Below, piece after piece: positions 1 to 64,000 of a DNA stretch of 64,000 bases. Each line of letters starts with the position of its first letter. Within the stretch, counting starts at the first letter, position 1. This stretch comes from Rhodobacterales bacterium HTCC2255 (GTDB lineage: Bacteria; Pseudomonadota; Alphaproteobacteria; Rhodobacterales; Rhodobacteraceae): NCBI GenBank assembly GCA_000153745.1, contig DS022282.1, positions 850,027 to 914,026 on the forward strand. The letters run 5' to 3'. The position numbers and the translations under genes were made by a program. Below the pieces are notes generated by a model. The model saw only the letters and a program-made list of their open reading frames with translations, did not search any database and was not told the DNA's origin.

Positions 1-65
1 AGCACACCCTAAAGCATGATAAATCTAGTAGTTGAGTTTTTCTTAAACTCCTATATTAAGCCCCA

Positions 66-761
66 ATGACATCACATGTAAAAGCTCTTTTAGTTCATTA
101 TTTGACCGCTACAGGCGCAGTTTTTGCAATGCTAGCAATGCTTGCTGCAGTTGGAAGCAACTGGGATATGATGTTTTTATGGTTAGTTATAGCATTTTTT
201 GTAGACGGCATAGATGGACCATTGGCAAGACATTATAATGTCAAAGATAATGCATCAGAGTATGATGGCGTCTTGTTAGATTTAATAATTGATTACTTAA
301 CATATGTATTTATACCAGCATATGCGCTCTTTCAGTCTGGCTTATTAGATGGATGGACTGGCTGGGTTACTATAATAATAATCACATTTACTTCCGCATT
401 ATATTTTGCTGACACAAGAATGAAAACAAAGGATAATTCCTTTTCTGGTTTTCCTGGATGTTGGAATATGTTTGCAGTCGTTGTTTTTGCAACTCATCCA
501 AATTTCTATATTATTTTAGCTTTAGTAATAATACTCGCTGCTTCAATGTTTACACCCCTGAAATTCATTCACCCTGTCAGAACACAAAGGTGGCGATCAA
601 TAAGTTTACCAATTGCTATAATTTGGACTGCACTTGCTGGTGTATCTGCCTGGACAAACTTTAATGCAGGACCGCTTATTACAACTGCACTAGCAATAAC
701 TTCAGTTTACTTATTAACGGTTGGGATTGTACAACAGTTTCTTCCAGCTAAAGACGAGTAA
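66..761 (+). CDS. pcs: Phosphatidylcholine synthase (CDP-alcohol phosphatidyltransferase family)
   Basis: Predicted integral-membrane enzyme that condenses CDP-diacylglycerol with choline to give phosphatidylcholine. The CDP-alcohol phosphotransferase signature is visible: D50-G51-x2-A54-R55, then G68-x3-D72-x3-D76. The 12-residue gap between R55 and G68 is longer than the usual 8. The local text VDGIDGPLAR and LDLIIDYLTYVF is what I know from bacterial Pcs rather than from PgsA or PssA. The 231-residue length and roughly eight hydrophobic segments fit. It is convergent with the downstream EamA gene, and the two 3' ends overlap by 14 bp. A choline-using lipid enzyme suits the betaine and methylamine theme of the window. 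Pcs is favoured over other family members on motif text only. Confidence 0.85.
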   Translation: MTSHVKALLVHYLTATGAVFAMLAMLAAVGSNWDMMFLWLVIAFFVDGIDGPLARHYNVKDNASEYDGVLLDLIIDYLTYVFIPAYALFQSGLLDGWTGWVTIIIITFTSALYFADTRMKTKDNSFSGFPGCWNMFAVVVFATHPNFYIILALVIILAASMFTPLKFIHPVRTQRWRSISLPIAIIWTALAGVSAWTNFNAGPLITTALAITSVYLLTVGIVQQFLPAKDE

Positions 762-1584
762 TAATAATACCAAATACAATTATTAAAGAAGCAATAATTT
801 TACTCTTACCCATACTTTCTTTAAAAAATAAAACGCCTATCAAAACTGCAAATAATACCGACGTTTCACGCAATGCAGCTACTAATGCTATTGGAGCAAT
901 TGTCATTGCCCAGACCGCTATCCAATAGGCTAAAACTGATGCCGAACCTGCAATTAATCCCAGAATCCAAACTGATATTTTTTTTGGTATAATACTCAAA
1001 CCTCTTTTAAAAAAAGCATAAAACATAAATACAACTGCATCTAAGAAAAACAACCAACCAATATAACTTGTAACATCACCAGATGCTCTTGCACCAAGGC
1101 CATCGGTAATAGAATAGCCTGCAGTTCCAATTGCCGAACACAATGCAAATGGTAACAACGCAACTGTTTCTTTATTACTAAATACACCAATACCAAGGAT
1201 AAAAATCCCTATTCCGATTGCAATAATTGAAAAAATATCCTGATTGGAAATGGCATCTATTATAAAAATAGAACTCAAAACTAAAACTAGTAATGGTGCA
1301 GTTCCGCGCGCAATTGGATAAACACGACTGAGATCACCTTGTTCATATGCACTAGTTAAGAATAATTTATACCATAAGTGAAACCCTACTGAAGCAATCA
1401 ACCATGGCCATGCTTCGGCATTAGGTAATGGGAATAATATAAGTAGAATAAACCCAATTATACCATGAGCTAATGACAGCAATACCATACCTTGAAGTTT
1501 GTCATCACCAAATTTGATTATAGCGTTCCATGATGCGTGTAGTATTGCAGCAAATAATACAGCAATAAAAACGCTTAGGGACAT
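748..1584 (-). CDS. EamA/DMT-superfamily permease
   Basis: A 278-residue, almost wholly hydrophobic protein with about ten membrane helices in two similar halves, as in drug/metabolite transporters of the EamA family. A conserved-looking stretch, RVYPIARGTAPL, lies near the end of the first half. The substrate cannot be read from sequence. The start lies 4 bp after the ileS stop, so the two are probably co-transcribed. The 3' end overlaps pcs on the opposite strand. Nothing appears truncated. Confidence 0.75.
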   Translation of the reverse strand: MSLSVFIAVLFAAILHASWNAIIKFGDDKLQGMVLLSLAHGIIGFILLILFPLPNAEAWPWLIASVGFHLWYKLFLTSAYEQGDLSRVYPIARGTAPLLVLVLSSIFIIDAISNQDIFSIIAIGIGIFILGIGVFSNKETVALLPFALCSAIGTAGYSITDGLGARASGDVTSYIGWLFFLDAVVFMFYAFFKRGLSIIPKKISVWILGLIAGSASVLAYWIAVWAMTIAPIALVAALRETSVLFAVLIGVLFFKESMGKSKIIASLIIVFGIIITRL

Positions 1585-1588
1585 ATCT

Positions 1589-4477
1589 TTAACCTAACGC
1601 ATCACTACACCGTTGGCAGCAACCATCATGTTTTTGTTTACCAACTTGTGAGTTAATCTTCCAACAGCGCATACACTTTTCACCATCAGCTTTCTTAAAA
1701 ATTACTTCAATATCGGGCACATCATCAAGCCTAAAGCCTTGAGCCGATGGTTTACCATCAATCAATTTGATATCTGATGTAATACAAATATCTGCGAAAT
1801 CTACTGTCTCTGATAGGCTCTTTAAATCAACATTTGAGTTGAAATACACTTCTGGCGCAGCTTCAAGAGAAGAGCCAATATTCTTTGCTGTTCGCTCTAC
1901 TTCAATTGCTCCTGTCACAACACGTCTAACATTTCGGATAGCTTCCCATTTTGAAGCTACTTTTCCATTCAACCAATCAGACGATGTCTCAGGTATATCA
2001 ACAAGATGTATTGAAGATTCATTTTCATGATTACGTTGCAACCAGACATCTTCCATAGTGAAACAAAGCATTGGCGCTAACCAAGTTGTTAATCGGTGAA
2101 ATAATATATCAAGAACTGTTCTTGCGGCTTTACGCTTTATACCATTTACATCATCACAATAAAGAACATCTTTCCTTATATCAAAATAGAAACTTGATAG
2201 GTCGACTGTTGCAAACTGGAAGACCTGGCTGAAAACACCTTGAAAATCATACGCAGCATAGCCATCTCTAACAACAGCATCTAATTCAGCCAGACGATGT
2301 AAAACCCATTGCTCAAGCTCAGGCATCTCAGAGTAATCAATTTTTTCAGATTCATTAAAATCATTAAGATTTCCAAGAATAAACCTCATTGTATTGCGAA
2401 GTCTTCTATAACTATCAGCAACATTTTTTAATATTTCTGGACCAATACGTAAGTCTGCAGTGTAGTCAGCTTGAGCAACCCATAAACGTAGAATATCCGC
2501 ACCATATTGTTTGATCACTTGTTCTGGAGCAATTGTGTTACCTACAGATTTTGACATTTTCATGCCTTTTTCATCAAGTGTAAAACCATGCGTTAGCACA
2601 CCTTTATAAGGTGCACGCCCATTTGTTCCACAAGATTGCAGCAAAGAAGAATGAAACCAACCTCTATGTTGATCCGTACCTTCTAAGTATAAATCTGCGA
2701 TACCATCATCCGCTCCATCATCTCGATCTCGCATTACAAAAGCATGTGTTGAGCCACTATCGAACCAAACATCCAAAACATCAAAAACTTGATCCCATTC
2801 TTCAGCATTGTATTCTGCACCTAAAAATCGCTCTTTTGCTCCGTCTTCAAACCAACAATCAGCACTTTCATTTTCAAATGCAGCTACAATGCGGGCATTA
2901 ACTTTAGCATCTTTCAAGATAAAACTTGGATCAGTAGGTAAAGCATCTTTTTTGGTGAAACAGGTTAAAGGAACTCCCCAGGCACGTTGTCGAGACATTA
3001 CCCAATCAGGTCGAGCTTCAATCATTGAAAACAATCGGTTCCTACCAGATTGAGGTGTCCATTTTACATTATCAATTTCTGTAAGCGCACGCTGACGTAT
3101 AGTCTTTCCATGCTCATCATTTCCACCAATTTCTTTGTCTATAGAAGTAAACCATTGGGGTGTATTTCTAAATATAATTGGAGCTTTGGAGCGCCATGAA
3201 TGTGGATAACTATGTTCAACTCGACCCCTTGCTATTATCCCACCAGCCTCAACTAATTTGGCAATAACAGCATTATTTGCTTTTCCTTCTTTTCCTTTTC
3301 TATCAAATACTTCTAATCCTGCAAAAAAAGGGACATGATCTAAAAACTGTGATGCTTCTCCAATGTTATGTGTCATTCTATCTAACCAATTTCGTTTGAC
3401 AAAACATTCATAATCATCGGCACCATGACTGGGCGCCGTATGAACAAAACCCGTTCCAGCTTCATCTGTAACATGTTCACCATCAATCATAGGGACATCA
3501 TATGACCAATATTCATCCATCTCTGAAAGTGGGTGTGAACAGATAGCATTGTCTAAATCAGATGCTAATACATCTGAAATACGATTAAATTTAACAACTC
3601 GAGATTTTGTTAATGTATCTTCTGCCAAAATATCAGCAAAGATATACTGCTGCCCCGGTGCAGTCCAACTTTCTTCTTCAGTCTCTAGAACTTCATATAA
3701 TCCATAAGAAATTTTTGGGTTAAAAGCTACGGCCTTGTTTGAAGGTATTGTCCATGGAGTTGTCGTCCATATGACCACTCGGGCATTTTTTATTTTTTCC
3801 GGTGCAGATTTAAAATTAAACGGCACCCAAATAGTATGAGATTTATGATTATGGTATTCTATTTCAGCTTCAGCCAAAGCAGTCTTTTCAACCGGGGACC
3901 ACATAACCGGTTTTGAGCCTTGGTATAGAGATCCGTTCATTGCAAATTTCATGAATTCATCTGCAATTACTGCTTCTGCATGAAAATTCATCGTTAAGTA
4001 TGGGTTATCCCATTTACCCGTAATCCCTAATCTTTTGAACTCCTCTCTTTGAATATCAACCCAACCCTCTGCGAATTTCCTACATTCCTGACGCAATTCA
4101 ACTACAGGAACATCATCTTTATTTTTACCTTTTTTTCGGTATTGCTCTTCAATTTTCCATTCAATTGGTAAGCCATGGCAATCCCATCCAGGTATATATC
4201 GTGCATCTTTTCCCATCATCTGCTGCGATCTTACAACCATGTCTTTTAAAATTTTATTTAAAGCATGACCAATATGAAGATGACCGTTTGCATAAGGTGG
4301 TCCATCATGAAGTACAAATGACTCACGCCCTTTTTTCTCTCTTAATTTCTCATAGATACCTATTTTAGCCCAACGTTCTAACCAGATAGGTTCACGACCT
4401 GGCAGACCTGCCCTCATAGGGAAATCGGTTACCGGTAAGTTTATTGTATCTTTGTAATCAGGCGTTTCAGCACACAT
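1589..4477 (-). CDS. ileS: Isoleucyl-tRNA synthetase
   Basis: Class I aminoacyl-tRNA synthetase charging tRNA-Ile in the cytoplasm. The HIGH-type motif reads [13 protein letters not shown] near residues 60-72, and KMSKS occurs as [10 protein letters not shown] around residue 620. A C-terminal zinc-binding segment carries Cys935, Cys938, Cys953/954 and Cys957, ending five residues before the stop. The 962-residue length matches bacterial IleS with the editing domain. It is divergent from truA across a 281-bp spacer that contains a hairpin on the ileS side. The EamA permease gene follows 4 bp downstream. No anomaly seen. Confidence 0.97.
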
Positions 4478-4543
4478 ATCATGTTCCAGTCATGGAAAAT
4501 TTAAAGTTTGGGTTTGTTCGGCGCGAATACTCAAACGACTTCT

Positions 4544-4573
4544 CCCGGCAGATCTTTGTTTCAGATCACCGGG
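4544..4573 (-). promoter_or_regulatory. Hairpin in the presumed 5' leader of ileS
   Basis: Read on the minus strand, the outer arms CCCGG/CCGGG pair, followed by an asymmetric bulge and an inner GATC/GATC stem around a purine-rich loop. It lies about 70 nt upstream of the ileS start in otherwise AT-rich spacer. No T-tract follows, so it is not a standard terminator. It could be a structured leader or chance. The rest of the 4478-4758 spacer is featureless to me. Confidence 0.3.
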
Positions 4574-4758
4574 CCAATAATTCGAATAATTATTTTAAAT
4601 ATTAGCTCCATAAAACGTTTTATAATGTGCAAGCAAGAAAAGGTCTAGCATAACATCATTTAGTTTCTTTAAATAATTAAAGTACACAATTTAAGATCCT
4701 ACAATTAGATAAAAGAATAAAACTTGGCAAAAAGTAATTTACGGGGTATCGAGAATTT

Positions 4759-5526
4759 ATGCCTCGATATGCACTAAAAGTTGAATACGATGGGAAACCA
4801 TATCACGGTTGGCAACGTCAGCGTGATGTACCATCTGTGCAGCAAACTATTGAAATAGCAATTTCAAAAATTGCACCCGAAAAACCTGAAATACAAGGTG
4901 CAGGCCGGACAGATGCAGGAGTTCATGCAACAGGCCAAATCGCACATTTTGATCTGAATAAACCTTGGGACAGTTTTCGCTTATCTGAAGCAATAAATTA
5001 TCATTTAAGACCTGAACCTATTTCGATTACTAAATGTTCGATTGTTGCAGATGATTTTCATGCAAGATTTTCCGCAAAAGAACGCCGGTATGTATTTAGG
5101 CTACTAAGTAGACGTGCACCTGCAATTGTAGATGTGGGTTGGGTTTGGCAAATCCAACATGATTTAGATCTAGAACTAATGCAGGAAGGCGCAAAGTATC
5201 TTGTAGGGAAGCATGATTTTACAACATTTCGTTCCTCTATTTGCCAAGCACAAAGTCCTATAAAGTCATTGAAAGAAATTAGTATAAAAGAAATTAGTTT
5301 AGAGCACGGTAAAGAATTCGAATTTACGATCATAGCTCGGAGTTTTTTACACAATCAAGTCAGAAGCTTTATTGGTACTTTAGAGCGTGTTGGGTCAGGT
5401 TCTTGGGATCCAGAGAGAGTACATGAGGCACTAATTGCAAAAGATAGATCAAAATGTGGCCCAGTCTGCCCACCCCATGGATTATATTTAGCTCAAGTTT
5501 CATATGACACTGAAATATTTCCTTAA
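4759..5526 (+). CDS. truA: tRNA pseudouridine(38-40) synthase
   Basis: Isomerises uridines 38-40 in the anticodon arm of tRNAs. The catalytic motif GRTDAGVH is present with the nucleophilic Asp at residue 52, and the N-terminal text [12 protein letters not shown] is typical of TruA. The 255-residue length is normal. The gene is divergent from ileS. An inverted repeat with a T-rich tail lies about 70 bp after the stop and probably ends transcription. Confidence 0.96.
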
Positions 5527-5596
5527 TTGCTCCATTGATTAAATTTAGAATTGTTCACCGGCACAGTATAAAAATTTGTTTATATTTATCTATGTT

Positions 5597-5652
5597 CACG
5601 TTTGCATTTTTTGCATAGCGGAATTGCAAACGTGTTTGTTGTTTTTTAAGGA
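5597..5652 (+). terminator. Stem-loop and T-rich tail after truA
   Basis: Perfect 10-bp inverted repeat: CACGTTTGCA at 5597-5606 and TGCAAACGTG at 5625-5634, with an 18-nt loop. A T-rich run (TTTGTTGTTTTTT) follows. This fits a Rho-independent terminator for truA. The long loop and the ACGTTTGCA half-site also resemble a LacI-type binding sequence, so it could instead belong to the control region of the DUF1127 gene that starts at 5703. Confidence 0.5.
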
Positions 5653-5702
5653 AAATATTCATAATTAATAGAAGAATTATTGACATAAAAGGAAATTTTA
5701 AA

Positions 5703-5975
5703 ATGGCATTTGCATCAACTACAACGAATTTAAACCAATTATTTCCATCATCAGAAAGCATTTCAATTTTTTGGGAAAATCTAAATAAATCATTACAAGC
5801 TCGAAAAAAACACCGTCAAACAATTAAAGAATTGAACCAATTAACTGATAAAGATTTAGCCGATATTGGACTTTGCCGTGGTGATATTAATGCAGTTGCA
5901 AAAGGTAGTGTAGATCACCTTATTAAACGCGGTGTAAATATTGACCCAGACTATTTTAATTTAAATAAAATATAG
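5703..5975 (+). CDS. DUF1127 small protein
   Basis: 90-residue protein whose middle part (about residues 40-75) matches the DUF1127 pattern seen across Alphaproteobacteria: an R/K-rich helix, then LNQLTDKDLADIGLCRGDI. In rhizobia and rhodobacters some DUF1127 proteins act in RNA or stress and phosphate regulation, but the role here cannot be read from sequence. The ATG at 5703 begins the only sensible frame. The gene ends about 25 bp before a strong bidirectional hairpin and is convergent with xdhC. Confidence 0.8.
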   Translation: MAFASTTTNLNQLFPSSESISIFWENLNKSLQARKKHRQTIKELNQLTDKDLADIGLCRGDINAVAKGSVDHLIKRGVNIDPDYFNLNKI

Positions 5976-5998
5976 TGCTACAAGATGTAGATGATATG

Positions 5999-6026
5999 GG
6001 AGCAAAAATATAAAAATTTTTGCTCC
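5999..6026. terminator. Bidirectional terminator between DUF1127 gene and xdhC
   Basis: Perfect 11-bp stem, GGAGCAAAAAT (5999-6009) with ATTTTTGCTCC (6016-6026), and a 6-nt loop. The A/T-rich stem supplies a T-run on either strand, so it can end both convergent transcripts. Confidence 0.7.
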
Positions 6027-6043
6027 ATTTCTATGAATTTCCT

Positions 6044-6895
6044 CTACCCTACGACCATCCTTAAGTTCAAATCATATTTTTTTGATAAATTAATATTTGA
6101 GGTAAGCAAATCAATTACTTCTGCTGTAACAAATGAAGCAATAACACTTGGTCGCTTATCATGATTTCTTTCACTTCCAATAGGACACGTGAGATCTTCA
6201 ATAGAAGTATTATCATAGTTTGATTGATACCACCTTTTAAATTTAGTTTTTTTTGTTTTTGAACCAATCATGCCAACATAATTAGCATCATTACGTTCTA
6301 GTGCAGCAGCAGTTAAAATAAAATCAAGCGCATGATCATGAGAAAGTATTATATATGCACTTCCTGCTGGAGATGATTTAATGTCAATCTCAGGAATAGC
6401 ACTCAGTCTTTTTTCAACATCGGCATCACATTTTGCAAGCTCATGAGACCTACTATCAATCAAAATACACTTTACAGGTAAATGTTGAAGCTGAAGTGCT
6501 AATGCACGTCCAACATGTCCTGAGCCCATGACATAAACATGAGGTAGTGTTTTATAATTCTCATTAAAAGAATTTAATGTTAAAGATTTAGTTTTTTTAG
6601 ACATTATAACTAATGAGACTTCTACATTACCACCACAACATTGACCAATTTCAGGACCGAGCGGAATTTTTAAAATATCTTTTTTAACATTTTCGATTAA
6701 CATTTTTCTAGAATGATTAATAACCAAATACTCTAATTGCCCACCCCCTATGGTGCCAAATGAGTCTAAATCACTTATGAACATTTCTGTATCTTCATTG
6801 CGCGGAGAAGAGCCAATAGTTTTTACAATTGTAGCTTTAACAATAAACTCATTGTTATTTAAAAAATTAACTAATTCTTTAAAATATTTTGTCAT
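6044..6895 (-). CDS. xdhC: Xanthine dehydrogenase accessory protein XdhC
   Basis: Chaperone that binds and sulfurates the molybdenum cofactor before insertion into xanthine dehydrogenase. The N-terminal XdhC/CoxI domain shows GSSPRNEDTEMFISDL and a GGGQLE turn (about residues 28-55). The C-terminal Rossmann-like domain begins at VYVMGSGHVGRALA (about 124-140). The 283-residue length is normal. The start overlaps the end of xdhB by 4 bp, and the gene closes the xdhABC operon. It ends just before the bidirectional hairpin at 5999. Confidence 0.9.
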   Translation of the reverse strand: MTKYFKELVNFLNNNEFIVKATIVKTIGSSPRNEDTEMFISDLDSFGTIGGGQLEYLVINHSRKMLIENVKKDILKIPLGPEIGQCCGGNVEVSLVIMSKKTKSLTLNSFNENYKTLPHVYVMGSGHVGRALALQLQHLPVKCILIDSRSHELAKCDADVEKRLSAIPEIDIKSSPAGSAYIILSHDHALDFILTAAALERNDANYVGMIGSKTKKTKFKRWYQSNYDNTSIEDLTCPIGSERNHDKRPSVIASFVTAEVIDLLTSNINLSKKYDLNLRMVVG

Positions 6896-9216
6896 TTATT
6901 TGCCTGCTCCTGTATATTTTTTACAGCTAATAAAACCCTTTCTGGTGTAGCAGGAGTATCCAGCCTTGGGCATGTTTGATAATCATTCATACTTGATATT
7001 GCCATTGATAAGGCTTCCAAAACTGAAATTCCTAACATAAATGGTGGCTCCCCAACAGCTTTTGATCTTTTAATAGTAAGCTCTCTATTTTCTGACCAAT
7101 CTGCCAATTCAACATTAAACTCGCGAGGCATATCTGAAGCAAGTGGGATTTTATAGGTTGAAGGTGCATGTGTTTTCAATTTACCATCTTTATCCCACCA
7201 CAATTCTTCAGAAGTTAACCATCCCATACCTTGAATAAAAGCGCCCTCAATTTGCCCCTTATCTAAAATGGGATTTAGTGAACGGCCGACATCATGCAAA
7301 ATATCCGTTTTTTCTATTCGATACTCTCCTGTTAAAGTGTCAATTAAAACTTCAGAACATGCTGCACCATATGCATAATAATAAAATGGGTTACCTTTTC
7401 CAGCAGCCCTATCCCAATAAATATTAGGGGTTTTATAAAATCCTGTAGCAGATAATTGAATGCGCTGCATATAAGCCATCTTAATAAATTCATTAAATGG
7501 AACAATTTCTTCTCCAACATAAACCATATTAGATAGAAATTTAATTTCAGTTTCTTGCACGCCCCAATGAGCTGCTGCAAATTTTATTAATCTATCTTTG
7601 ATTTGATCAGCTGCATCTAATGCAGCCATTCCATTTAAATCAGTGCCCGAGGAAGCCGCAGTTGCAGAGGTATTTGGAACTTTTTCAGTTGTAGTTTTTG
7701 TAATTTTAATTCTTTCAAAATCTACTTGAAATGCATCTGCCACTATTTGTGCAATTTTGGTATTTAAACCTTGGCCCATTTCTGTTCCACCGTGGTTTAA
7801 ATGAATTGAACCATCATTGTATATGTGAATTAATGCACCAGCTTGATTATACCATGTTGCAGTAAAAGAAATTCCAAACTTCACTGGTGTTAGTGCAATA
7901 CCTTTTTTTATAACACTAGAAGTTTTATTGAAATTTTTTATTGCCGTTCTTCGTGTACGATAATTTGATTTTTTTTCCAGTTCATCAATAAGCTTTGGTA
8001 ATATGTTATCTTTTATTTTCTGATGGTAGGGAGTTATATTTCTATCAGTATCACCATATAGGTTTAATTTACGAATATCTAATGGGTCTTTTCCTGTAGC
8101 AAATGCTATTTCTTCAATTATTCTTTCAGCTCCAAGAACACCTTGGGGTCCTCCAAATCCTCTAAATGCAGTATTTGATACTGTATTTGTTTTCATCGGA
8201 CGACTTTTTAATCTTACATTTGGGTAATAGTATGCATTATCAGCATGGAATAGCGCTCGATCAGTTACTGGTCCGGATAAATCGGAAGAGTATCCGCATC
8301 GAGCAGAAAAAATACTGTCAACTGCACTAATAAGACCATCGTCGTTAAAGCTTACATCATAATCAATAATAAAATCATGTCGCTTTCCAGTTGATATCAT
8401 ATCCTGATCTCGATCAGGTCGAAGTTTGACTGCACAATTCCATTTTTTTGCAGCAATTGCAGCAACTACACAAAATAAATTCATTTGGCTTTCTTTGCCG
8501 CCAAAACCACCACCCATCCTTCGAACATTTACTGTGACAGCATTGTTAGGAATACCCATAACATGAGCAACCATATGCTGCGCCTCACTCGGATGTTGTG
8601 TAGAGCAATGAATGACTAACTCATCATCCTCTCCAGGTATTGCAAATGCAATATGACCTTCAAGATACATATGATCCTGACCACCGATAGTAATTTTGTT
8701 TTTAATTCGATTCATATCATTAGAAACAGTTTTACTTATATTTCCCCTCTCTAATTTTAATGGTGCTGTCACATGTGGATAATCAGCACCTATAGCGCTA
8801 GAAATATTCAATGCATGGGGGAGTATTTCATATTCAATATTAGCTAGTTTAGCTGCGTGGCGTGCAATATTTCGCGTTTTAGCTATAACGGCAAATAATG
8901 GTTGACCATGAAATTGCACCTTATCAATTGGAAAAACGGGCTCATCGTTTTGTCCTGTGGGACTTATATCGTTTACACCTGGTATATCTGAAGCAGTTAT
9001 TGTCCCGATGACACCTGGCAACTCTTCTACTTGGGATAAATCAATACTTTTTATATTAGCATGGGCCACCTCTGAAACTCCAAGGTAGGCATGAAGAGTT
9101 CCAACAGGTTCTGTAATGTCATCAGTATATTTAGCCTGACCAGTAACATGTTTTGTAGCACTATCATGAATACGATTTGAATGAATTCCACCAGATATTT
9201 TATTTATATTATCCAT
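6892..9216 (-). CDS. xdhB: Xanthine dehydrogenase, molybdopterin-binding subunit
   Basis: Catalytic molybdenum subunit that hydroxylates hypoxanthine and xanthine. The N-terminal aldehyde-oxidase/xanthine-dehydrogenase a/b domain is followed by the Mo-binding domain with GGGFGGKE, the substrate/Mo loop AFRGFGGPQG, and the late motif KAVGEPPFMLG. The start is set at ATG 9216 (MDNINKISGG), which has the ribosome site GAGGGA; a longer frame to 9312 would overlap xdhA and adds non-conserved residues. The product is then 774 residues, normal for the bacterial separate subunit. Start lies 11 bp after the xdhA stop. The substrate call relies on the xdhABC arrangement; another purine-type hydroxylase remains possible. 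Confidence 0.9.
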   Translation of the reverse strand: MDNINKISGGIHSNRIHDSATKHVTGQAKYTDDITEPVGTLHAYLGVSEVAHANIKSIDLSQVEELPGVIGTITASDIPGVNDISPTGQNDEPVFPIDKVQFHGQPLFAVIAKTRNIARHAAKLANIEYEILPHALNISSAIGADYPHVTAPLKLERGNISKTVSNDMNRIKNKITIGGQDHMYLEGHIAFAIPGEDDELVIHCSTQHPSEAQHMVAHVMGIPNNAVTVNVRRMGGGFGGKESQMNLFCVVAAIAAKKWNCAVKLRPDRDQDMISTGKRHDFIIDYDVSFNDDGLISAVDSIFSARCGYSSDLSGPVTDRALFHADNAYYYPNVRLKSRPMKTNTVSNTAFRGFGGPQGVLGAERIIEEIAFATGKDPLDIRKLNLYGDTDRNITPYHQKIKDNILPKLIDELEKKSNYRTRRTAIKNFNKTSSVIKKGIALTPVKFGISFTATWYNQAGALIHIYNDGSIHLNHGGTEMGQGLNTKIAQIVADAFQVDFERIKITKTTTEKVPNTSATAASSGTDLNGMAALDAADQIKDRLIKFAAAHWGVQETEIKFLSNMVYVGEEIVPFNEFIKMAYMQRIQLSATGFYKTPNIYWDRAAGKGNPFYYYAYGAACSEVLIDTLTGEYRIEKTDILHDVGRSLNPILDKGQIEGAFIQGMGWLTSEELWWDKDGKLKTHAPSTYKIPLASDMPREFNVELADWSENRELTIKRSKAVGEPPFMLGISVLEALSMAISSMNDYQTCPRLDTPATPERVLLAVKNIQEQANK

Positions 9217-9226
9217 AGATATTCCC

Positions 9227-10693
9227 TCAAACGATTGAATGTATCTGAATTGGTTCAAGTGTATCCAAATCATGTTCAAGGAAGAACCTATGCAAAAGGT
9301 TACGCGCAACACTTATGCGGTATTCTTTTGTTGCGCGCCAATCTGAAAGAGGTGAAAAATCTTCATCAAGCATTCTTGATGCTTCATAAATCGTTTTATT
9401 ACACCATGTTTTTCCCTTTAAAGAGTTCTCAGTCATTAAAGCTCTTTTGGGTGTCGCAGCCATACCACCAAATGCAATTCGACAATCTTTTATTTTCCCA
9501 CTTTCGACACCCATACTAATTCCAACTGCGAGTGTAGATATATCATCTTCACTACGCTTTGATATTTTATAGGCAGAGTTTAGTTGATCTTTATTTGGTA
9601 AAGGCACTCTAATACTCAAAATAAACTCAGATTTTTTAAGATCTTGCTTGCCATATTCAATGAAAAATTTTTCTATAGGCAATACTCGGGTTTGATTGCC
9701 TTTGCGTAATATAATTTCTGAATTCAAGGCGATTAGTACAGGAGGTGTATCACCAATTGGTGATCCATTTGCAATATTCCCACCTATAGTTCCCATATTT
9801 CTCACCTGCCATCCGGCTATCCGATCCCAATAGTTATCTAAAAATGGAAAGAACTTAGATAAGTATTCTTGAATTTCTGTATAAGTAACCCCTGCACCAA
9901 AAATTAATACATCATCTTTGACTTCTATTTTCTTTAAATCTGTTAGGTGACCAATAAACAATGCTGGAGATATTGGTTTTAAAAATTTCGTAACCCACAA
10001 TCCAACATCAGTTGCCCCAGCAACAATCGTTGCAGATGGTTGATCTATTAAGACATCAGCTAAATCATCAATATTCGCAGGTAAAATTGATTTGATAGTA
10101 CTATCGCGGATTACCACTCTTGCATTGTCTTGTAGTTTAGAAAGATTTTTTATTGTGTTTTCACGTTCTGTAATTAATTGATCTGAAATAGGATTCCCAA
10201 ACTTATTTACAGCTAAAGCAGCATTAATTATTGGCTCATAACCTGTACAACGGCAGAGATTTCCCTGAACTGCAATTTCTACTTCGCGTTTTGATGGATT
10301 GGAATTTTCCATCCATAATGAGTATAATGACATTACAAATCCAGGTGTGCAAAATCCACATTGACTTGCATGGCATTCTACCATTGCTTTTTGCACCGGG
10401 TGCAAATCACCATTAGACCCAGATAAATATTCAATCGTTACTACATGACAACCATCCAACGAGGCTAAAAATCTTATGCAAGCATTTACGATTTCATATT
10501 TCAGCCCACCGTTAACCAATCTTCCAACTAAAACCGTACAGGCACCACAATCACCTTCAGCACAACCCTCTTTGGTTCCTATTAATTGTTGATCTAATCG
10601 TAGAAAATCCAAAAGAGTTTGTTCAGCTTCAAAAGCGTCCAATGTAATATCACGGTTATTTAATATAAACTTTATTTCATTACGAATTTGCAT
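9227..10693 (-). CDS. xdhA: Xanthine dehydrogenase, FeS/FAD subunit
   Basis: Electron-transfer subunit with two [2Fe-2S] clusters and FAD. The plant-type cluster has Cys44, Cys49, Cys52 and Cys72. The second cluster has Cys112, Cys115, Cys147 and Cys149 (CGFC and CRC). An FAD domain from about residue 200 shows ATIVAGATDVG and GGNIANGSPIGD. The 488-residue length fits XdhA/XDHA1. It is the first gene of xdhABC, divergent from a LysR gene, with a T-N11-A palindrome between them. No purine-degradation partners such as uricase are in view. Confidence 0.92.
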   Translation of the reverse strand: MQIRNEIKFILNNRDITLDAFEAEQTLLDFLRLDQQLIGTKEGCAEGDCGACTVLVGRLVNGGLKYEIVNACIRFLASLDGCHVVTIEYLSGSNGDLHPVQKAMVECHASQCGFCTPGFVMSLYSLWMENSNPSKREVEIAVQGNLCRCTGYEPIINAALAVNKFGNPISDQLITERENTIKNLSKLQDNARVVIRDSTIKSILPANIDDLADVLIDQPSATIVAGATDVGLWVTKFLKPISPALFIGHLTDLKKIEVKDDVLIFGAGVTYTEIQEYLSKFFPFLDNYWDRIAGWQVRNMGTIGGNIANGSPIGDTPPVLIALNSEIILRKGNQTRVLPIEKFFIEYGKQDLKKSEFILSIRVPLPNKDQLNSAYKISKRSEDDISTLAVGISMGVESGKIKDCRIAFGGMAATPKRALMTENSLKGKTWCNKTIYEASRMLDEDFSPLSDWRATKEYRISVARNLLHRFFLEHDLDTLEPIQIHSIV

Positions 10694-10784
10694 TTATATT
10701 CCTTCGTATAGGCTCATTCTATATTATATATTATATTTATATCCTAGCTGACTACTACTTAAAAGCGTTGCATTATTTAAATAC

Positions 10785-10803
10785 TTTCAACAATATGTTG
10801 AAA
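10785..10803. promoter_or_regulatory. Palindromic LysR-type operator candidate
   Basis: Perfect inverted repeat TTTCAACA-ATA-TGTTGAAA in the spacer between xdhA and the divergent LysR gene. It contains the T-N11-A core typical of LysR binding boxes and lies about 45 bp before the chosen LysR start. An AT-only stretch at about 10711-10733 on the xdhA side could be a promoter. Confidence 0.55.
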
Positions 10804-10849
10804 ATGATTATATATGAAATATAATTATATAAAGCATATAGGAATAGTA

Positions 10850-11761
10850 ATGGCATACGTTGACAGTTTAAGGGTGTTCGCTAGAATTATTGAACTGGGC
10901 AGTATCACTTCAGGGGGGCGTGATTTGCGAATGACGCCAGCTGTTGCAAGTAAAAGAATTAAAGAATTAGAGAAACACCTTGGCGTTAGGCTTTTCAATA
11001 GAACGACAAGATCGCTTACTCCAACTGGTGTTGGTAGAGTGTTTTACAAAGAAGCAAAAAAAGTTTTGGCATCAATAGATAATGCAGAAAATGCAATCTC
11101 ACAATTCTCAGACACACCACGAGGTGTAATACGAATTACTACTCCCTTGGGTTTTGGGCGTCGAGTTATTGCACCATTGGTTCCTAGTTTTGTTGATAAA
11201 TTTCCAGGGACTGAAATTAGAATGCGGCTATCTGATCGTAAAGTTGACATTTTGGCAGAAGAATTAGACATGGCATTTTTCATAGGCACGCCTCCAGACT
11301 CGAACCTTAAGCTTAGAAAGATTGCAGATTGCAAAAGAATATTATGCGCCTCTCCTGAATATCTTTCAAGAATGGGCACTCCATCCTTTCCCGATGATAT
11401 CATTGATGGCTTACATAATTGTTTATTATTACGTTATCCTAGATCTCCCGAATATTTTTGGACTGTAAAAACAAATAATGGTTCCCAAAAGTTAAATGTC
11501 TCAGGAAAATATGATGCTGATGACAACGATGTTTTGACAAAATGGGCATTATTAGGGCATGGAATAATTAATAAACCACATTTTGAAATGGAGGATTATA
11601 TAAAAAACGGTAAGTTAATTGAAGTTTTACCAAGCAATCCACCAATACCATCAATTATTGGCTGTCTCTATCCACATAAAAAACTACAAGACCCAAAAAT
11701 GATATATTTTATGGATCATATTATAAATAATTGTAACCCTATATTCCAATTTAAAGATTAA
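10850..11761 (+). CDS. LysR-family transcriptional regulator
   Basis: N-terminal winged helix-turn-helix (residues about 1-60; MTPAVASKRIKELEKHLGVRLF) followed by a periplasmic-binding-like effector domain. The start is placed at ATG 10850 (MAYVDSLRVF), preceded by AGGAATAG; a frame from 10814 has no ribosome site. The product is 303 residues, the family norm. The conserved RTTRSLTPTGVG segment follows the HTH. It faces xdhA across a palindrome, so it most likely controls xdhABC, perhaps in response to a purine. It converges with the tmo permease gene, with 4 bp between them. Confidence 0.85.
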   Translation: MAYVDSLRVFARIIELGSITSGGRDLRMTPAVASKRIKELEKHLGVRLFNRTTRSLTPTGVGRVFYKEAKKVLASIDNAENAISQFSDTPRGVIRITTPLGFGRRVIAPLVPSFVDKFPGTEIRMRLSDRKVDILAEELDMAFFIGTPPDSNLKLRKIADCKRILCASPEYLSRMGTPSFPDDIIDGLHNCLLLRYPRSPEYFWTVKTNNGSQKLNVSGKYDADDNDVLTKWALLGHGIINKPHFEMEDYIKNGKLIEVLPSNPPIPSIIGCLYPHKKLQDPKMIYFMDHIINNCNPIFQFKD

Positions 11762-11765
11762 AGCT

Positions 11766-12920
11766 TTATTTTAAGCCTAGGGCTTTTTTCCTCTTTTCAG
11801 TCCAACTCATAATGGTCTGATCAAAAGTTAACGCCATAAGTGACACACATAAACCTAGCACAAAATTCTTACCTAAATCTGTACCAGCCAATGTTCTTTG
11901 CAGTTCTTGACCTAAGTCTTGTGTCCCAATAAATGCTGCAATAATCACCATGAAAAAGGCAAACATAATAGCTTGGTTAAATCCAACAGCCATAGTTGGC
12001 AAAGCAAGTGGAAGCTGAACATTTATTAATTTTTGAAATCTAGAAGCTCCAGCCATATCTGCTGCTTCGGTCATTTCAGGAGGTACACCTCTAAGACCTT
12101 CAACAGTATATCTAACCAAAGGAACCAATGTAAAAATTAGAATAGAAAATATTACAGCAACGTCATTAATCCCAAAAAGCATAATAGCAGGTAACAGATA
12201 AATGAAACTTGGGAAAGTCTGAGCTGTATCACAAAACAATAATATTCGCCGAGACCATTTATCACTTCTCGCTGCCCAAATAGCCATTGGCAATCCAATG
12301 AGCATAGCCAAAACAACTGCTGAGATAACTGTATAAAGAGTGATTACAGAACGATCCCACCAACCTGTTGAAGCAACAAAGCAAAAGAAAAGAAAAGCGT
12401 ATATAGCAGGCTTCTTACCCCCTAACCAAAGAGAGAATACAGTAATGAATAATATAAAAGAACTAGTAGGAATCCATAATAAAGTATCACGAAATGGAAT
12501 GAGAACCTTTGTTATCAAAAACCACCGCAACCAACCTGTTACAGCCTGCACTCCATCAATATCAAGGAACCCTTTGATTAGTCCATCAATCTCTTTGCCT
12601 TTAGAGAAATGTTGTTTTCGGCCAATTTGATCAGCAAATTGCACTTCCATACTAAACAACAAAAAACCAAAAAATGCTACAACAGCAGCTAATAAAAAGA
12701 AATGGCGCTCCCACCATGGAGCCCCACGTTCAAAATGGACTGGTTGTTTAACAACCCATGCTTTTGACAGGCGATCTAACATCACAGCAACAAGTACAAT
12801 TGTTACACCAATTTCAAAGGAGCGCCCCAATTTAAAAGAATTCATCATCGCTAGAAGCTTTGCTCCTAGCCCAGGCATTCCTATAAATGCGGTTAAAACA
12901 ACCATTGCCAAACAAAGCAT
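11766..12920 (-). CDS. tmoV: TMAO ABC transporter permease, C-terminal part (frame-disrupted TmoV)
   Basis: 384-residue second half of a betaine/TMAO-type ABC permease. It begins inside a conserved element: MLCLAMVVLTAFIGMPGLG is the second part of a permease-1 motif whose first part (LLVGL) lies at the end of the upstream frame. It then carries a full second permease domain with its own copy, VGFNQAIMFAFFMVIIAAF. The ATG at 12920 has no ribosome site at a usable distance. I therefore read 11766-14005 as one gene with the frame broken near 12930. One extra base would give 747 codons. My recollection is that TmoV is a single long two-domain permease; that was not checked. See the frameshift-site entry. 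Confidence 0.75.
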   Translation of the reverse strand: MLCLAMVVLTAFIGMPGLGAKLLAMMNSFKLGRSFEIGVTIVLVAVMLDRLSKAWVVKQPVHFERGAPWWERHFFLLAAVVAFFGFLLFSMEVQFADQIGRKQHFSKGKEIDGLIKGFLDIDGVQAVTGWLRWFLITKVLIPFRDTLLWIPTSSFILFITVFSLWLGGKKPAIYAFLFFCFVASTGWWDRSVITLYTVISAVVLAMLIGLPMAIWAARSDKWSRRILLFCDTAQTFPSFIYLLPAIMLFGINDVAVIFSILIFTLVPLVRYTVEGLRGVPPEMTEAADMAGASRFQKLINVQLPLALPTMAVGFNQAIMFAFFMVIIAAFIGTQDLGQELQRTLAGTDLGKNFVLGLCVSLMALTFDQTIMSWTEKRKKALGLK

Positions 12921-14005
12921 AATAACTTGATTAAACCCACCAAAAGCTCGGTGCGCGCAGCAGGAATATAAACCTTGCTAAGCATCTGCCAACGTGAACA
13001 TCCAGCCATTTTACCAGCTTCAACTATTTCAGGACTTACTTTTTTCAAACCTAATGTGGTCATCAAAATCATTGGAGGTATTGCATAAATGATAGTGGCC
13101 ATAGCACCTGCTGTAGGCCCTACCTTAAAAAAGATAACTGCAGGAAGTAAGTAGGTAAAAAACGGTAATGTTTGAAGTACAGAAAGTAGAGGTCTGAGAA
13201 ATTTATCAAATTTTGCAAATTTCCATGCAGCAATACCAAGAAGTAATCCAATTATAAATGAAATTGGGGCAGCGACTACTAAAACAGAAAGGGTTTCCAT
13301 TGCCAATTTCCATTGCCCTATGAGTGCAGTCCAAATAAATGTACCACCACCTAGGAGAGCCAAGCGCCAACCACCTAAATAATATCCAATTACTGCAGCA
13401 GTTGCGGCAATTGAAGACCATGGAAGTGGACCAAGTTTATATCCATTTAAAATTATTGCATAAATACTTACTATACCAAGGATTATCATTGGTGATAAAA
13501 AGCCATGCTTAACAAATGTGTAAATACAGCCAACAGCAGACAATCCAAGGAATAACCACATAAGTGTTAATTGATTTTCATCGCCAATAAAAAACGTAAA
13601 TAAAATTGCTGAAATGGTAATTATGCTTGCAGTTACAGAAGCTATTTTGCGACCATCAATGAAATACACAAATGCAGTTGCAGGAAATATTAGTGATACC
13701 CAGTCTATAGGATTAAAAAAATGAACCCTTGCTCCATAAAATAAATGCGCCATTACTTTTAGTTGAAATTCTAAGCGCTGAGAAAAGAACCGAGTTATAG
13801 AAGTCATCCAGTCTCGATTATTATTGAATTTTTCATCAAAAGTTTCTGCATATTTAGGTATTACATCTTCTGGCATACGGTTTAAAAAATCAGGTAAAAT
13901 ACCAATAATTTTTGCTAAGACTAATAAAATACTTAAACTCAAAAGACTGAATAATATTGATTTATCATTAAGTATTTTTTGTTTAGCAAATATCAAACTT
14001 TGCAT
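12893..14005 (-). CDS. tmoV: TMAO ABC transporter permease, N-terminal part (frame-disrupted TmoV)
   Basis: 370-residue first half of the permease. It has many membrane helices, including an N-terminal helix near residues 20-37, and a first binding-protein-dependent permease domain ending in VYIPAARTELLVGL. The last 12 residues (IKLLCFVWQWLF) do not match the family, whereas the adjacent frame continues it exactly. The ATG overlaps the tmoW stop by one base (TAATG), so the pair is translationally coupled. The role is to form the membrane channel for TMAO import with TmoW and TmoX. Whether a full-length product is made depends on a sequencing error, a real mutation, or -1 frameshifting. Confidence 0.8.
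   Translation of the reverse strand: MQSLIFAKQKILNDKSILFSLLSLSILLVLAKIIGILPDFLNRMPEDVIPKYAETFDEKFNNNRDWMTSITRFFSQRLEFQLKVMAHLFYGARVHFFNPIDWVSLIFPATAFVYFIDGRKIASVTASIITISAILFTFFIGDENQLTLMWLFLGLSAVGCIYTFVKHGFLSPMIILGIVSIYAIILNGYKLGPLPWSSIAATAAVIGYYLGGWRLALLGGGTFIWTALIGQWKLAMETLSVLVVAAPISFIIGLLLGIAAWKFAKFDKFLRPLLSVLQTLPFFTYLLPAVIFFKVGPTAGAMATIIYAIPPMILMTTLGLKKVSPEIVEAGKMAGCSRWQMLSKVYIPAARTELLVGLIKLLCFVWQWLF
12926..12941 (-). other. Frame-disruption site in tmoV with GGGTTTA heptamer
   Basis: On the minus strand the codons run GTG GGT TTA ATC, giving V-G-L-I and then a stop 11 codons later. Reading one base back after TTA gives AAT CAA GTT ATT ATG (N-Q-V-I-M), which rebuilds the conserved VGLNQVIM motif. 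G-GGT-TTA is in the correct phase to be a -1 slippery heptamer (X-XXY-YYZ). A lost A in TTTAAATC would produce the same picture. I see no obvious strong stem-loop just downstream. Confidence 0.7.
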
Positions 14006-15033
14006 TATTTATCTCCTAACAATACATCCAAAGCTTCTTGCCTATTCATTGATCCAATAATTTTTCCTTTTTCATCTTCAATAGGAAACTCTTTACGAGC
14101 ATCATTAACAATTGTTCGTGCCAATTCTTGAATAGTTGCATTTGCAGATAGAGCAACACCAGTAATTGATTTTTTTGCTCCTGCTCTCATCAAAGTTTTA
14201 GCTCGCACAACACGTGCAGTATCTATTTCTTGTGTAAACTTAGCAACGTAATCAGTAGCAGGATTTAAAACAATTTTGTCTGGAGTATCACACTGTTCGA
14301 TCGCACCATCTTTCATGATAGCTATTCTATCAGCAAGCCTAAGGGCTTCGTCAAAATCATGTGTCACAAAAATAATAGTTTTTCCCAGCATATCTTGTAA
14401 ACGTAAGAATTCGTCCTGCATTTCTCTACGTATCAAAGGATCTAAAGCTGAGAACGGCTCATCAAGAAACCAAATGTCTGGCTCAATAGCCAAAGATCTT
14501 GCGATACCAACACGTTGTTGTTGCCCACCAGAAAGCTCACGTGGGAAGTAGTCTTCTCGCCCTTCTAAGCCAACTAATTTTATAACTTCTAAAGCACGAT
14601 CTCTTCGATCATGCTTGCTTTGCCCTCTCATCTCCAATGGAAAAGCTACATTTTCCAAAACTGATCTATGAGGCAATAAGCCAAAACTTTGAAACACCAT
14701 CCCCATTTTATTTCGTCGTAAATTTATTAGCTCTTTTTCTTCCAGTGCCATGATGTCTTGATCATCAATTTTTATTGTACCACCTGTAATATCATGTAAC
14801 CGAGACATGCATCTCAAAAGAGTTGATTTACCTGATCCAGACAAGCCCATTATAACAAGCATTTCACCTTCAAAGACGTCTACAGAAACATCTTTTACAC
14901 CTGCAATATATCCATCTGCTTGTATCTCTTCATAGCTTGTGTCTTCTGATAAAGTTTTGAGATATTTTTCTGGTGCAAACCCAAAAAGTTTCCAAACATT
15001 GTTACAAGATATAACCGGCTTTGAATTTGTCAT
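14005..15033 (-). CDS. tmoW: TMAO ABC transporter ATP-binding protein
   Basis: 342-residue ATPase of the betaine/proline-uptake type. Walker A GLSGSGKST at residues 63-71, Q-loop near 115, signature LSGGQQQR near 168-175, and Walker B IWFLDEP near 187-193. As in ProV, there is an N-terminal insert before the Walker A strand and a regulatory C-terminal part with a partial CBS-like repeat (TIQELARTIVNDARKEF). It lies between tmoX and the split permease. I use TmoW for the ATPase and TmoV for the permease from memory of the Ruegeria nomenclature. Confidence 0.85.
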   Translation of the reverse strand: MTNSKPVISCNNVWKLFGFAPEKYLKTLSEDTSYEEIQADGYIAGVKDVSVDVFEGEMLVIMGLSGSGKSTLLRCMSRLHDITGGTIKIDDQDIMALEEKELINLRRNKMGMVFQSFGLLPHRSVLENVAFPLEMRGQSKHDRRDRALEVIKLVGLEGREDYFPRELSGGQQQRVGIARSLAIEPDIWFLDEPFSALDPLIRREMQDEFLRLQDMLGKTIIFVTHDFDEALRLADRIAIMKDGAIEQCDTPDKIVLNPATDYVAKFTQEIDTARVVRAKTLMRAGAKKSITGVALSANATIQELARTIVNDARKEFPIEDEKGKIIGSMNRQEALDVLLGDK

Positions 15034-15049
15034 ATTTTATTACTCACTT

Positions 15050-15085
15050 TAAATAAAACCCTGCCCAATTTTTGTGAGCAGGGTT
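15050..15085 (-). terminator. Stem-loop after tmoX (attenuator)
   Basis: On the minus strand AACCCTGC pairs with GCAGGGTT (outer arms 15057-15064 and 15078-15085), followed by TTTTATTT. It sits in the 80-bp gap between tmoX and tmoW. It probably stabilises or partly terminates the transcript so that binding protein exceeds the membrane components. Confidence 0.6.
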
Positions 15086-15113
15086 AAGACTTTTTAATCT
15101 AACTAGTTAAATA

Positions 15114-16055
<942 letters not shown>

Positions 16056-16424
16056 TTATTCCTCCAAGTTATAGTGCGGGCATACCCGCAAATTTAGATG
16101 GCTTATGGCCATTCATTAATTTCTTAGAAATCTTAGTAGGACTATACTGCCATAATTTTCCTATCAATCAAGTTTTTTTATTGATAGGGGCGATTTTTTT
16201 TTAAAGATTATAAAATAAAGACAATTTTTATCTTGTTTTGATACAATTAAAGGCTAAATGTTAATTAATATTCCAGAGAGTGGATCTTTTTTTAATAAAA
16301 GGAATAAATTTGTATATTTTTAACCATTTTTATGTTTAAATATACTTAAAGTGTTAAAAAAACTAGATTTTTGACTAAATTTTAAGCATAGGGGTGCATA
16401 GTAATTAACAAAGAAACTAAAATT
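16056..16424. promoter_or_regulatory. Divergent control region between tmoX and the XRE-cupin regulator
   Basis: 369-bp spacer without a credible gene. It contains the tmoX leader hairpin (16076-16089) and a perfect 9-bp inverted repeat, CCTATCAAT (16160-16168) and ATTGATAGG (16180-16188), spaced by 11 bp. The repeat is followed on the plus strand by a run of nine T, so it could be an operator for the adjacent regulator or a terminator-like element. The rest is AT-rich and probably holds both promoters. Confidence 0.55.
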
Positions 16425-17045
16425 GTGAAACTAGATCAAAACCCACATCGAATCAGAGAACCTCGTGAAAAGGTACTTGAACTTGCAATCGGTAGAGAAG
16501 TTAAATCTCACCGGCGCCAAAGATCTATGACTGTTGCTGACTTGGCAGCATCGACTGGTTTATCTATTGGAATGTTATCAAAAATTGAAAACGGGAACAC
16601 ATCAGCGTCTTTAAATACCCTTCAAACACTTGCTGATGCACTAATGATACCCATTACATCACTATTTCGTGGTTATGAAAGCTCTCGAACAGCTGAGCAT
16701 ACAAAATCAGGTGAGGGAGTTGAACTTGAGCGCGCAGGAACCCGTGCAGGCCATCAGTATAATTTATTAGGCCACATCGGTGGTAATTCAAGCGGTGTTA
16801 TTGTTGAGCCATATCTAATTTCTCTCACAAGTGAATCTGATACATTTGAAACATTTCAACATGACGGAATTGAAACTATTTATATGCTCGAGGGTGAAAT
16901 TGATTATCGTCATGGGGATAACGTTTACTCACTTGAACCTGGTGATACACTATTTTTCGATGCAGACGCACCCCACGGTCCTGGGAAATTAACGAAACTA
17001 CCTGCAAAATATCTATCGATTATATCTTATCCACAAGTTACTTAA
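16425..17045 (+). CDS. XRE-family regulator with cupin sensor domain
   Basis: 206-residue one-component regulator. A helix-turn-helix (about residues 24-82, text LAASTGLSIGMLSKIENGNT) precedes a small cupin barrel (about 125-200, text IYMLEGEIDYRHG and LEPGDTLFFDADAPHG). The start is GTG 16425; no in-frame ATG lies upstream near a ribosome site. Proteins of this build commonly control amine, amino-acid and polyamine catabolism. Here it is divergent from tmoX and converges with dmmC (4-bp overlap of stops), so the TMAO/DMA genes are the likely targets. Confidence 0.85.
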   Translation: MKLDQNPHRIREPREKVLELAIGREVKSHRRQRSMTVADLAASTGLSIGMLSKIENGNTSASLNTLQTLADALMIPITSLFRGYESSRTAEHTKSGEGVELERAGTRAGHQYNLLGHIGGNSSGVIVEPYLISLTSESDTFETFQHDGIETIYMLEGEIDYRHGDNVYSLEPGDTLFFDADAPHGPGKLTKLPAKYLSIISYPQVT

Positions 17046-18106
17046 TCCCTAGCTGGTTCGGTCTGTAAATCTGGCCAAATACCATCTGACGTAGGCTTTC
17101 CATCATCATATTGAGATAGGTAATCTAACATCATAGGCCGATTATCTATAAACCCTTTGTATGTTGCCAACTCTTCTGGAAGATCACGAATTACCCTGTG
17201 TAATCTGCGACCCCATTTTGGAACAGTCATCAAGTCATCGAACGATGCTAAATAACACCTAATAGGAAAAACCAATGCATTCGATCTAGGAAGCCGGAAA
17301 AAAGTTTGTAATTCAACTCGTAAATATTGTTTTTCACCAATATTTTTAGGATTTAATGTTCCTTTTTGCACACCCCATTTATGGTAATTTTCAGGGCTTG
17401 TATCCAACAATGGATTAACTGTCATTGTCCAATTTAAACGCCTTGCTGGTGCACCTTGTTGTATATTTAACAAAAACTTTAGTGCTCTCGTGAAAATTCC
17501 CATTTCATGAGCCTTGGGCACTGGTGCATGCCATTCAAAGAAATTCATACCGATATCAAAGTCTAAAGACCAATCAGCCTGCGTTGTAACCATTCCAGCA
17601 TCCATCCAAAGGTTACTTTCCCTTTGATCAAGAATTACAAAATCACCCTGTGTTTGTCTGGTAATATATTCCATTGGACCGTAGGGAAGCGTCGCATCAT
17701 CAAGAAAAGTAAAGCTATGATCAATTTGCATTGGCTTGTTTATCCATCGCCAATTATTACCATTTCTATGCAGTTCAAATAGATCTGGGTAATCTTCTGA
17801 CTTTGAAATCATTATTAATTCAAGTAAATCCCACCCAGCTAGTGTCATATGTGGTAATGATTGGCAACGTAGTGGGTCATCTTTCAGAACTTCTGAGCGG
17901 TCACGCATTTCAGATATGTAGTGTTCATCAACATCAAATCTTTTTTCATAAATTGAACCCTCTGGTCCACCTTTGTGTTGCTCCATATTAACTGAGTACA
18001 TGTAGCTATCTTCATGAAAAGGAAATGGAAACCGCTTTACTGCCCACTCTGAATTTTTGAATGTATAATCGTCTCTAAAAGTTTCATCTTTAAACTGAAT
18101 TGTCAT
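17042..18106 (-). CDS. dmmC: Dimethylamine monooxygenase, heme subunit (DUF3445 / HODM alpha)
   Basis: 354-residue DUF3445 protein. The family holds the heme subunit of heme-dependent oxidative N-demethylase and of the marine dimethylamine monooxygenase, which converts dimethylamine to methylamine plus formaldehyde. Recognisable text: RWINKPMQIDHSF, YITRQTQGDFVILDQRES, and LRVELQTFFRLPRSNALVF with FPIRCYLASFDDL. I cannot assign the heme ligand with certainty. It follows dmmB by 5 bp and shares a 4-bp stop overlap with the XRE gene. The D-A-B-C order supports the assignment; letters follow the Ruegeria naming as I recall it. Confidence 0.85.
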   Translation of the reverse strand: MTIQFKDETFRDDYTFKNSEWAVKRFPFPFHEDSYMYSVNMEQHKGGPEGSIYEKRFDVDEHYISEMRDRSEVLKDDPLRCQSLPHMTLAGWDLLELIMISKSEDYPDLFELHRNGNNWRWINKPMQIDHSFTFLDDATLPYGPMEYITRQTQGDFVILDQRESNLWMDAGMVTTQADWSLDFDIGMNFFEWHAPVPKAHEMGIFTRALKFLLNIQQGAPARRLNWTMTVNPLLDTSPENYHKWGVQKGTLNPKNIGEKQYLRVELQTFFRLPRSNALVFPIRCYLASFDDLMTVPKWGRRLHRVIRDLPEELATYKGFIDNRPMMLDYLSQYDDGKPTSDGIWPDLQTEPARD

Positions 18107-18111
18107 GATAC

Positions 18112-19074
18112 TTACCTATCTAGTACAAGAGTTTTGCCATCAAATCGCGATACACATGGCATTATTTTTTTCCCCGACGATTTATCATCATCTTCCAACC
18201 AATGATCTCTGTGAATAAACTCGCCATCTGCTTCAATTACAGATGTCTCACATTGCCCACATGCACCGCCCCTGCATAAATAAGGGGCGTCTACGCCTTC
18301 ACGTTCAATTGCCTCAAGAAGGCTTTCATTTTCGCCAACATTTACTACTTTATTTGAGGCAGAAAGCTTAACTTGAAACGGCTTGCCTGGTTTAGGTGCT
18401 AAAAATTCTTCATAATGTATGGTTTCATTTGGCCAGCCAAGTTTAGAAGCTTCGTTAACAACCCAATCTATCATTCCTTTGGGACCACAAATATACAGAT
18501 GGGTTCCCAGTGGCTGACCATCTAATAAATTTACTATATCAATAAAATTTTTCTCATCATCATAATAAATATTTACGTCATTGGGATGCATAGCCATTAG
18601 ATCATTTACATAAGTGCCTAAGGATTGATTGCGCACACTATAATGCAATTCCCAATTTCCATGGCTTCGGTCTAACTGTTTAATTTGAGCTAAAAATGGT
18701 GTAATTCCTATTCCACCGGCAATCATTAAATGTTTCTTAGCTCTCAAATCCAAAGAGAACAGGTTAACTGGATGGCTTAAGACAACATCATCACCAATTT
18801 TTATATTATTGTGTAAAAACAATGAGCCACCCCTGCCTTCATCATCTCGCCTAACTGAAATAGAGTAACCATCTTGATCCATTGGGTCAGACATTAATGA
18901 ATATGGGTTACGACGTGTCAAATCACCATCTTTCAGTTCAATAACAGTGTGTGCCCCTCCAGAAAAAGTAGGGAATAATTGCCCGTCTGTTCGTTCAAAC
19001 TCAAATCTAGTAACTAAATCGTTTAATTTTATAATATTACTAACTTTAGCATTAATCTTTTCTGCACCACTCAT
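18112..19074 (-). CDS. dmmB: Dimethylamine monooxygenase reductase subunit (flavin/NAD, [2Fe-2S])
   Basis: 320-residue phthalate-dioxygenase-reductase-type protein that passes electrons from NAD(P)H to the heme subunit. Flavin site RRNPYSLMSD (about residues 54-63), nucleotide site MIAGGIGITPFLAQI, and a C-terminal plant-type ferredoxin domain with Cys267, Cys272, Cys275 and Cys307. Length and domain order are canonical. It overlaps dmmA by 4 bp and ends 5 bp before dmmC, indicating tight co-translation. Confidence 0.88.
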   Translation of the reverse strand: MSGAEKINAKVSNIIKLNDLVTRFEFERTDGQLFPTFSGGAHTVIELKDGDLTRRNPYSLMSDPMDQDGYSISVRRDDEGRGGSLFLHNNIKIGDDVVLSHPVNLFSLDLRAKKHLMIAGGIGITPFLAQIKQLDRSHGNWELHYSVRNQSLGTYVNDLMAMHPNDVNIYYDDEKNFIDIVNLLDGQPLGTHLYICGPKGMIDWVVNEASKLGWPNETIHYEEFLAPKPGKPFQVKLSASNKVVNVGENESLLEAIEREGVDAPYLCRGGACGQCETSVIEADGEFIHRDHWLEDDDKSSGKKIMPCVSRFDGKTLVLDR

Positions 19075-19679
19075 TTATAAAGCTCCACTGAATCTGGGAT
19101 GTTTCCTGGATCTTCAGCATCGATACAAACACCTTGAAAAGCCGCCAAGCGACGCGAATAATGATCTCGAACAAAAAGATTAAGCCCACAATGTGAACAA
19201 ACGAAAGGATCAGAAATCACATCTTCTGTTATTCCTTTGCAATGAACACACTGCATTCTTCGACTTACTGATCCCCTGTGTTCAGTTTGAATAGAAGTAT
19301 GGGGTATTCCAGCGGCCATTGCATCACGAAGCGCTTGGCCAATTAATCCTTCTGTGCCACTCAAACAAACCTGCAAGCCCATGCTAGCCTGCTCAAATGC
19401 CTGAATGATACGTGATTGTGCCGCTGAATAAGATGGCCCAATGTAAAGTTGATTAATATTTAGGTTATTCAAATCTTTAAGAAACTGATCCCCAGTATCT
19501 TTTGGTATATAAACAACATGTGCTTTTTGCATTAAGGCCGGGTCTTTAGAAGCTAATTCAATTATTGCTTCAGCACCTTCTGCATCTGCAATAAAAAGAT
19601 ACGCTTTACCAAATTTATTTTGGAGTTTGCCATATGTTGGGCGGCTTTTTATGGACTCTGGAAATACAAAGGTCGACAT
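19071..19679 (-). CDS. dmmA: Dimethylamine monooxygenase subunit DmmA
   Basis: 202-residue protein. The N-terminal part has an alpha/beta look (LFIADAEGAEAIIEL, then LYIGPSYSAAQSRII and CLSGTEGLIGQAL). The C-terminal part has a four-cysteine knuckle, C144-x2-C147 and C161-x2-C164, suited to zinc or iron. This fits the DmmA-like family associated with HODM/DmmABC. Its exact role in the complex is unclear; binding a cofactor or product is plausible. It overlaps dmmB by 4 bp and is separated from the GcvT-like gene upstream by 171 bp with a hairpin. Confidence 0.82.
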   Translation of the reverse strand: MSTFVFPESIKSRPTYGKLQNKFGKAYLFIADAEGAEAIIELASKDPALMQKAHVVYIPKDTGDQFLKDLNNLNINQLYIGPSYSAAQSRIIQAFEQASMGLQVCLSGTEGLIGQALRDAMAAGIPHTSIQTEHRGSVSRRMQCVHCKGITEDVISDPFVCSHCGLNLFVRDHYSRRLAAFQGVCIDAEDPGNIPDSVELYK

Positions 19680-19817
19680 TTAATTTATTTACCCCTCTCT
19701 TATCTAGCAGATCCTATAGTCCCTGCTTTTCTATAACAATTTATGCTCATTAATATACCTTAGTAAATAACAAGAACTATATTTTTTTGTTCACAAATTT
19801 TTATCAAATATTATCTG

Positions 19818-19843
19818 TTAGGTGCGGATTTATCCGCACCTAA
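19818..19843 (-). terminator. Strong hairpin between dmmD and dmmA
   Basis: Perfect 11-bp stem, TTAGGTGCGGA (19818-19828) with TCCGCACCTAA (19833-19843), and loop TTTA, starting 8 bp after the dmmD stop. On the minus strand it is not followed by a clear T-run, so it may stabilise the 3' end or partly terminate rather than stop transcription fully. Confidence 0.55.
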
Positions 19844-19850
19844 TTAATTA

Positions 19851-20996
19851 TTAACCTTTTGCTTCACGAATTGATTTATCTTTATCATAGAAAGGCATTT
19901 CTTGAGCTGTACAAGCAATTTCAGTTCCATCGTTATTACGAACGGTCAAAGATGTTCCAGGTACAGCTGCTGCAACAGGCATTCGCGCAATTCCAACATT
20001 GTGCTTGTTTACATTTGAATACATACCAAAAGTTACATCCCCAACTTTTTTACCATCTTGGTGTAATTCAGCACCTTCATCAGCCGGTGTAGTTCCGTCC
20101 AGTAAAACTCCATAAATTTTAAATCGTTCTTTACCAGCAGCTGCGTAATGATTTTCAGCACCAATGAAACCAGTTTTACCAGGTGATACAACAAACTCCA
20201 GACCTAGCTCCCAAAGCGTGTCACCACAAACTTCATCTTCAAATGGATAAGTTTCTGAATTATCACCAGGGTAGAATAGAAGATAACTTTCAGTTCTTAA
20301 AAGATCTAATGTTGAGAACTGTACTGGAGCAATGCCCATGTCAGCTCCATCTGAAAGGATATTATCCCATACATGAACTGCATCTTTAGCTGCTACATAA
20401 ATCTCATATCCACGCTCACCAGTATAACCTGTTCGAGAGATCATTACGTTTTTACCAAATAATTTTGTATGTAATACACCAAAATATGCAAGGTCACGTA
20501 TGCCTTTAATATGCTTTGCCAAGAAATCTACTGCTACAGGCCCTTGAAGAGACATGTCATGCAAATCGTCATCAAATAAAACTGCACAATTTTTTGCCGC
20601 TGCGACTGATGTAAGTTGCTCCATTCCAGTACCAGTACCATGCACAACCATCCATTGATTTACATTTAAATGATAAATCACACAGTCATCAATAAATTTG
20701 CCATCATCATTTAAAATAGCTGCATAAGTACATCGTCCAACACCAATTTTGTCAACATTTCTAGTGGTAACTCTGTCAATTACATATGCAGCGTCTGGAC
20801 CAACTAAATGAACTTTTTTTAGTCCAGAAACATCCATGAGACCCGCTTTAGTTCTTATAGCCTCATAATCAGCCTCAGCGCGCTCAGACGTGTCATCATA
20901 AAACCACGCAGTTCCCATTCCATTCCAATCCTCTAAATCACCACCGATTTCGGCGTGCCTTTGAGCCAGCGCAGAATGCCTCCAAATTATTGCCAT
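19851..20996 (-). CDS. dmmD: GcvT-like tetrahydrofolate-dependent protein of the dimethylamine cluster
   Basis: 381-residue aminomethyltransferase-fold protein (glycine cleavage T family). Family text includes GLMDVSGLKKVHLVGPDA, MSLQGPVAVDFLAKH, SRTGYTGERGYEIYV and a C-terminal barrel with VGDVTFGMYS. It probably captures the one-carbon unit released by demethylation on tetrahydrofolate. Position upstream of dmmABC and downstream of amt points to DmmD rather than a glycine-cleavage T protein; gcvH and gcvP are absent here. A DmdA-like DMSP demethylase is a less likely alternative. Ribosome site AGGAGAAAAAG precedes ATG 20996. Confidence 0.75.
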   Translation of the reverse strand: MAIIWRHSALAQRHAEIGGDLEDWNGMGTAWFYDDTSERAEADYEAIRTKAGLMDVSGLKKVHLVGPDAAYVIDRVTTRNVDKIGVGRCTYAAILNDDGKFIDDCVIYHLNVNQWMVVHGTGTGMEQLTSVAAAKNCAVLFDDDLHDMSLQGPVAVDFLAKHIKGIRDLAYFGVLHTKLFGKNVMISRTGYTGERGYEIYVAAKDAVHVWDNILSDGADMGIAPVQFSTLDLLRTESYLLFYPGDNSETYPFEDEVCGDTLWELGLEFVVSPGKTGFIGAENHYAAAGKERFKIYGVLLDGTTPADEGAELHQDGKKVGDVTFGMYSNVNKHNVGIARMPVAAAVPGTSLTVRNNDGTEIACTAQEMPFYDKDKSIREAKG

Positions 20997-21100
20997 CTTT
21001 TTCTCCTAAATTTATAAATATGTAATTTTTTGCGATTAATGACATAGAGACTCAAAACGCGACAAAAAGCAAGACTGATATTAAAAAAATATTCCTTAGA

Positions 21101-21138
21101 GGCAAAAAACAAAAAGGGCTGCTAAGTTGCAGCCCTTT
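21101..21138 (-). terminator. Rho-independent terminator after the amt operon
   Basis: 10-bp stem AAAGGGCTGC/GCAGCCCTTT (21113-21122 and 21129-21138) with a 6-nt loop. On the minus strand it is followed by TTTTTGTTTTTT. It lies 22 bp after the stop of the 56-residue membrane protein, so it closes amtB plus that small gene. Confidence 0.85.
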
Positions 21139-21160
21139 AAGATCATTATATTTCTTTTAG

Positions 21161-21331
21161 TTATTTTTTCTTATTAAACTGTTTATGTTCAGACTTATTC
21201 CCTGCCCATAAAACGTATGCGCAAATTGCTGCTGCAATAAAAGTGTATACGCCAGGCATTGCCGTACCCCACCCCATAAACATTGCACCGTCAACTACAG
21301 ACCAAGCGGCCTCATCATATGGAAAACCCAT
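21161..21331 (-). CDS. Small membrane protein (56 aa) paired with the ammonium transporter
   Basis: ATG 21331 to TAA 21161, with ribosome site AAGGAGAAA. The protein begins MGFPYDEAAWSVVDGAMF, has a short hydrophobic stretch and one clear membrane helix (about residues 27-43, TFIAAAICAYVLWAG), and ends in a basic tail (KQFNKKK). It starts 22 bp after the amtB stop and ends just before a strong terminator, so it is almost certainly co-transcribed with amtB. I do not recognise a named family. A regulatory or assembly partner of Amt is a guess from position. Confidence 0.8.
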   Translation of the reverse strand: MGFPYDEAAWSVVDGAMFMGWGTAMPGVYTFIAAAICAYVLWAGNKSEHKQFNKKK

Positions 21332-21353
21332 GGTTTTCTCCTTTCATATTAAA

Positions 21354-22742
21354 TTAATCAGACGCAGCAGGTGATGCTACGATACCTTCAGGATATCCTT
21401 GAGCTGGAACTTTTGTTGTATCCATCCCTGCCACTTCAGCATGCTCTGGAACACGAAGCATATTCATTTTCTTCAAAATGAATGAAACCACATAGCCCGG
21501 AACAAAACCCAGTAGGAAGAAGACAACTGCACCAACTATTTGACCAAACAGACTTACCGTAGGTGCATCTACTATATCTAGAGCTGGATAACCTGAAGCA
21601 AAAACACCTAACATGACCACGCCATACAAACCGATAGTTCCATGAACTGTAACAGCGCCAACAGCATCGTCTATACCACGTCGTTCAAGCCAATTTGCAC
21701 AAGGTTGCAATATTACACCGGCACTGAAAGCAATTATGAATGCTAATGCAGGGTAATAGATATCTAACCCAGAAGCAGTTGAAATAATCCCAGCTAGTGC
21801 GCCAGACATCATCCAGAATGGATCTTTTGTCCATATCCATGAACCAATTATACCACCAGCAACAGCCATTAGAATATTAAATGATAGTGCTGACAAGGTA
21901 ATAGGAGTACCGTAAATTGTTGACATCTTATCGCCATACCATGACCAAGCTTCACCTGGCACGATAACACAAGCCATTAAAAAGCCCCAAAATCCTACAA
22001 TAATAAGCATCAAGCCTGTTACAGTTAATGGCATGTTGTGACCAGCAATGTGATTAGATGAACCATCAGCATTAAATTTACCAATACGTGGGCCTAGATT
22101 TATTAATACACCCAAGGCAAAAAATCCTGCTACAGCGTGTACCAGACCTGCTGCACCAAAATCGTGTACCCCAAATTTTGTTACTAACCATCCATCTGCA
22201 TGCCAACCCCAAGCAGCCGCAACTACCCAAGCGAACGAACCCAAAACAACAGCCAAAATTACGAAGCCTACTGTCTGTATGCGCTCAATAACTGCACCTG
22301 ACATAATTGATGCTGTCGTAGCAGCAAACATAGCAAAAGCTCCAAAAAATACACCTGATGCATTATCCGCTATATTTGGTCCCATGTACTGCGCTGAGTC
22401 ACCCCAACCCCAAGCAATTGAACTTGCATAGGCAGATCCAGAAATTCCCATAGCACCTTCACTAAATGTTAGTCCTGTTGGGAAACCCCAATAGACCCAC
22501 CATCCGAAAAAGTAAAAAGTTGGGATCATGAATGCAAATGCTAAAATATTTTTTACACCAGATGATAAAACATTCTTCGCACGCGAAGAACCCATTTCAT
22601 AAGCTAAAAAACCGGCATGGATTATAATCATTAACGGAATTGTTAAATAATAATATGTTTCAGCAAACATGGTGTTAGTCACACCTGAGCTTGCTTCGAG
22701 TTCGGCAACTTTTGCCATCAACTCTGCAATTTTGTCTTCCAC
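21354..22742 (-). CDS. amtB: Ammonium transporter (Amt family)
   Basis: 462-residue Amt/Rh channel with about eleven membrane helices. The conserved pore histidines appear in AGLVHAVAGFFALGV and AVTVHGTIGLYGVV. There is an N-terminal extension of about 22 residues before the first helix (KIAELMAKVAELEAS) and a cytoplasmic tail of about 45 residues. Set between dmm and mgs genes, it may recover ammonium or import methylammonium; which of these cannot be decided from sequence. It is divergent from mgsA, with a palindrome in the 212-bp spacer, and is followed by a 56-residue membrane protein. Nitrogen control is likely but no NtrC or sigma-54 site is evident to me. Confidence 0.92.
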   Translation of the reverse strand: MEDKIAELMAKVAELEASSGVTNTMFAETYYYLTIPLMIIIHAGFLAYEMGSSRAKNVLSSGVKNILAFAFMIPTFYFFGWWVYWGFPTGLTFSEGAMGISGSAYASSIAWGWGDSAQYMGPNIADNASGVFFGAFAMFAATTASIMSGAVIERIQTVGFVILAVVLGSFAWVVAAAWGWHADGWLVTKFGVHDFGAAGLVHAVAGFFALGVLINLGPRIGKFNADGSSNHIAGHNMPLTVTGLMLIIVGFWGFLMACVIVPGEAWSWYGDKMSTIYGTPITLSALSFNILMAVAGGIIGSWIWTKDPFWMMSGALAGIISTASGLDIYYPALAFIIAFSAGVILQPCANWLERRGIDDAVGAVTVHGTIGLYGVVMLGVFASGYPALDIVDAPTVSLFGQIVGAVVFFLLGFVPGYVVSFILKKMNMLRVPEHAEVAGMDTTKVPAQGYPEGIVASPAASD

Positions 22743-22869
22743 TTTATTTCCTCCCTAAAGTATTAAAACAGTTATTTTTGCATCCATTTAAGTGAAAATT
22801 TCAACTTTTTATATGTACGCTGACACAATACATACACGTTATGTCTTTTTTTACCACATTTTTTTGCCT

Positions 22870-22892
22870 CTCATGAAAAAAAGTTTCATGAG
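22870..22892. promoter_or_regulatory. Palindromic operator candidate between amtB and mgsA
   Basis: Perfect 9-bp inverted repeat CTCATGAAA (22870-22878) and TTTCATGAG (22884-22892), spaced by 5 bp. It lies about 62 bp upstream of the mgsA start in the spacer shared with amtB, where a regulator could control both directions. I did not find a matching copy upstream of tmoX, tmm or tdm. Confidence 0.45.
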
Positions 22893-22954
22893 GTATTGTT
22901 TTGTGAAAAAATATAGCCTACACATTGATTCAGTTTAAAAGAGGATCACAGCAG

Positions 22955-23851
22955 ATGTGCGGTATAGTTGGATTATTCCTAAAAGATAAAAGTTTAGAAC
23001 CTGAGCTAGGCATGATGTTAAGTGATATGCTTGTAACAATGACAGATCGTGGACCAGATAGTGCAGGTATCGCAATTTATGGAAACGATGAAAAAAGTAG
23101 TGGAAAAATTACTATTCAATCTGATAATCCAGACAAAAATTTTAAAAATTTAGACAAAGAAATCAGTACCATAACTGGAACTCCAGTTTCATTAAAAATT
23201 AAAAGTACACACGCAGTATTGGATGTGGAAACTTCCTCAATCCCGGCAGTACGAAAAGCTCTTAAGGAGGTTCGTCCAAGTGTACGAATAATGAGTGCGG
23301 GCGACACAATAGAAATCTACAAAGAGGTGGGATTGCCAAAAGATGTTGCTGCTAGATTCGATGTTTCAAAAATGTCAGGCACACATGGTATTGGGCATAC
23401 ACGGATGGCAACAGAATCTGCCGTTACAACAATGGGGGCGCACCCCTTCTCTACTGGAAATGACCAATGTCTAGTTCATAACGGATCACTTTCGAATCAT
23501 AATTCACTTCGTCGCAAGCTTCGACGCGAAGGCGTTCACATTGAAACTGAAAATGATACTGAAGTAGGTGCCGCATACTTAACATACAAAATGCAGCAAG
23601 GTAGCACCCTTGGTGAAGCACTGGAGAGTAGCTTAGATGACCTAGATGGTTTTTTCACATTTCTAGTTGGAACAAAAGATGGATTTGGTGTTGTAAGGGA
23701 TCCAATCGCTTGCAAACCTGCCGTTATGGCCGAAACAGATCAATATGTAGCATTCGGCTCTGAATATCGTGCTTTGGTAAATCTACCAGGCATAGAAGAG
23801 GCTCGCGTATGGGAGCCTGAACCCGCAACCGTTTATTTTTGGACACACTAA
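22955..23851 (+). CDS. mgsA: N-methylglutamate synthase, glutamine-amidotransferase subunit
   Basis: 298-residue class II glutamine amidotransferase, homologous to the N-terminal domain of glutamate synthase. The start is set at ATG 22955 so that Cys follows Met (MCGIVGLF) and becomes the N-terminal nucleophile; the longer frame from TTG 22925 would bury it. Other family marks are TDRGPDSAGIAIYG, GHTRMATES and VHNGSLSNHNSLRRKL. With MgsB and MgsC it makes N-methylglutamate from methylamine carried as gamma-glutamylmethylamide or from glutamate. Its stop overlaps the mgsB ATG by one base. Confidence 0.9.
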   Translation: MCGIVGLFLKDKSLEPELGMMLSDMLVTMTDRGPDSAGIAIYGNDEKSSGKITIQSDNPDKNFKNLDKEISTITGTPVSLKIKSTHAVLDVETSSIPAVRKALKEVRPSVRIMSAGDTIEIYKEVGLPKDVAARFDVSKMSGTHGIGHTRMATESAVTTMGAHPFSTGNDQCLVHNGSLSNHNSLRRKLRREGVHIETENDTEVGAAYLTYKMQQGSTLGEALESSLDDLDGFFTFLVGTKDGFGVVRDPIACKPAVMAETDQYVAFGSEYRALVNLPGIEEARVWEPEPATVYFWTH

Positions 23852-24534
23852 TGCAAACATTCGATTTAGAAGCGCAAGGATTGCGCGAACTGAACTCTAC
23901 CCTGCATGCGCAGGTTAAAGAAACAAATCAGACTTCATGGGAAGTTATCAACCCAAAAGGGTCTCATGCTATTGCAGTTGGTTTAGATGCTCCAATTGAA
24001 GTGAATATAAAAGGTTCTACCGGGTATTATTGTGGTGGAATGAATAAGCAGGCCACTATAAATGTTTTGGGTTCAGCTGGTCCAGGAACTGCAGAGAACA
24101 TGATGTCTGGCAAAATCGTAATTGATGGTGACGCAAGTCAATATGCCGGCGCAACTGGTCATGGCGGATTACTTGTTATCAAAGGGAATGCTTCTTCTAG
24201 GTGCGGCATTTCAATGAAAGGCATAAACATAGTTGTCCATGGAAATATTGGACATATGTCAGCATTCATGGCGCAATCTGGAAACTTGGTAGTGTGTGGC
24301 GACGCAGGAGATGCATTAGGTGACAGCTGTTATGAGGCAAGATTATTCGTTCGTGGCTCTGTTAAAAGTTTAGGTGCAGATTGTGAAGAGAAAGAAATGC
24401 GTCCAGAGCATTTAGAAATATTAAAAGAATTATTAGCTGAAGCTGATAGTGATGCAAAGCCAGAAGAATTTAAAAGATACGGATCTGCACGTAATTTATA
24501 CAACTTTGATGTCGATAATGCGGCAGCTTATTAA
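23851..24534 (+). CDS. mgsB: N-methylglutamate synthase, GXGXG subunit
   Basis: 227-residue protein made largely of the right-handed beta-helix found at the C-terminus of glutamate synthase (GXGXG domain). Repeating turns such as GSTGYYCGGMNKQ, GSAGPGTAENM, GATGHGGLLVIKGNA and GNIGHMSAFMAQSGN show it. The start is taken at ATG 23851, overlapping the mgsA stop (TAATG), rather than an upstream TTG at 23839. It is a structural part of MgsABC. mgsC follows after 11 bp. Confidence 0.9.
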   Translation: MQTFDLEAQGLRELNSTLHAQVKETNQTSWEVINPKGSHAIAVGLDAPIEVNIKGSTGYYCGGMNKQATINVLGSAGPGTAENMMSGKIVIDGDASQYAGATGHGGLLVIKGNASSRCGISMKGINIVVHGNIGHMSAFMAQSGNLVVCGDAGDALGDSCYEARLFVRGSVKSLGADCEEKEMRPEHLEILKELLAEADSDAKPEEFKRYGSARNLYNFDVDNAAAY

Positions 24535-24545
24535 GGAATTTTAAA

Positions 24546-25892
24546 ATGAGTTCACATGATGAAAATGGCATTCCATTTACAACGCCTCGCCAGTCTGCAA
24601 CTTTTACTGCTGACGTAAATAGTGATATCCGTAGAGCAGCTGCAACTGGAATTTATGATATTCGTGGTGGCGGAGCAAAACGAAAAGTACCAAATTTTGA
24701 TGATCTACTTTTTATGGGCGCATCTATTTCTAGGTATCCACTAGAAGGTTATCGTGAAAAATGTGAAACTTCCGTAACTATTGGAGGCTTACATGCTTCA
24801 AACCCAATTGAGTTAGATATTCCAATAACCATCGCTGGCATGTCATTTGGCGCCTTATCTGGACCAGCAAAAGAAGCGCTTGGGCGTGGAGCTTCAGCTG
24901 CTGGGACATCTACCACAACTGGAGATGGAGGCATGACGCCAGAAGAACGTGGGCATTCAACTAAATTGGTATACCAATATCTTCCATCAAGATATGGTAT
25001 GAACCCTGATGATATAAGAAAAGCAGACGCTATTGAAATAGTTGTAGGGCAAGGTGCTAAGCCAGGTGGTGGTGGCATGCTCCTAGGCCAGAAAATTTCA
25101 GATAGAGTAGCAGAAATGCGAAACCTTCCAAAAGGGATTGATCAACGTTCTGCATGTCGTCACCCTGATTGGACAGGACCTGATGATTTAGAAATAAAAA
25201 TTCTTGAATTGCGCGAAATTACAGGATGGAGAGTACCTATTTATGTGAAAGTTGCTGGAGCGAGACCGTATTATGATGTTACTTTGGCAGTTAAAGCTGG
25301 AGCAGACGCAGTTGTATTAGATGGTATGCAAGGCGGCACAGCAGCCACTCAAGATGTGTTTATTGAACATGTAGGTCAGCCAACTTTAGCTATTATCCGC
25401 CCAGCTGTTCAAGCTTTACAGGATTTAGGCATGCATAGAAAAGTTCAATTAATTCTATCGGGAGGCATTAGGTCTGGTGCTGATGTCGCAAAGGCAATGG
25501 CGCTAGGTGCAGATGCGGTTGCAATTGGATCAGCTGCTTTAATTGCTTTAGGCGATAATGATCCAAAATGGGAATCAGAATATAATAAGATTGGTTCAAC
25601 AGCTGGAGCTTATGATGACTGGCATGAGGGTAAAGACCCAGCTGGTATAACAACACAAGATCCAGAACTAATGAAACGGTTTGATCCAATTGAAGGTGGT
25701 CGCCGACTAAGGAATTACCTTAAGGTGATGACATTAGAGGCTCAAACGATTGCCAGAGCATGTGGTAAAAACCATATGCATAATTTAGAGCCAGAAGATT
25801 TAGTTGCATTAACAATGGAAGCAGCTGCAATGGCACAAGTACCATTATCTGGCACAAACTGGTGGCCAGGAAAATCAGGCAGTAATTTTTAA
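24546..25892 (+). CDS. mgsC: N-methylglutamate synthase, FMN-binding subunit
   Basis: 448-residue protein equivalent to the FMN-binding synthase domain of glutamate synthase. Key text: GMSFGALSGPAKEALGRGA, TTTGDGGMTPEERG, GAKPGGGGMLLG, KVAGARPYYDV and SGGIRSGADVAKAMALGAD, the phosphate-binding end of the barrel. It is the third of three coupled genes (mgsABC), which separates it from a standard GltB where the domains are fused. A terminator hairpin follows directly, before gmaS. Confidence 0.92.
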   Translation: MSSHDENGIPFTTPRQSATFTADVNSDIRRAAATGIYDIRGGGAKRKVPNFDDLLFMGASISRYPLEGYREKCETSVTIGGLHASNPIELDIPITIAGMSFGALSGPAKEALGRGASAAGTSTTTGDGGMTPEERGHSTKLVYQYLPSRYGMNPDDIRKADAIEIVVGQGAKPGGGGMLLGQKISDRVAEMRNLPKGIDQRSACRHPDWTGPDDLEIKILELREITGWRVPIYVKVAGARPYYDVTLAVKAGADAVVLDGMQGGTAATQDVFIEHVGQPTLAIIRPAVQALQDLGMHRKVQLILSGGIRSGADVAKAMALGADAVAIGSAALIALGDNDPKWESEYNKIGSTAGAYDDWHEGKDPAGITTQDPELMKRFDPIEGGRRLRNYLKVMTLEAQTIARACGKNHMHNLEPEDLVALTMEAAAMAQVPLSGTNWWPGKSGSNF

Positions 25893-25899
25893 ACTTTAA

Positions 25900-25929
25900 A
25901 ACATGATCAATATATGGTCATGTTTTTTT
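25900..25929 (+). terminator. Terminator between mgsC and gmaS
   Basis: Stem AACATGATC (25900-25908) with GGTCATGTT (25916-25924), one G-T pair, followed by seven T (25923-25929). It suggests that mgsABC ends here, with gmaS under read-through or its own promoter. Confidence 0.7.
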
Positions 25930-25959
25930 CATTAAACGACAACAGAATAGAGATAACCA

Positions 25960-27288
25960 ATGACAACAGATCTTACCAAATTCGCCAAAGATAATGGCAT
26001 CGAATATTTTATGATTTCGTTCACTGATCTTTTTGGTGGTCAACGTGCAAAATTAGTACCTGCACGCGCAATCGCCGACATGCAAGAAGATGGGGCTGGC
26101 TTCGCCGGTTTCGCCACGTGGTTAGACTTAACGCCTGCCCACCCAGATATGCTTGCTGTTCCAGATCCAGAAGCCGCAATTATTTTGCCTTGGGATAAAA
26201 CAATTGCTTGGGTACCAGGTAATTGTGTGATGGAAGGGCAAGATGTTGCTCAAGCACCACGCAATGTACTTCGGAAATTAATTTCAGAAGCGGCCGATGA
26301 AGGCATGCATGTTAAAACTGGTATAGAAGCAGAATTCTTTCTTTTGACTCCTAATGGAGAACAAATATCAGATCAATATGACACAGCAGCAAAACCTTGT
26401 TACGATCAACAAGCATTTATGCGCAGATTAGATGTAATCCGTGAAATATCTGACTATATGCTTGAAATGGGTTGGGGTGCATACCAAAATGACCATGAAG
26501 ATGCTAATGGCCAGTGGGAAATGAACTGGGATTATGATGACGCCTTAAAGACAGCAGATAAACATAGTTTTTTCAAATTTATGGCCAAGTGCGTAGCAGA
26601 AAAACACGGATATAAAGCAACTTTTATGCCTAAACCCATTGAAGGCTTAACTGGTAATGGCTGCCATGCACATATATCAGTTTGGGATGCTCCAGGAGCA
26701 GAGTCAAAAGTAAATGTTTTTGCTGGAAAAGGTGAAGGACAAACTGGAGAAGTTGGTTTGTCAGAGCGTGGTAAAAATTTCCTAGGTGGAATTATGAAAC
26801 ACGCATCTGCTTTAGCTGCTATTACAAATCCAACTGTGAATAGCTATAAACGTATTAATGCACCTAGAACTATGTCAGGCGCTACTTGGGCACCAAACAC
26901 AGTTACTTGGACAGGCAATAATCGAACACATATGGTTCGAGTCCCTGGCCCTGGCAGATTTGAGCTTAGGTTACCAGATGGAGCAGTAAATCCATATTTA
27001 TTGCAAGCGATTATAATTGCAGCAGGACTTTCTGGAGTAAGAACAAAAGCTGATCCAGGCAAACGCCATGACATTGATATGTATGCAGAAGGATACAAAA
27101 TAACTGATGCACCAAAATTACCTTTAAACATGTTAGATGCTCTTCGCGCTTATGATGATGACACCGAATTAAAGGTAGCAATGGGAGATGAGTTTTCATC
27201 TGCTTATTTGAAAATGAAACACCAAGAATGGAATGATTTTTGTTCACATTTCTCATCTTGGGAGAAAGCAAACACATTAGATATTTAA
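25960..27288 (+). CDS. gmaS: Gamma-glutamylmethylamide synthetase (glutamine-synthetase family)
   Basis: 442-residue member of the glutamine synthetase superfamily that ligates methylamine to glutamate using ATP. Catalytic-domain text includes GIEAEFFLLTPNG, NDHEDANGQWEMNWDY, GNGCHAHISVWD, NRTHMVRVPGPGRFELRLPD and a conserved C-terminal region. The N-terminus lacks the longer beta-grasp seen in GlnA-I and fits type III/GMAS. Position right after mgsABC and before tmm makes GMAS much more likely than a glutamine synthetase. A terminator follows. Confidence 0.92.
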   Translation: MTTDLTKFAKDNGIEYFMISFTDLFGGQRAKLVPARAIADMQEDGAGFAGFATWLDLTPAHPDMLAVPDPEAAIILPWDKTIAWVPGNCVMEGQDVAQAPRNVLRKLISEAADEGMHVKTGIEAEFFLLTPNGEQISDQYDTAAKPCYDQQAFMRRLDVIREISDYMLEMGWGAYQNDHEDANGQWEMNWDYDDALKTADKHSFFKFMAKCVAEKHGYKATFMPKPIEGLTGNGCHAHISVWDAPGAESKVNVFAGKGEGQTGEVGLSERGKNFLGGIMKHASALAAITNPTVNSYKRINAPRTMSGATWAPNTVTWTGNNRTHMVRVPGPGRFELRLPDGAVNPYLLQAIIIAAGLSGVRTKADPGKRHDIDMYAEGYKITDAPKLPLNMLDALRAYDDDTELKVAMGDEFSSAYLKMKHQEWNDFCSHFSSWEKANTLDI

Positions 27289-27310
27289 ATAAATATAAAA
27301 CTAAATATTT

Positions 27311-27345
27311 AAGCCTTAATAGAGATATCTATTAGGGCTTTTTTT
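27311..27345 (+). terminator. Rho-independent terminator after gmaS
   Basis: Thirteen-position stem AAGCCTTAATAGA (27311-27323) with TCTATTAGGGCTT (27328-27340), one G-T pair, then a run of T. It separates gmaS from tmm, which therefore probably has its own promoter in the 150 bp that follow. Confidence 0.8.
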
Positions 27346-27496
27346 ACGATAAATAGACATCATTAAACAAATATTAATACGCAAAGGAGCCATTGCTTCT
27401 GAGGAATATTTTTTTAATATCAATCTTGCTTTTCTCTATTTCATTCATCATTGTGAATATAAAACAAACATAAAAATATTATCAATGGAGATCATA

Positions 27497-28831
27497 ATGA
27501 CAAAAAGAGTTGCTATAATTGGAGCAGGCCCATCCGGCTTAGCCCAGCTTCGTGCATTTCAATCTGCAAAGGAAAATGGCGAAGAGATTCCAGAAGTAGT
27601 ATGTTTTGAAAAACAATCTAATTGGGGTGGTTTATGGAATTATTCATGGCGGACAGGTTTGGATGAATATGGTGAGCCCGTTCATGGTTCGATGTACAGA
27701 TACCTATGGTCTAATGGTCCAAAGGAAGGATTAGAATTTGCTGATTACTCCTTTGAGGAACACTTTGGTAAACAAATTGCATCTTATCCACCTAGGGCTG
27801 TATTGTTTGATTATATTCAAGGCCGCGTTATCAAAGCAGGTGTACGTGACTGGATAAAATTCAGTACTGCCGTAAGAGATGTTACTTTTGACAACGGTAA
27901 ATTTACTGTAAAAGTACACGATTTACCAAATGATAAAATTTATACAGAAGAATTTGACAACGTCGTAGTTGCATCAGGGCATTTTAGCACTCCAAATGTA
28001 CCACACTTTGATGGCTTTGAAAGTTTTCCAGGTCGCGTTTTACATGCACATGACTTTAGAGATGCAATGGAGTTTGAAGATAAGAATATCCTAATAGTAG
28101 GCACAAGTTACTCCGCAGAAGATATTGGGTCTCAATGCTGGAAATATGGCGCAAAAACAATTACCGTCAGTCATCGCACTGCTCCCATGGGTCATAAGTG
28201 GCCAGAAAATTGGGAAGAAGTCCCCCTTCTTACTAGAATGGAAGGAAAAACTGCACATTTCAAGGATGGCACATCAAAAGAAATTGATGCCGTAATCCTT
28301 TGCACTGGATACCAACACCATTTCCCTTACTTAACTGATGAATTGCGCTTAAAAACTGCTAATAGGTTAGCAACAGCTGATCTTTATAAAGGTGTAGCGT
28401 ACGTACATAATCCAGCACTCATGTATATTGGAATGCAAGATCAATGGTTCACATTTAATATGTTTGATGCACAGGCTTGGTGGGCTCGAGATGTAATTAT
28501 GGGTAAAATTTCATGCCCAAATAAATCAGATATGGAAGCAGATGTAAGTAAACGCGTAAAAGCTGAAGATGACGGTCAAGATGATTATGATGCTATCTGG
28601 TATCAAGGTAACTACATCAAAGAATTAGTTTCAGAAACTGATTATCCAACGTTTGATGTAGAGGGCGCATGTAATGCATTTAAGGAATGGAAAGGCCATA
28701 AAAAAATAAACATAATGACCTTTAGGGATAATGCCTACAAATCTGTGATTACAGGAACAATGGCTCCTAAGCATCATACACCATGGAAAGATGCAATGGA
28801 TGATAGTTTAGAAGTTTACCTACAAAATTAA
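27497..28831 (+). CDS. tmm: Trimethylamine monooxygenase (flavin-containing)
   Basis: 444-residue class B flavin monooxygenase oxidising trimethylamine to TMAO with NADPH and O2. FAD site GAGPSG at residues 9-14, FMO signature F177-x-G-x3-H183 ([12 protein letters not shown]) and NADPH site [11 protein letters not shown] at 201-211. The start is placed at ATG 27497 ([11 protein letters not shown]), just after the ribosome site TGGAGA; the first in-frame ATG at 27485 lies upstream of that site. Length matches bacterial Tmm. Together with tdm it converts TMA to DMA. It is convergent with the tdm operon. Confidence 0.93.
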
Positions 28832-28845
28832 AATAATTCAAAATT

Positions 28846-28874
28846 CAGAGGGCGATGAACAGAATGGCCCTCTG
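28846..28874. terminator. Hairpin between convergent tmm and the tdm operon
   Basis: Perfect 8-bp stem CAGAGGGC (28846-28853) with GCCCTCTG (28867-28874) and a 13-nt loop, in the 59-bp gap between stops. The T-run is weak on both strands, but the position suits bidirectional 3'-end formation. Confidence 0.5.
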
Positions 28875-28890
28875 CAATAAACGAATAATT

Positions 28891-29304
28891 TCATTTAAGT
28901 TTTTTTCCAATTTTTATTTTAAACTTTGTTGGTGGTGTTGTCTTACTCACCCAATAGAACTCACTTAAGTATTCCATTACATACAAACTTTGCCAATCAA
29001 TATCACCTGGGAATTTACTCAAGAATTCTTCAGTTTCATGATTTATTTTCCATTTACCAATGTTTTCAAAACCATCTGCTTTTATAATTGTGGTAGTACC
29101 ATCAGCATCGAAATATTGATTATAAACTTCACCATCCCATTTTCCTGAGGCAGTGTTTCCATTCAAGATTTCACTAATTTGAATAGATGTCAGCTTTACG
29201 GATTGTGCATTTGCTAATGAAGCAACAAACAATGCAAATGCTATAAATAATAAATTTCTTATTATCATGAACTTATACCCAAATTTACGAGATAAGAATA
29301 ACAT
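28891..29304 (-). CDS. Putative exported protein downstream of tdm
   Basis: 137-residue unrecognised protein. A hydrophobic helix (MIIRNLLFIAFALFVASLANA) looks like a signal peptide with cleavage before QSVK. The mature part has the pattern NGNTASGKW...YNQYFDADGTT and GKWKINHETEEF, a small beta-rich look shared by several uncharacterised proteobacterial exported proteins. The ATG at 29304 directly follows the tdm stop. An alternative start at 29268 would leave a more normal signal peptide. Co-transcription with tdm is likely; function unknown. Confidence 0.6.
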   Translation of the reverse strand: MLFLSRKFGYKFMIIRNLLFIAFALFVASLANAQSVKLTSIQISEILNGNTASGKWDGEVYNQYFDADGTTTIIKADGFENIGKWKINHETEEFLSKFPGDIDWQSLYVMEYLSEFYWVSKTTPPTKFKIKIGKKLK

Positions 29305-31677
29305 TTATGATCTTGGTCGCTCTTTCTTTGGATCATAATGTGCAAAAGGCACAATCTTTGCGCTCAACCGCTTTTGGTGCCCATCTAACTTTCCAATCTC
29401 CAGCTCAGTACCTAAATCAGTATGTGTCACATCAATTCTTGCTAAGGCTATATTCTTTTTGAGAATTGGAGATCTCATGGATGATGTTATCTCTCCTACT
29501 TGCGCACGACCTATGAATATAGGATCACCATGGTCAACACAAACAGCTGCATCAATATCTAGGCCAACTAGCTTCTTTGAAGGCGTTTCTTTTCTACGTA
29601 TTAAGGCATCTCGTCCTATAAAATCATCTAGTTTTGATTTTAAAGGAACAGTAAAACCTATACCAGCCTCAAAAGGATCCGTTTGGTCTGAGAAATCATA
29701 ATCTGCAAATATTAATCCTGCCTCAATTCGAACCATATCAAGAGCCTCAAGCCCCATTGGTTTGATGCCATATTTTTGACCCTCCTTCCACACTGCATCA
29801 AATACTTTAGTACAATGTTTTGGGTGGCAAAATATCTCATAACCCAATTCACCGGTATAGCCAGTTCTAGATACAACAATTGGCACTCCATGTTCATCGC
29901 CTATACGAGCTGGGGTGAAGCGAAACCATGCTAAATCCTCTAGTTGTGGTTGATGAGGCGCAGTCCAAATTATATTCTTCATCAAATCCCTGCTATTGGG
30001 ACCTTGAACTGCTATATTATGCTGCATGTCAGTAGAGGAGCGAATTAAAACATTTAAGCCTAGCTTCTCAGCCTGCTCTCTCATCCATTCCCCACCATAA
30101 TCAGACCCACCGATCCAGCGAAAGTTATCGCGGCCTAATCTGAAAACCGTTCCATCGTCAATCATTCCACCATGTTCATAACACATTGCTGTATAAACTA
30201 CATGTCCATCGCCTAAAGTCTTCATATTTCTTGTAAAAATATACTGGCATAGCGCCTCAGAGTCTGGTCCAGTTATTTCAAATTTCCTCAAGGGAGATAA
30301 ATCTAAAACAACACATTCATTTCTGCATGCCATGTACTCATCTACTGGTCCAGACGCCGCAAAACAATTTGCCAACCAATATCCATTATATTCAATAAAA
30401 TTACGAGTATGCTTGGAAAAGCTATCATGAAATCCTGTTTGTTTTGTCATTTTGGGCTCACTATTTGGCGTGACACGAGTTGCCACTGCGCGTTGAAATT
30501 TCTCTTTTCCGTCATATGTACGGATATGTATATCTGTTGGGTTCCAACCATTAGCTGGTGATGTATCATCTGGGCAAGCTGATGAAACACATACTAGATC
30601 TGTCAATGCTCTTAATAACACATAATCACCCGGTCGTGACCATGGTTCATCAGAATACATAACTCCATGATCATCAATTCCAGTATTAAAAAAGAAGTTG
30701 ATTGCCATCCATCCCGCACGATCTTTTACACCGTGTTTATTTAAGGCCATATTAAAGTTATCAGAACAATTAATATGGCCAGGATATCCAATATCATCAT
30801 AATATTTCGATGCACAAGCAAGTGCAAATGCATCATGCCGCCCACAAGTATCTTGCACGACTTCTAATAAAGGAAGAAAATCTTGATCATAATATTTTCC
30901 ATGCAAACCAGGCATAGGATAATTATGCCCTTGTATTGATCGAGTAGTAGTTACATCTAAGGCGTGCTCAATACCCTTATCTAATTTTCTTGCAGAAAAA
31001 CATTGAAAATCCGTACATTGTCTTCCGTCAACATCAATAACTTGAATGTAGTCACCAGCTTTAACAAAATAGCTATCCGCTGTTTGACTTTTAATTCTTA
31101 GATCAAGCACAGGATCAGACAACGGATCAGGCAGTGCAAATTTTTCAATTGTTTTAATACTACTTCTATTTAAATTAACTGTAAGAGGTGTAGTCGTATT
31201 TTGTTTTTCTAAATCCATAGAATTGCCTGGCGCTGAAATAATTATAATAGCGTCTCTTTTGACATCAAACTTAGCTTCGGATTTCGCCTTACTGGAATTA
31301 CCGAAAATTGATAATCCCTTTGCTGAAGCAAGGTCAATATTTCGAGTTTCCATTCCAAGTCTAAGCCCAATCAAACTTTGATTATTGGTATCTAATAACT
31401 GTTTTAAGCCTCGGGCATCATTGTTTGGAGTTTCGTTTAATATTGATAAATCAATTTTTCCTTTTTTATCAGCTGCCAGTATCTCACACACTTGGCCACC
31501 TTCATCGTTTATTATAGTGAAGGTATCTCCTGCAAATACTGGCAATAAAATTGCACCAGATCCTTCGATTACATAGCGTTCCATTCCAGTCGGCATGGAA
31601 AATACATTTGGTTGTAAAATCGCACTTGGCTGTGGTGGACCAGATAATACTTCAGGATATTGGCTAAAATTCATCAT
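29305..31677 (-). CDS. tdm: Trimethylamine N-oxide demethylase (Tdm)
   Basis: 790-residue two-part enzyme converting TMAO to dimethylamine and formaldehyde. The N-terminal half (to about residue 380) is a DUF1989/urea-carboxylase-associated-like region with His/Cys-rich segments (CTDFQCFSARK, GHINCSDNFNMAL, RALTDLVCVSSACPDD) able to bind metal. The C-terminal half is a tetrahydrofolate-binding GcvT domain (VVLDLSPLRKFEITGPDS, QGPNSRDLMKNI, SRTGYTGELGYEIF). This fusion is the known Tdm architecture. It is divergent from a GlxA-type regulator and followed by a small exported protein. Confidence 0.93.
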   Translation of the reverse strand: MMNFSQYPEVLSGPPQPSAILQPNVFSMPTGMERYVIEGSGAILLPVFAGDTFTIINDEGGQVCEILAADKKGKIDLSILNETPNNDARGLKQLLDTNNQSLIGLRLGMETRNIDLASAKGLSIFGNSSKAKSEAKFDVKRDAIIIISAPGNSMDLEKQNTTTPLTVNLNRSSIKTIEKFALPDPLSDPVLDLRIKSQTADSYFVKAGDYIQVIDVDGRQCTDFQCFSARKLDKGIEHALDVTTTRSIQGHNYPMPGLHGKYYDQDFLPLLEVVQDTCGRHDAFALACASKYYDDIGYPGHINCSDNFNMALNKHGVKDRAGWMAINFFFNTGIDDHGVMYSDEPWSRPGDYVLLRALTDLVCVSSACPDDTSPANGWNPTDIHIRTYDGKEKFQRAVATRVTPNSEPKMTKQTGFHDSFSKHTRNFIEYNGYWLANCFAASGPVDEYMACRNECVVLDLSPLRKFEITGPDSEALCQYIFTRNMKTLGDGHVVYTAMCYEHGGMIDDGTVFRLGRDNFRWIGGSDYGGEWMREQAEKLGLNVLIRSSTDMQHNIAVQGPNSRDLMKNIIWTAPHQPQLEDLAWFRFTPARIGDEHGVPIVVSRTGYTGELGYEIFCHPKHCTKVFDAVWKEGQKYGIKPMGLEALDMVRIEAGLIFADYDFSDQTDPFEAGIGFTVPLKSKLDDFIGRDALIRRKETPSKKLVGLDIDAAVCVDHGDPIFIGRAQVGEITSSMRSPILKKNIALARIDVTHTDLGTELEIGKLDGHQKRLSAKIVPFAHYDPKKERPRS

Positions 31678-31854
31678 TCACCTATCAAAACTTGCATTAA
31701 AGGAATATTTGTTTAATAAGGAGAATAGCAGAAGAAATAATATTTGCAACTTTTAGCTTAAAGAAAAAGGTTTTATTTAAATATCTGTAATTATAAAAAA
31801 CATAAGTTTAAAAAGTAAGAAATTAAATAATTTCATTGGAAAAAATACAAAGAC

Positions 31855-32853
31855 ATGCACGATCAGAAAATCAAAAGAATAGGCTTTATTTTAGTTGATG
31901 GCTTTTCGCTTATGTCATTATCATCTGCAGTTGAACCGTTAAGAGCAGCAAACCACCTTTCAGGAGAAACTCTTTTTGAGATAACATTTATTCCTGCTGC
32001 AGGTACAAGAGCAAGCTCTTCTGTTGGGATTATCAGTGAAGGTCAGTCTATTGAGGAAAGTGGATATGATTTTGATCTTGTTTTTGTAACCGCAGCTGGA
32101 AGCCCCATCAAATATGAAAATCCAAAACTATTGAAATATATAAAAATGTTATCATCAAAACGCGTTCAACTAGGTGGAATATCAGGTGGCTCTGCACTCC
32201 TTGCACGCGCTGGAGTTATGACAAATCATAGTTTTACAGTTCACTGGGACCATTTTGAAGCTTTACAAGAAATGTCATCACAATTTTTATTAAAGAGATC
32301 ATTATATGTAATCGATAATGGTAGATATACATGTGCGGGGGGCGTTGCTCCAATGGATATGATGAGCGCACTTATTGCATCACAACACGGTAGAAAACTT
32401 GCAAAAGCTGTTAATGATTGGTTTATTTATACAAGCGTACGTGCAGCAAATGATCCTCAAAGAATGGGACTAGTTGAAAAATATAATGTACATCATCCAG
32501 CTGTTATATGTGCCATAGAATTAATGCAAAATCACATCTCTGACCCTCTGAGCAGTGAACAATTGGCAAGATTGAGCAATATTGGTGAACGTCAATTAAG
32601 CAGATTATTTCAAAAAAACTTAGGAAAAAAAGTAAACACTTTCTATACTGAGATGCGATTAGAACATGCACACACATTAGTTACTCAAACATCAATGCCT
32701 GTTATAGAGATTGCGATATCTGCAGGATATGAGAGTTTAAATTATTTTTCACAAAAATTTAAACAAGTTTTTGAATATAGCCCAGCTCAATTGCGCAAAA
32801 ATAAAACAAGTTTAGCTTTGGAAAATAGCCAATTGAATCAAAATAATGGATAA
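31855..32853 (+). CDS. GlxA-family AraC-type transcriptional regulator
   Basis: 332 residues. The N-terminal DJ-1/PfpI-like (GATase1) domain (about 8-180; IGFILVDGFSLMSLSSAVEPLRAAN, GGISGGSALLARAGV) has lost enzyme function in this family. Two AraC-type helix-turn-helices follow at about 215-315 (LARLSNIGERQLSRLFQKN, AISAGYESLNYFSQKFK). Relatives such as GbdR and CdhR sense betaines and carnitine breakdown products. It is divergent from tdm with a 177-bp spacer, making tdm and perhaps the whole methylamine island its probable targets. Confidence 0.88.
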   Translation: MHDQKIKRIGFILVDGFSLMSLSSAVEPLRAANHLSGETLFEITFIPAAGTRASSSVGIISEGQSIEESGYDFDLVFVTAAGSPIKYENPKLLKYIKMLSSKRVQLGGISGGSALLARAGVMTNHSFTVHWDHFEALQEMSSQFLLKRSLYVIDNGRYTCAGGVAPMDMMSALIASQHGRKLAKAVNDWFIYTSVRAANDPQRMGLVEKYNVHHPAVICAIELMQNHISDPLSSEQLARLSNIGERQLSRLFQKNLGKKVNTFYTEMRLEHAHTLVTQTSMPVIEIAISAGYESLNYFSQKFKQVFEYSPAQLRKNKTSLALENSQLNQNNG

Positions 32854-32993
32854 TTAACAAACATAAATTATACGTAAGCAACTCATATCTAGTTATTTTT
32901 TTATTATTTGCACACTTTGCTTAAGATTAGTATACGATGCATAAGTGAATTACTTTAACGTATGATCTTGAGCTATTCTGATTGAGAAATTAA

Positions 32994-33419
32994 ATGAAAA
33001 ATATTTACATACTTAATGGGCCTAACTTAAATCTTCTGGGCAAACGCCAACCAGAAATTTATGGCAGTGAAACATTAGATGATGTTGAAAAATCATGTTC
33101 ACAAGCATGTGGAGATAATTTTGAAATAAAATTACTTCAGTCAAATCATGAAGGTCAACTGATTGATTGGATACAAGAAGCACGTGATACAACTGCAGGT
33201 ATTATTATTAACCCAGGGGCATTCACACATACCTCAATAGCAATTTTAGATGCATTGAATACCTATGAAGGTCCTGTTGTAGAGATTCATATCAGCCAAG
33301 TTCATAAACGCGAAGAATTTCGTCACCACTCATATGTTTCATATCGCGCAGACGCTGTCATTGCTGGATTAGGCATTGAAGGATATGCAGCTGCAGTCAG
33401 ACATATATGTAGTCTTTAA
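32994..33419 (+). CDS. aroQ: 3-dehydroquinate dehydratase, type II
   Basis: 141-residue type II enzyme of the shikimate pathway. Hallmarks: [17 protein letters not shown] with the catalytic Tyr23, NPGAFTHTS, and [17 protein letters not shown] with the catalytic His. Length is exactly typical. The usual neighbours accB/accC do not follow. Instead the gene is convergent with a thiolase, with 4 bp between the stops. Confidence 0.95.
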
Positions 33420-33423
33420 TTTA

Positions 33424-34614
33424 TTAATTAAAACTTTCGACAGTAAGTGCAATACCCATTCCACCACCAATACATAGGGTAGCTAAACCTTTTGATTTAT
33501 TTGAGCGCTGCATTTCATGCAATAAAGTTACTAATATTCTGCAACCCGATGCACCAATTGGATGACCAAGGGCAATAGCTCCACCATTTACATTTACAAT
33601 TGACGGATCCCAGTTCATTTCCTGATTTACAGCTATAGCCTGAGCAGCAAATGCTTCATTGGCTTCAATCAAATCCAAGTCATTTATTTTCCAACCTGCT
33701 TTGTGAAGTGCCTTTTGAGAAGCAGGAATTGGCCCTGTTCCCATTATTTCCGGGGCAACACCTGCTGTAGCCCATGAAGCTATTCTTGCCATAGGCTTTA
33801 GGCCTCTTTGAAGAGCTTCTTTTTCTCGCATCATAAGTACAACTGCTGCACCATCATTTAATCCTGAAGCGTTACCAGCAGTTACTGTACCGTTTTTTGA
33901 AAAAGCAGGGTTTAATTTATGCAAGGATGCAAGAGTTGCACCGTCACGAATATATTCATCTTCATCCACAAATATCTCAGATTTTTTTATTATTGTAGAG
34001 ACTGGAGTAATTTCTTCTATGAAATTCCCAAAGGATTTTGCTTTTTCAGCTTTGTTTTGTGAATTTACAGCAAATACATCTTGTTCTTCTCTAGAGATAT
34101 TGAATTTTTTTGCTACATTTTCAGCAGTGACGCCCATATGGTAGCCGTGAAAAGCATCCCAAAGGCCATCTTTTATCATAGTATCAATAAATTCTGTATT
34201 ACCCATCTTTGTAGCGTTACGCATGTTAGAAGCGTGGTGGGACAATGACATACTTTCTTGCCCACCTGCAATTATCACATTTGCATCACCCATACTCAAC
34301 TGCTGCATTCCCATTGCAACAGCTCGAAGCCCAGCCCCACAAACTTGATTAATTCCAAGCGCTGTTTTTTCCACAGGCAATCCAGCTTTAATAGCAGCTT
34401 GACGAGCAGGGTTTTGCCCTTGCCCAGCAGTTAAAACCTGGCCAAGGATAACTTCATCAATCTCTGAAGCATCTATTGCAGTTTTTTTGATTATATCCTT
34501 TATGACCTCTGACCCAATTTCATGAGCCGGCAATGAAGATAACGAGCCACAAAACGAACCAATAGCTGAGCGTTTAGCAGATACAATAACAACTGAATCT
34601 TTGGACGAAAACAT
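33424..34614 (-). CDS. Acetyl-CoA acetyltransferase (thiolase)
   Basis: 396-residue degradative/biosynthetic thiolase joining or splitting acetyl-CoA units. Catalytic residues are in place: Cys92 (NQVCGAGLRA), His351 (ALGHPIGASG) and Cys381 (LCIGGGMG). The text resembles PhaA/AtoB more than long-chain FadA. No acetoacetyl-CoA reductase or polymer synthase is adjacent, so a storage role is unproven. Confidence 0.9.
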   Translation of the reverse strand: MFSSKDSVVIVSAKRSAIGSFCGSLSSLPAHEIGSEVIKDIIKKTAIDASEIDEVILGQVLTAGQGQNPARQAAIKAGLPVEKTALGINQVCGAGLRAVAMGMQQLSMGDANVIIAGGQESMSLSHHASNMRNATKMGNTEFIDTMIKDGLWDAFHGYHMGVTAENVAKKFNISREEQDVFAVNSQNKAEKAKSFGNFIEEITPVSTIIKKSEIFVDEDEYIRDGATLASLHKLNPAFSKNGTVTAGNASGLNDGAAVVLMMREKEALQRGLKPMARIASWATAGVAPEIMGTGPIPASQKALHKAGWKINDLDLIEANEAFAAQAIAVNQEMNWDPSIVNVNGGAIALGHPIGASGCRILVTLLHEMQRSNKSKGLATLCIGGGMGIALTVESFN

Positions 34615-34822
34615 TTTTAATTCCTAACATTTATTAGCATTTGGCGTTAGTATTTAGTCTATCTGCCATTAGAATTTTTTAAACTTATAATACAAGGATA
34701 ACTTTCACCATCAGTTTATGTAATAATTCATACAAAACTAAACACTGTATTTAGAAAATGATTAAAATCAGCTACTATTGGTCAATCATAATAAATAAAA
34801 TTTAATCTCATTTAATTTGAAC

Positions 34823-34897
<75 letters not shown>

Positions 34898-35033
34898 GTT
34901 TCATATTTCTGCGTTTTATCGGACTAATTTCCAAAAGCAAGAGTAATCTCATGAAAACTTTTCAAAATTCTAAACCTTGCTATCATAGCTTTTTGAATGC
35001 AAAGCTAATACGAATACAAATACTGGATTAAAA

Positions 35034-35942
35034 ATGGCAAATAATGTTTCAACGCATCAAGCAGCAGAAGACGCGCGAAATGACAACATATTAATTTATG
35101 TAAACGGAAAAATTGTACCAAAAAGTGAAGCCGTTGTTAGCGTCTATGATAGCGGCTTTATGCTGGGTGACGGCATTTGGGAAGGATTAAGGTTATATAA
35201 CGGAAAATGGGCTTTTTTAAATGAGCATTTGGATCGCTTATTTGAAGCTTCTTTAGCAATAGATCTTGATATAGAAATGAACCGACAAGAAGTTTTTCAA
35301 GCATTAGAAAAAACACGCAATGCAAATAATATTTCATCGAATGCGCATGCAAGATTAATGATTACAAGAGGAGTGAAGAAGCGTCCATTTCAACACCCAA
35401 ACCTAAGTCAATCTGGCCCAACTTTTGTAATAATCATAGAACACTCAAAACCAAAATTACCAAGGCCAATAAATTTGGCAACAGTACCTCACATGCGTGG
35501 GTTGCCTATGACACAAGACCCAAAGCTAAATTCACACTCAAAATTAAATTGTATTATTGCATGTATAGCAGCTGAAAAAGCAGGTGCTGATGAAGCTCTT
35601 ATGTTGGATATAAACGGCTTCGTAAATACAACAAACGCATGTAATTTTTTCATTGTCAGAAAAGGTGTTGTTTGGACGTCTACAGGTGATTATTGCATGA
35701 ATGGGATTACTAGACAAAAAGTTATTGATATTTGCAAGTCAAACGGGATTGAAGTTTTTGAACGAAATTTTTCTTTAGTGGACACCTACGGTGCTGATGA
35801 AGCATTTTTAACTGGTACATTTGGGGCGCAAACACCAGTTGGAATGATTGATGGGCGAAAAATTGGAAGTGGTGAACTAGGGCCTCTAGCAACACAAATT
35901 AGGTCATTATACAAAGAGTTAATTAAAGAAGATACAATATGA
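35034..35942 (+). CDS. Class IV (branched-chain/D-amino-acid type) aminotransferase
   Basis: 302-residue fold-type IV PLP enzyme. The catalytic Lys is K170 in NSHSKLNCI. N-terminal text YDSGFMLGDGIWEGLRLYNG and the C-terminal DEAFLTGTFGAQTPV fit the family. The segment that normally reads G-x-x-S/T-E-x-x-x-x-N (Glu contacting the PLP pyridine nitrogen) here reads GFVNTTNACN, with Thr199 in place of that Glu. It overlaps the downstream sulfotransferase-like gene (ATGA), so the two act together. The substrate is unknown; it is unlikely to be plain IlvE given the change and partner. Confidence 0.8.
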   Translation: MANNVSTHQAAEDARNDNILIYVNGKIVPKSEAVVSVYDSGFMLGDGIWEGLRLYNGKWAFLNEHLDRLFEASLAIDLDIEMNRQEVFQALEKTRNANNISSNAHARLMITRGVKKRPFQHPNLSQSGPTFVIIIEHSKPKLPRPINLATVPHMRGLPMTQDPKLNSHSKLNCIIACIAAEKAGADEALMLDINGFVNTTNACNFFIVRKGVVWTSTGDYCMNGITRQKVIDICKSNGIEVFERNFSLVDTYGADEAFLTGTFGAQTPVGMIDGRKIGSGELGPLATQIRSLYKELIKEDTI

Positions 35943-36637
35943 GAATAGCTGTGTGGTCGGGGCCAAGAAACCTCTCAACGGCATTGATGTATTCATTTGG
36001 AGCAAGAAACGATTGTGCAATTAGTGATGAGCCATTTTACGCAGCATATTTAAATGCTACTGGCATTCAACATCCAATGCAGGAAGAAATTTTATCCAAT
36101 CAAGAACAAAATCCAAATACTGTTGCAAAAAATTGCATTGGGCCCAATCCAGAGAATAAAGATTATTGGTACCAGAAACATATGTGCCAACATATGATTG
36201 AAGGCTTTCCATTAGAATGGGCGAAAGAATGCAAAAATATTTTTCTTATAAGACACCCTGCCCGAGTAATTGCAAGTTATTCAATCAAGCGTGAAGATCC
36301 AGTAATGTCAGATATTGGCTTTGTTCAACAATATAATCTTTATAAAAAACTGGGGGGAATTGTTATAGATAGTAATGATATCCGCAAAAACCCTGAACAG
36401 TCACTCCAAAGATTGTGTGAGGCAATTAATATACCCTTTTCAAAACAAATGTTGAACTGGCCAAGTGGTGGTCATAAATCTGATGGCATATGGGCAAAAC
36501 ATTGGTATGGTTCAATATGGAAATCTACTAAATTTTCTGGAGCAGAAGGTGAAATTCCAGAATTATATGATAAAATGAAAAAGTTATCCAAAGAGGCATA
36601 TCCGTACTATGATGAACTTAAAAAACATTGCATATGA
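35939..36637 (+). CDS. Sulfotransferase-like protein
   Basis: 232-residue P-loop protein with both PAPS-binding elements of cytosolic-type sulfotransferases: a 5'-phosphosulfate loop SGPRNLSTALM (residues 7-17) and a 3'-phosphate site RHPARVIASY (105-114). The C-terminus contains W-rich text (GIWAKHWYGSIW). It overlaps the class IV aminotransferase by 4 bp. The pair may modify an amino-acid-derived small molecule. No carrier or transport gene is adjacent, and the reaction cannot be assigned. Confidence 0.75.
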   Translation: MRIAVWSGPRNLSTALMYSFGARNDCAISDEPFYAAYLNATGIQHPMQEEILSNQEQNPNTVAKNCIGPNPENKDYWYQKHMCQHMIEGFPLEWAKECKNIFLIRHPARVIASYSIKREDPVMSDIGFVQQYNLYKKLGGIVIDSNDIRKNPEQSLQRLCEAINIPFSKQMLNWPSGGHKSDGIWAKHWYGSIWKSTKFSGAEGEIPELYDKMKKLSKEAYPYYDELKKHCI

Positions 36638-36717
36638 TTTTAAAATTTTTCCAAATTTATTCCCACCTCTCTAGTAGCATACTAGACGCAAAACAAAGCA
36701 GCCATTAGAATAAAGCT

Positions 36718-36864
36718 ATGAATGAAAAAGAAGACACACCAGAAAAGAAGAAGTCGACAGCTACTATAAAAGCTGAAGCACGTGAAAAAAGACTCAAAGA
36801 GCAGTTGCGTCAGAATATGCATAGGCGTAAGGCTCAAAAAAGAGCACGTAACACGCAAGACTAA
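36718..36864 (+). CDS. Small basic protein upstream of murA (48 aa)
   Basis: ATG 36718 to TAA 36864. A Lys/Arg-rich, probably helical peptide with an acidic start (MNEKEDTPEKKK) and a basic end (LRQNMHRRKAQKRARN). Similar short basic ORFs precede murA in other Alphaproteobacteria in my recollection. It ends 13 bp before the murA ATG, so co-translation is likely. Such a composition suits RNA or ribosome contact, but function is unknown. Confidence 0.7.
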   Translation: MNEKEDTPEKKKSTATIKAEAREKRLKEQLRQNMHRRKAQKRARNTQD

Positions 36865-36877
36865 AGGATAATCACTC

Positions 36878-38143
36878 ATGGATTCCATTATCATACAGGG
36901 CAATGGCCCAGTATCAGGAGAAATTCCTATTTCTGGTGCTAAAAATGCAGCGCTTACACTTATGCCAGCAGCATTATTAACCGATGAGCCAGTAACTTTA
37001 ACAAACGTGCCTCGATTATCAGATATAAAAACCACAAATGAACTTCTTCAATCACTTGGAACTAAAATTTCTATGAAAGACGATGGTCAAAGTATTACTT
37101 TGACCACTCCAGAAATAACAAATCATTTGGCGCATTATGATATTGTAAGAAAGATGCGTGCTTCGATTTTGGTTTTGGGGCCAATTATTGCAAGGCATGG
37201 AATTGCTGCAGTTTCTTTACCGGGTGGTTGTGCTATAGGTGCCCGACCGGTGGACATCCATTTAAAAGGCTTAGAGGCACTCGGTGTAAATTTAGATTTA
37301 ATAGATGGATATGTGCATGCAAAAGCTCCCAAAGGCTTAAAGGGTACAACTTACGAACTACCGTTTGCTTCAGTTGGAGCTACAGAAAATCTATTAATGG
37401 CAGCAACATTGGCAAAAGGAACAACAGTTCTAAAAAATGTAGCTCGCGAACCAGAAATAGTAGATTTAGCTGTCTTATTAAGATCAATGGGCGCAAATAT
37501 TTCTGGAGATGGATCAACAGAAATTATAATTGAGGGCGTAGAAACATTACATGGCACAACTCATAAAGTTGTGACTGATCGTATTGAACTAGGCACATAT
37601 ATGATGGCACCATTAATAGCTGGTGGTGAAATAGAACTTTTAGGCGGCAAGCGGCAAATTCTTGAAAGTTTTTGTCAAAAACTAGAAGAAGCTGGTGCTC
37701 AAATTACAGAAACCACACGTGGTTTAATTGTTGCCCGAAAAAATGCAAATATTCATGCAGTAAATGTAACAACAGAACCATTCCCTGGTTTTCCAACAGA
37801 CCTGCAAGCTCAGATGATGGCATTACTTTGTACAGCTGAAGGAACATCAGTATTAAATGAGACGATTTTTGAAAATCGTTTTATGCATGCACCAGAATTA
37901 GTTCGAATGGGCGCAAATATTGATGTGCAAGGCGGTACTGCCATAGTAACTGGAATTAAGGAACTAAGGGGAGCTCCAGTAATGGCAACTGACCTAAGAG
38001 CTTCAGTTTCATTAATATTAGCTGGCCTTGCTGCTAAAGGAGAAACCAGAGTAGCTCGCGTGTATCATTTAGACAGGGGATATGAAAAAGTTGTTTCCAA
38101 ATTTCGTTCAATTGGTGCTAACATTGAACGCATCAAAGAATAA
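36878..38143 (+). CDS. murA: UDP-N-acetylglucosamine 1-carboxyvinyltransferase
   Basis: First committed enzyme of peptidoglycan synthesis, transferring enolpyruvate from PEP to UDP-GlcNAc; target of fosfomycin. 421 residues, start [20 protein letters not shown]. The loop Cys118 ([13 protein letters not shown]) is the fosfomycin-reactive cysteine, so no natural Cys-to-Asp resistance is seen. K22 and N23 (GAKNAAL) are present. It sits at the head of the murA-hisD-UPF0262-phosphatase run. Confidence 0.97.
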
Positions 38144-38204
38144 AAACTTATTACCGTCCAATTCGCCATAAAGAGAAATAAATTTAAGTAATTAAGAGCA
38201 TAAA

Positions 38205-39521
38205 ATGCCAAGTATTTTAAACACAACTGACGAAAATTTTATAAAAGATTTTGATTCTTTACTTTTAACGAAACGTGAAGCCGATCAGGATGTAGATGAT
38301 ATTGTTTCAAAGATATTGGATGACGTTAAAAATCATGGTGATAGTGCAGTCATAGAGTTAACTGCGAAATATGATAGATTAAATTTAACATCAGATACCT
38401 TAGCTTTTTCTGAAACAGAAATTGATGAAGCCATTGCACTAGTAACAACGGAAGAACGTGAAGCATTAGAATTAGCTGCTAAAAGAATTCGCGATTACCA
38501 TGAGCGTCAACTTCCTGAAGATGCCTGGTGGATTGGAGAACACGGTGAAGGTCTAGGTTGGAGATGGGGGCCAGTAGAAGCTGCAGGTCTTTACGTTCCA
38601 GGCGGCCTAGCTTCTTATCCTTCATCAGTTCTCATGAATGCAATACCAGCTTCTGTTGCTGGTGTTGATAGGTTGTCTGTTTGCGCTCCAACTCCAGATG
38701 GAAAATGTAACCCGCTTGTGTTACTTGCAGCGCGTTTATCTGGCGTAAAAACTGTATATAGAATTGGTGGGGCCCAAGCCATCGGAGCAATGGCGTATGG
38801 AACGGAGACCATAGAAAAAGTTGATACTATAACAGGCCCTGGAAATGCTTTTGTAGCAGCTGCTAAACGACGTGTTTATGGCAATGTTGGCATAGACATG
38901 ATTGCTGGGCCGTCAGAAATTCTAATAATAGCAGATAAAAATAACAATCCAGATTGGATTGCAGTGGATCTACTTTCCCAAGCAGAGCATGATAAAAATG
39001 CACAATCTATATTAATAACTGATGATGCAAAATTTGCTGAAAATGTTATTGAATGTGTTGAAAGCCGATTAAAAGTATTAAAGAGACGTGAAATAGCTAA
39101 GCCATCTTGGAAAAAATATGGTGCAGTAATTATAACAAAGGATCTCGATGAAGCAGCTATGCTTTCAGATAAATTAGCTCCTGAACACCTAGAAATTTGC
39201 GTTGAAAATGCAGAAGAATATTCTAAAAAAATTCGCCATGCTGGCGCTATTTTTATCGGGTCTTTAACTCCAGAAGCAATTGGCGATTATATTGGAGGAC
39301 CAAATCATGTTTTACCAACCGCTAGATCTGCAAGGTTTTCATCAGGCCTATCTGTATTAGATTTTATGAAACGCACAACTTTATCAAAAATGACCCCAGC
39401 TTCATTAGCCGCTATTGGGCCAGCAGCAGAATTACTAGCCAAATCGGAAAGTTTAGAAGCTCACGGTCTTTCTATTCGCGAGAGACTTAATCAAATAAAT
39501 TCCAATGGCAAAGATATCTAA
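38205..39521 (+). CDS. hisD: Histidinol dehydrogenase
   Basis: Last step of histidine synthesis: two sequential NAD-dependent oxidations of histidinol to histidine. 438 residues with the full active site: zinc ligands Gln259, His262, Asp361 and His420, and catalytic Glu327/His328 (APEHLEICV). Text YIGGPNHVLPT is typical. Position between murA and the UPF0262 gene is the alphaproteobacterial arrangement. A distant paralogue at 56661-57989 lies in a catabolic operon, and this copy is the biosynthetic one. Confidence 0.96.
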   Translation: MPSILNTTDENFIKDFDSLLLTKREADQDVDDIVSKILDDVKNHGDSAVIELTAKYDRLNLTSDTLAFSETEIDEAIALVTTEEREALELAAKRIRDYHERQLPEDAWWIGEHGEGLGWRWGPVEAAGLYVPGGLASYPSSVLMNAIPASVAGVDRLSVCAPTPDGKCNPLVLLAARLSGVKTVYRIGGAQAIGAMAYGTETIEKVDTITGPGNAFVAAAKRRVYGNVGIDMIAGPSEILIIADKNNNPDWIAVDLLSQAEHDKNAQSILITDDAKFAENVIECVESRLKVLKRREIAKPSWKKYGAVIITKDLDEAAMLSDKLAPEHLEICVENAEEYSKKIRHAGAIFIGSLTPEAIGDYIGGPNHVLPTARSARFSSGLSVLDFMKRTTLSKMTPASLAAIGPAAELLAKSESLEAHGLSIRERLNQINSNGKDI

Positions 39522-39992
39522 ATGTCATATTTAATAGATATTATTTTAGATGACAGTGCGCTGCCAGAACCAACGCCAGAAATTGCACAAGAACGACGTG
39601 TAGCAATATTTGATTTACTTCAAGAAAATGAATTTATTTTATTACGTGAACAAGCTCCCAAAGGGCCATATAAGTTATTATTAGGGATGCAAGATAGACG
39701 ACTAGTATTTACGGTTACTACGGAAAAAGATGAACCCGCTGGACAGTTCATCCTCTCACTATCACCACTAAAACAAGTTATAAAAGACTATTTTGCTATT
39801 TGTGAAAGCTACTTTAAAGCCGTAACAACAATGCCGCCCTCAAAAATTGAAGCCATCGACATGGGTAGGCGCGGCATCCATGACGAAGGATCAGAACAAC
39901 TCAGAGAGCGGCTTGAAGGTAAAGTAGAAACTGACAAAATGACAGCAAGACGCCTATTTACCTTAATTTGTGCACTACATTACAGGGGATAA
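39522..39992 (+). CDS. UPF0262 family protein
   Basis: 156-residue protein recognised as UPF0262 from its start (MSYLIDIILDDSALP), the PEIAQERRVAIFDLL segment, and the invariant-looking IEAIDMGRRGIHDEGSEQLRERL. It begins immediately after the hisD stop and ends next to the phosphatase gene, the standard alphaproteobacterial order. Function is unknown; no transmembrane or signal segment. Confidence 0.9.
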   Translation: MSYLIDIILDDSALPEPTPEIAQERRVAIFDLLQENEFILLREQAPKGPYKLLLGMQDRRLVFTVTTEKDEPAGQFILSLSPLKQVIKDYFAICESYFKAVTTMPPSKIEAIDMGRRGIHDEGSEQLRERLEGKVETDKMTARRLFTLICALHYRG

Positions 39993-39994
39993 TT

Positions 39995-40444
39995 ATGACT
40001 TTACCATCATCTGTTTTATTTTGCTGTAATCATAATTCAGTTCGTTCACCTATGGCAGAAGGCCTTATGAAAATTCATGTAGGCAATAAAATTTATGTTC
40101 AATCTGCAGGAGTAGCATCAGATAGGGAAATTGATGGTTTCTCTATCGCAGTCTGTGATGAAGTAGGCGTCCAATTAATTCAACATAAAGCCCGATCATT
40201 CAAAGAGATGGAAGAATTAGGGGAAGATTTAAATGGTTATGATTTAATTGTTGCGTTATCACCAATGGCAGAAAAGATTGCACTCGAAACTACAATGAAC
40301 AATGCAGTTGATGTAGAGTTTTGGAAAATAAGTGACCCATCTGGAATAGGTGAAACACGAGATGAAAAACTAAACGCATATAGAAATATAAGAAATGAAC
40401 TAATCACAAGAATAAAAAATAGGTTCCCACTGGAACCTAAATAA
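39995..40444 (+). CDS. Low-molecular-weight protein-tyrosine phosphatase-like protein
   Basis: 149-residue LMW-PTP/arsenate-reductase-fold protein. The P-loop is C11-x5-R17 (CNHNSVRS), near the N-terminus as in the family, and a general-acid Asp is present in ISDPSGIG. The start is placed at ATG 39995 after the ribosome site GGGGATA; the longer frame from 39968 overlaps UPF0262. It belongs to the hisD-UPF0262-phosphatase-infA conserved group, though here upp is inserted on the other strand. Confidence 0.85.
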   Translation: MTLPSSVLFCCNHNSVRSPMAEGLMKIHVGNKIYVQSAGVASDREIDGFSIAVCDEVGVQLIQHKARSFKEMEELGEDLNGYDLIVALSPMAEKIALETTMNNAVDVEFWKISDPSGIGETRDEKLNAYRNIRNELITRIKNRFPLEPK

Positions 40445-40448
40445 GAAT

Positions 40449-41081
40449 TTATTTTGTACCGAACATCCTATCACCAGCATCACCAAGTCCTGGAAGAATA
40501 TAACCAATATCATTTAATTTCTCATCTAAACTTGCTGTCACTATAGGCACATCAGGATGGCGTTCTTTCATTAGAGCTACGCCTTCTGGAGTTGCTAACA
40601 AACACAAAAATCTGATGTTCTTAGCGCCAGCCTCTTTTAGCATATCAATAGCTGCAGCAGATGAGTTACCAGTCGCTAACATTGGATCAACAGCAATAAC
40701 CAGTCTTTCCTCTAAGTTACTGGGCACTTTAAAATAGTATTTAACTGGTTTTAATGTTTCTTCATCACGATAAAGCCCAACAAAACCTACCCTAGCAGAA
40801 GGAATTAAATCAAGGACACCGTCTAACAATCCATTTCCCGCTCTCAAAATAGATACCAGCGCAAGTTTTTTACCAGCTATTACAGGAGACTCCATCTCTT
40901 GCATTGGAGTGCGAATCGTTTTGTTTTCCATTTTTAAATTTCTTGTAACTTCATATGCAAGCAATTGACTTGTTTCCCGCATCAACTGTCGAAAATGATT
41001 GCTAGAAGTATTTTCATCTCGCATGTGACTTAACTTATGCTTAACTAATGGATGGTCTACTATGGTTAAATGTTCTTGCAT
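40449..41081 (-). CDS. upp: Uracil phosphoribosyltransferase
   Basis: Salvages uracil to UMP using PRPP. PRPP loop [20 protein letters not shown] and C-terminal [10 protein letters not shown] are diagnostic. The start is set at ATG 41081 ([12 protein letters not shown]), which has the ribosome site GGAGACATTC; the longer frame begins with TTG at 41093. 210 residues, normal. It is convergent with the phosphatase gene (4 bp between stops) and divergent from infA. Confidence 0.95.
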
Positions 41082-41306
41082 GAATGTCTCCAATGTTAAT
41101 TTAAATCTTGCTTTGAATGCAGGATTTTTTCAACCCCATTACAAAAAAATTTATAACTCATTAATAGTATGACTAATGTGATTTTTAAACGTCAAACTTG
41201 TTCAAAACGGGTAAATTTACGTGATTTCACTTGATATTCTTCAGAAACTAGCACATATGCCCAATATCAATTGATATTTCATCAACTAACAACATACGGA
41301 GACCAC

Positions 41307-41525
41307 ATGGCTAAAGAAGAACTTCTCGAATTCGATGGTGTCGTTGTAGAGCTATTGCCCAATGCAACTTTTCGGGTAGAACTAGAAAACGGCCATGAAA
41401 TCATTGCACATACAGCAGGAAAAATGCGCAAAAATCGTATTCGTGTTTTGGCTGGTGACAAAGTTCAAGTTGAAATGACACCTTATGACCTATCAAAAGG
41501 TCGTATAAATTTCCGTTACAAATAA
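41307..41525 (+). CDS. infA: Translation initiation factor IF-1
   Basis: 72-residue OB-fold protein binding the A site of the 30S subunit. Start at ATG 41307 ([11 protein letters not shown]) with ribosome site ACGGAGA; the longer frame from 41271 adds an unrelated leader. Text [23 protein letters not shown] is canonical. maf follows 4 bp after the stop. Confidence 0.97.
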
Positions 41526-41529
41526 TCTT

Positions 41530-42114
41530 ATGAAGCTAATCCTTGGTTCTGCATCACCAAGACGTCTTGAGTTATTGGCACAAATTGGTGTTGTTGTAGA
41601 TCAAATCATTCCAGCAGACATAGATGAAACTCCACAAAAGGGTGAGAGACCTAAACCCTATGCAGTTCGTATGGCTGCAACAAAATCTAAGGCTATTAAT
41701 GCTAGCGCGTCAGATCTAATTTTAACTGCAGACACTATTGTTTCAGCAGGAATTCGTATTCTAGGAAAACCTAAGTCAGAAGGCGAAGCAGTAGAATTTC
41801 TAACACTTTTGTCGGGGCGGCGCCATCGAGTTACAACCGCAGTATCTCTGAGAAAAGGCGATAAAATTTGGTCGCGAAATGTAACTACATTCGTAAAAAT
41901 GAAAAATTTATCTGATCATGAAATATCAGCTTATATACGCTCGCAAGAGTGGCAAGGAAAAGCAGGTGGCTATGCAATTCAGGGAATCGCATCGGCTTTT
42001 ATCCCTTTTATATCTGGCAGTTATTCAAATGTAGTTGGTTTACCTCTTACAGAAACTTCTAATTTATTAGTTGGTGCAGGATATTCTATTTCACTTGAAG
42101 GCCCGCCATTATGA
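41530..42114 (+). CDS. maf: Maf-family nucleotide pyrophosphatase
   Basis: 194-residue Maf protein, a house-cleaning pyrophosphatase acting on dTTP/UTP-type or modified nucleotides. N-terminal motif SASPRRLELL, TADTIV with the catalytic Asp, and GKAGGYAIQG are all present. It lies in the infA-maf-RNase E/G run and overlaps the next gene by 4 bp. Confidence 0.93.
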   Translation: MKLILGSASPRRLELLAQIGVVVDQIIPADIDETPQKGERPKPYAVRMAATKSKAINASASDLILTADTIVSAGIRILGKPKSEGEAVEFLTLLSGRRHRVTTAVSLRKGDKIWSRNVTTFVKMKNLSDHEISAYIRSQEWQGKAGGYAIQGIASAFIPFISGSYSNVVGLPLTETSNLLVGAGYSISLEGPPL

Positions 42115-43160
42115 AAAAAGGAAGAATTGTAGTTTTAGACGAAGTAAATGGTAAACCAGCTGCCGCATTATTAGTAAATGGCCAGATTCATGACTTACTT
42201 ATCGAAGCCGATAACAACTTACCTAAACCAGAAGCTATTTATCGTGGCAGAACGACGCTCCCTATGAAGGGCCAAAATGGGATAATTTTAGATATTGGCA
42301 GTGGTCAGAAAGCATTCCTAAGAAATGCTAAAGGAATTCCCCAAGGTACACAAATGACTGTCCAGGTTGCAACCCATGCAGAGACAGGCAAGGCAACACC
42401 TGTTGTAAACAAACTGATTTTTAAAAGCAGATACTGCATAGTTACACCAGATGCTCCGGGGTTAAACATTGCTAGATCAATAAAAGATGACGAAGAGCGT
42501 GATCGGTTACTCGAAATTGTTCATGAAGTTTCAACAAATCGGTCAAATGAATACGGTCTAATAATTAGATCTTCAGCAATGGATATTGATGCAGATGCCA
42601 TATCTGGTGATATCAATGCCATGTATGATTTAGCTGATAATGTTATGTCTCAAACCTCAGGCGATCCCGCTTTAATAATGCCTGCACCGACAGCTGAAAT
42701 GAAAGCTTGGCGTGATTGGGTAAATCCAGATCCAGACGAAGTCATTAAAGAGATTAATAGTTTTGAAACCATGGGAATTTGGGATCACATTGAAAAATTA
42801 AAGCATAGCAAATCAAAATTACCAAATGGCGCTTCAATGATAATAGAGCCCACATCAGCATTTGTTGCAGTAGATGTTAACACAGGCAACGATTTTTCAT
42901 TAAGTGCAGGATTGAAAGCTAATTTAGCAGTTGCAAAAGAATTGCCAAATCAATTGTCCTTACGTGGGCTGGGGGGACAAATTATTATTGATTTTGCGCC
43001 ATCGCCAAAGAAAGATCGTAAATTAATTGAAACAGCATTAAATTCATCATTTCGAAAAGGAAAAATAGATACAGTTGTAGTTGGATGGACAACGTTAGGG
43101 AATTTCGAATTGCAGCGCAAACGAGAAAGAATCCCATTATCAGAATTACTTCAAGATTAA
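42111..43160 (+). CDS. Ribonuclease E/G family protein (short form)
   Basis: 349-residue protein with the Rne/Rng fold. Mg-binding aspartates lie in AFVAVDVNTGND and GGQIIIDFAP, typical of the DNase-I-like subdomain. It lacks the long C-terminal scaffold of RNase E and seems to lack the zinc-link cysteines, as do other short alphaproteobacterial versions beside maf. It is translationally coupled to maf and convergent with a TSUP permease (4-bp overlap). Confidence 0.85.
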   Translation: MKKGRIVVLDEVNGKPAAALLVNGQIHDLLIEADNNLPKPEAIYRGRTTLPMKGQNGIILDIGSGQKAFLRNAKGIPQGTQMTVQVATHAETGKATPVVNKLIFKSRYCIVTPDAPGLNIARSIKDDEERDRLLEIVHEVSTNRSNEYGLIIRSSAMDIDADAISGDINAMYDLADNVMSQTSGDPALIMPAPTAEMKAWRDWVNPDPDEVIKEINSFETMGIWDHIEKLKHSKSKLPNGASMIIEPTSAFVAVDVNTGNDFSLSAGLKANLAVAKELPNQLSLRGLGGQIIIDFAPSPKKDRKLIETALNSSFRKGKIDTVVVGWTTLGNFELQRKRERIPLSELLQD

Positions 43161-43918
43161 ATCAACACTCTAACCAACCCAATCACACTAATAAAAACTA
43201 ATAGAATCAAACAAAACTGTTTGTAGAAATTTTGTAATATTGGTGAAAACAATTTAAATCCAATAAAAATTCCAACTAACAAAATGGGTGTAAATACTAC
43301 GCCCCTAATAGCTGCGCGTATATCCATTATTCCATAAATTATGTACCAAATCATTGATGTGAATAAACCTATGAACAAAAACATCACAATAGCTCCCCGC
43401 ATTGACCTTGGATTTTCTTCACTAGCCAATACATACAAAGCGATAACCATTCCACCAACAGCTGCTATACCTGACGCAATTCCCGCTACTATTCCGGTAG
43501 TGTACAAAGCTGTTTTAGATCCCAAAGTCCCAGGTGTTAATTTAAATAATTGCAATGAAGCCAAAGATAGAATCAAAATAAGAGCAATAATTCTTGAAGT
43601 TTCTACCGGAAGTATAACTGTAGCCAGTAAACCGATTGGAACACCTAAAATAGATCCAATCGATAAAATCCAAACAATAGGCATATTCGCATCACGAATG
43701 CCCCCTCGAAGCATGACTATACCAGCTGCAGCTTCTAGAAATAAAACCATTGGAATTAATTGAACAGTAGGCAATGTTCCCGCCATACTTGCAATCACTA
43801 TTGCGGATAAGGCAAATCCAGAAAATCCTCTAACGATTCCAGCCAAAAACACTACAAAACTACAATATATAAATTCAATCTCAGTAAGTTGAATAATTTC
43901 AGTAATGTATGTTATCAT
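43157..43918 (-). CDS. TSUP (TauE/SafE) family permease
   Basis: 253-residue membrane protein with about eight helices. Family marks are the near-N-terminal VRGFSGFALSAIV and GVPIGLLATVILP, and the repeated second half GIASGIAAVGGMVIALY. TSUP members export or import sulfite, sulfoacetate, taurine-related or other small anions; the substrate is not readable. It is inserted on the minus strand between the RNase E/G gene and yacG. Confidence 0.8.
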   Translation of the reverse strand: MITYITEIIQLTEIEFIYCSFVVFLAGIVRGFSGFALSAIVIASMAGTLPTVQLIPMVLFLEAAAGIVMLRGGIRDANMPIVWILSIGSILGVPIGLLATVILPVETSRIIALILILSLASLQLFKLTPGTLGSKTALYTTGIVAGIASGIAAVGGMVIALYVLASEENPRSMRGAIVMFLFIGLFTSMIWYIIYGIMDIRAAIRGVVFTPILLVGIFIGFKLFSPILQNFYKQFCLILLVFISVIGLVRVLI

Positions 43919-44003
43919 AATATTTTCTTAGTAGTTTATAACATTTTCACAAGTTAAAAAAATTACAACGTCTAAAACAAAAAATAAAATAGGAAGAATT
44001 TTT

Positions 44004-44186
44004 ATGCCCTGCCCAATGTGTAATAAAAGCCAAGATAAAAAATATCGACCATTTTGTTCAAAACGATGTGCAGATTTAGATTTAGGGAAATGGCTTACAG
44101 AATCCTACTCAATACCCGCCGTAGAGACAGATGAAGAAGACAGCATACCGACAGAATTTACACCTAATGAAAGTAATTTGCATTAG
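44004..44186 (+). CDS. yacG: DNA gyrase inhibitor / zinc-finger protein YacG
   Basis: 60-residue protein with one zinc finger formed by Cys3, Cys6, Cys18 and Cys22 and the following DLGKWLTESYSIP motif. YacG binds GyrB and inhibits gyrase in Escherichia coli. The acidic C-terminal tail is common. It stands just before tRNA-Phe, a usual alphaproteobacterial position. Confidence 0.92.
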   Translation: MPCPMCNKSQDKKYRPFCSKRCADLDLGKWLTESYSIPAVETDEEDSIPTEFTPNESNLH

Positions 44187-44268
44187 TATGAAAATTCCTC
44201 TTGCGCCAAGGGATACATAATCCTAAAACGCCTCAACCCATAATGGCCATTTAGTCATTAAAACCCAT

Positions 44269-44343
44269 GCCCGGGTAGCTCAGGGGTAGAGCAGTGGACT
44301 GAAAATCCTCGTGTCGGTGGTTCAAATCCGCCCCCGGGCACCA
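44269..44343 (+). tRNA. tRNA-Phe (anticodon GAA)
   Basis: 75 nt with encoded CCA. Acceptor GCCCGGG/CCCGGGC, D arm GCTC/GAGC, anticodon loop CTGAAAA (GAA), T arm GGTGG-TTCAAAT-CCGCC. The anticodon stem reads GTGGA/TCCTC, which leaves a T-T mismatch at its second pair; GCGGA/TCCGC is the common form. The rest of the molecule is regular. Confidence 0.95.
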
Positions 44344-44627
44344 TTTTATCCTCTAAATATGGTTCGTAAAATCTTTGCTATAAATAAATTGATAATTTAA
44401 CATTTTTTATTCACACATTTATAAATTCGCCGTTTTTAATCTTAAAAAAGTTATGACTTTAGATACTTTTAGACACTTGCATGTATCTTTTAGTTATGTT
44501 CCTGTGAGTAAGCTCCACACAAGATGTCGGAATTGCGTTTTTTTGCTTCGTAGCAATGCAAACTGAACTTAAAGCTGTGGGCAATAAAGGCCTTAAATCT
44601 GGCCAAAGATTAAATAGGGAGACTATT

Positions 44628-45596
44628 ATGAAAATCAAAATGTTTGCGGCAACCGCTGCTATGGCACTATCATTTGGTGCAACTTCTGCATCAGCTGATT
44701 GTGGAGAAGTATCAATTACTGAAATGGACTGGGCTTCGTCAGCTGTTGTAACTGCAGTTGCTAACTTTTTAATGACACAAGGTTACGGTTGCGATGTACA
44801 AGTTGTACCATCATCAACGGTGCCTGCACTTACATCATTAGCTGAAACTGGCAAACCAGACCTGTTAACTGAAGTATGGGCAAACTCAACACCATCTTAC
44901 GAACCATTACGAGCTGAAGGCAAATTAGTCGAATTAACAAATGTTCTTTCTGATGGTGGTGTCGAAGCTTGGTGGATCCCAGCTTATTTAGCAGAGTCTA
45001 ATCCTGAATTGACAACTTGGGACGGCATCATGGCTAATCCATCAGCTGTTGGTGGAAAATTCCACGATTGTCCATCAGGTTGGGCTTGTGACATTATTAA
45101 TAATAATAATTTGAAAGCTGCAGGAGCTGAAGCTGGTGGGCTTGAGCGCTTCCAACACGGTTCTGGAGAAACACTACAAACCTCAATTGCGGCCGCTTAC
45201 GCAGATCAAGCGCCATGGTTTGGATACTACTGGGCCCCAACTGCTGTTTTAGGTAAGTATCCAATGGTTCGTGTTGAAGTGCCAGCTTATAACGCTGACT
45301 CCCACGCCTGTAATGGCGATGTAGACTGCTCAAATCCTGGTTTCTCTGCCTATCCAGCTGCCAAAGTTGTAACTGCAGCTTCTGGAGCATTTATGGATCG
45401 AGAGCCTGAAGTTGCGGCATTAATGAAAAATGTAGCATTCACAAATGCTCAAATGGGTGATGTGTTAGCTTGGCGTTTAGACAATAATGCTTCATATGAC
45501 GAAGCGGCTGTTTACTTTTTAACTACATACAAAGACGTGTGGGGCGATTGGTTGAGTGCCGATGCCAAAGGTAAATTGGCAGCTATCCTTAACTAA
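44628..45596 (+). CDS. proX: Glycine betaine/proline-type solute-binding protein
   Basis: 322-residue OpuAC-like periplasmic protein. Start at ATG 44628 after AGGGAGACTATT; the longer frame from 44556 is leader. Signal peptide MKIKMFAATAAMALSFGATSASA, mature start DCGEVSITEMDW. Trp-rich ligand-site segments (EVWANSTPSYEP, EAWWIPAYLAE, APWFGYYWAP) fit a quaternary-amine cage. The ligand could be glycine betaine, proline betaine or choline. A GC-rich hairpin follows, then permease and ATPase genes. It is a separate system from tmoXWV. Confidence 0.85.
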   Translation: MKIKMFAATAAMALSFGATSASADCGEVSITEMDWASSAVVTAVANFLMTQGYGCDVQVVPSSTVPALTSLAETGKPDLLTEVWANSTPSYEPLRAEGKLVELTNVLSDGGVEAWWIPAYLAESNPELTTWDGIMANPSAVGGKFHDCPSGWACDIINNNNLKAAGAEAGGLERFQHGSGETLQTSIAAAYADQAPWFGYYWAPTAVLGKYPMVRVEVPAYNADSHACNGDVDCSNPGFSAYPAAKVVTAASGAFMDREPEVAALMKNVAFTNAQMGDVLAWRLDNNASYDEAAVYFLTTYKDVWGDWLSADAKGKLAAILN

Positions 45597-45610
45597 AATG
45601 GATTAAGATT

Positions 45611-45644
45611 CCCCGCGGACTAAATATAGCCCGCGGGGTTTTAA
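45611..45644 (+). terminator. Stem-loop after the proX-like gene
   Basis: Perfect 8-bp stem CCCCGCGG (45611-45618) and CCGCGGGG (45631-45638) with a 12-nt loop and a short T4 run. Located between binding protein and permease genes of one operon, it is probably a partial terminator or 3' stabiliser. Confidence 0.6.
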
Positions 45645-45660
45645 TATAGGGAGAGTTTCA

Positions 45661-46692
45661 ATGGCCACTTATGACTGGCTCTTTAACATGGTTGGGCTTC
45701 GAGCTTGGTGTGATACCGATGCATCAACAGGCCCAATGTCCATGGCCCAACTCCTAGCTAAAACTGGTAATTCTGCACCTGAACCAAGCTATACTTTTGC
45801 TTTTCCCTCTTTGGATGAATTGAACAAAGCATGTGGCCAAATTGCTCAAACTCGTGATGTAATAAAAGGCCTAGAAGACGGCTTCCTTGCTATTCGTCCT
45901 GCCCTGCGTACAGTTTTAGATCCAATAACTCAGCCTCTTTCATGGATGTTAGATGGCACACTTTATTTATTCACAACGGCCCCTTGGTTTCTAATAATGG
46001 CAGTAATGCTCATTGCAGTTTGGTACGCTACGTACTCTCTTTCTGTAGTAATATTTAATGCATTTTGCCTATCATTTTTTGCATTTGTTGATCATTTTGA
46101 ACCTGCAATGCAAACCTTTGCCGTCATTTTAGTCTGTACCATAATATCAGCTTTACTTGGAGTGCCAATCGGCATTGCAATGTCTAAATACAACCGCTTA
46201 CAAAGAGCAATTATTCCAGTTTTAGATTTGCTGCAAACCTTACCAACCTTCGTTTACTTAATTCCACTTATATTTTTGTTCCCAATCGGAGAGTCGCGTC
46301 TCTACGGAATCGCAATAGTCCTCTATGCTATAGTTCCAGTGATCCGTCTTACCGATCTTGGAGTACGCTTAGTAGACAAAGATGTTGTAGAGGCCGGTAA
46401 TGCTTTTGGCATGAGCCCAGCACAAAAACTAGGTAAAGTTGAACTACCTTTAGCCTTACCGAATATCATGGCAGGTCTCAATCAGACTATTATGATGAGC
46501 CTTGCAATGGTTGTAATTGCATCAATGGTTACTGCACCTGGTTTAGGTGTGCTAGTATTACGTGGTATCAGGAATCTAGAGCTCGGTGTTGGTTTAATGG
46601 CAGGAGTATGCATTGTTCTTTTAGCTGTAATGCTTGACCGCACCTCAAAAGCAGCTCTGTCGCGTATTGACAGAACAAAAACTGAAATGTGA
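45661..46692 (+). CDS. proW: Glycine betaine/proline-type ABC permease
   Basis: 343 residues. About 110 N-terminal residues are mainly polar, followed by a ProW-type permease domain with six or so helices. The domain motif reads VELPLALPNIMAGLNQTIMMSLAMVV, an intact version of the element that is broken in tmoV. Start ATG 45661 has ribosome site GGGAGAG. It is the middle gene of proX-W-V. Confidence 0.88.
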   Translation: MATYDWLFNMVGLRAWCDTDASTGPMSMAQLLAKTGNSAPEPSYTFAFPSLDELNKACGQIAQTRDVIKGLEDGFLAIRPALRTVLDPITQPLSWMLDGTLYLFTTAPWFLIMAVMLIAVWYATYSLSVVIFNAFCLSFFAFVDHFEPAMQTFAVILVCTIISALLGVPIGIAMSKYNRLQRAIIPVLDLLQTLPTFVYLIPLIFLFPIGESRLYGIAIVLYAIVPVIRLTDLGVRLVDKDVVEAGNAFGMSPAQKLGKVELPLALPNIMAGLNQTIMMSLAMVVIASMVTAPGLGVLVLRGIRNLELGVGLMAGVCIVLLAVMLDRTSKAALSRIDRTKTEM

Positions 46693-46702
46693 GACTGATA
46701 TA

Positions 46703-47755
46703 ATGACACAAACACCAAAAGTAAGTCTTCGTGGTCTTTATAAAATTTTTGGATCTGACGACAAGGCAGTTCTTCAACATGCTAAAGCTGGGATGAGCAA
46801 AGAAAACCTTCTGGTCTCCCATCAACACGTTCTGGGCTTGAAAGATATTAATGTCGAAATGCAGGCTGGAGAAATCACGGTTGTAATGGGCTTATCTGGC
46901 TCCGGAAAATCTACATTAATCCGGCACTTAAATCGCCTTATTGAACCAACAGATGGTGAGATTTTAGTTGATGGTGTTGATATCATGAAACTATCTACTC
47001 TTGACTTGCGTCACATGCGCCAAAATAAAATGTCGATGGTATTTCAAAAATTTGCTCTTTTGCCCCATCGCACTGTTTTGCAAAATGCAGCGATGGCCTT
47101 AAATATTCAAGGCGCTGCAACAGAAGATCAAGAAGGCGAAGCAAAAAAATGGCTTGATCGTGTAGGCCTTGGGGGATTTGAAAACCATTATCCATCACAA
47201 CTTTCGGGTGGAATGCAGCAACGGGTTGGTATTGCTCGAGCATTGACTTCTAATTCAGATATTATGCTCATGGATGAGGCTTTTTCTGCTTTGGACCCAC
47301 TGATCCGCACGGATATGCAGGATTTACTACTAGAACTACAAGTTGAGCTAAAAAAGACGATTGTTTTCATCACACATGATTTAGACGAAGCCTTAAAATT
47401 GGCAGATCACTTAGTAATTTTGAAAGACGGTGCAGTCATACAGCAAGGAGAGCCACAAAGCATTTTAATGGCACCATCAGATCCTTATATTGAGGATTTT
47501 GTATCTGATATTAATCGCGCCAGAGTTCTACGTATCCGTTCTGTAATGCAAGAGCTAACAGAGGGTAAATTTGCAGGTGATGTGGATGCTAATGACAACC
47601 TTGAAAGCCTGATTGCAACTTCTGGTGGCGACACATCTTTACGATATCGTGTAGTTGAGAATGGTAAGCCTGTTGGAGAACTTGATATGCGCGAACTTGT
47701 TAAAGCGCTAGTGCCACGTATTTCTAGTTCCGAAACTGGAACACGCTACCACTAG
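46703..47755 (+). CDS. proV: Glycine betaine/proline-type ABC ATPase
   Basis: 350 residues. Walker A GLSGSGKST (63-71), signature LSGGMQQR, Walker B IMLMDEAFSALDP. An N-terminal insert (KAVLQHAKAGMSKENLL) before the core is typical of ProV/OpuAA. The C-terminal region is a short CBS-like remnant. The start is ATG 46703 after GTGAGACTGATATA; the longer frame from 46634 runs into proW. It ends the operon; no strong terminator follows in the 175-bp gap to the next convergent gene. Confidence 0.9.
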   Translation: MTQTPKVSLRGLYKIFGSDDKAVLQHAKAGMSKENLLVSHQHVLGLKDINVEMQAGEITVVMGLSGSGKSTLIRHLNRLIEPTDGEILVDGVDIMKLSTLDLRHMRQNKMSMVFQKFALLPHRTVLQNAAMALNIQGAATEDQEGEAKKWLDRVGLGGFENHYPSQLSGGMQQRVGIARALTSNSDIMLMDEAFSALDPLIRTDMQDLLLELQVELKKTIVFITHDLDEALKLADHLVILKDGAVIQQGEPQSILMAPSDPYIEDFVSDINRARVLRIRSVMQELTEGKFAGDVDANDNLESLIATSGGDTSLRYRVVENGKPVGELDMRELVKALVPRISSSETGTRYH

Positions 47756-47930
47756 TCTGTTTCAGCAAAAGTCAGAGTATAGCGGAAGAAAAGATTTAAG
47801 TTGAGTACCATGGCTACTTTACCTTTTTAAGGTAAACAAAATCTAATCTATAAAGTAGCAAAAAAAGATATCTGATCATAACATATGATGGGTATTTGAT
47901 CATAAAAAATATCAGAGACGCAAAAATACA

Positions 47931-48410
47931 TCAATGCGTCATACCTCTTGGGTTATGTGATGATATTATAGGTATAGGAAATCGGTCCAACATTAATCTT
48001 AGTCCAAGACCAATATCCTCAGAATAGCTTACTATCTCTTTTACTAAATTACCTGAAACTAAATTAAATGCTAAAAGTTCTGCATCTTTGATATTACCCA
48101 TCGCTGCAAGAGAGATCATATTTGCAACAACACTTTCATCACCACCAAAACATTTACAATTTAATTCATGATGCATTATTTTTCTTCTAGATTGGGTTGC
48201 AAGCTTGATATAAAATTCTTCAAATTTGTTTGAATAATAAAGACCATGATCCTCCCCAAAAGCTAATAAAAAATCCTTTTTGAGAGCTTGTCTTGTTTCT
48301 AATGAACTTGCCATCATCCGAAAATATACAATTACAGACATTTCCAAAAGTGGCAATTCGTCCATTTGCCCAACCGGTGCACCACCTCTAAATTTTTGAT
48401 GTATAGTCAT
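47931..48410 (-). CDS. Conserved-looking hypothetical protein (159 aa)
   Basis: Soluble 159-residue protein without signal or membrane helix. It opens MTIHQKFRGGAPVGQMDELPLLE, which I associate loosely with an uncharacterised rhodobacterial family. A His/Cys cluster HHELNCKCFGGDE (about residues 80-92) might bind metal. It is convergent with proV and precedes no obvious partner. The codon use and composition look native. Function unknown. Confidence 0.6.
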   Translation of the reverse strand: MTIHQKFRGGAPVGQMDELPLLEMSVIVYFRMMASSLETRQALKKDFLLAFGEDHGLYYSNKFEEFYIKLATQSRRKIMHHELNCKCFGGDESVVANMISLAAMGNIKDAELLAFNLVSGNLVKEIVSYSEDIGLGLRLMLDRFPIPIISSHNPRGMTH

Positions 48411-48628
48411 AATATCACCTTAACAGTATTAGTTTCGCGTTGACCAAATAATACCTTATTAATTTAGTCAACTATTAATAAATCTATGAATTTTCACTGC
48501 TTGTCAACATAATTTTATCTCACAATGAATATGAAATGAAAAAAATATTAATATTTCTCAAGTTGAAAAGTACTTTAAAAGTAAATCAATAGATTTTTAT
48601 ACTTTTAAAAAAGTTAATTTGTTAAAAA

Positions 48629-49336
48629 TTAACTAAGCAACCAACCACCATCAACATCTACAGTCGTTCCAGTTACAAACTGGTTCTTAATCACGTACAT
48701 AAGCCCTTCAGCCACTTCTTCTGACGTTCCAGCTCTTGGTATTAGATTATCTTTTGTCATATTTTCGTATAACTTTTCTCTCTCAGTTCCTGTAAGAGTA
48801 ACCATTGGAGTATTAATTGTTCCTGGAGAAACAATATTAATTCTTATTCTGGGAGAAATCTCTTTTGCTAATGCACGAGCCATCGCCTCCACTGCACCTC
48901 CAACAGAAGAAAGCGCAATTTGACCAGGCCTACAGTTTCGTGCTGGAGAACCCGATACAAGAGTAATTGAGCCGCCATCTGTTACATGTTTTGCTCCATG
49001 GCGTACAACATTTGCATATCCCCAAAGTTTATCAAAAGATCCTTTAAAGCCATCCATATCCATTTCTAAGAATGGTCCAATAGCTCGTTCACCACCAGTA
49101 GCTGAACTTATCAAAATATCAAAAGGAGCAAGCTTTTCTAAAAGCTTCTTAACACTCATTTCATCTCTAACGTCACAAGCCACAAATTTAACCCCATTTG
49201 GTAGTTGTGATTTTTTCTCAGATGATCGTCCTATAGCAACAACTTCTGTACCAGCAATTTGCAGCATCTTAACTGTTGCTAGACCAATCCCAGATGTGCC
49301 GCCAAATACTATTGCTTTTTTATTAATTAAATCCAT
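48629..49336 (-). CDS. Short-chain dehydrogenase-like protein lacking the YxxxK motif
   Basis: 235-residue Rossmann-fold SDR with the cofactor loop GGTSGIG (12-18) and the C-terminal PGTINTPM and VTGTTVDVDGGWL elements. The catalytic region reads PGQIALSSVGGAVEAMARAL, with neither Tyr nor Lys at the usual YxxxK spacing (positions near 141 and 145). It may be catalytically atypical or a binding protein. It is the last gene of the SnoaL-ABC operon, 33 bp after the RraA-like gene. An AT-rich inverted repeat overlaps its stop. Confidence 0.8.
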   Translation of the reverse strand: MDLINKKAIVFGGTSGIGLATVKMLQIAGTEVVAIGRSSEKKSQLPNGVKFVACDVRDEMSVKKLLEKLAPFDILISSATGGERAIGPFLEMDMDGFKGSFDKLWGYANVVRHGAKHVTDGGSITLVSGSPARNCRPGQIALSSVGGAVEAMARALAKEISPRIRINIVSPGTINTPMVTLTGTEREKLYENMTKDNLIPRAGTSEEVAEGLMYVIKNQFVTGTTVDVDGGWLLS

Positions 49337-49369
49337 CTGGAATATCCTTATTCTTTACTATCAATTTTC

Positions 49370-50062
49370 TTATGTTCGGGCTTTCTCAAAATCATTCCAA
49401 GCCGTTTCAAATGCATCAAAATCAAAGCCCTTTTTACGTGCTGGATCCAATATCAACCTTTCTGTTTGCTGCATTTTCAAAATTGAGGTTTCTAAGTTAT
49501 CTATAACATCAGTAGGAACTACGACTGCACCATGCCGATCAGCATGTACTAAATCACCCGACTTTATATTCATCCCAAAAATATTTATTGGCTGGTTAAC
49601 ACTGCGCACATGCACAAACCCATGGCTTGGGCCTATACTTCCAGCAACAACAGGAAAACCTTCTGCCATATCACCTAAATCCCTCATTACACCATTAGTA
49701 AGCGCACCTGACATACCGAAACCTTTATGGATAGTTGTATTTACTTCGCCCCAGAAGGCTCCAATACAATTTGGATAATCCAGATCTTCGACCACTGCAA
49801 TTGACGGCTTAACATTTTCTGACATTGCCTTGTAATAATTCATACGACGCTCTCTAATTACAGAAACTGCTTCTGTAGGAGGTTCAATTGCCGCTATTTG
49901 AGCAGTGACTGCATAGCCAACAATGACACCTTTTGTATCAGAGGCAAGCATAGTTCCTCTCGTAAAATCATTGAAGCCTCTCTTACCTTGGGCAACCTCT
50001 ATTGCATTACAAACCGTTGGAGTGTCCACAGATTGTAATAAATTTAAAAGTGATATTTTCAT
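49370..50062 (-). CDS. RraA-like / class II pyruvate aldolase family protein
   Basis: 230 residues of the RraA/HMG-aldolase fold. Typical marks: TPTVCNAIEVA near the start, GALTNGVMRDLGDM with the Arg-Asp pair, and GDLVHADRHGAVVVP. In catabolic operons such proteins are usually metal-dependent aldolases or decarboxylases acting on 4-hydroxy-2-oxo acids, not RNase E inhibitors. The start is ATG 50062, overlapping the hydrolase stop (ATGA) with ribosome site GGAGG. Likely a carbon-carbon cleavage step of the unknown pathway. Confidence 0.8.
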   Translation of the reverse strand: MKISLLNLLQSVDTPTVCNAIEVAQGKRGFNDFTRGTMLASDTKGVIVGYAVTAQIAAIEPPTEAVSVIRERRMNYYKAMSENVKPSIAVVEDLDYPNCIGAFWGEVNTTIHKGFGMSGALTNGVMRDLGDMAEGFPVVAGSIGPSHGFVHVRSVNQPINIFGMNIKSGDLVHADRHGAVVVPTDVIDNLETSILKMQQTERLILDPARKKGFDFDAFETAWNDFEKART

Positions 50063-50754
50063 GTATCCTCCAGCCAACTTGCAAGCGCCATAGTTGTAAT
50101 TTTTGGTTGTTCCAATGTTGGAAGATGGCCCGCATCTTCTATGATTTCTAATTTACTATTTTCTAATAGAGTATGCATTAATTCGTGACGTTCAAGCGGG
50201 CATAAAACATCATGCCTACCACAAAGCACTAAAGCTGGTCTCTTATATGATCCTAGCGTATTTTTTTGATCAACACGATCTCGAAGCGCAATGGATTGGC
50301 GAATAAATGCATCAGGTCCAATATCAAGCGCCATATCCATGCACAGTTTTAATATCTCAGTTTTTCTAACCCCATCAAAAAGGTAATTTGGCTTCATTTC
50401 ATCACGGATTATTTCTTTGAGTTGCCCATTTTTAATTGCATCTATTTGCGGGCCCCGCCGCTTTAATACATCAGGCAACTCAGCAAGAGGATTTGTGTCA
50501 AGTAAAGCTAAACGCTCAACCCTCTCTGGTGCTTGAGATACAATTTCCATTGCTACTATCCCACCCATTGAAAGTCCTGCTAATGCAAAAACTGGCGGTG
50601 CATTATTTAAGACATCAGAAGCCAATTCTGAAATTGTTTCATGATCAGTAATTTTTGCAAAATGTACTTCTCTTCGTTTAGACAGTTCATTTATTTGGGA
50701 AGCAAAAAGACGTTCATCACACATCATTCCAGGTAGCAAAACAAGAGGTGTCAT
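50059..50754 (-). CDS. Alpha/beta-fold hydrolase
   Basis: 231 residues. Catalytic triad visible: Ser62 (GLSMGG), Asp182 (GRHDVLCP) and His210 (AGHLPTLE). The oxyanion region is LLPGMMCDERLF. It could open a lactone or an ester formed earlier in the pathway. It overlaps the MetE-like gene by 4 bp and the RraA-like gene by 4 bp, so all three are co-translated. Confidence 0.85.
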   Translation of the reverse strand: MTPLVLLPGMMCDERLFASQINELSKRREVHFAKITDHETISELASDVLNNAPPVFALAGLSMGGIVAMEIVSQAPERVERLALLDTNPLAELPDVLKRRGPQIDAIKNGQLKEIIRDEMKPNYLFDGVRKTEILKLCMDMALDIGPDAFIRQSIALRDRVDQKNTLGSYKRPALVLCGRHDVLCPLERHELMHTLLENSKLEIIEDAGHLPTLEQPKITTMALASWLEDT

Positions 50755-51875
50755 GAGGCTAAAGCAGCGCCCTCGGATAAAGATTTGAGTTTTGCATAAG
50801 CAATTTGTGGGTCAACAGCTCCAAAGCCCGCAAAAGTACCAAATCCACAATCTGACCCTGCAATTACTCTATCTTTTCCAACTATATTCGCAAATCTCTC
50901 AATTCTTTGTGCGACAAGTTCTGGGTGTTCAATAAAATTGGTCGTAGTATCGACCACGCCGGGAACTAATACCTTGTTGTCAGGAATTTCAGATTTTCTA
51001 TCTCTGAATACTGTCCATTCATGCGCATGTCTTGGATTGGAAGTTTCAAATAATAAGTAACCAGCGTTTGCAGACATCAAGGTAGAAAACATTTTATCCA
51101 TTGGAATATCACAGCAATGAGGCCCTTCGTAATTTCCCCAACATATATGAATCCTAACTTTATCTTCTGGAACGTCTTTTAACGCATAATTCAAAGCTTC
51201 GACATGAGAAGCTGCAACTTTAAGAAATTCATCGTCAGTTAAATCATTAAAAAGCATATGCCTAGAGAGTGCTAAATCTGGGCAATCCAATTGCAAATCT
51301 AATCCAGATGCTACGATTGTTTCATATTCTGTTTTCATCGCATCCGCTAATGCAGATAAATATTCTTCTCGTGTCTTATAAAAATCATTTTGTAAAAATA
51401 AAGAAATTACACCAGGAGAGGCAGCATTCATAAAACCTCTTGTTCTTCCATGTGCAGACATTGCCGCCTTTAAATTAGTAATATCTTTTTGTAATTCCCC
51501 CTGCCCTTTTGAAGAAACGGGCCCAGTACACATGGGTCTAGCATATTGAGGTGTGCCTCCTTCATTTGCAAGGCGTTCTAAAAATGTTGGAAACATTTTT
51601 AGATCAGCTGGAGCATTTCGAGGGCTATCACCCGAAAAGCCTGTATAACGATCCTTTACATAAGTTGCATATGATATTTTTGAAGTTTCACCATCACTAA
51701 CAATATCAATTCCAGATTCTGTTTGTTTTCCAACAGTATCATGCACTGCTTTTGTCATTGCTTCATCAAATGATGTTTCATCATAATTCTCATTATTTTC
51801 ACGAGCAAATATGAAATCAACAACCTCCTGTGATCTAGGTAGACTGCCAACATGCGAAGTAAGGATTCTTGTCAT
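50751..51875 (-). CDS. Core MetE-like zinc methyl/alkyl-transfer protein
   Basis: 374-residue protein matching the C-terminal (catalytic) domain of cobalamin-independent methionine synthase, without the N-terminal half. VGSLPR at residues 9-14 and a zinc set His243, Cys245, Glu277 and Cys343 are present. Relatives include core-MetE enzymes and epoxyalkane:coenzyme M transferase, all activating a thiol on zinc. In a sugar-type catabolic operon its role is unclear; thiol-dependent transfer or demethylation is conceivable. No metF or methionine genes are nearby. Confidence 0.8.
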   Translation of the reverse strand: MTRILTSHVGSLPRSQEVVDFIFARENNENYDETSFDEAMTKAVHDTVGKQTESGIDIVSDGETSKISYATYVKDRYTGFSGDSPRNAPADLKMFPTFLERLANEGGTPQYARPMCTGPVSSKGQGELQKDITNLKAAMSAHGRTRGFMNAASPGVISLFLQNDFYKTREEYLSALADAMKTEYETIVASGLDLQLDCPDLALSRHMLFNDLTDDEFLKVAASHVEALNYALKDVPEDKVRIHICWGNYEGPHCCDIPMDKMFSTLMSANAGYLLFETSNPRHAHEWTVFRDRKSEIPDNKVLVPGVVDTTTNFIEHPELVAQRIERFANIVGKDRVIAGSDCGFGTFAGFGAVDPQIAYAKLKSLSEGAALAS

Positions 51876-51895
51876 TTTTCTTCTCTCTTATTATT

Positions 51896-52864
51896 TTAAT
51901 TTTTAGTCCATGTTGGGCCAGCAGGATCATCATTAGATTTTACACGGTACATACTAGCTTCACCAGCCATTGATGGTTCAAGTTTGTGTGAAAATCCAGC
52001 AGGTAAAATACATGTATCACCAGGGTTTAATGTAACTGTATAATTTTCCCATTTCAGCAACCAATGTCCGCGCATCGGCATCAGAACAATTGAGTCCTTA
52101 AAAGTTAAAACCTCATCATGTAATGATCCTCGAGTGATGAAATCCATTTCAAACCCTGGTTTATCTGGTAACATTGCGTCTTCACCAATTACTTTTATAG
52201 GTGATTTTCCTGCTAAACCCATTAAATCTAGGTATCGAGCTACGTGCCTTGGAATGACATCAATAGCTGGTGGTTCAGGCATTTTCGCTAATTTTTCATC
52301 TGATAATATCGGCATTGGTGAAATACCTTCAGGCAATTTTTGACCCTTTTTACTGTCGTAAAGCTTGCTATTATCCCCTAAAATAAGGCCATGCTCTGCA
52401 GCATCCTGAATAACTTGAGGTGCCCATGTTACGCCACCACCAGCATCATCGCCTCCTAAAACAGCCATTATCATTCCATAATCTAAGCCTATATTCTCAA
52501 ATCCACGAAATATCCCCGTCGGTATATTTATTATATCACCCTCTTCTAAAACTACTTCACCAGCTTTACCCCACCGTCCCCAAAAAAACCTCCATCTGCC
52601 TTTTAGAACAAAAAAGACTTCAGCAGTGGTATGGCTGTGTAAAGAGTTTCTACATCTTGGCGGTTGGCCGGCTGCGCCAATATTAAACCCTGGTGTATCT
52701 TTTATATGTACATGCTGATCTGGGCTCTCAGAAACGCCACCACCAATTATGGTGAAATTCTCTTTTTGGTCACTGCCAGGAGTGTGTGCATCAATAAACG
52801 CAGTTTTGCATGGAATTAAATCTCCATACCTAACAATACGTGCTTCTAGTTCTTCTGATGTCAT
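51896..52864 (-). CDS. Bicupin-domain protein
   Basis: 322 residues with two cupin barrels. The first (about 70-135) has the metal-type motif H76-S-H78-x3-E82, but the closing His is not evident (IPTGIFRGF). The second (about 235-305) has RGHWLLKW and LNPGDTCILPAGFSHKLEP. The build recalls gentisate-dioxygenase-like or sugar-isomerase bicupins, but I cannot place it. Both flanking genes are adjacent within about 20 bp, consistent with one operon. Confidence 0.75.
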   Translation of the reverse strand: MTSEELEARIVRYGDLIPCKTAFIDAHTPGSDQKENFTIIGGGVSESPDQHVHIKDTPGFNIGAAGQPPRCRNSLHSHTTAEVFFVLKGRWRFFWGRWGKAGEVVLEEGDIINIPTGIFRGFENIGLDYGMIMAVLGGDDAGGGVTWAPQVIQDAAEHGLILGDNSKLYDSKKGQKLPEGISPMPILSDEKLAKMPEPPAIDVIPRHVARYLDLMGLAGKSPIKVIGEDAMLPDKPGFEMDFITRGSLHDEVLTFKDSIVLMPMRGHWLLKWENYTVTLNPGDTCILPAGFSHKLEPSMAGEASMYRVKSNDDPAGPTWTKN

Positions 52865-52868
52865 TTTA

Positions 52869-53837
52869 CTATCCTGTCTTCATTGCAATTTGTTTCCAAA
52901 TCGATGTTTCATCATAAAGGGTATATTCTCTTCGTATCCCCCATGGGCCAAATTCCACGTGGCTTGCACCCATAACATGAACTTCAGCTCCAGTAGGCTT
53001 TCCAAAAGCACCCCAACCGTCATGTTTTCCTGTCAAACTCCAACGAATAGCAGCTCTAGGAGGCATTAATGGGTCTTCTCTTCCTATTTGATGGTCTATA
53101 GAAAAAGTTGCTGATGGAAATGAAGCTCGTAATTTAGTCCAAAAACCATCAACACCATCTGATGAATATAATTCACTCCCACCAGGGTAGAAACCTGTCA
53201 CAGCTCGATCATATTCTACAGGAATTACATTCAAATCAGCAGACATAATTCTATTTAATATTTCAGAATACTTCTTACCCCAATCATCATCATTTCCACG
53301 ACCAGTATACGGTCCAGTTTTATCAATAGATGGGTGGAAAGGCTTTATACATTTTCCAGGACCACCCTCTCTCTCGATAAGATCTATTGCATACTCTTTT
53401 GGGTCCCAACCTAATTGGCGTACCACAGCCCCTTGGTCTCTAATTAACCACTCATCATTAATTTGATTATTTATTGCATGACAGTCTGCAATCACTCTAT
53501 AACGTAGTTTCTTACCTGAAGCTTTTCCATAAACACCATCACCTAGGTGTGTTGCAGTGGTTAAAATTCTATGAGAAGAAAGCATCCCTTCTTCTGGAGA
53601 TCCAGACCATATAACATCCTCACCCAAAAGTCTCCGGTCAGGAAATTCAGCCAATGTTGACATTGTTGCAGCTATAACTCCGTCATTCCCAAAAACAATT
53701 GAACCAGGTGATCTCACTGGAATATCTTTAGAGTAATAATGATTAAGTGTTGCCAATCCTCTATCTTCCCAAATTTCTTTAGTGATGCCTAAGATATAAT
53801 CAGGGAAATCTTTAAATTGATCTGAAAAACCTTTCAT
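52869..53837 (-). CDS. Two-domain SnoaL/NTF2-like protein (D)
   Basis: 322-residue protein with two NTF2-like halves, the first to about residue 160 (VRSPGSIVFGNDGVIAATMSTLAEFPDRRLLGED) and the second from about 195 (NVIPVEYDRAVTGFYPGGSEL, then IRREYTLYDETSIWKQI). The start is ATG 53837, overlapping the LacI stop (ATGA) and preceded by AAGGATG. It is the most divergent of the four SnoaL-like proteins here. SnoaL-fold enzymes catalyse aldol cyclisation, hydration or isomerisation; the reaction here is unknown. Confidence 0.75.
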   Translation of the reverse strand: MKGFSDQFKDFPDYILGITKEIWEDRGLATLNHYYSKDIPVRSPGSIVFGNDGVIAATMSTLAEFPDRRLLGEDVIWSGSPEEGMLSSHRILTTATHLGDGVYGKASGKKLRYRVIADCHAINNQINDEWLIRDQGAVVRQLGWDPKEYAIDLIEREGGPGKCIKPFHPSIDKTGPYTGRGNDDDWGKKYSEILNRIMSADLNVIPVEYDRAVTGFYPGGSELYSSDGVDGFWTKLRASFPSATFSIDHQIGREDPLMPPRAAIRWSLTGKHDGWGAFGKPTGAEVHVMGASHVEFGPWGIRREYTLYDETSIWKQIAMKTG

Positions 53838-54853
53838 GAGGTCCATCCTTTCGGTATTTTTGCAGAGCTACGGATAATTAATGGGCTTTCTACCTTAATA
53901 TGCTTTGGCTCTTGTGATGGGTTGGTAATTTTATCCAATATAAGAGCAACTGTTTCATCTACCATTATATTTGATCTTTGACGCATAGTTGTAAGATCAT
54001 ATGCCTCTAATGATGCTGGGGGAACATCATCATAACCAATAATGCTAACTTCCTGTGGAATCTTTATATTCAGTTCGCCACGCAATACATCCATGACAGC
54101 AAACGCCATTGAATCCTGAACAACGAATACAGCATCAGGATGATCTGGCCTATCAAACATTTCTCGCGCAGCTTCTTTTGCTCGGCTTACTGTAAAATCA
54201 CCTAATGCATGGGCTGCTAGGTCTTGCCCTGCTTCTTTCAATCCTTCACGAAAGCCTGCTTCACGATCACGGTGGGTTGATGCACCTTCCCAACCCCCAA
54301 TATAAGCAATTTTTTTATGCCCAGCAGAAACAAAAAATTTTGATACAGTTTTTCCACCTTCGAAATTATCAGATGTAACTGCTGAATGTTCTTTAGAATC
54401 TTGCGCTCTGTTAAAAAGGACTACAGGTACTCCAGCAGCTTCACATCGTGCTGTAAGATCACTTGAAATACTTACACTAGCAGCAATTATTCCATCTACT
54501 TGGTAATCCAACAAACCGTCAATAACATGATCTGTAGACTCCGTATCATTTGATGCCATGAATACTAACACATGGTAGCCTAAAGTTTGTAATGCATTAG
54601 AAAGTTTTTCTAAGGCTACAGGATAAAAATAATTATCTAAATAAGCTACAACAAGGCCGATAATTCGACTTTTTCCAGTAATCAAGGATCGAGCTAATAT
54701 ATTTGGTCTATACCCCAGTTCAATAGCAGCGGCACGAACCTTTAGCATAGTTTTTGAGCTCGCTGAAGCTCCAGGAGTAAATACTCTACTCACTGCAGAT
54801 TGACTAACTCCAGCGAGTTTAGCTACTTGTAGTGAAGTTACTCTTTCTACCAT
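53834..54853 (-). CDS. LacI-family transcriptional regulator
   Basis: 339 residues. Helix-turn-helix at about 7-26 (LQVAKLAGVSQSAVSRVF), hinge LGYRPNILARSL, and a sugar-binding-protein-like core with IGLVVAYLDNYFYP and SIIGYDDVPPASLEAYDLTT. The start is ATG 54853, overlapping the SDR stop (TGATG); a longer frame begins with TTG. It lies inside the operon it probably controls. A matching 20-bp palindrome with a central CG lies at 62888-62907, upstream of the ATPase and the divergent SnoaL gene. Confidence 0.9.
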   Translation of the reverse strand: MVERVTSLQVAKLAGVSQSAVSRVFTPGASASSKTMLKVRAAAIELGYRPNILARSLITGKSRIIGLVVAYLDNYFYPVALEKLSNALQTLGYHVLVFMASNDTESTDHVIDGLLDYQVDGIIAASVSISSDLTARCEAAGVPVVLFNRAQDSKEHSAVTSDNFEGGKTVSKFFVSAGHKKIAYIGGWEGASTHRDREAGFREGLKEAGQDLAAHALGDFTVSRAKEAAREMFDRPDHPDAVFVVQDSMAFAVMDVLRGELNIKIPQEVSIIGYDDVPPASLEAYDLTTMRQRSNIMVDETVALILDKITNPSQEPKHIKVESPLIIRSSAKIPKGWTS

Positions 54854-55611
54854 CAGCCCGCTGTCCAACCCCCATCTATAATCATATGAGTTCCCGTAAC
54901 CATCGATGACGCATCAGATGCTAAATAAACCGCAGCTCCCATAATATCTTCCACTTCACCAATACGTCCAAGTTTAATTTTTTGATTAATGAGTTGGGCC
55001 ATTTCAATATTTTCAAAAGTTTTTTCAGTTAAAGGTGTGCGAATAAATGTTGGGCAAATAGTATTAATACGAATATCAAATGAGCCCCATTCAATTGCCA
55101 TACTTTTCACCATACCCTCAATTGCATGCTTTGAAGAAGAATACACTGTTCGATCAATCCCCCCCACATGTCCCATTTGTGATGAAATATGTATAATCGA
55201 ACCACTTATTTTAGATGCTTTCATAGCTTTTGCAGCATACACTGATAGAAAATATGCAGACCTTAAATTTAAATTCATTACTGCATCAAAATTTTCAGGT
55301 GTTGTGTCAAACGCTGGGGAATGTCGGGCCATTCCAGCAGAATTTATTACTATATCATATGGCTTTTCCATTACTTTTTCTAATGCAAACAAGTCTGTTT
55401 GGTCCAAAACCAATGCCTCTGCATCATAGCCATTTGAATTTATCGCTGAGACTGTCTTATCTAAGAGATCAATTCCTCGAGCTGCACAAATCACTTTTGC
55501 ACCAGATTGTGCCATTGCTGCTGCACACGCTTGGCCAATACCTGAAGATGCGCCAGTTACCAATGCGCGTTTACCTTTTAATGAAAATGATGGGAGCAAA
55601 GGTAAAATCAT
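54853..55611 (-). CDS. Short-chain dehydrogenase/reductase
   Basis: 252-residue classical SDR. Cofactor motif TGASSGIG (about 19-26), NSAGMARHSPAF, catalytic Ser in IIHISSQMG, YSSSK (Tyr-x3-Lys), and a C-terminal GTHMIIDGGW. Probably oxidises a hydroxyl of the imported substrate or reduces a keto intermediate. Coupled by a 4-bp overlap to SnoaL B upstream and by one base to the LacI gene downstream. Confidence 0.9.
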   Translation of the reverse strand: MILPLLPSFSLKGKRALVTGASSGIGQACAAAMAQSGAKVICAARGIDLLDKTVSAINSNGYDAEALVLDQTDLFALEKVMEKPYDIVINSAGMARHSPAFDTTPENFDAVMNLNLRSAYFLSVYAAKAMKASKISGSIIHISSQMGHVGGIDRTVYSSSKHAIEGMVKSMAIEWGSFDIRINTICPTFIRTPLTEKTFENIEMAQLINQKIKLGRIGEVEDIMGAAVYLASDASSMVTGTHMIIDGGWTAG

Positions 55612-56660
55612 ATACTTACCCCAATTGGATAAGAAACTTTACCTGATACACGTGCTTTATTAAATTCACGTAAACGTGAAAAAACATCAACGCCAATTTG
55701 GGAGTAAACATCAAGCAAATCTACTAAAACCCAATTCTCACGTATTAGGTTATTTTCTACTCTCCAGAAATCCAGACTTCGCATAGTAATTTTTTGTCCT
55801 GAAGGAGCAATGCCAAGCCAACCATCTCCTGAAACAGTCATTTGCATATTTGGCCAACCAGTGGCTATTACATATGGCCCATCACCAAAAAAATGACAGC
55901 TTAGAGTACCCGTCGTTCCACCTTTTCTATCAGGCAAAGCCTTAAGAAATGGAATTTGATGCCAATTTCTAAACCCATCAAGGCCTCTCATTGAACCAAT
56001 TCCTGCTGGGCCATACCAGTTGACACATGGATGCCAATATTCTTCAGCCTTCATTATTTCAGGGCCACCTTCAGAGGGATGGCGCGATAAGTTAGTAAGC
56101 ATCTCAATTACAACATCTAAACTTTCTGTTCCATGAGAAGACGCTCTATTAGCTGATGTCAATCCATCTTGGCTAGCAGGCCCAGGTATAAACATTTCAC
56201 ACCCCAAGCTTGGAGACATTGGCCATGCTCCTGCTTGCATCATAAGTTCTGGTATGTCCCATATTGCTTGAACTTCAATAATCTTATCATCCTCAAAACA
56301 ATAAAACTCATGAAAACGCATATGCACTAAATGTCCTGTTGGAGGTATTTCCAAAAATGGTCCAACAAAAGTTCCTACATAGGACCCACAACACCCTACC
56401 CAATCTTTACCTTCGATTGTTTTGCCACTCACGACGATTGTATCCCGTCGCTCAACATTAGGGATTGCATCGACTAGGGGAGCAAAACAATTATCATAAA
56501 ATTCATTTTTTAATACATCACCAAAGGGATGGCACATCTGAATTTTAACTTCTTGTGAAAATATATTTTGAATATACGACCGCACAGCCAATTCATCGAA
56601 ATCATACATTGCTTTTAAAAACAGCTCTATACTTTCTCTATTTTTCTGCGCGCTATTCAT
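55608..56660 (-). CDS. Two-domain SnoaL/NTF2-like protein (B)
   Basis: 350 residues with two NTF2-like domains (about 5-165 and 185-330). The second shares strings with the other family members in this locus: NWYGPAGIGSMRGLDGF, GWPNMQM, GWLGIAPSGQK and the end motif ENWVLVDLLDVYSQIGVDVF. Such paralogy with the proteins at 57989 and 63003 indicates local duplication. It starts right after the HisD-like stop. Function unknown; the fold allows acid-base chemistry on a bound metabolite. Confidence 0.78.
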   Translation of the reverse strand: MNSAQKNRESIELFLKAMYDFDELAVRSYIQNIFSQEVKIQMCHPFGDVLKNEFYDNCFAPLVDAIPNVERRDTIVVSGKTIEGKDWVGCCGSYVGTFVGPFLEIPPTGHLVHMRFHEFYCFEDDKIIEVQAIWDIPELMMQAGAWPMSPSLGCEMFIPGPASQDGLTSANRASSHGTESLDVVIEMLTNLSRHPSEGGPEIMKAEEYWHPCVNWYGPAGIGSMRGLDGFRNWHQIPFLKALPDRKGGTTGTLSCHFFGDGPYVIATGWPNMQMTVSGDGWLGIAPSGQKITMRSLDFWRVENNLIRENWVLVDLLDVYSQIGVDVFSRLREFNKARVSGKVSYPIGVSI

Positions 56661-57989
56661 TTATTCTCCAACTTTACGAAAAGCTGCTCCTTCGCCATAA
56701 GGGACATTAATTCCACCATACCGTCGAACTCGGATATTACATTGTTCCGCATGCCCAACAAAACCTTCTAACATGCATAATCGACTACCATATTCACCTA
56801 CCAGTGTAGCAGCCTCATCTGTGGTTATCTTTTGATAGGAATGTGTCTTTAAGAATTTCCCAACCCATAGTCCGCCTGTATAACGACCAGCTTTTTTAGT
56901 TGGCAATGTATGATTGGTACCAATCACCTTGTCACCATTTGAAACATTAGTTCGAGCCCCCAAGAATAGAGCGCCATAACAAGTCATTTTTTCTAAAAAC
57001 CAATCATCCCTATCAGTCATTACTTGAACATGTTCAGATGCAATATCATCTGCAACTGTTAACATTTCATCATATGAGTCACATAAAATTACTTCCCCAT
57101 AATCAGCCCAACTTACAGAAGCTGTATCAGCAGTAGGTAATATTTCTAATAACCTATCAATTTCAGTAAGCGTATCTTCTGCTAATTTTCGTGAGTTAGT
57201 CAATAAAACTGCTGGACTATTATACCCATGCTCAGCTTGCCCTAATAAATCAGTTGCGCATAATTCACCATCAACAGTGTCATCAGCTATGACCATAGTT
57301 TCTGTTGGGCCAGCGAACAAATCAATACCCACGCGCCCAAATAATTGTCTTTTAGCTTCTGCCACATATGCATTTCCAGGACCAACAAGCATATGAACTG
57401 GATTTATAGTTTCAGTACCAATTGCCATAGCACCAACTGCTTGAATTCCTCCCATAACATAAATTTCATGAGCGCCACCCAAATGCATCGCAGCAATAAC
57501 TGCGGCATTAGGCTTACCTTCGAAAGGTGGGGTACAGGCAACAATTCTAGGAACACCCGCAACTGTTGCAGTAGCAATCGACATATGAGCAGACGCTACC
57601 ATTGGAAACTTCCCACCGGGCACATAACAACCAACTGATTGTACTGGAATATTTTTATGCCCTAAAATAACACCAGGAATTGTTTCAATTTCAATATCAA
57701 GCATACTATCTCTTTGTGCTTGAGCGAAATTACGCACTTGCTCTTGGGCAAATTTAATATCAGAAAGCTCACGATCAGTTAGCGTTGCTATCAAATCAGA
57801 TATCTCTTTTTCTGATAGCTTAAAATTCTTTGGTGAATAATTATCAAATTTTGTTGAAAGCTCACGCACTGCAGCATCACCGTTAATCTCAATATTTTTT
57901 AATGTTTCCTCAACAACAATTTTTGTTTTTGCGTCATCCTCAGCTCTTTCTGCATCCGGTTTACCGCTCTTAAGATATTCTATAGTCAT
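56661..57989 (-). CDS. Histidinol-dehydrogenase-like (HpsN-type) oxidoreductase
   Basis: 442 residues of the HisD family. Zinc ligands align as Gln251, His254, Asp353 and His413, with the catalytic Glu-His at 319-320 (ASEHVQV). The substrate-contacting text differs from the true HisD in this window (IGTNHTLPT instead of IGGPNHVLPT; LEGFVGH instead of LEAHGLS). HisD-like enzymes such as HpsN oxidise a primary alcohol to the acid in two NAD-dependent steps. Here it likely oxidises the imported polyol or an intermediate. Starts overlap the SnoaL C stop by one base. Confidence 0.85.
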
Positions 57990-58522
57990 TAATTACTCCC
58001 AATTTCAGGTGGAATTTTCGTGCCATCATCGAAAGCCTCCCACCCATGTCCGTTAAAAACATCAACCCCCAATTGCGCAAGGACATGTGGAAAATCAACC
58101 ATTACCCAATTGTCTGTTATTTTGCCATTTTCGACTTTCCAAAAATCCATGTATCGGATTTGTATTTTTTTTCCAGTAGCTTCTACACCCATAAATGTTC
58201 CTGAGTGCACTGCCTCTTGGCGCCCAAATGCTGCTGCCCATTCACCCATATACAATCGTGCTTCATCAATGCAGACTTTTTCAGAAAATGCTGCCTGAAA
58301 TGGTTTTTGCCAATTATTTTGGAATTCTTTTAAACCTTTTTTTGTTCCACAACCTGTATTACCCATCCAGCTAAAACCATGACTAAAAAATTCACCTATA
58401 TCTGCTATGCGGTGGTCATTTAGCCCATCCACCATACCTTCGATCACTGAACGAGTTTCTTCAGTTTTTGACATATCTGTATTTATAGAAAGCTCTGCCT
58501 GTTTAGGTCTCAAACCACTCAT
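57989..58522 (-). CDS. Single-domain SnoaL/NTF2-like protein (C)
   Basis: 177 residues, one NTF2-like domain. It shares with the paralogues the pattern [17 protein letters not shown], the substrate-side strand [25 protein letters not shown] and the end motif AQLGVDVF. The start overlaps the permease stop (ATGA). As a single domain it resembles the C-terminal half of the two-domain proteins and may be the minimal catalytic unit. Confidence 0.78.
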
Positions 58523-59400
58523 CCCTTTACAGCTCCTGCAGTTAAGCCACTAACAATTTGGCGTTGGAAAAAAAGAATTAAAACAAAGAGTGGTGCAGTT
58601 GCTGAAACAACTGCAGCAACTGCAAACATTACATTACCCTCTGTTTGTGTTGTTCCTAAAAAACTCGCAATCTTAGGAACCATTGTTTGATTAGATTGAC
58701 TTAACAGTGTCGCAGTCACGGTGAAATCATTGTAAGCTAGTAGAAACGAAAATAATCCTGTGGTGACAACTCCTGGCCACATTACTGGTATAATTACATG
58801 GCGGAATGCCTGAAAGCGAGTGCATCCATCCACCATTGCACTCTCATCCAAATCCTTTGGAATATTAAGAAAAAAACTATGTAACATCCATAAAGTAAAT
58901 GGTTGATTAATAGCTACCATTACAATTATCGCAGTCGGTAGGTGTCCCCAAAGGTTCCACTCAAAAAATGGAAGTAGATATCCAGAGACTAAAGTAATAT
59001 GTGGCATTGCTCTAAATATTAAGGCAAGCATTAAAAGATAAAATGCATACCTTTTTCCTGATCGCGCCAATGCGTATCCACCCAAAGTTCCAAGTGTGAG
59101 TGAAATAACGACAACAGAAAATACTATAATTCCAGTATTAATTGCAGCTTCCCAAAAACTTTTCGTTACCCAAGCACCAAAATATCCATTTCCTGTAAAT
59201 GCTCCACCAGTTTCAATTTGCGTTCGCACTCCAGTAATAGCATTTGTCCAATCTGCTTTTGAGAAAAAATCTCCTTGAACTTTTAAAGATCCCCATAGTG
59301 TCCAGAAAAAAGGGAAGCTAGCCGCAATAATCCAAATTAGGACAAGTCCCCAAATAATTATATTTAATAATGGTGAACGTCGGTGAGCTATATTAGACAT
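58519..59400 (-). CDS. ABC sugar-type permease (MalG-like)
   Basis: 293-residue permease with six helices and the EAA-type cytoplasmic loop AMVDGCTRFQAFRHVIIPVMWPG. Text matches carbohydrate-uptake (CUT1) second permeases, including the N-terminal helix and [29 protein letters not shown]-like end. Works with the adjacent permease, binding protein and ATPase. One-base overlap with the upstream permease. Confidence 0.88.
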   Translation of the reverse strand: MSNIAHRRSPLLNIIIWGLVLIWIIAASFPFFWTLWGSLKVQGDFFSKADWTNAITGVRTQIETGGAFTGNGYFGAWVTKSFWEAAINTGIIVFSVVVISLTLGTLGGYALARSGKRYAFYLLMLALIFRAMPHITLVSGYLLPFFEWNLWGHLPTAIIVMVAINQPFTLWMLHSFFLNIPKDLDESAMVDGCTRFQAFRHVIIPVMWPGVVTTGLFSFLLAYNDFTVTATLLSQSNQTMVPKIASFLGTTQTEGNVMFAVAAVVSATAPLFVLILFFQRQIVSGLTAGAVKG

Positions 59401-60431
59401 CAGACAACCTTCCTATTAAATTCACGCCATGTACGAATTAGAACTGGAATTAATAAAACACTGATACCAATAATGGTTAAAACTGATGTTGCACCAGCAG
59501 AACCAAAGAACTGATCTTCATTGTTGGATATATCATTGTATATAATCCATGAAAGTGAAGTTGCATTTGCTTGCGCTGAGAACCCAACTATTGGTTCAAA
59601 CACTCGAAAATTATCCATTAATTGAATTAATAAAATAAATATAGTTAGTGGCATCAAGTGGGGAAGAACAACATATTTAGTACGCTCCCAACGTGTTGCA
59701 CCATCTATCATTGCAGCTTCAATCGTATCACTTGGAACAGTCTGTAGCCCAGCATAAAACACAATAAAAGCAAATGGAGATGAGTGCCATACACCATAAA
59801 CCATTAGCATAATCCAAGTAAGAGTAGGCGAAGCTTTCAATGAAAGATTAGGATCATCAAATATACGTTGTAAAATTGAACCTATAATTCCTTGTGCATC
59901 AATCATCCAAAATAAAATTAGGGAACCGATGAGTGGTGTCACAATCATTGGTAATAATGAGACAAAAATAGTTGGACCTTTCATCTGTTTAGGTAAACTA
60001 TTCACTCCCAATGCAATCAAAAAGCCAAAGAATAGGACAAAAGGTGTAACCACAAATGTATATGTTAATGTAAAAGCTAATGCTCGATAGAATGGTAAAT
60101 TTAGAGATGTAGAGATGAATTGTGTAATACTTTCACTTTGGGACCAAGCTAGCTTGATCTCTTCAAATGCTAAGTGATTTCGATTTGTGTAAGTCTTAAA
60201 CCCATTAAACTCACCAAGGGGCTTTTCTAATTTTAATCTTTTTGTTTCATCAACATTTATAATTAATTCTTTTTTACACCCAAAAGGACCACAGTTTTCA
60301 ACCTCATTCAAAACTGCTTCGTGTTCTATATGAAGCGATTGCACGACTACCGACACAATAGGCAATGCAATAAACAATAGCATTGTTATTAAAGAAGGTA
60401 ATATAAACCAAAAAAAGTTACGGTTTTTCAT
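59400..60431 (-). CDS. ABC sugar-type permease (MalF-like) with periplasmic loop
   Basis: 343-residue permease. Between helix 1 (about 7-30) and helix 2 (about 115-135) there is an unusual periplasmic stretch of about 80 residues with a Cys47/Cys52 pair (ENCGPFGC), which could form a disulfide. The EAA loop reads AAMIDGATRWERTKYVVLPHLMP. It forms the channel with the MalG-like partner. It follows the binding-protein gene after a strong hairpin. Confidence 0.88.
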   Translation of the reverse strand: MKNRNFFWFILPSLITMLLFIALPIVSVVVQSLHIEHEAVLNEVENCGPFGCKKELIINVDETKRLKLEKPLGEFNGFKTYTNRNHLAFEEIKLAWSQSESITQFISTSLNLPFYRALAFTLTYTFVVTPFVLFFGFLIALGVNSLPKQMKGPTIFVSLLPMIVTPLIGSLILFWMIDAQGIIGSILQRIFDDPNLSLKASPTLTWIMLMVYGVWHSSPFAFIVFYAGLQTVPSDTIEAAMIDGATRWERTKYVVLPHLMPLTIFILLIQLMDNFRVFEPIVGFSAQANATSLSWIIYNDISNNEDQFFGSAGATSVLTIIGISVLLIPVLIRTWREFNRKVV

Positions 60432-60461
60432 CTAAATCGCCAAAAAATTATTAAAAAAATA

Positions 60462-60484
60462 GGAGGAAGCATCACGCTTCCTCC
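60462..60484 (-). terminator. Stem-loop after the sugar-type binding-protein gene
   Basis: Perfect 9-bp stem GGAGGAAGC/GCTTCCTCC (60462-60470 and 60476-60484) with a 5-nt loop, followed on the minus strand by a long T-rich run. It sits between binding protein and permease genes and probably gives partial termination. Confidence 0.75.
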
Positions 60485-60492
60485 CTTTAGTT

Positions 60493-61728
60493 TTACTTCA
60501 AGAAACCTTTTTCTTTAGCAGCTGTGGTATAAGCAGCTTCAACATCAGCTAAAGCTTGCTCAGCACTCTCAGCACCTTGCAAAAAGTCAGAAATTTCTCC
60601 GCCTAGTGCACCGTGCAATGTCCCCATAAATGGTAACATTGGATATGGCGCAGCTCCATTTGCAGCTGTTTCAGAAACACCAGCAGAAGCAGGGCTTGGT
60701 TTGTATCCTTCAACCAACCATACAGCTGCATCGTTGTTTGCTTTAACCATATCAGATGATATTCCATTCATTAAAGCAATAAATGTTGCTTCAGCATCTT
60801 CATCAGATACATTGGTAGAAATACCTATGCCATCCCACCAAAGAGTTGATGCTGGACGTGCTCCATTTCCCCACTTTGGGGCAGCTGATAGGGTCGTATT
60901 TGAAGAAACGCCATCTACTGAACCTTCTCCATCAAGTACTGCACTCCCTCTTGAACCCCACATTGTTGCTAATGCTAAATTTCCAGCTTCCCACTCAGCT
61001 TGAGTAGCGTTTGAGTCATATGTCAAGAAATCAGGATTTGAATAACCAACAAGTGACTTCAGCATGTTTAAAGTTGCAACACCATGATCATTATTTACAG
61101 AAACTTCTGCAGTTCCTGCTTTAAATAAATCTGCACCTGTTCCCATGTACATATTTACAAATTCTTCGCCCAAGTTCCAACCAGCTTTAGTATTTAAAGC
61201 TACTGGATATTCCATTAATCCTGCACTTCGAATTGCTTCTGCAGCAGCAATTACTTCTTCGTAAGTGCCTGGAATATTACTTACCCCAGCTTTATCTAGC
61301 ATGTCTGTTCTAGTAAATAAGTGTTGAGCATTTGCCATGAATGCAACTGCCATTACTTTACCATTTACTGTAATTAACTGGCTCTTATTTAATCCAGCTC
61401 CATGTTCAGCAACCAAATCATCAAGTGACCTTACTAAACCATCATTCATCAATGTTACTAAAGTAGAGTTCGAAACTATTACTGACGAATACTGCGATGG
61501 GTTTGCAGTTAATGCTGCAACCATAATATCTTTATGATCTTTTGTTAAATTTGCTTCAACCTTCACACCATTACCTGCACATTTTGCAGCCTCTGCTGTT
61601 ACAGCTTGAATTGCTGGGAAATCATTTGAAAGAATGCTGACATTACCGCCAGAAATTCCACAATCAGCTATTGCTGAACTTCCCAAAAGCGCGAACGCTC
61701 CCGCGAATGTTATTGTTTTTAGAAACAT
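60493..61728 (-). CDS. ABC sugar-type solute-binding protein
   Basis: 411 residues. Signal peptide MFLKTITFAGAFALLGSSAIA before DCGISGGNVSIL. The fold and text (GKVMAVAFMANAQHLFTRTDML, LWWDGIGISTNV, PMLPFMGTLHGALGGEISDFL) suit CUT1-type binding proteins for sugars, polyols or glycerol-phosphate-like compounds. The ligand is not readable. It is the most abundant product expected, given the hairpin that follows. Confidence 0.85.
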   Translation of the reverse strand: MFLKTITFAGAFALLGSSAIADCGISGGNVSILSNDFPAIQAVTAEAAKCAGNGVKVEANLTKDHKDIMVAALTANPSQYSSVIVSNSTLVTLMNDGLVRSLDDLVAEHGAGLNKSQLITVNGKVMAVAFMANAQHLFTRTDMLDKAGVSNIPGTYEEVIAAAEAIRSAGLMEYPVALNTKAGWNLGEEFVNMYMGTGADLFKAGTAEVSVNNDHGVATLNMLKSLVGYSNPDFLTYDSNATQAEWEAGNLALATMWGSRGSAVLDGEGSVDGVSSNTTLSAAPKWGNGARPASTLWWDGIGISTNVSDEDAEATFIALMNGISSDMVKANNDAAVWLVEGYKPSPASAGVSETAANGAAPYPMLPFMGTLHGALGGEISDFLQGAESAEQALADVEAAYTTAAKEKGFLK

Positions 61729-61794
61729 AAGTTACTCCCTATATTAGTTATCGATATACCTTGATAGAATATATCAGTTGGACCCCCCTTATTC

Positions 61795-61821
61795 GGGGAT
61801 TATATTTGGGGGTTAATCCCC
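61795..61821 (-). terminator. Inverted repeat at the 3' end of the ABC ATPase gene
   Basis: Perfect 8-bp repeat GGGGATTA (61795-61802) and TAATCCCC (61814-61821) overlapping the stop codon of the ATPase gene. No T-run; it may be a processing or stabilising element rather than a terminator. Confidence 0.4.
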
Positions 61822-62862
61822 TATTCGCTCACCTGTTTGATCATCAAACAAATGACAAATTCCTTTTGGCACAGATATGTGAACCATATCACCTATCTCC
61901 ACACGATAATCTTTTGCAGCCTTAACAGAAACCAATTCATTATTTACGCGAACTGTTATCATTGTTGCATCTCCAAGTAATTCCATTGCATAAACTGCAG
62001 CATGAATTTCCCCACCATTTTCAACTATTGATGCGTCTTCAGCACGAAAACCTAATTGTATAGGTCCATCTTTCTGTTTAATTCCTGAAACATTTATAAA
62101 GTCACCTTTAAAGACTTTATTTAGAATTTCACCACGAACTAGATTCATTGCTGGAGAACCAATGAAACTAGCAACAAATGCATTTTCTGGATGGTCATAA
62201 ATATTGGTCGGGCTGCCTACTTGTTGTACGATTCCATCTTTCATAACAACAACTCGATCAGCAAGCGTCATAGCTTCAATTTGATCATGCGTTACATAAA
62301 TAGTTGTAACTTTTAATTCATGGCTCAAATTTTTTATTTGCGCCCTTGTTGATACTCTCAGCTTTGCATCTAAATTTGACAAAGGCTCATCCATAAGAAA
62401 TACATTTGGCTCACGAACAATTGCTCGAGCAAGAGCAACCCTTTGTCTTTGGCCTCCAGATAATTCTGCTGGCTTACGGTGCAAAAAATCATCCAATTCA
62501 ACCATCGCAGAAGCACGCATAACACGTTCTTGATGTTCAGTTTCAGGTATTTTACGAACTTTTAATGGAAACCTTATGTTTTCATAAACATTCATATTTG
62601 GATATAATGCATAAGACTGGAAAACCATCGCCACATCTCGGTCCTTTGGATCAAGATCATTAACGCGCACACCATCTATCAGGATGTCGCCATCCGTTAC
62701 ATCTTCAAGGCCTGCAATCATCCGCATTGTTGTTGTTTTACCACATCCAGAAGGCCCTAATAAAACGAGGAACTCCTGATCTTTAATAGTTAAATTAAAG
62801 TTATCGACACCGACAAATGTGCCCCATCGTTTTGATAAATTATTTAGTTTTATTTCTGCCAT
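61813..62862 (-). CDS. ABC sugar-type ATP-binding protein (UgpC/MalK-like)
   Basis: 349 residues. Walker A GPSGCGKTT (36-44), signature LSGGQRQRVALARA, Walker B VFLMDEPLSNLD, then a TOBE regulatory domain (about 240-349, VQLGFRAED-like text). Start ATG 62862 (MAEIKLNNL) follows GGGGGAATGC; a longer frame begins with TTG. It is the first gene of the operon and lies next to the LacI-type operator, 141 bp from the divergent SnoaL gene. Confidence 0.9.
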   Translation of the reverse strand: MAEIKLNNLSKRWGTFVGVDNFNLTIKDQEFLVLLGPSGCGKTTTMRMIAGLEDVTDGDILIDGVRVNDLDPKDRDVAMVFQSYALYPNMNVYENIRFPLKVRKIPETEHQERVMRASAMVELDDFLHRKPAELSGGQRQRVALARAIVREPNVFLMDEPLSNLDAKLRVSTRAQIKNLSHELKVTTIYVTHDQIEAMTLADRVVVMKDGIVQQVGSPTNIYDHPENAFVASFIGSPAMNLVRGEILNKVFKGDFINVSGIKQKDGPIQLGFRAEDASIVENGGEIHAAVYAMELLGDATMITVRVNNELVSVKAAKDYRVEIGDMVHISVPKGICHLFDDQTGERIGD

Positions 62863-62887
62863 GCATTCCCCCAAATGGTTAAAACCA

Positions 62888-62907
62888 TTTTTGCATACGT
62901 TTGCAAA
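62888..62907. promoter_or_regulatory. LacI-type operator
   Basis: TTTTGCATACGTTTGCAAAA: a 20-bp near-perfect palindrome (one mismatched pair) with the central CG typical of LacI-family sites. It lies in the spacer between the ABC ATPase and the divergent SnoaL gene. A second inverted repeat, AAATGGTT-A-AACCATTT (62873-62889), abuts it. The LacI gene within the operon is the obvious binder. Confidence 0.7.
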
Positions 62908-63002
62908 AAAGATAGACTTTCATTTTCAATTCTGCAAGAATAATTTTACAAAAATATATTTTTTACACTATATCGTTGAAAACCTTTAAGAAGATCTAAC
63001 CC

Positions 63003-63989
63003 ATGTCCAATTATCAAAAAGAAAAACGTATTGTACTGGATTATTATGAGGCACTCGATTCAGCAACAGACGACAGAATCACCCAAGTCTTAGAAGAGTT
63101 CACAGCAAAAAATTACATATGGCGGGCTTTCCACCCATTTGGTCTACAAACTGATGTTAATGAGATTTCTGAACAATGTTGGAAGCCCTTAAAACATGCT
63201 TTAACAAGCATGCAAAGAAGAATGGATATATTTTTCGCGGGTAGTAATTATATTGATGATAATAGTTCTGTATGGGTTTGCTCTATGGGGCATTTAATTG
63301 GATTATTTGATTTACCATGGTTAGGTATCAAGCCAACAAAAAAATTGACTATGCTTAGGTATGCTGAATTCCATAAAATAGAAAATGGAAAAATTTCAGA
63401 AACAGCATTTTACTTTGATATTCCACATTTAATGCTTCAGGCTGGATATTCTCCATTTCCTGATCAAAGAGCTGCTCATTTAATACAGCCAGGGCCAGCT
63501 CCCCATGATTCCTTGTTATTTTCTGATGCTGATTTCACTGAAGGCAAAAAGACAATGGAGGTGATAAATTTCATGATAAAAGATCTAGGCCAATGGCAAA
63601 GTGGCTTGCCACTTGTAGATGAACTTGCCCGCAGTTGGCATAATGATATGATTTGGTGGGGACCTGCTGGAATTGGATCCACTTACACAATTGAGAGATA
63701 TGCAGAACAACACTCGGGACCTTTTAGAGCAGCCTTTAGTGATAGATCAGGGACGGGCCATATAGCTCGAATATCAGAGGGTCATTATGGTGGATTTTTT
63801 GGATGGCCCAATTTTAGTGCAAAACCTACTGGTGGATACCTTGGACTACCACCAAGCGATACAATCGGGGAGTTTAGAGTGATTGATATTTATCGCCGTG
63901 AGGGTGACAAATTAAAAGAAAATTGGATATTTATAGATTTACTGCACTTTTTCAAACAACAAGGCGTTGATATATTAAATAAACTATAA
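63003..63989 (+). CDS. Two-domain SnoaL/NTF2-like protein (A), divergent
   Basis: 328 residues, two NTF2-like domains (about 5-165 and 190-325). The second contains WWGPAGIGSTYTIERY, FFGWPNFSAKPTGGYLGLPP and ENWIFIDLLHFFKQQGVDIL, closely parallel to protein B at 55608. It is the only gene of the locus on the plus strand and shares the LacI operator region. The gene is complete, ending 11 bp before the window edge. Function unknown. Confidence 0.78.
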   Translation: MSNYQKEKRIVLDYYEALDSATDDRITQVLEEFTAKNYIWRAFHPFGLQTDVNEISEQCWKPLKHALTSMQRRMDIFFAGSNYIDDNSSVWVCSMGHLIGLFDLPWLGIKPTKKLTMLRYAEFHKIENGKISETAFYFDIPHLMLQAGYSPFPDQRAAHLIQPGPAPHDSLLFSDADFTEGKKTMEVINFMIKDLGQWQSGLPLVDELARSWHNDMIWWGPAGIGSTYTIERYAEQHSGPFRAAFSDRSGTGHIARISEGHYGGFFGWPNFSAKPTGGYLGLPPSDTIGEFRVIDIYRREGDKLKENWIFIDLLHFFKQQGVDILNKL

Positions 63990-64000
63990 TTATTAATTAA

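Follow-up and report, generated by a model that had tools for sequence, protein, structure and literature searches.

A candidate undescribed catabolic regulon of marine Rhodobacterales with SnoaL-like proteins and a third clade of HisD-like dehydrogenases

Do the transport, regulatory and enzyme genes packed at positions 48629-63989 of a 64,000-nucleotide stretch (the window) of the Rhodobacterales bacterium HTCC2255 genome serve a common function and, if so, which kind of compound do they handle? A first-pass annotation had read this block as a catabolic unit with its own importer and LacI switch, and its inventory stands: all 16 genes, 15 on the minus strand and one divergent, were found at these positions, and profile matches returned every family named, that is, two short-chain dehydrogenases (SDRs), RraA-like, alpha/beta hydrolase, Meth_synt_2, Cupin_2, four SnoaL proteins, LacI, Histidinol_dh, two BPD_transp_1 permeases, SBP_bac_1 and an ABC ATPase. 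The features are:

48629-49336, minus strand: SDR1, co-directional neighbour, lineage-specific, probably not in the pathway
49370-50062, minus strand: RraA-like aldolase/decarboxylase, R127-D128 invariant
50059-50754, minus strand: alpha/beta hydrolase, nearest to enol-lactonase/BioH-type models; S62, D182 and H210 invariant
50751-51875, minus strand: MetE-like protein, catalytic domain only, with zinc and homocysteine residues
51896-52864, minus strand: bicupin
52869-53846, minus strand: SnoaL_A, double-domain NTF2-like (SnoaL matches)
53834-54853, minus strand: LacI-family regulator (family match)
54853-55611, minus strand: SDR2, short-chain dehydrogenase
55608-56660, minus strand: SnoaL_B, double-domain NTF2-like (SnoaL matches)
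56661-57989, minus strand: HisD-like dehydrogenase, third clade, GKFPM motif
57989-58522, minus strand: SnoaL_C, single-domain NTF2-like
58519-59400, minus strand: ABC permease 2 (BPD_transp_1)
59400-60431, minus strand: ABC permease 1 (BPD_transp_1)
60493-61728, minus strand: solute-binding protein (SBP_bac_1), closest solved relatives bind sugar/polyol
61813-62862, minus strand: ABC transporter ATPase, CUT1 type, TOBE_2
62891-62906, no strand: putative LacI-type operator TTGCATACGTTTGCAA, with comparative support
63003-63989, plus strand: SnoaL_D, NTF2-like, divergent, presumably two domains

The minus-strand genes overlap or abut at 9 of the 14 junctions, with gaps of 4, 20, 33, 61 and 84 bp at the remaining five; 140 bp separate this run from the divergent gene, and ATG codons at 50062 (RraA), 54853 (LacI) and 62862 (ATPase) are the likelier starts. 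Judged by distribution and motif content, the conserved unit is 49370-63989, from which SDR1 is left out because just one relative out of 80 carries it and its sequence is without the YxxxK motif. SDR2, whose YxxxK motif is intact, stays in the unit; SDR1 probably takes no part in the pathway.

The first-pass annotation had called for a co-occurrence check, and across 292 genomes of the order the MetE-like and SnoaL_C genes track the HisD-like gene: MetE-like is present in 119 of the 145 genomes with HisD-like versus 3 of the 147 without, and SnoaL_C in 88 of 145 versus 1 of 147 (of 150 genomes, five whose matches were near 1e-121 and HpsN-type by motif were excluded before counting). The distance to the HisD-like gene does not exceed 15 kb for 102 of the 122 MetE-like genes. 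Permease, HisD-like, SDR2, LacI, SnoaL_A and cupin genes occur together in 13 of 20 hand-picked neighbourhoods (the first 20; the class neighbourhoods, from 20 of 47 genomes, were likewise chosen by hand). The association is not rigid: MetE-like is missing from some complete-looking clusters (loci L060, L062), and cupins, HisD-like genes and RraA are found outside the set too, the neighbours of stand-alone cupins offering no clue to the substrate. Such separate occurrence is what a chance string of unrelated co-directional genes would predict, but the co-occurrence, the conserved neighbourhoods and an operator shared in genomes where the set is split (below) already disfavour this explanation, which we regard as highly improbable.

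The divergent promoter contains a palindrome with a central CG, TTGCATACGTTTGCAA. Within HTCC2255 alone, this site does not exceed chance expectation: allowing one mismatch, the reversed control pattern has 2 matches in the genome, and with two mismatches 23 of 100 shuffled versions of the window yield as many matches as the real one. Among relatives, there are 65 distinct strict sites, and 60 of them have a pathway gene no more than 400 bp downstream, the other five (L136, L211, L102 twice, L157) having none within that distance; mononucleotide shuffling left zero matches to the strict pattern, as did reversing the pattern. A strict site was seen at 44 of 112 HisD-like loci within the sequence stretch examined, and the 68 loci without one are explained in part by stretches that end first. 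Searched over their whole length, 20 genomes gave 54 sites versus 5 for the reversed control. Sixteen of the 54 are identical to TTGCAACCGGTTGCAA; we left these out as presumably belonging to another LacI-type regulon, and two of them, in L222 and L223, have no pathway genes at them. By our threshold, 25 of the other 38 sites are at pathway genes and 13 are not. Where the regulon is split, a separate site precedes each piece: transporter, HisD-like, cupin and MetE-hydrolase-RraA. No strict site accompanies the stand-alone cupin of L107.

At the level of sequence, then, what holds the block together is gene content, co-occurrence and an operator-like motif, predicted to be bound by LacI, that precedes transporter, HisD-like, MetE-like and cupin genes or operons across relatives. 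The view of the block as a LacI-controlled unit for import and catabolism that recurs elsewhere agrees with the neighbourhoods, the co-occurrence and the shared motif, scattered sets included. One regulon is well supported by these comparisons, and one regulon probably means one pathway; that the whole block is a single LacI-repressed catabolic regulon with the pathway proposed below seems to us reasonably probable.

The HisD-like enzyme belongs to Histidinol_dh and passes the TIGR00069 cut-off (424 versus 243.8 bits), but is about 35-37% identical to HisD and falls outside the clade of true HisD rows (motif PGG[LQ]ASYPS); the true hisD of HTCC2255 is itself in the window, at 38205-39521. Its closest solved relatives are HpsN chains, which raises the question whether the block encodes a variant of the DHPS (sulfonate) pathway, with HisD-like as HpsN and SDR2 as HpsO. 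In alignment with 8v35, the zinc ligands and catalytic Glu, His and Asp (Q251, H254, E319, H320, D353, H413) are invariant in 13 rows, as is K354, so that the Asp-Lys pair is present, and roseobacter hps operons, as described in the accessible part of PMC11131964, likewise combine this fold with a nearby SDR, transporter and regulator. However, in place of the HpsN motif G-R-Y-A/S-H (given in the available portion of PMC11382572), the enzyme reads GKFPM, with Met at the sulfonate-binding His, and His occupies that position in 0 of 28 HisD-like proteins. In the tree, the HisD-like proteins form their own clade (100/98) and the HpsN rows, including 8v35 and 8wwe, another (100/99); the sister grouping of the two reaches only 89/66, with 8v35 flagged as a long branch. 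A GRYAH-type (HpsN-type) gene is present elsewhere in the same genome, at C1:665822, and the block differs from hps operons also in its importer and in adding SnoaL, cupin, MetE-like, hydrolase and RraA genes. Together, the motif, the separate clade and the separate HpsN-type gene led us to reject membership in the DHPS pathway, and even a variant of it appears improbable. Judging by motif and tree, the HisD-like enzyme represents a third clade, distinct from HisD and from sulfonate HpsN alike; marine genes named histidinol or sulfopropanediol dehydrogenase may accordingly be neither. Because the catalytic residues are kept, the alcohol-to-acid oxidation assigned to it earlier is plausible. 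A second HisD-type gene of relatives (about 45% identical; L085, L101, L114, L132) was considered as a possible HpsN and rejected, since its motif is GRYPLL and it branches as a clade of its own. The available part of PMC3333776 gives no substrate hint for the HisD-like gene of Rhizobium pRL8.

For the MetE-like protein, the retained zinc ligands (H243, C245, E277 and C343, aligned with 3rpd) and homocysteine contacts (S11, E63 and D197, of which E63 and D197 align with 3rpd and S11 solely via a weak 1ypx segment), present in 14 of 14 proteins, suggest methyl transfer, a step absent from the earlier scheme. The catalytic MetE domain lacking a folate domain, the zinc ligands and the homocysteine contacts are shared with the core methionine synthases MesA-MesD (PMC7857596); the difference is that the gene here lies in a catabolic operon. 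MesX was not found in a search of the HTCC2255 genome, but the control of that search matched nowhere either.

All four SnoaL proteins belong to the family as claimed, yet they are not uniform: SnoaL_A and SnoaL_B contain two SnoaL stretches each and SnoaL_C a single domain, and SnoaL_D is equally long (328 aa) with one stretch matched, its length leading us to infer a second domain. The residues we take to be catalytic in SnoaL, His107 and Asp121, correspond to Asp126 and Val140 in SnoaL_C, the one protein aligned for this comparison. The suggestion that the SnoaL proteins rearrange or cyclise the substrate is therefore not upheld, as far as SnoaL_C is concerned. Fold and Pfam family are shared with SnoaL-type polyketide cyclases; the two-domain forms, the sugar-type importer and the lack of a polyketide synthase among the 16 genes set the block apart.

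Could the substrate be an aromatic or pyrone-like ring, cleaved by the bicupin as a dioxygenase, with the hydrolase as a PcaD-like enol-lactonase and RraA as a LigK-type aldolase? The bicupin model (pLDDT 76) has quercetin, 3-hydroxyanthranilate and salicylate dioxygenases among its top fold matches, the best NCBIfam models of the hydrolase are PcaD types, and RraA weakly matches ligK_PcmE. However, the predicted fold gives no clear functional match, with TM-scores no higher than about 0.4-0.5 and an equally good fit to oxalate decarboxylases and seed storage proteins; H76, H78 and E82 of the N-terminal cupin (H76xH78) are invariant, but the second metal motif, IFRGFEN, has no His; every one of the NCBIfam matches is below cut-off; and the profile of the solute-binding protein matches sugar and polyol binders. 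Ring breakdown is thus an unlikely reading. The importer instead invites comparison with LacI-regulated CUT1 sugar/polyol operons, which share the ABC importer, LacI, a palindromic central-CG operator and dehydrogenases; they differ in that no sugar kinase, isomerase or glycosidase is found among the 16 genes here. The enzyme set matches no described pathway in the open-licence papers searched, as the first-pass annotation had supposed, and the accessible part of PMC10130141 contains nothing tied to the gene cluster.

Under the regulon reading, a sugar- or polyol-like compound would enter through the CUT1 importer, and LacI would leave its operator on meeting this compound or an early product. 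The SnoaL/NTF2 proteins, bicupin, MetE-like protein and alpha/beta hydrolase would uncover a small hydroxy acid or diol; in this, the MetE-like protein would pass a methyl group to homocysteine and the hydrolase would act on a lactone or ester. The HisD-like enzyme, with Met where HpsN has its sulfonate-binding His, may then convert CH2OH to carboxylate with NAD+ at the zinc site, SDR2 may make a ketone, and RraA would decarboxylate or split the keto acid, to a product that we infer. These last three would constitute a tail module, found also without the rest (loci L052, L145, L146, L161). Such a tail might specifically lead from threonate or erythronate to tartrate (HisD-like), oxaloglycolate (SDR2) and decarboxylation (RraA): Lys354 kept and the sulfonate His lost would suit a carboxylate, and behind a cupin-RraA pair in L127 come genes for 3-oxo-tetronate kinase and for 3-oxo-tetronate 4-phosphate decarboxylase (over NCBIfam cut-offs) and one resembling 2-oxo-tetronate isomerase (its best model, below cut-off). 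The L127 stretch examined has no HisD-like or SDR2 gene, however, a HisD-like cluster of that genome being on another contig (L214), and many other hydroxy acids would suit too; we judge this four-carbon route rather doubtful.

More broadly, and only tentatively, the proposed regulon might represent a widespread undescribed marine pathway for an algal compound that is common, methylated and similar to a sugar or polyol. Its methyl group would go directly to homocysteine by way of the MetE-like protein, the skeleton would be opened by the double-domain NTF2 enzymes, and the alcohol so released would become an acid through a HisD-superfamily enzyme of a third functional class. Since the regulator, the operator-like site, the binding protein and the enzymes are now linked to one another, a search for the substrate can start from a single promoter or a single screen of the binding protein. 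The wide retention of the genes suggests that the substrate is common in the sea: of 292 genomes sampled from the order, 145 have the HisD-like clade, as do 47 of 337 from the class (five also in the order sample), among them genomes of 1.4-1.6 Mb with more distant versions of the set (loci L155, L156). Members of the clade also sit on MAG contigs assigned the names Granulosicoccaceae and Marinobacterium, both gammaproteobacterial.

The cluster comprises the following features.

48629-62862, minus strand: 15 genes (reading frames of the window)
62891-62906: candidate LacI-type operator TTGCATACGTTTGCAA, within the 140-bp divergent gap
63003-63989, plus strand: SnoaL_D, the divergent gene (reading frame of the window)

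The family names assigned to these genes in the first-pass annotation are borne out by Pfam and NCBIfam, and 9 of the 14 junctions among the minus-strand genes overlap or abut. Pfam places two SnoaL stretches in each of SnoaL_A and SnoaL_B; structures of single-domain NTF2/SnoaL proteins match the predicted SnoaL_B model (pLDDT 82) across some 140-150 columns. The source genome consists of 2 contigs (2.3 Mb). Among the matches listed from the named collection, its bicupin is closest to those of a Rhodobacteraceae MAG (95%) and of an uncultured Amylibacter (91%).

Among 20 neighbourhoods of 20 kb from the same order, chosen by hand, 13 contain the permease, HisD-like, SDR2, LacI, SnoaL_A and cupin genes together. 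A bicupin profile yielded 556 relatives, and in the best 80 of these loci the other genes were scored as present at >40% identity; the counts are lower bounds because each locus is cut off at 10 kb or where its contig ends: LacI 64, HisD-like 57, SDR2 56, SnoaL_A 55, MetE-like 46, SnoaL_B 46, RraA 41, ATPase 41, permeases 1 and 2 40 each, hydrolase 39, SnoaL_C 37, SBP 36, SnoaL_D 5 and SDR1 1. Thus, of the two SDRs originally assigned to one set, SDR2 belongs to it, whereas SDR1, which also lacks the YxxxK motif, falls outside the conserved unit. A 159-aa reading frame (47931-48410) without a Pfam match, 218 bp beyond SDR1, is present in 1 of 80 relatives at >40% identity, and 44556-47755 encodes a binding protein, permease and ATPase that, judged from the translation by eye, resemble a glycine-betaine/proline-type ABC transporter.

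Conserved co-occurrence, which the annotation had suggested searching for, was found for the SnoaL_C and MetE-like genes with the HisD-like gene in 292 genomes of the order, surveyed without hand selection. The HisD-like gene passed the threshold (1e-120) in 150 genomes, of which 5 with matches near 1e-121 were excluded as HpsN-type, leaving 145. Of the 89 genomes with SnoaL_C (1e-60), 88 also have the HisD-like gene (Fisher p 3e-34), as do 119 of the 122 genomes with MetE-like (1e-150; p 3e-51); these p values overstate independence because the genomes share ancestry. The MetE-like gene lies within 15 kb of the HisD-like gene in 102 of the 122 genomes and farther away or on another contig in 17; 3 genomes have no HisD-like match.

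The closest solved relatives of the HisD-like protein are HpsN (R-DHPS 3-dehydrogenase) chains, and Q251, H254, E319, H320, D353, K354 and H413, invariant in the HisD-like alignment, align with HpsN residues. HpsN of roseobacters has been described (PMC11131964), and HpsN is reported to carry the motif G-R-Y-A/S-H, in which the His contacts the sulfonate (PMC11382572). The window protein has G-K-F-P-M at this position, and none of 28 proteins has the His. In the tree, the HisD-like proteins form their own clade (100/98) adjoining HpsN (100/99); the sister grouping has support of 89/66, with the HpsN structure 8v35 flagged as a long branch. Two further genes bear on the assignment.

38205-39521 of the window: true hisD, beside a murA-like gene and 18 kb from the HisD-like gene
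G000:C1:665822-667078 (locus L171, source genome): HpsN-type gene with the GRYAH motif

A DHPS-type enzyme is thus probably encoded elsewhere in the source genome. Given the GKFPM motif, the separate clade and these two genes, the HisD-like enzyme is, by sequence, a third type beside HisD and HpsN; the earlier designation "HisD/HpsN-like" holds for superfamily likeness, not for membership. A further HisD-superfamily clade with a GRYPLL motif occurs near or adjoining the cluster in L085, L101, L114 and L132, where its genes adjoin a reading frame that, on inspection by eye, looks amidase-like.

Among the other enzymes, the hydrolase retains Ser62, Asp182 and His210, and RraA retains Arg127-Asp128, a pair that is catalytic in related aldolases. 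His107 and Asp121, the catalytic residues of SnoaL, correspond to Asp126 and Val140 of SnoaL_C in the alignment with 1sjw. The predicted bicupin model resembles many double cupins (TM ~0.4-0.5), and the top matches of the SBP profile are sugar binders, including maltose, trehalose, sulfoquinovosyl-glycerol and sorbitol proteins. The MetE-like protein consists of the catalytic domain alone, and no second Meth_synt_2 gene was found in the source genome; a MesX search of that genome gave no match, and its control likewise matched nowhere. The zinc residues and homocysteine contacts of core methionine synthases listed in PMC7857596, when mapped by way of 3rpd and 1ypx, to which the alignments are weak, are kept in 14 of 14 sequences.

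L052, L145, L146 and L161 (a 5-kb contig) carry the HisD-like, SDR2 and RraA genes together but lack SnoaL genes, and in L060 and L061 TRAP importer genes are followed by HisD-like and SDR genes. The HisD-like enzyme, SDR2 and RraA may form a tail module that would oxidize an alcohol to an acid, then a secondary alcohol to a ketone, followed by cleavage or CO2 loss, in the order we infer; the tail substrate would be derived from a larger or a methylated precursor by the ABC importer together with the SnoaL proteins, cupin, MetE-like protein and hydrolase. Word searches of open-licence PMC papers turned up no account of this gene set. In L127 (10001-14436), LacI, cupin and RraA genes precede 3-oxo-tetronate kinase, decarboxylase and isomerase-like genes, a gene order that hints at four-carbon sugar acids as possible tail substrates; no HisD-like gene was found in this stretch, and the HisD-like cluster of the same genome is on another contig (L214).

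The TTGCATACGTTTGCAA site is the sole match to TTGCANRCGYNTGCAA at one mismatch in the whole genome; the reversed control matched 2 places, and 23 of 100 window shuffles had as many matches at two mismatches. The single-genome signal is therefore not above controls, and support for the operator is comparative. The strict pattern TTGCANNCGNNTGCAA matches 55 times in 127 loci; mononucleotide shuffling leaves no match, and the reversed pattern has none in 139 loci. Of 65 distinct strict sites, 60 precede a pathway gene by no more than 400 bp (median 70 bp), and the first genes behind them are different and unrelated (ATPase with SnoaL_D, ATPase, SBP, HisD-like, stand-alone cupin); a strict site is seen at only 44 of 112 HisD-like loci. 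Stand-alone bicupin genes in L077, L081, L087, L097, L110 and L123 have the motif about 100 bp or less upstream.

If the motif marks a single regulon, extra sites are predicted at the missing pieces in genomes where the cupin stands alone or the set is split. Whole-genome searches of 20 genomes found 54 sites, against 5 with the reversed control. Pathway genes are at the site in 12 of 13 retrieved regions, the exception being L211; among 13 remaining sites then checked, 3 fit and 10 lack pathway genes.

Loci with motif sites at pathway genes
L202, L204, L205, L206, L209, L212, L214: transporter operons
L203, L207, L208, L210: HisD-like operons
L213: cupin-hydrolase pair, same site as in L077
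L218: two sites ahead of a full cluster
L224: MetE-like, hydrolase and RraA operon

The candidate motif locates scattered pathway pieces, though with imperfect specificity, since 25 of the 38 sites other than TTGCAACCGGTTGCAA in this search are at pathway genes. Repeated TTGCAACCGGTTGCAA sites occur in G120, G043, G182, G624, G626, G631, G632 and G635, and presumably belong to a different LacI-type regulon.
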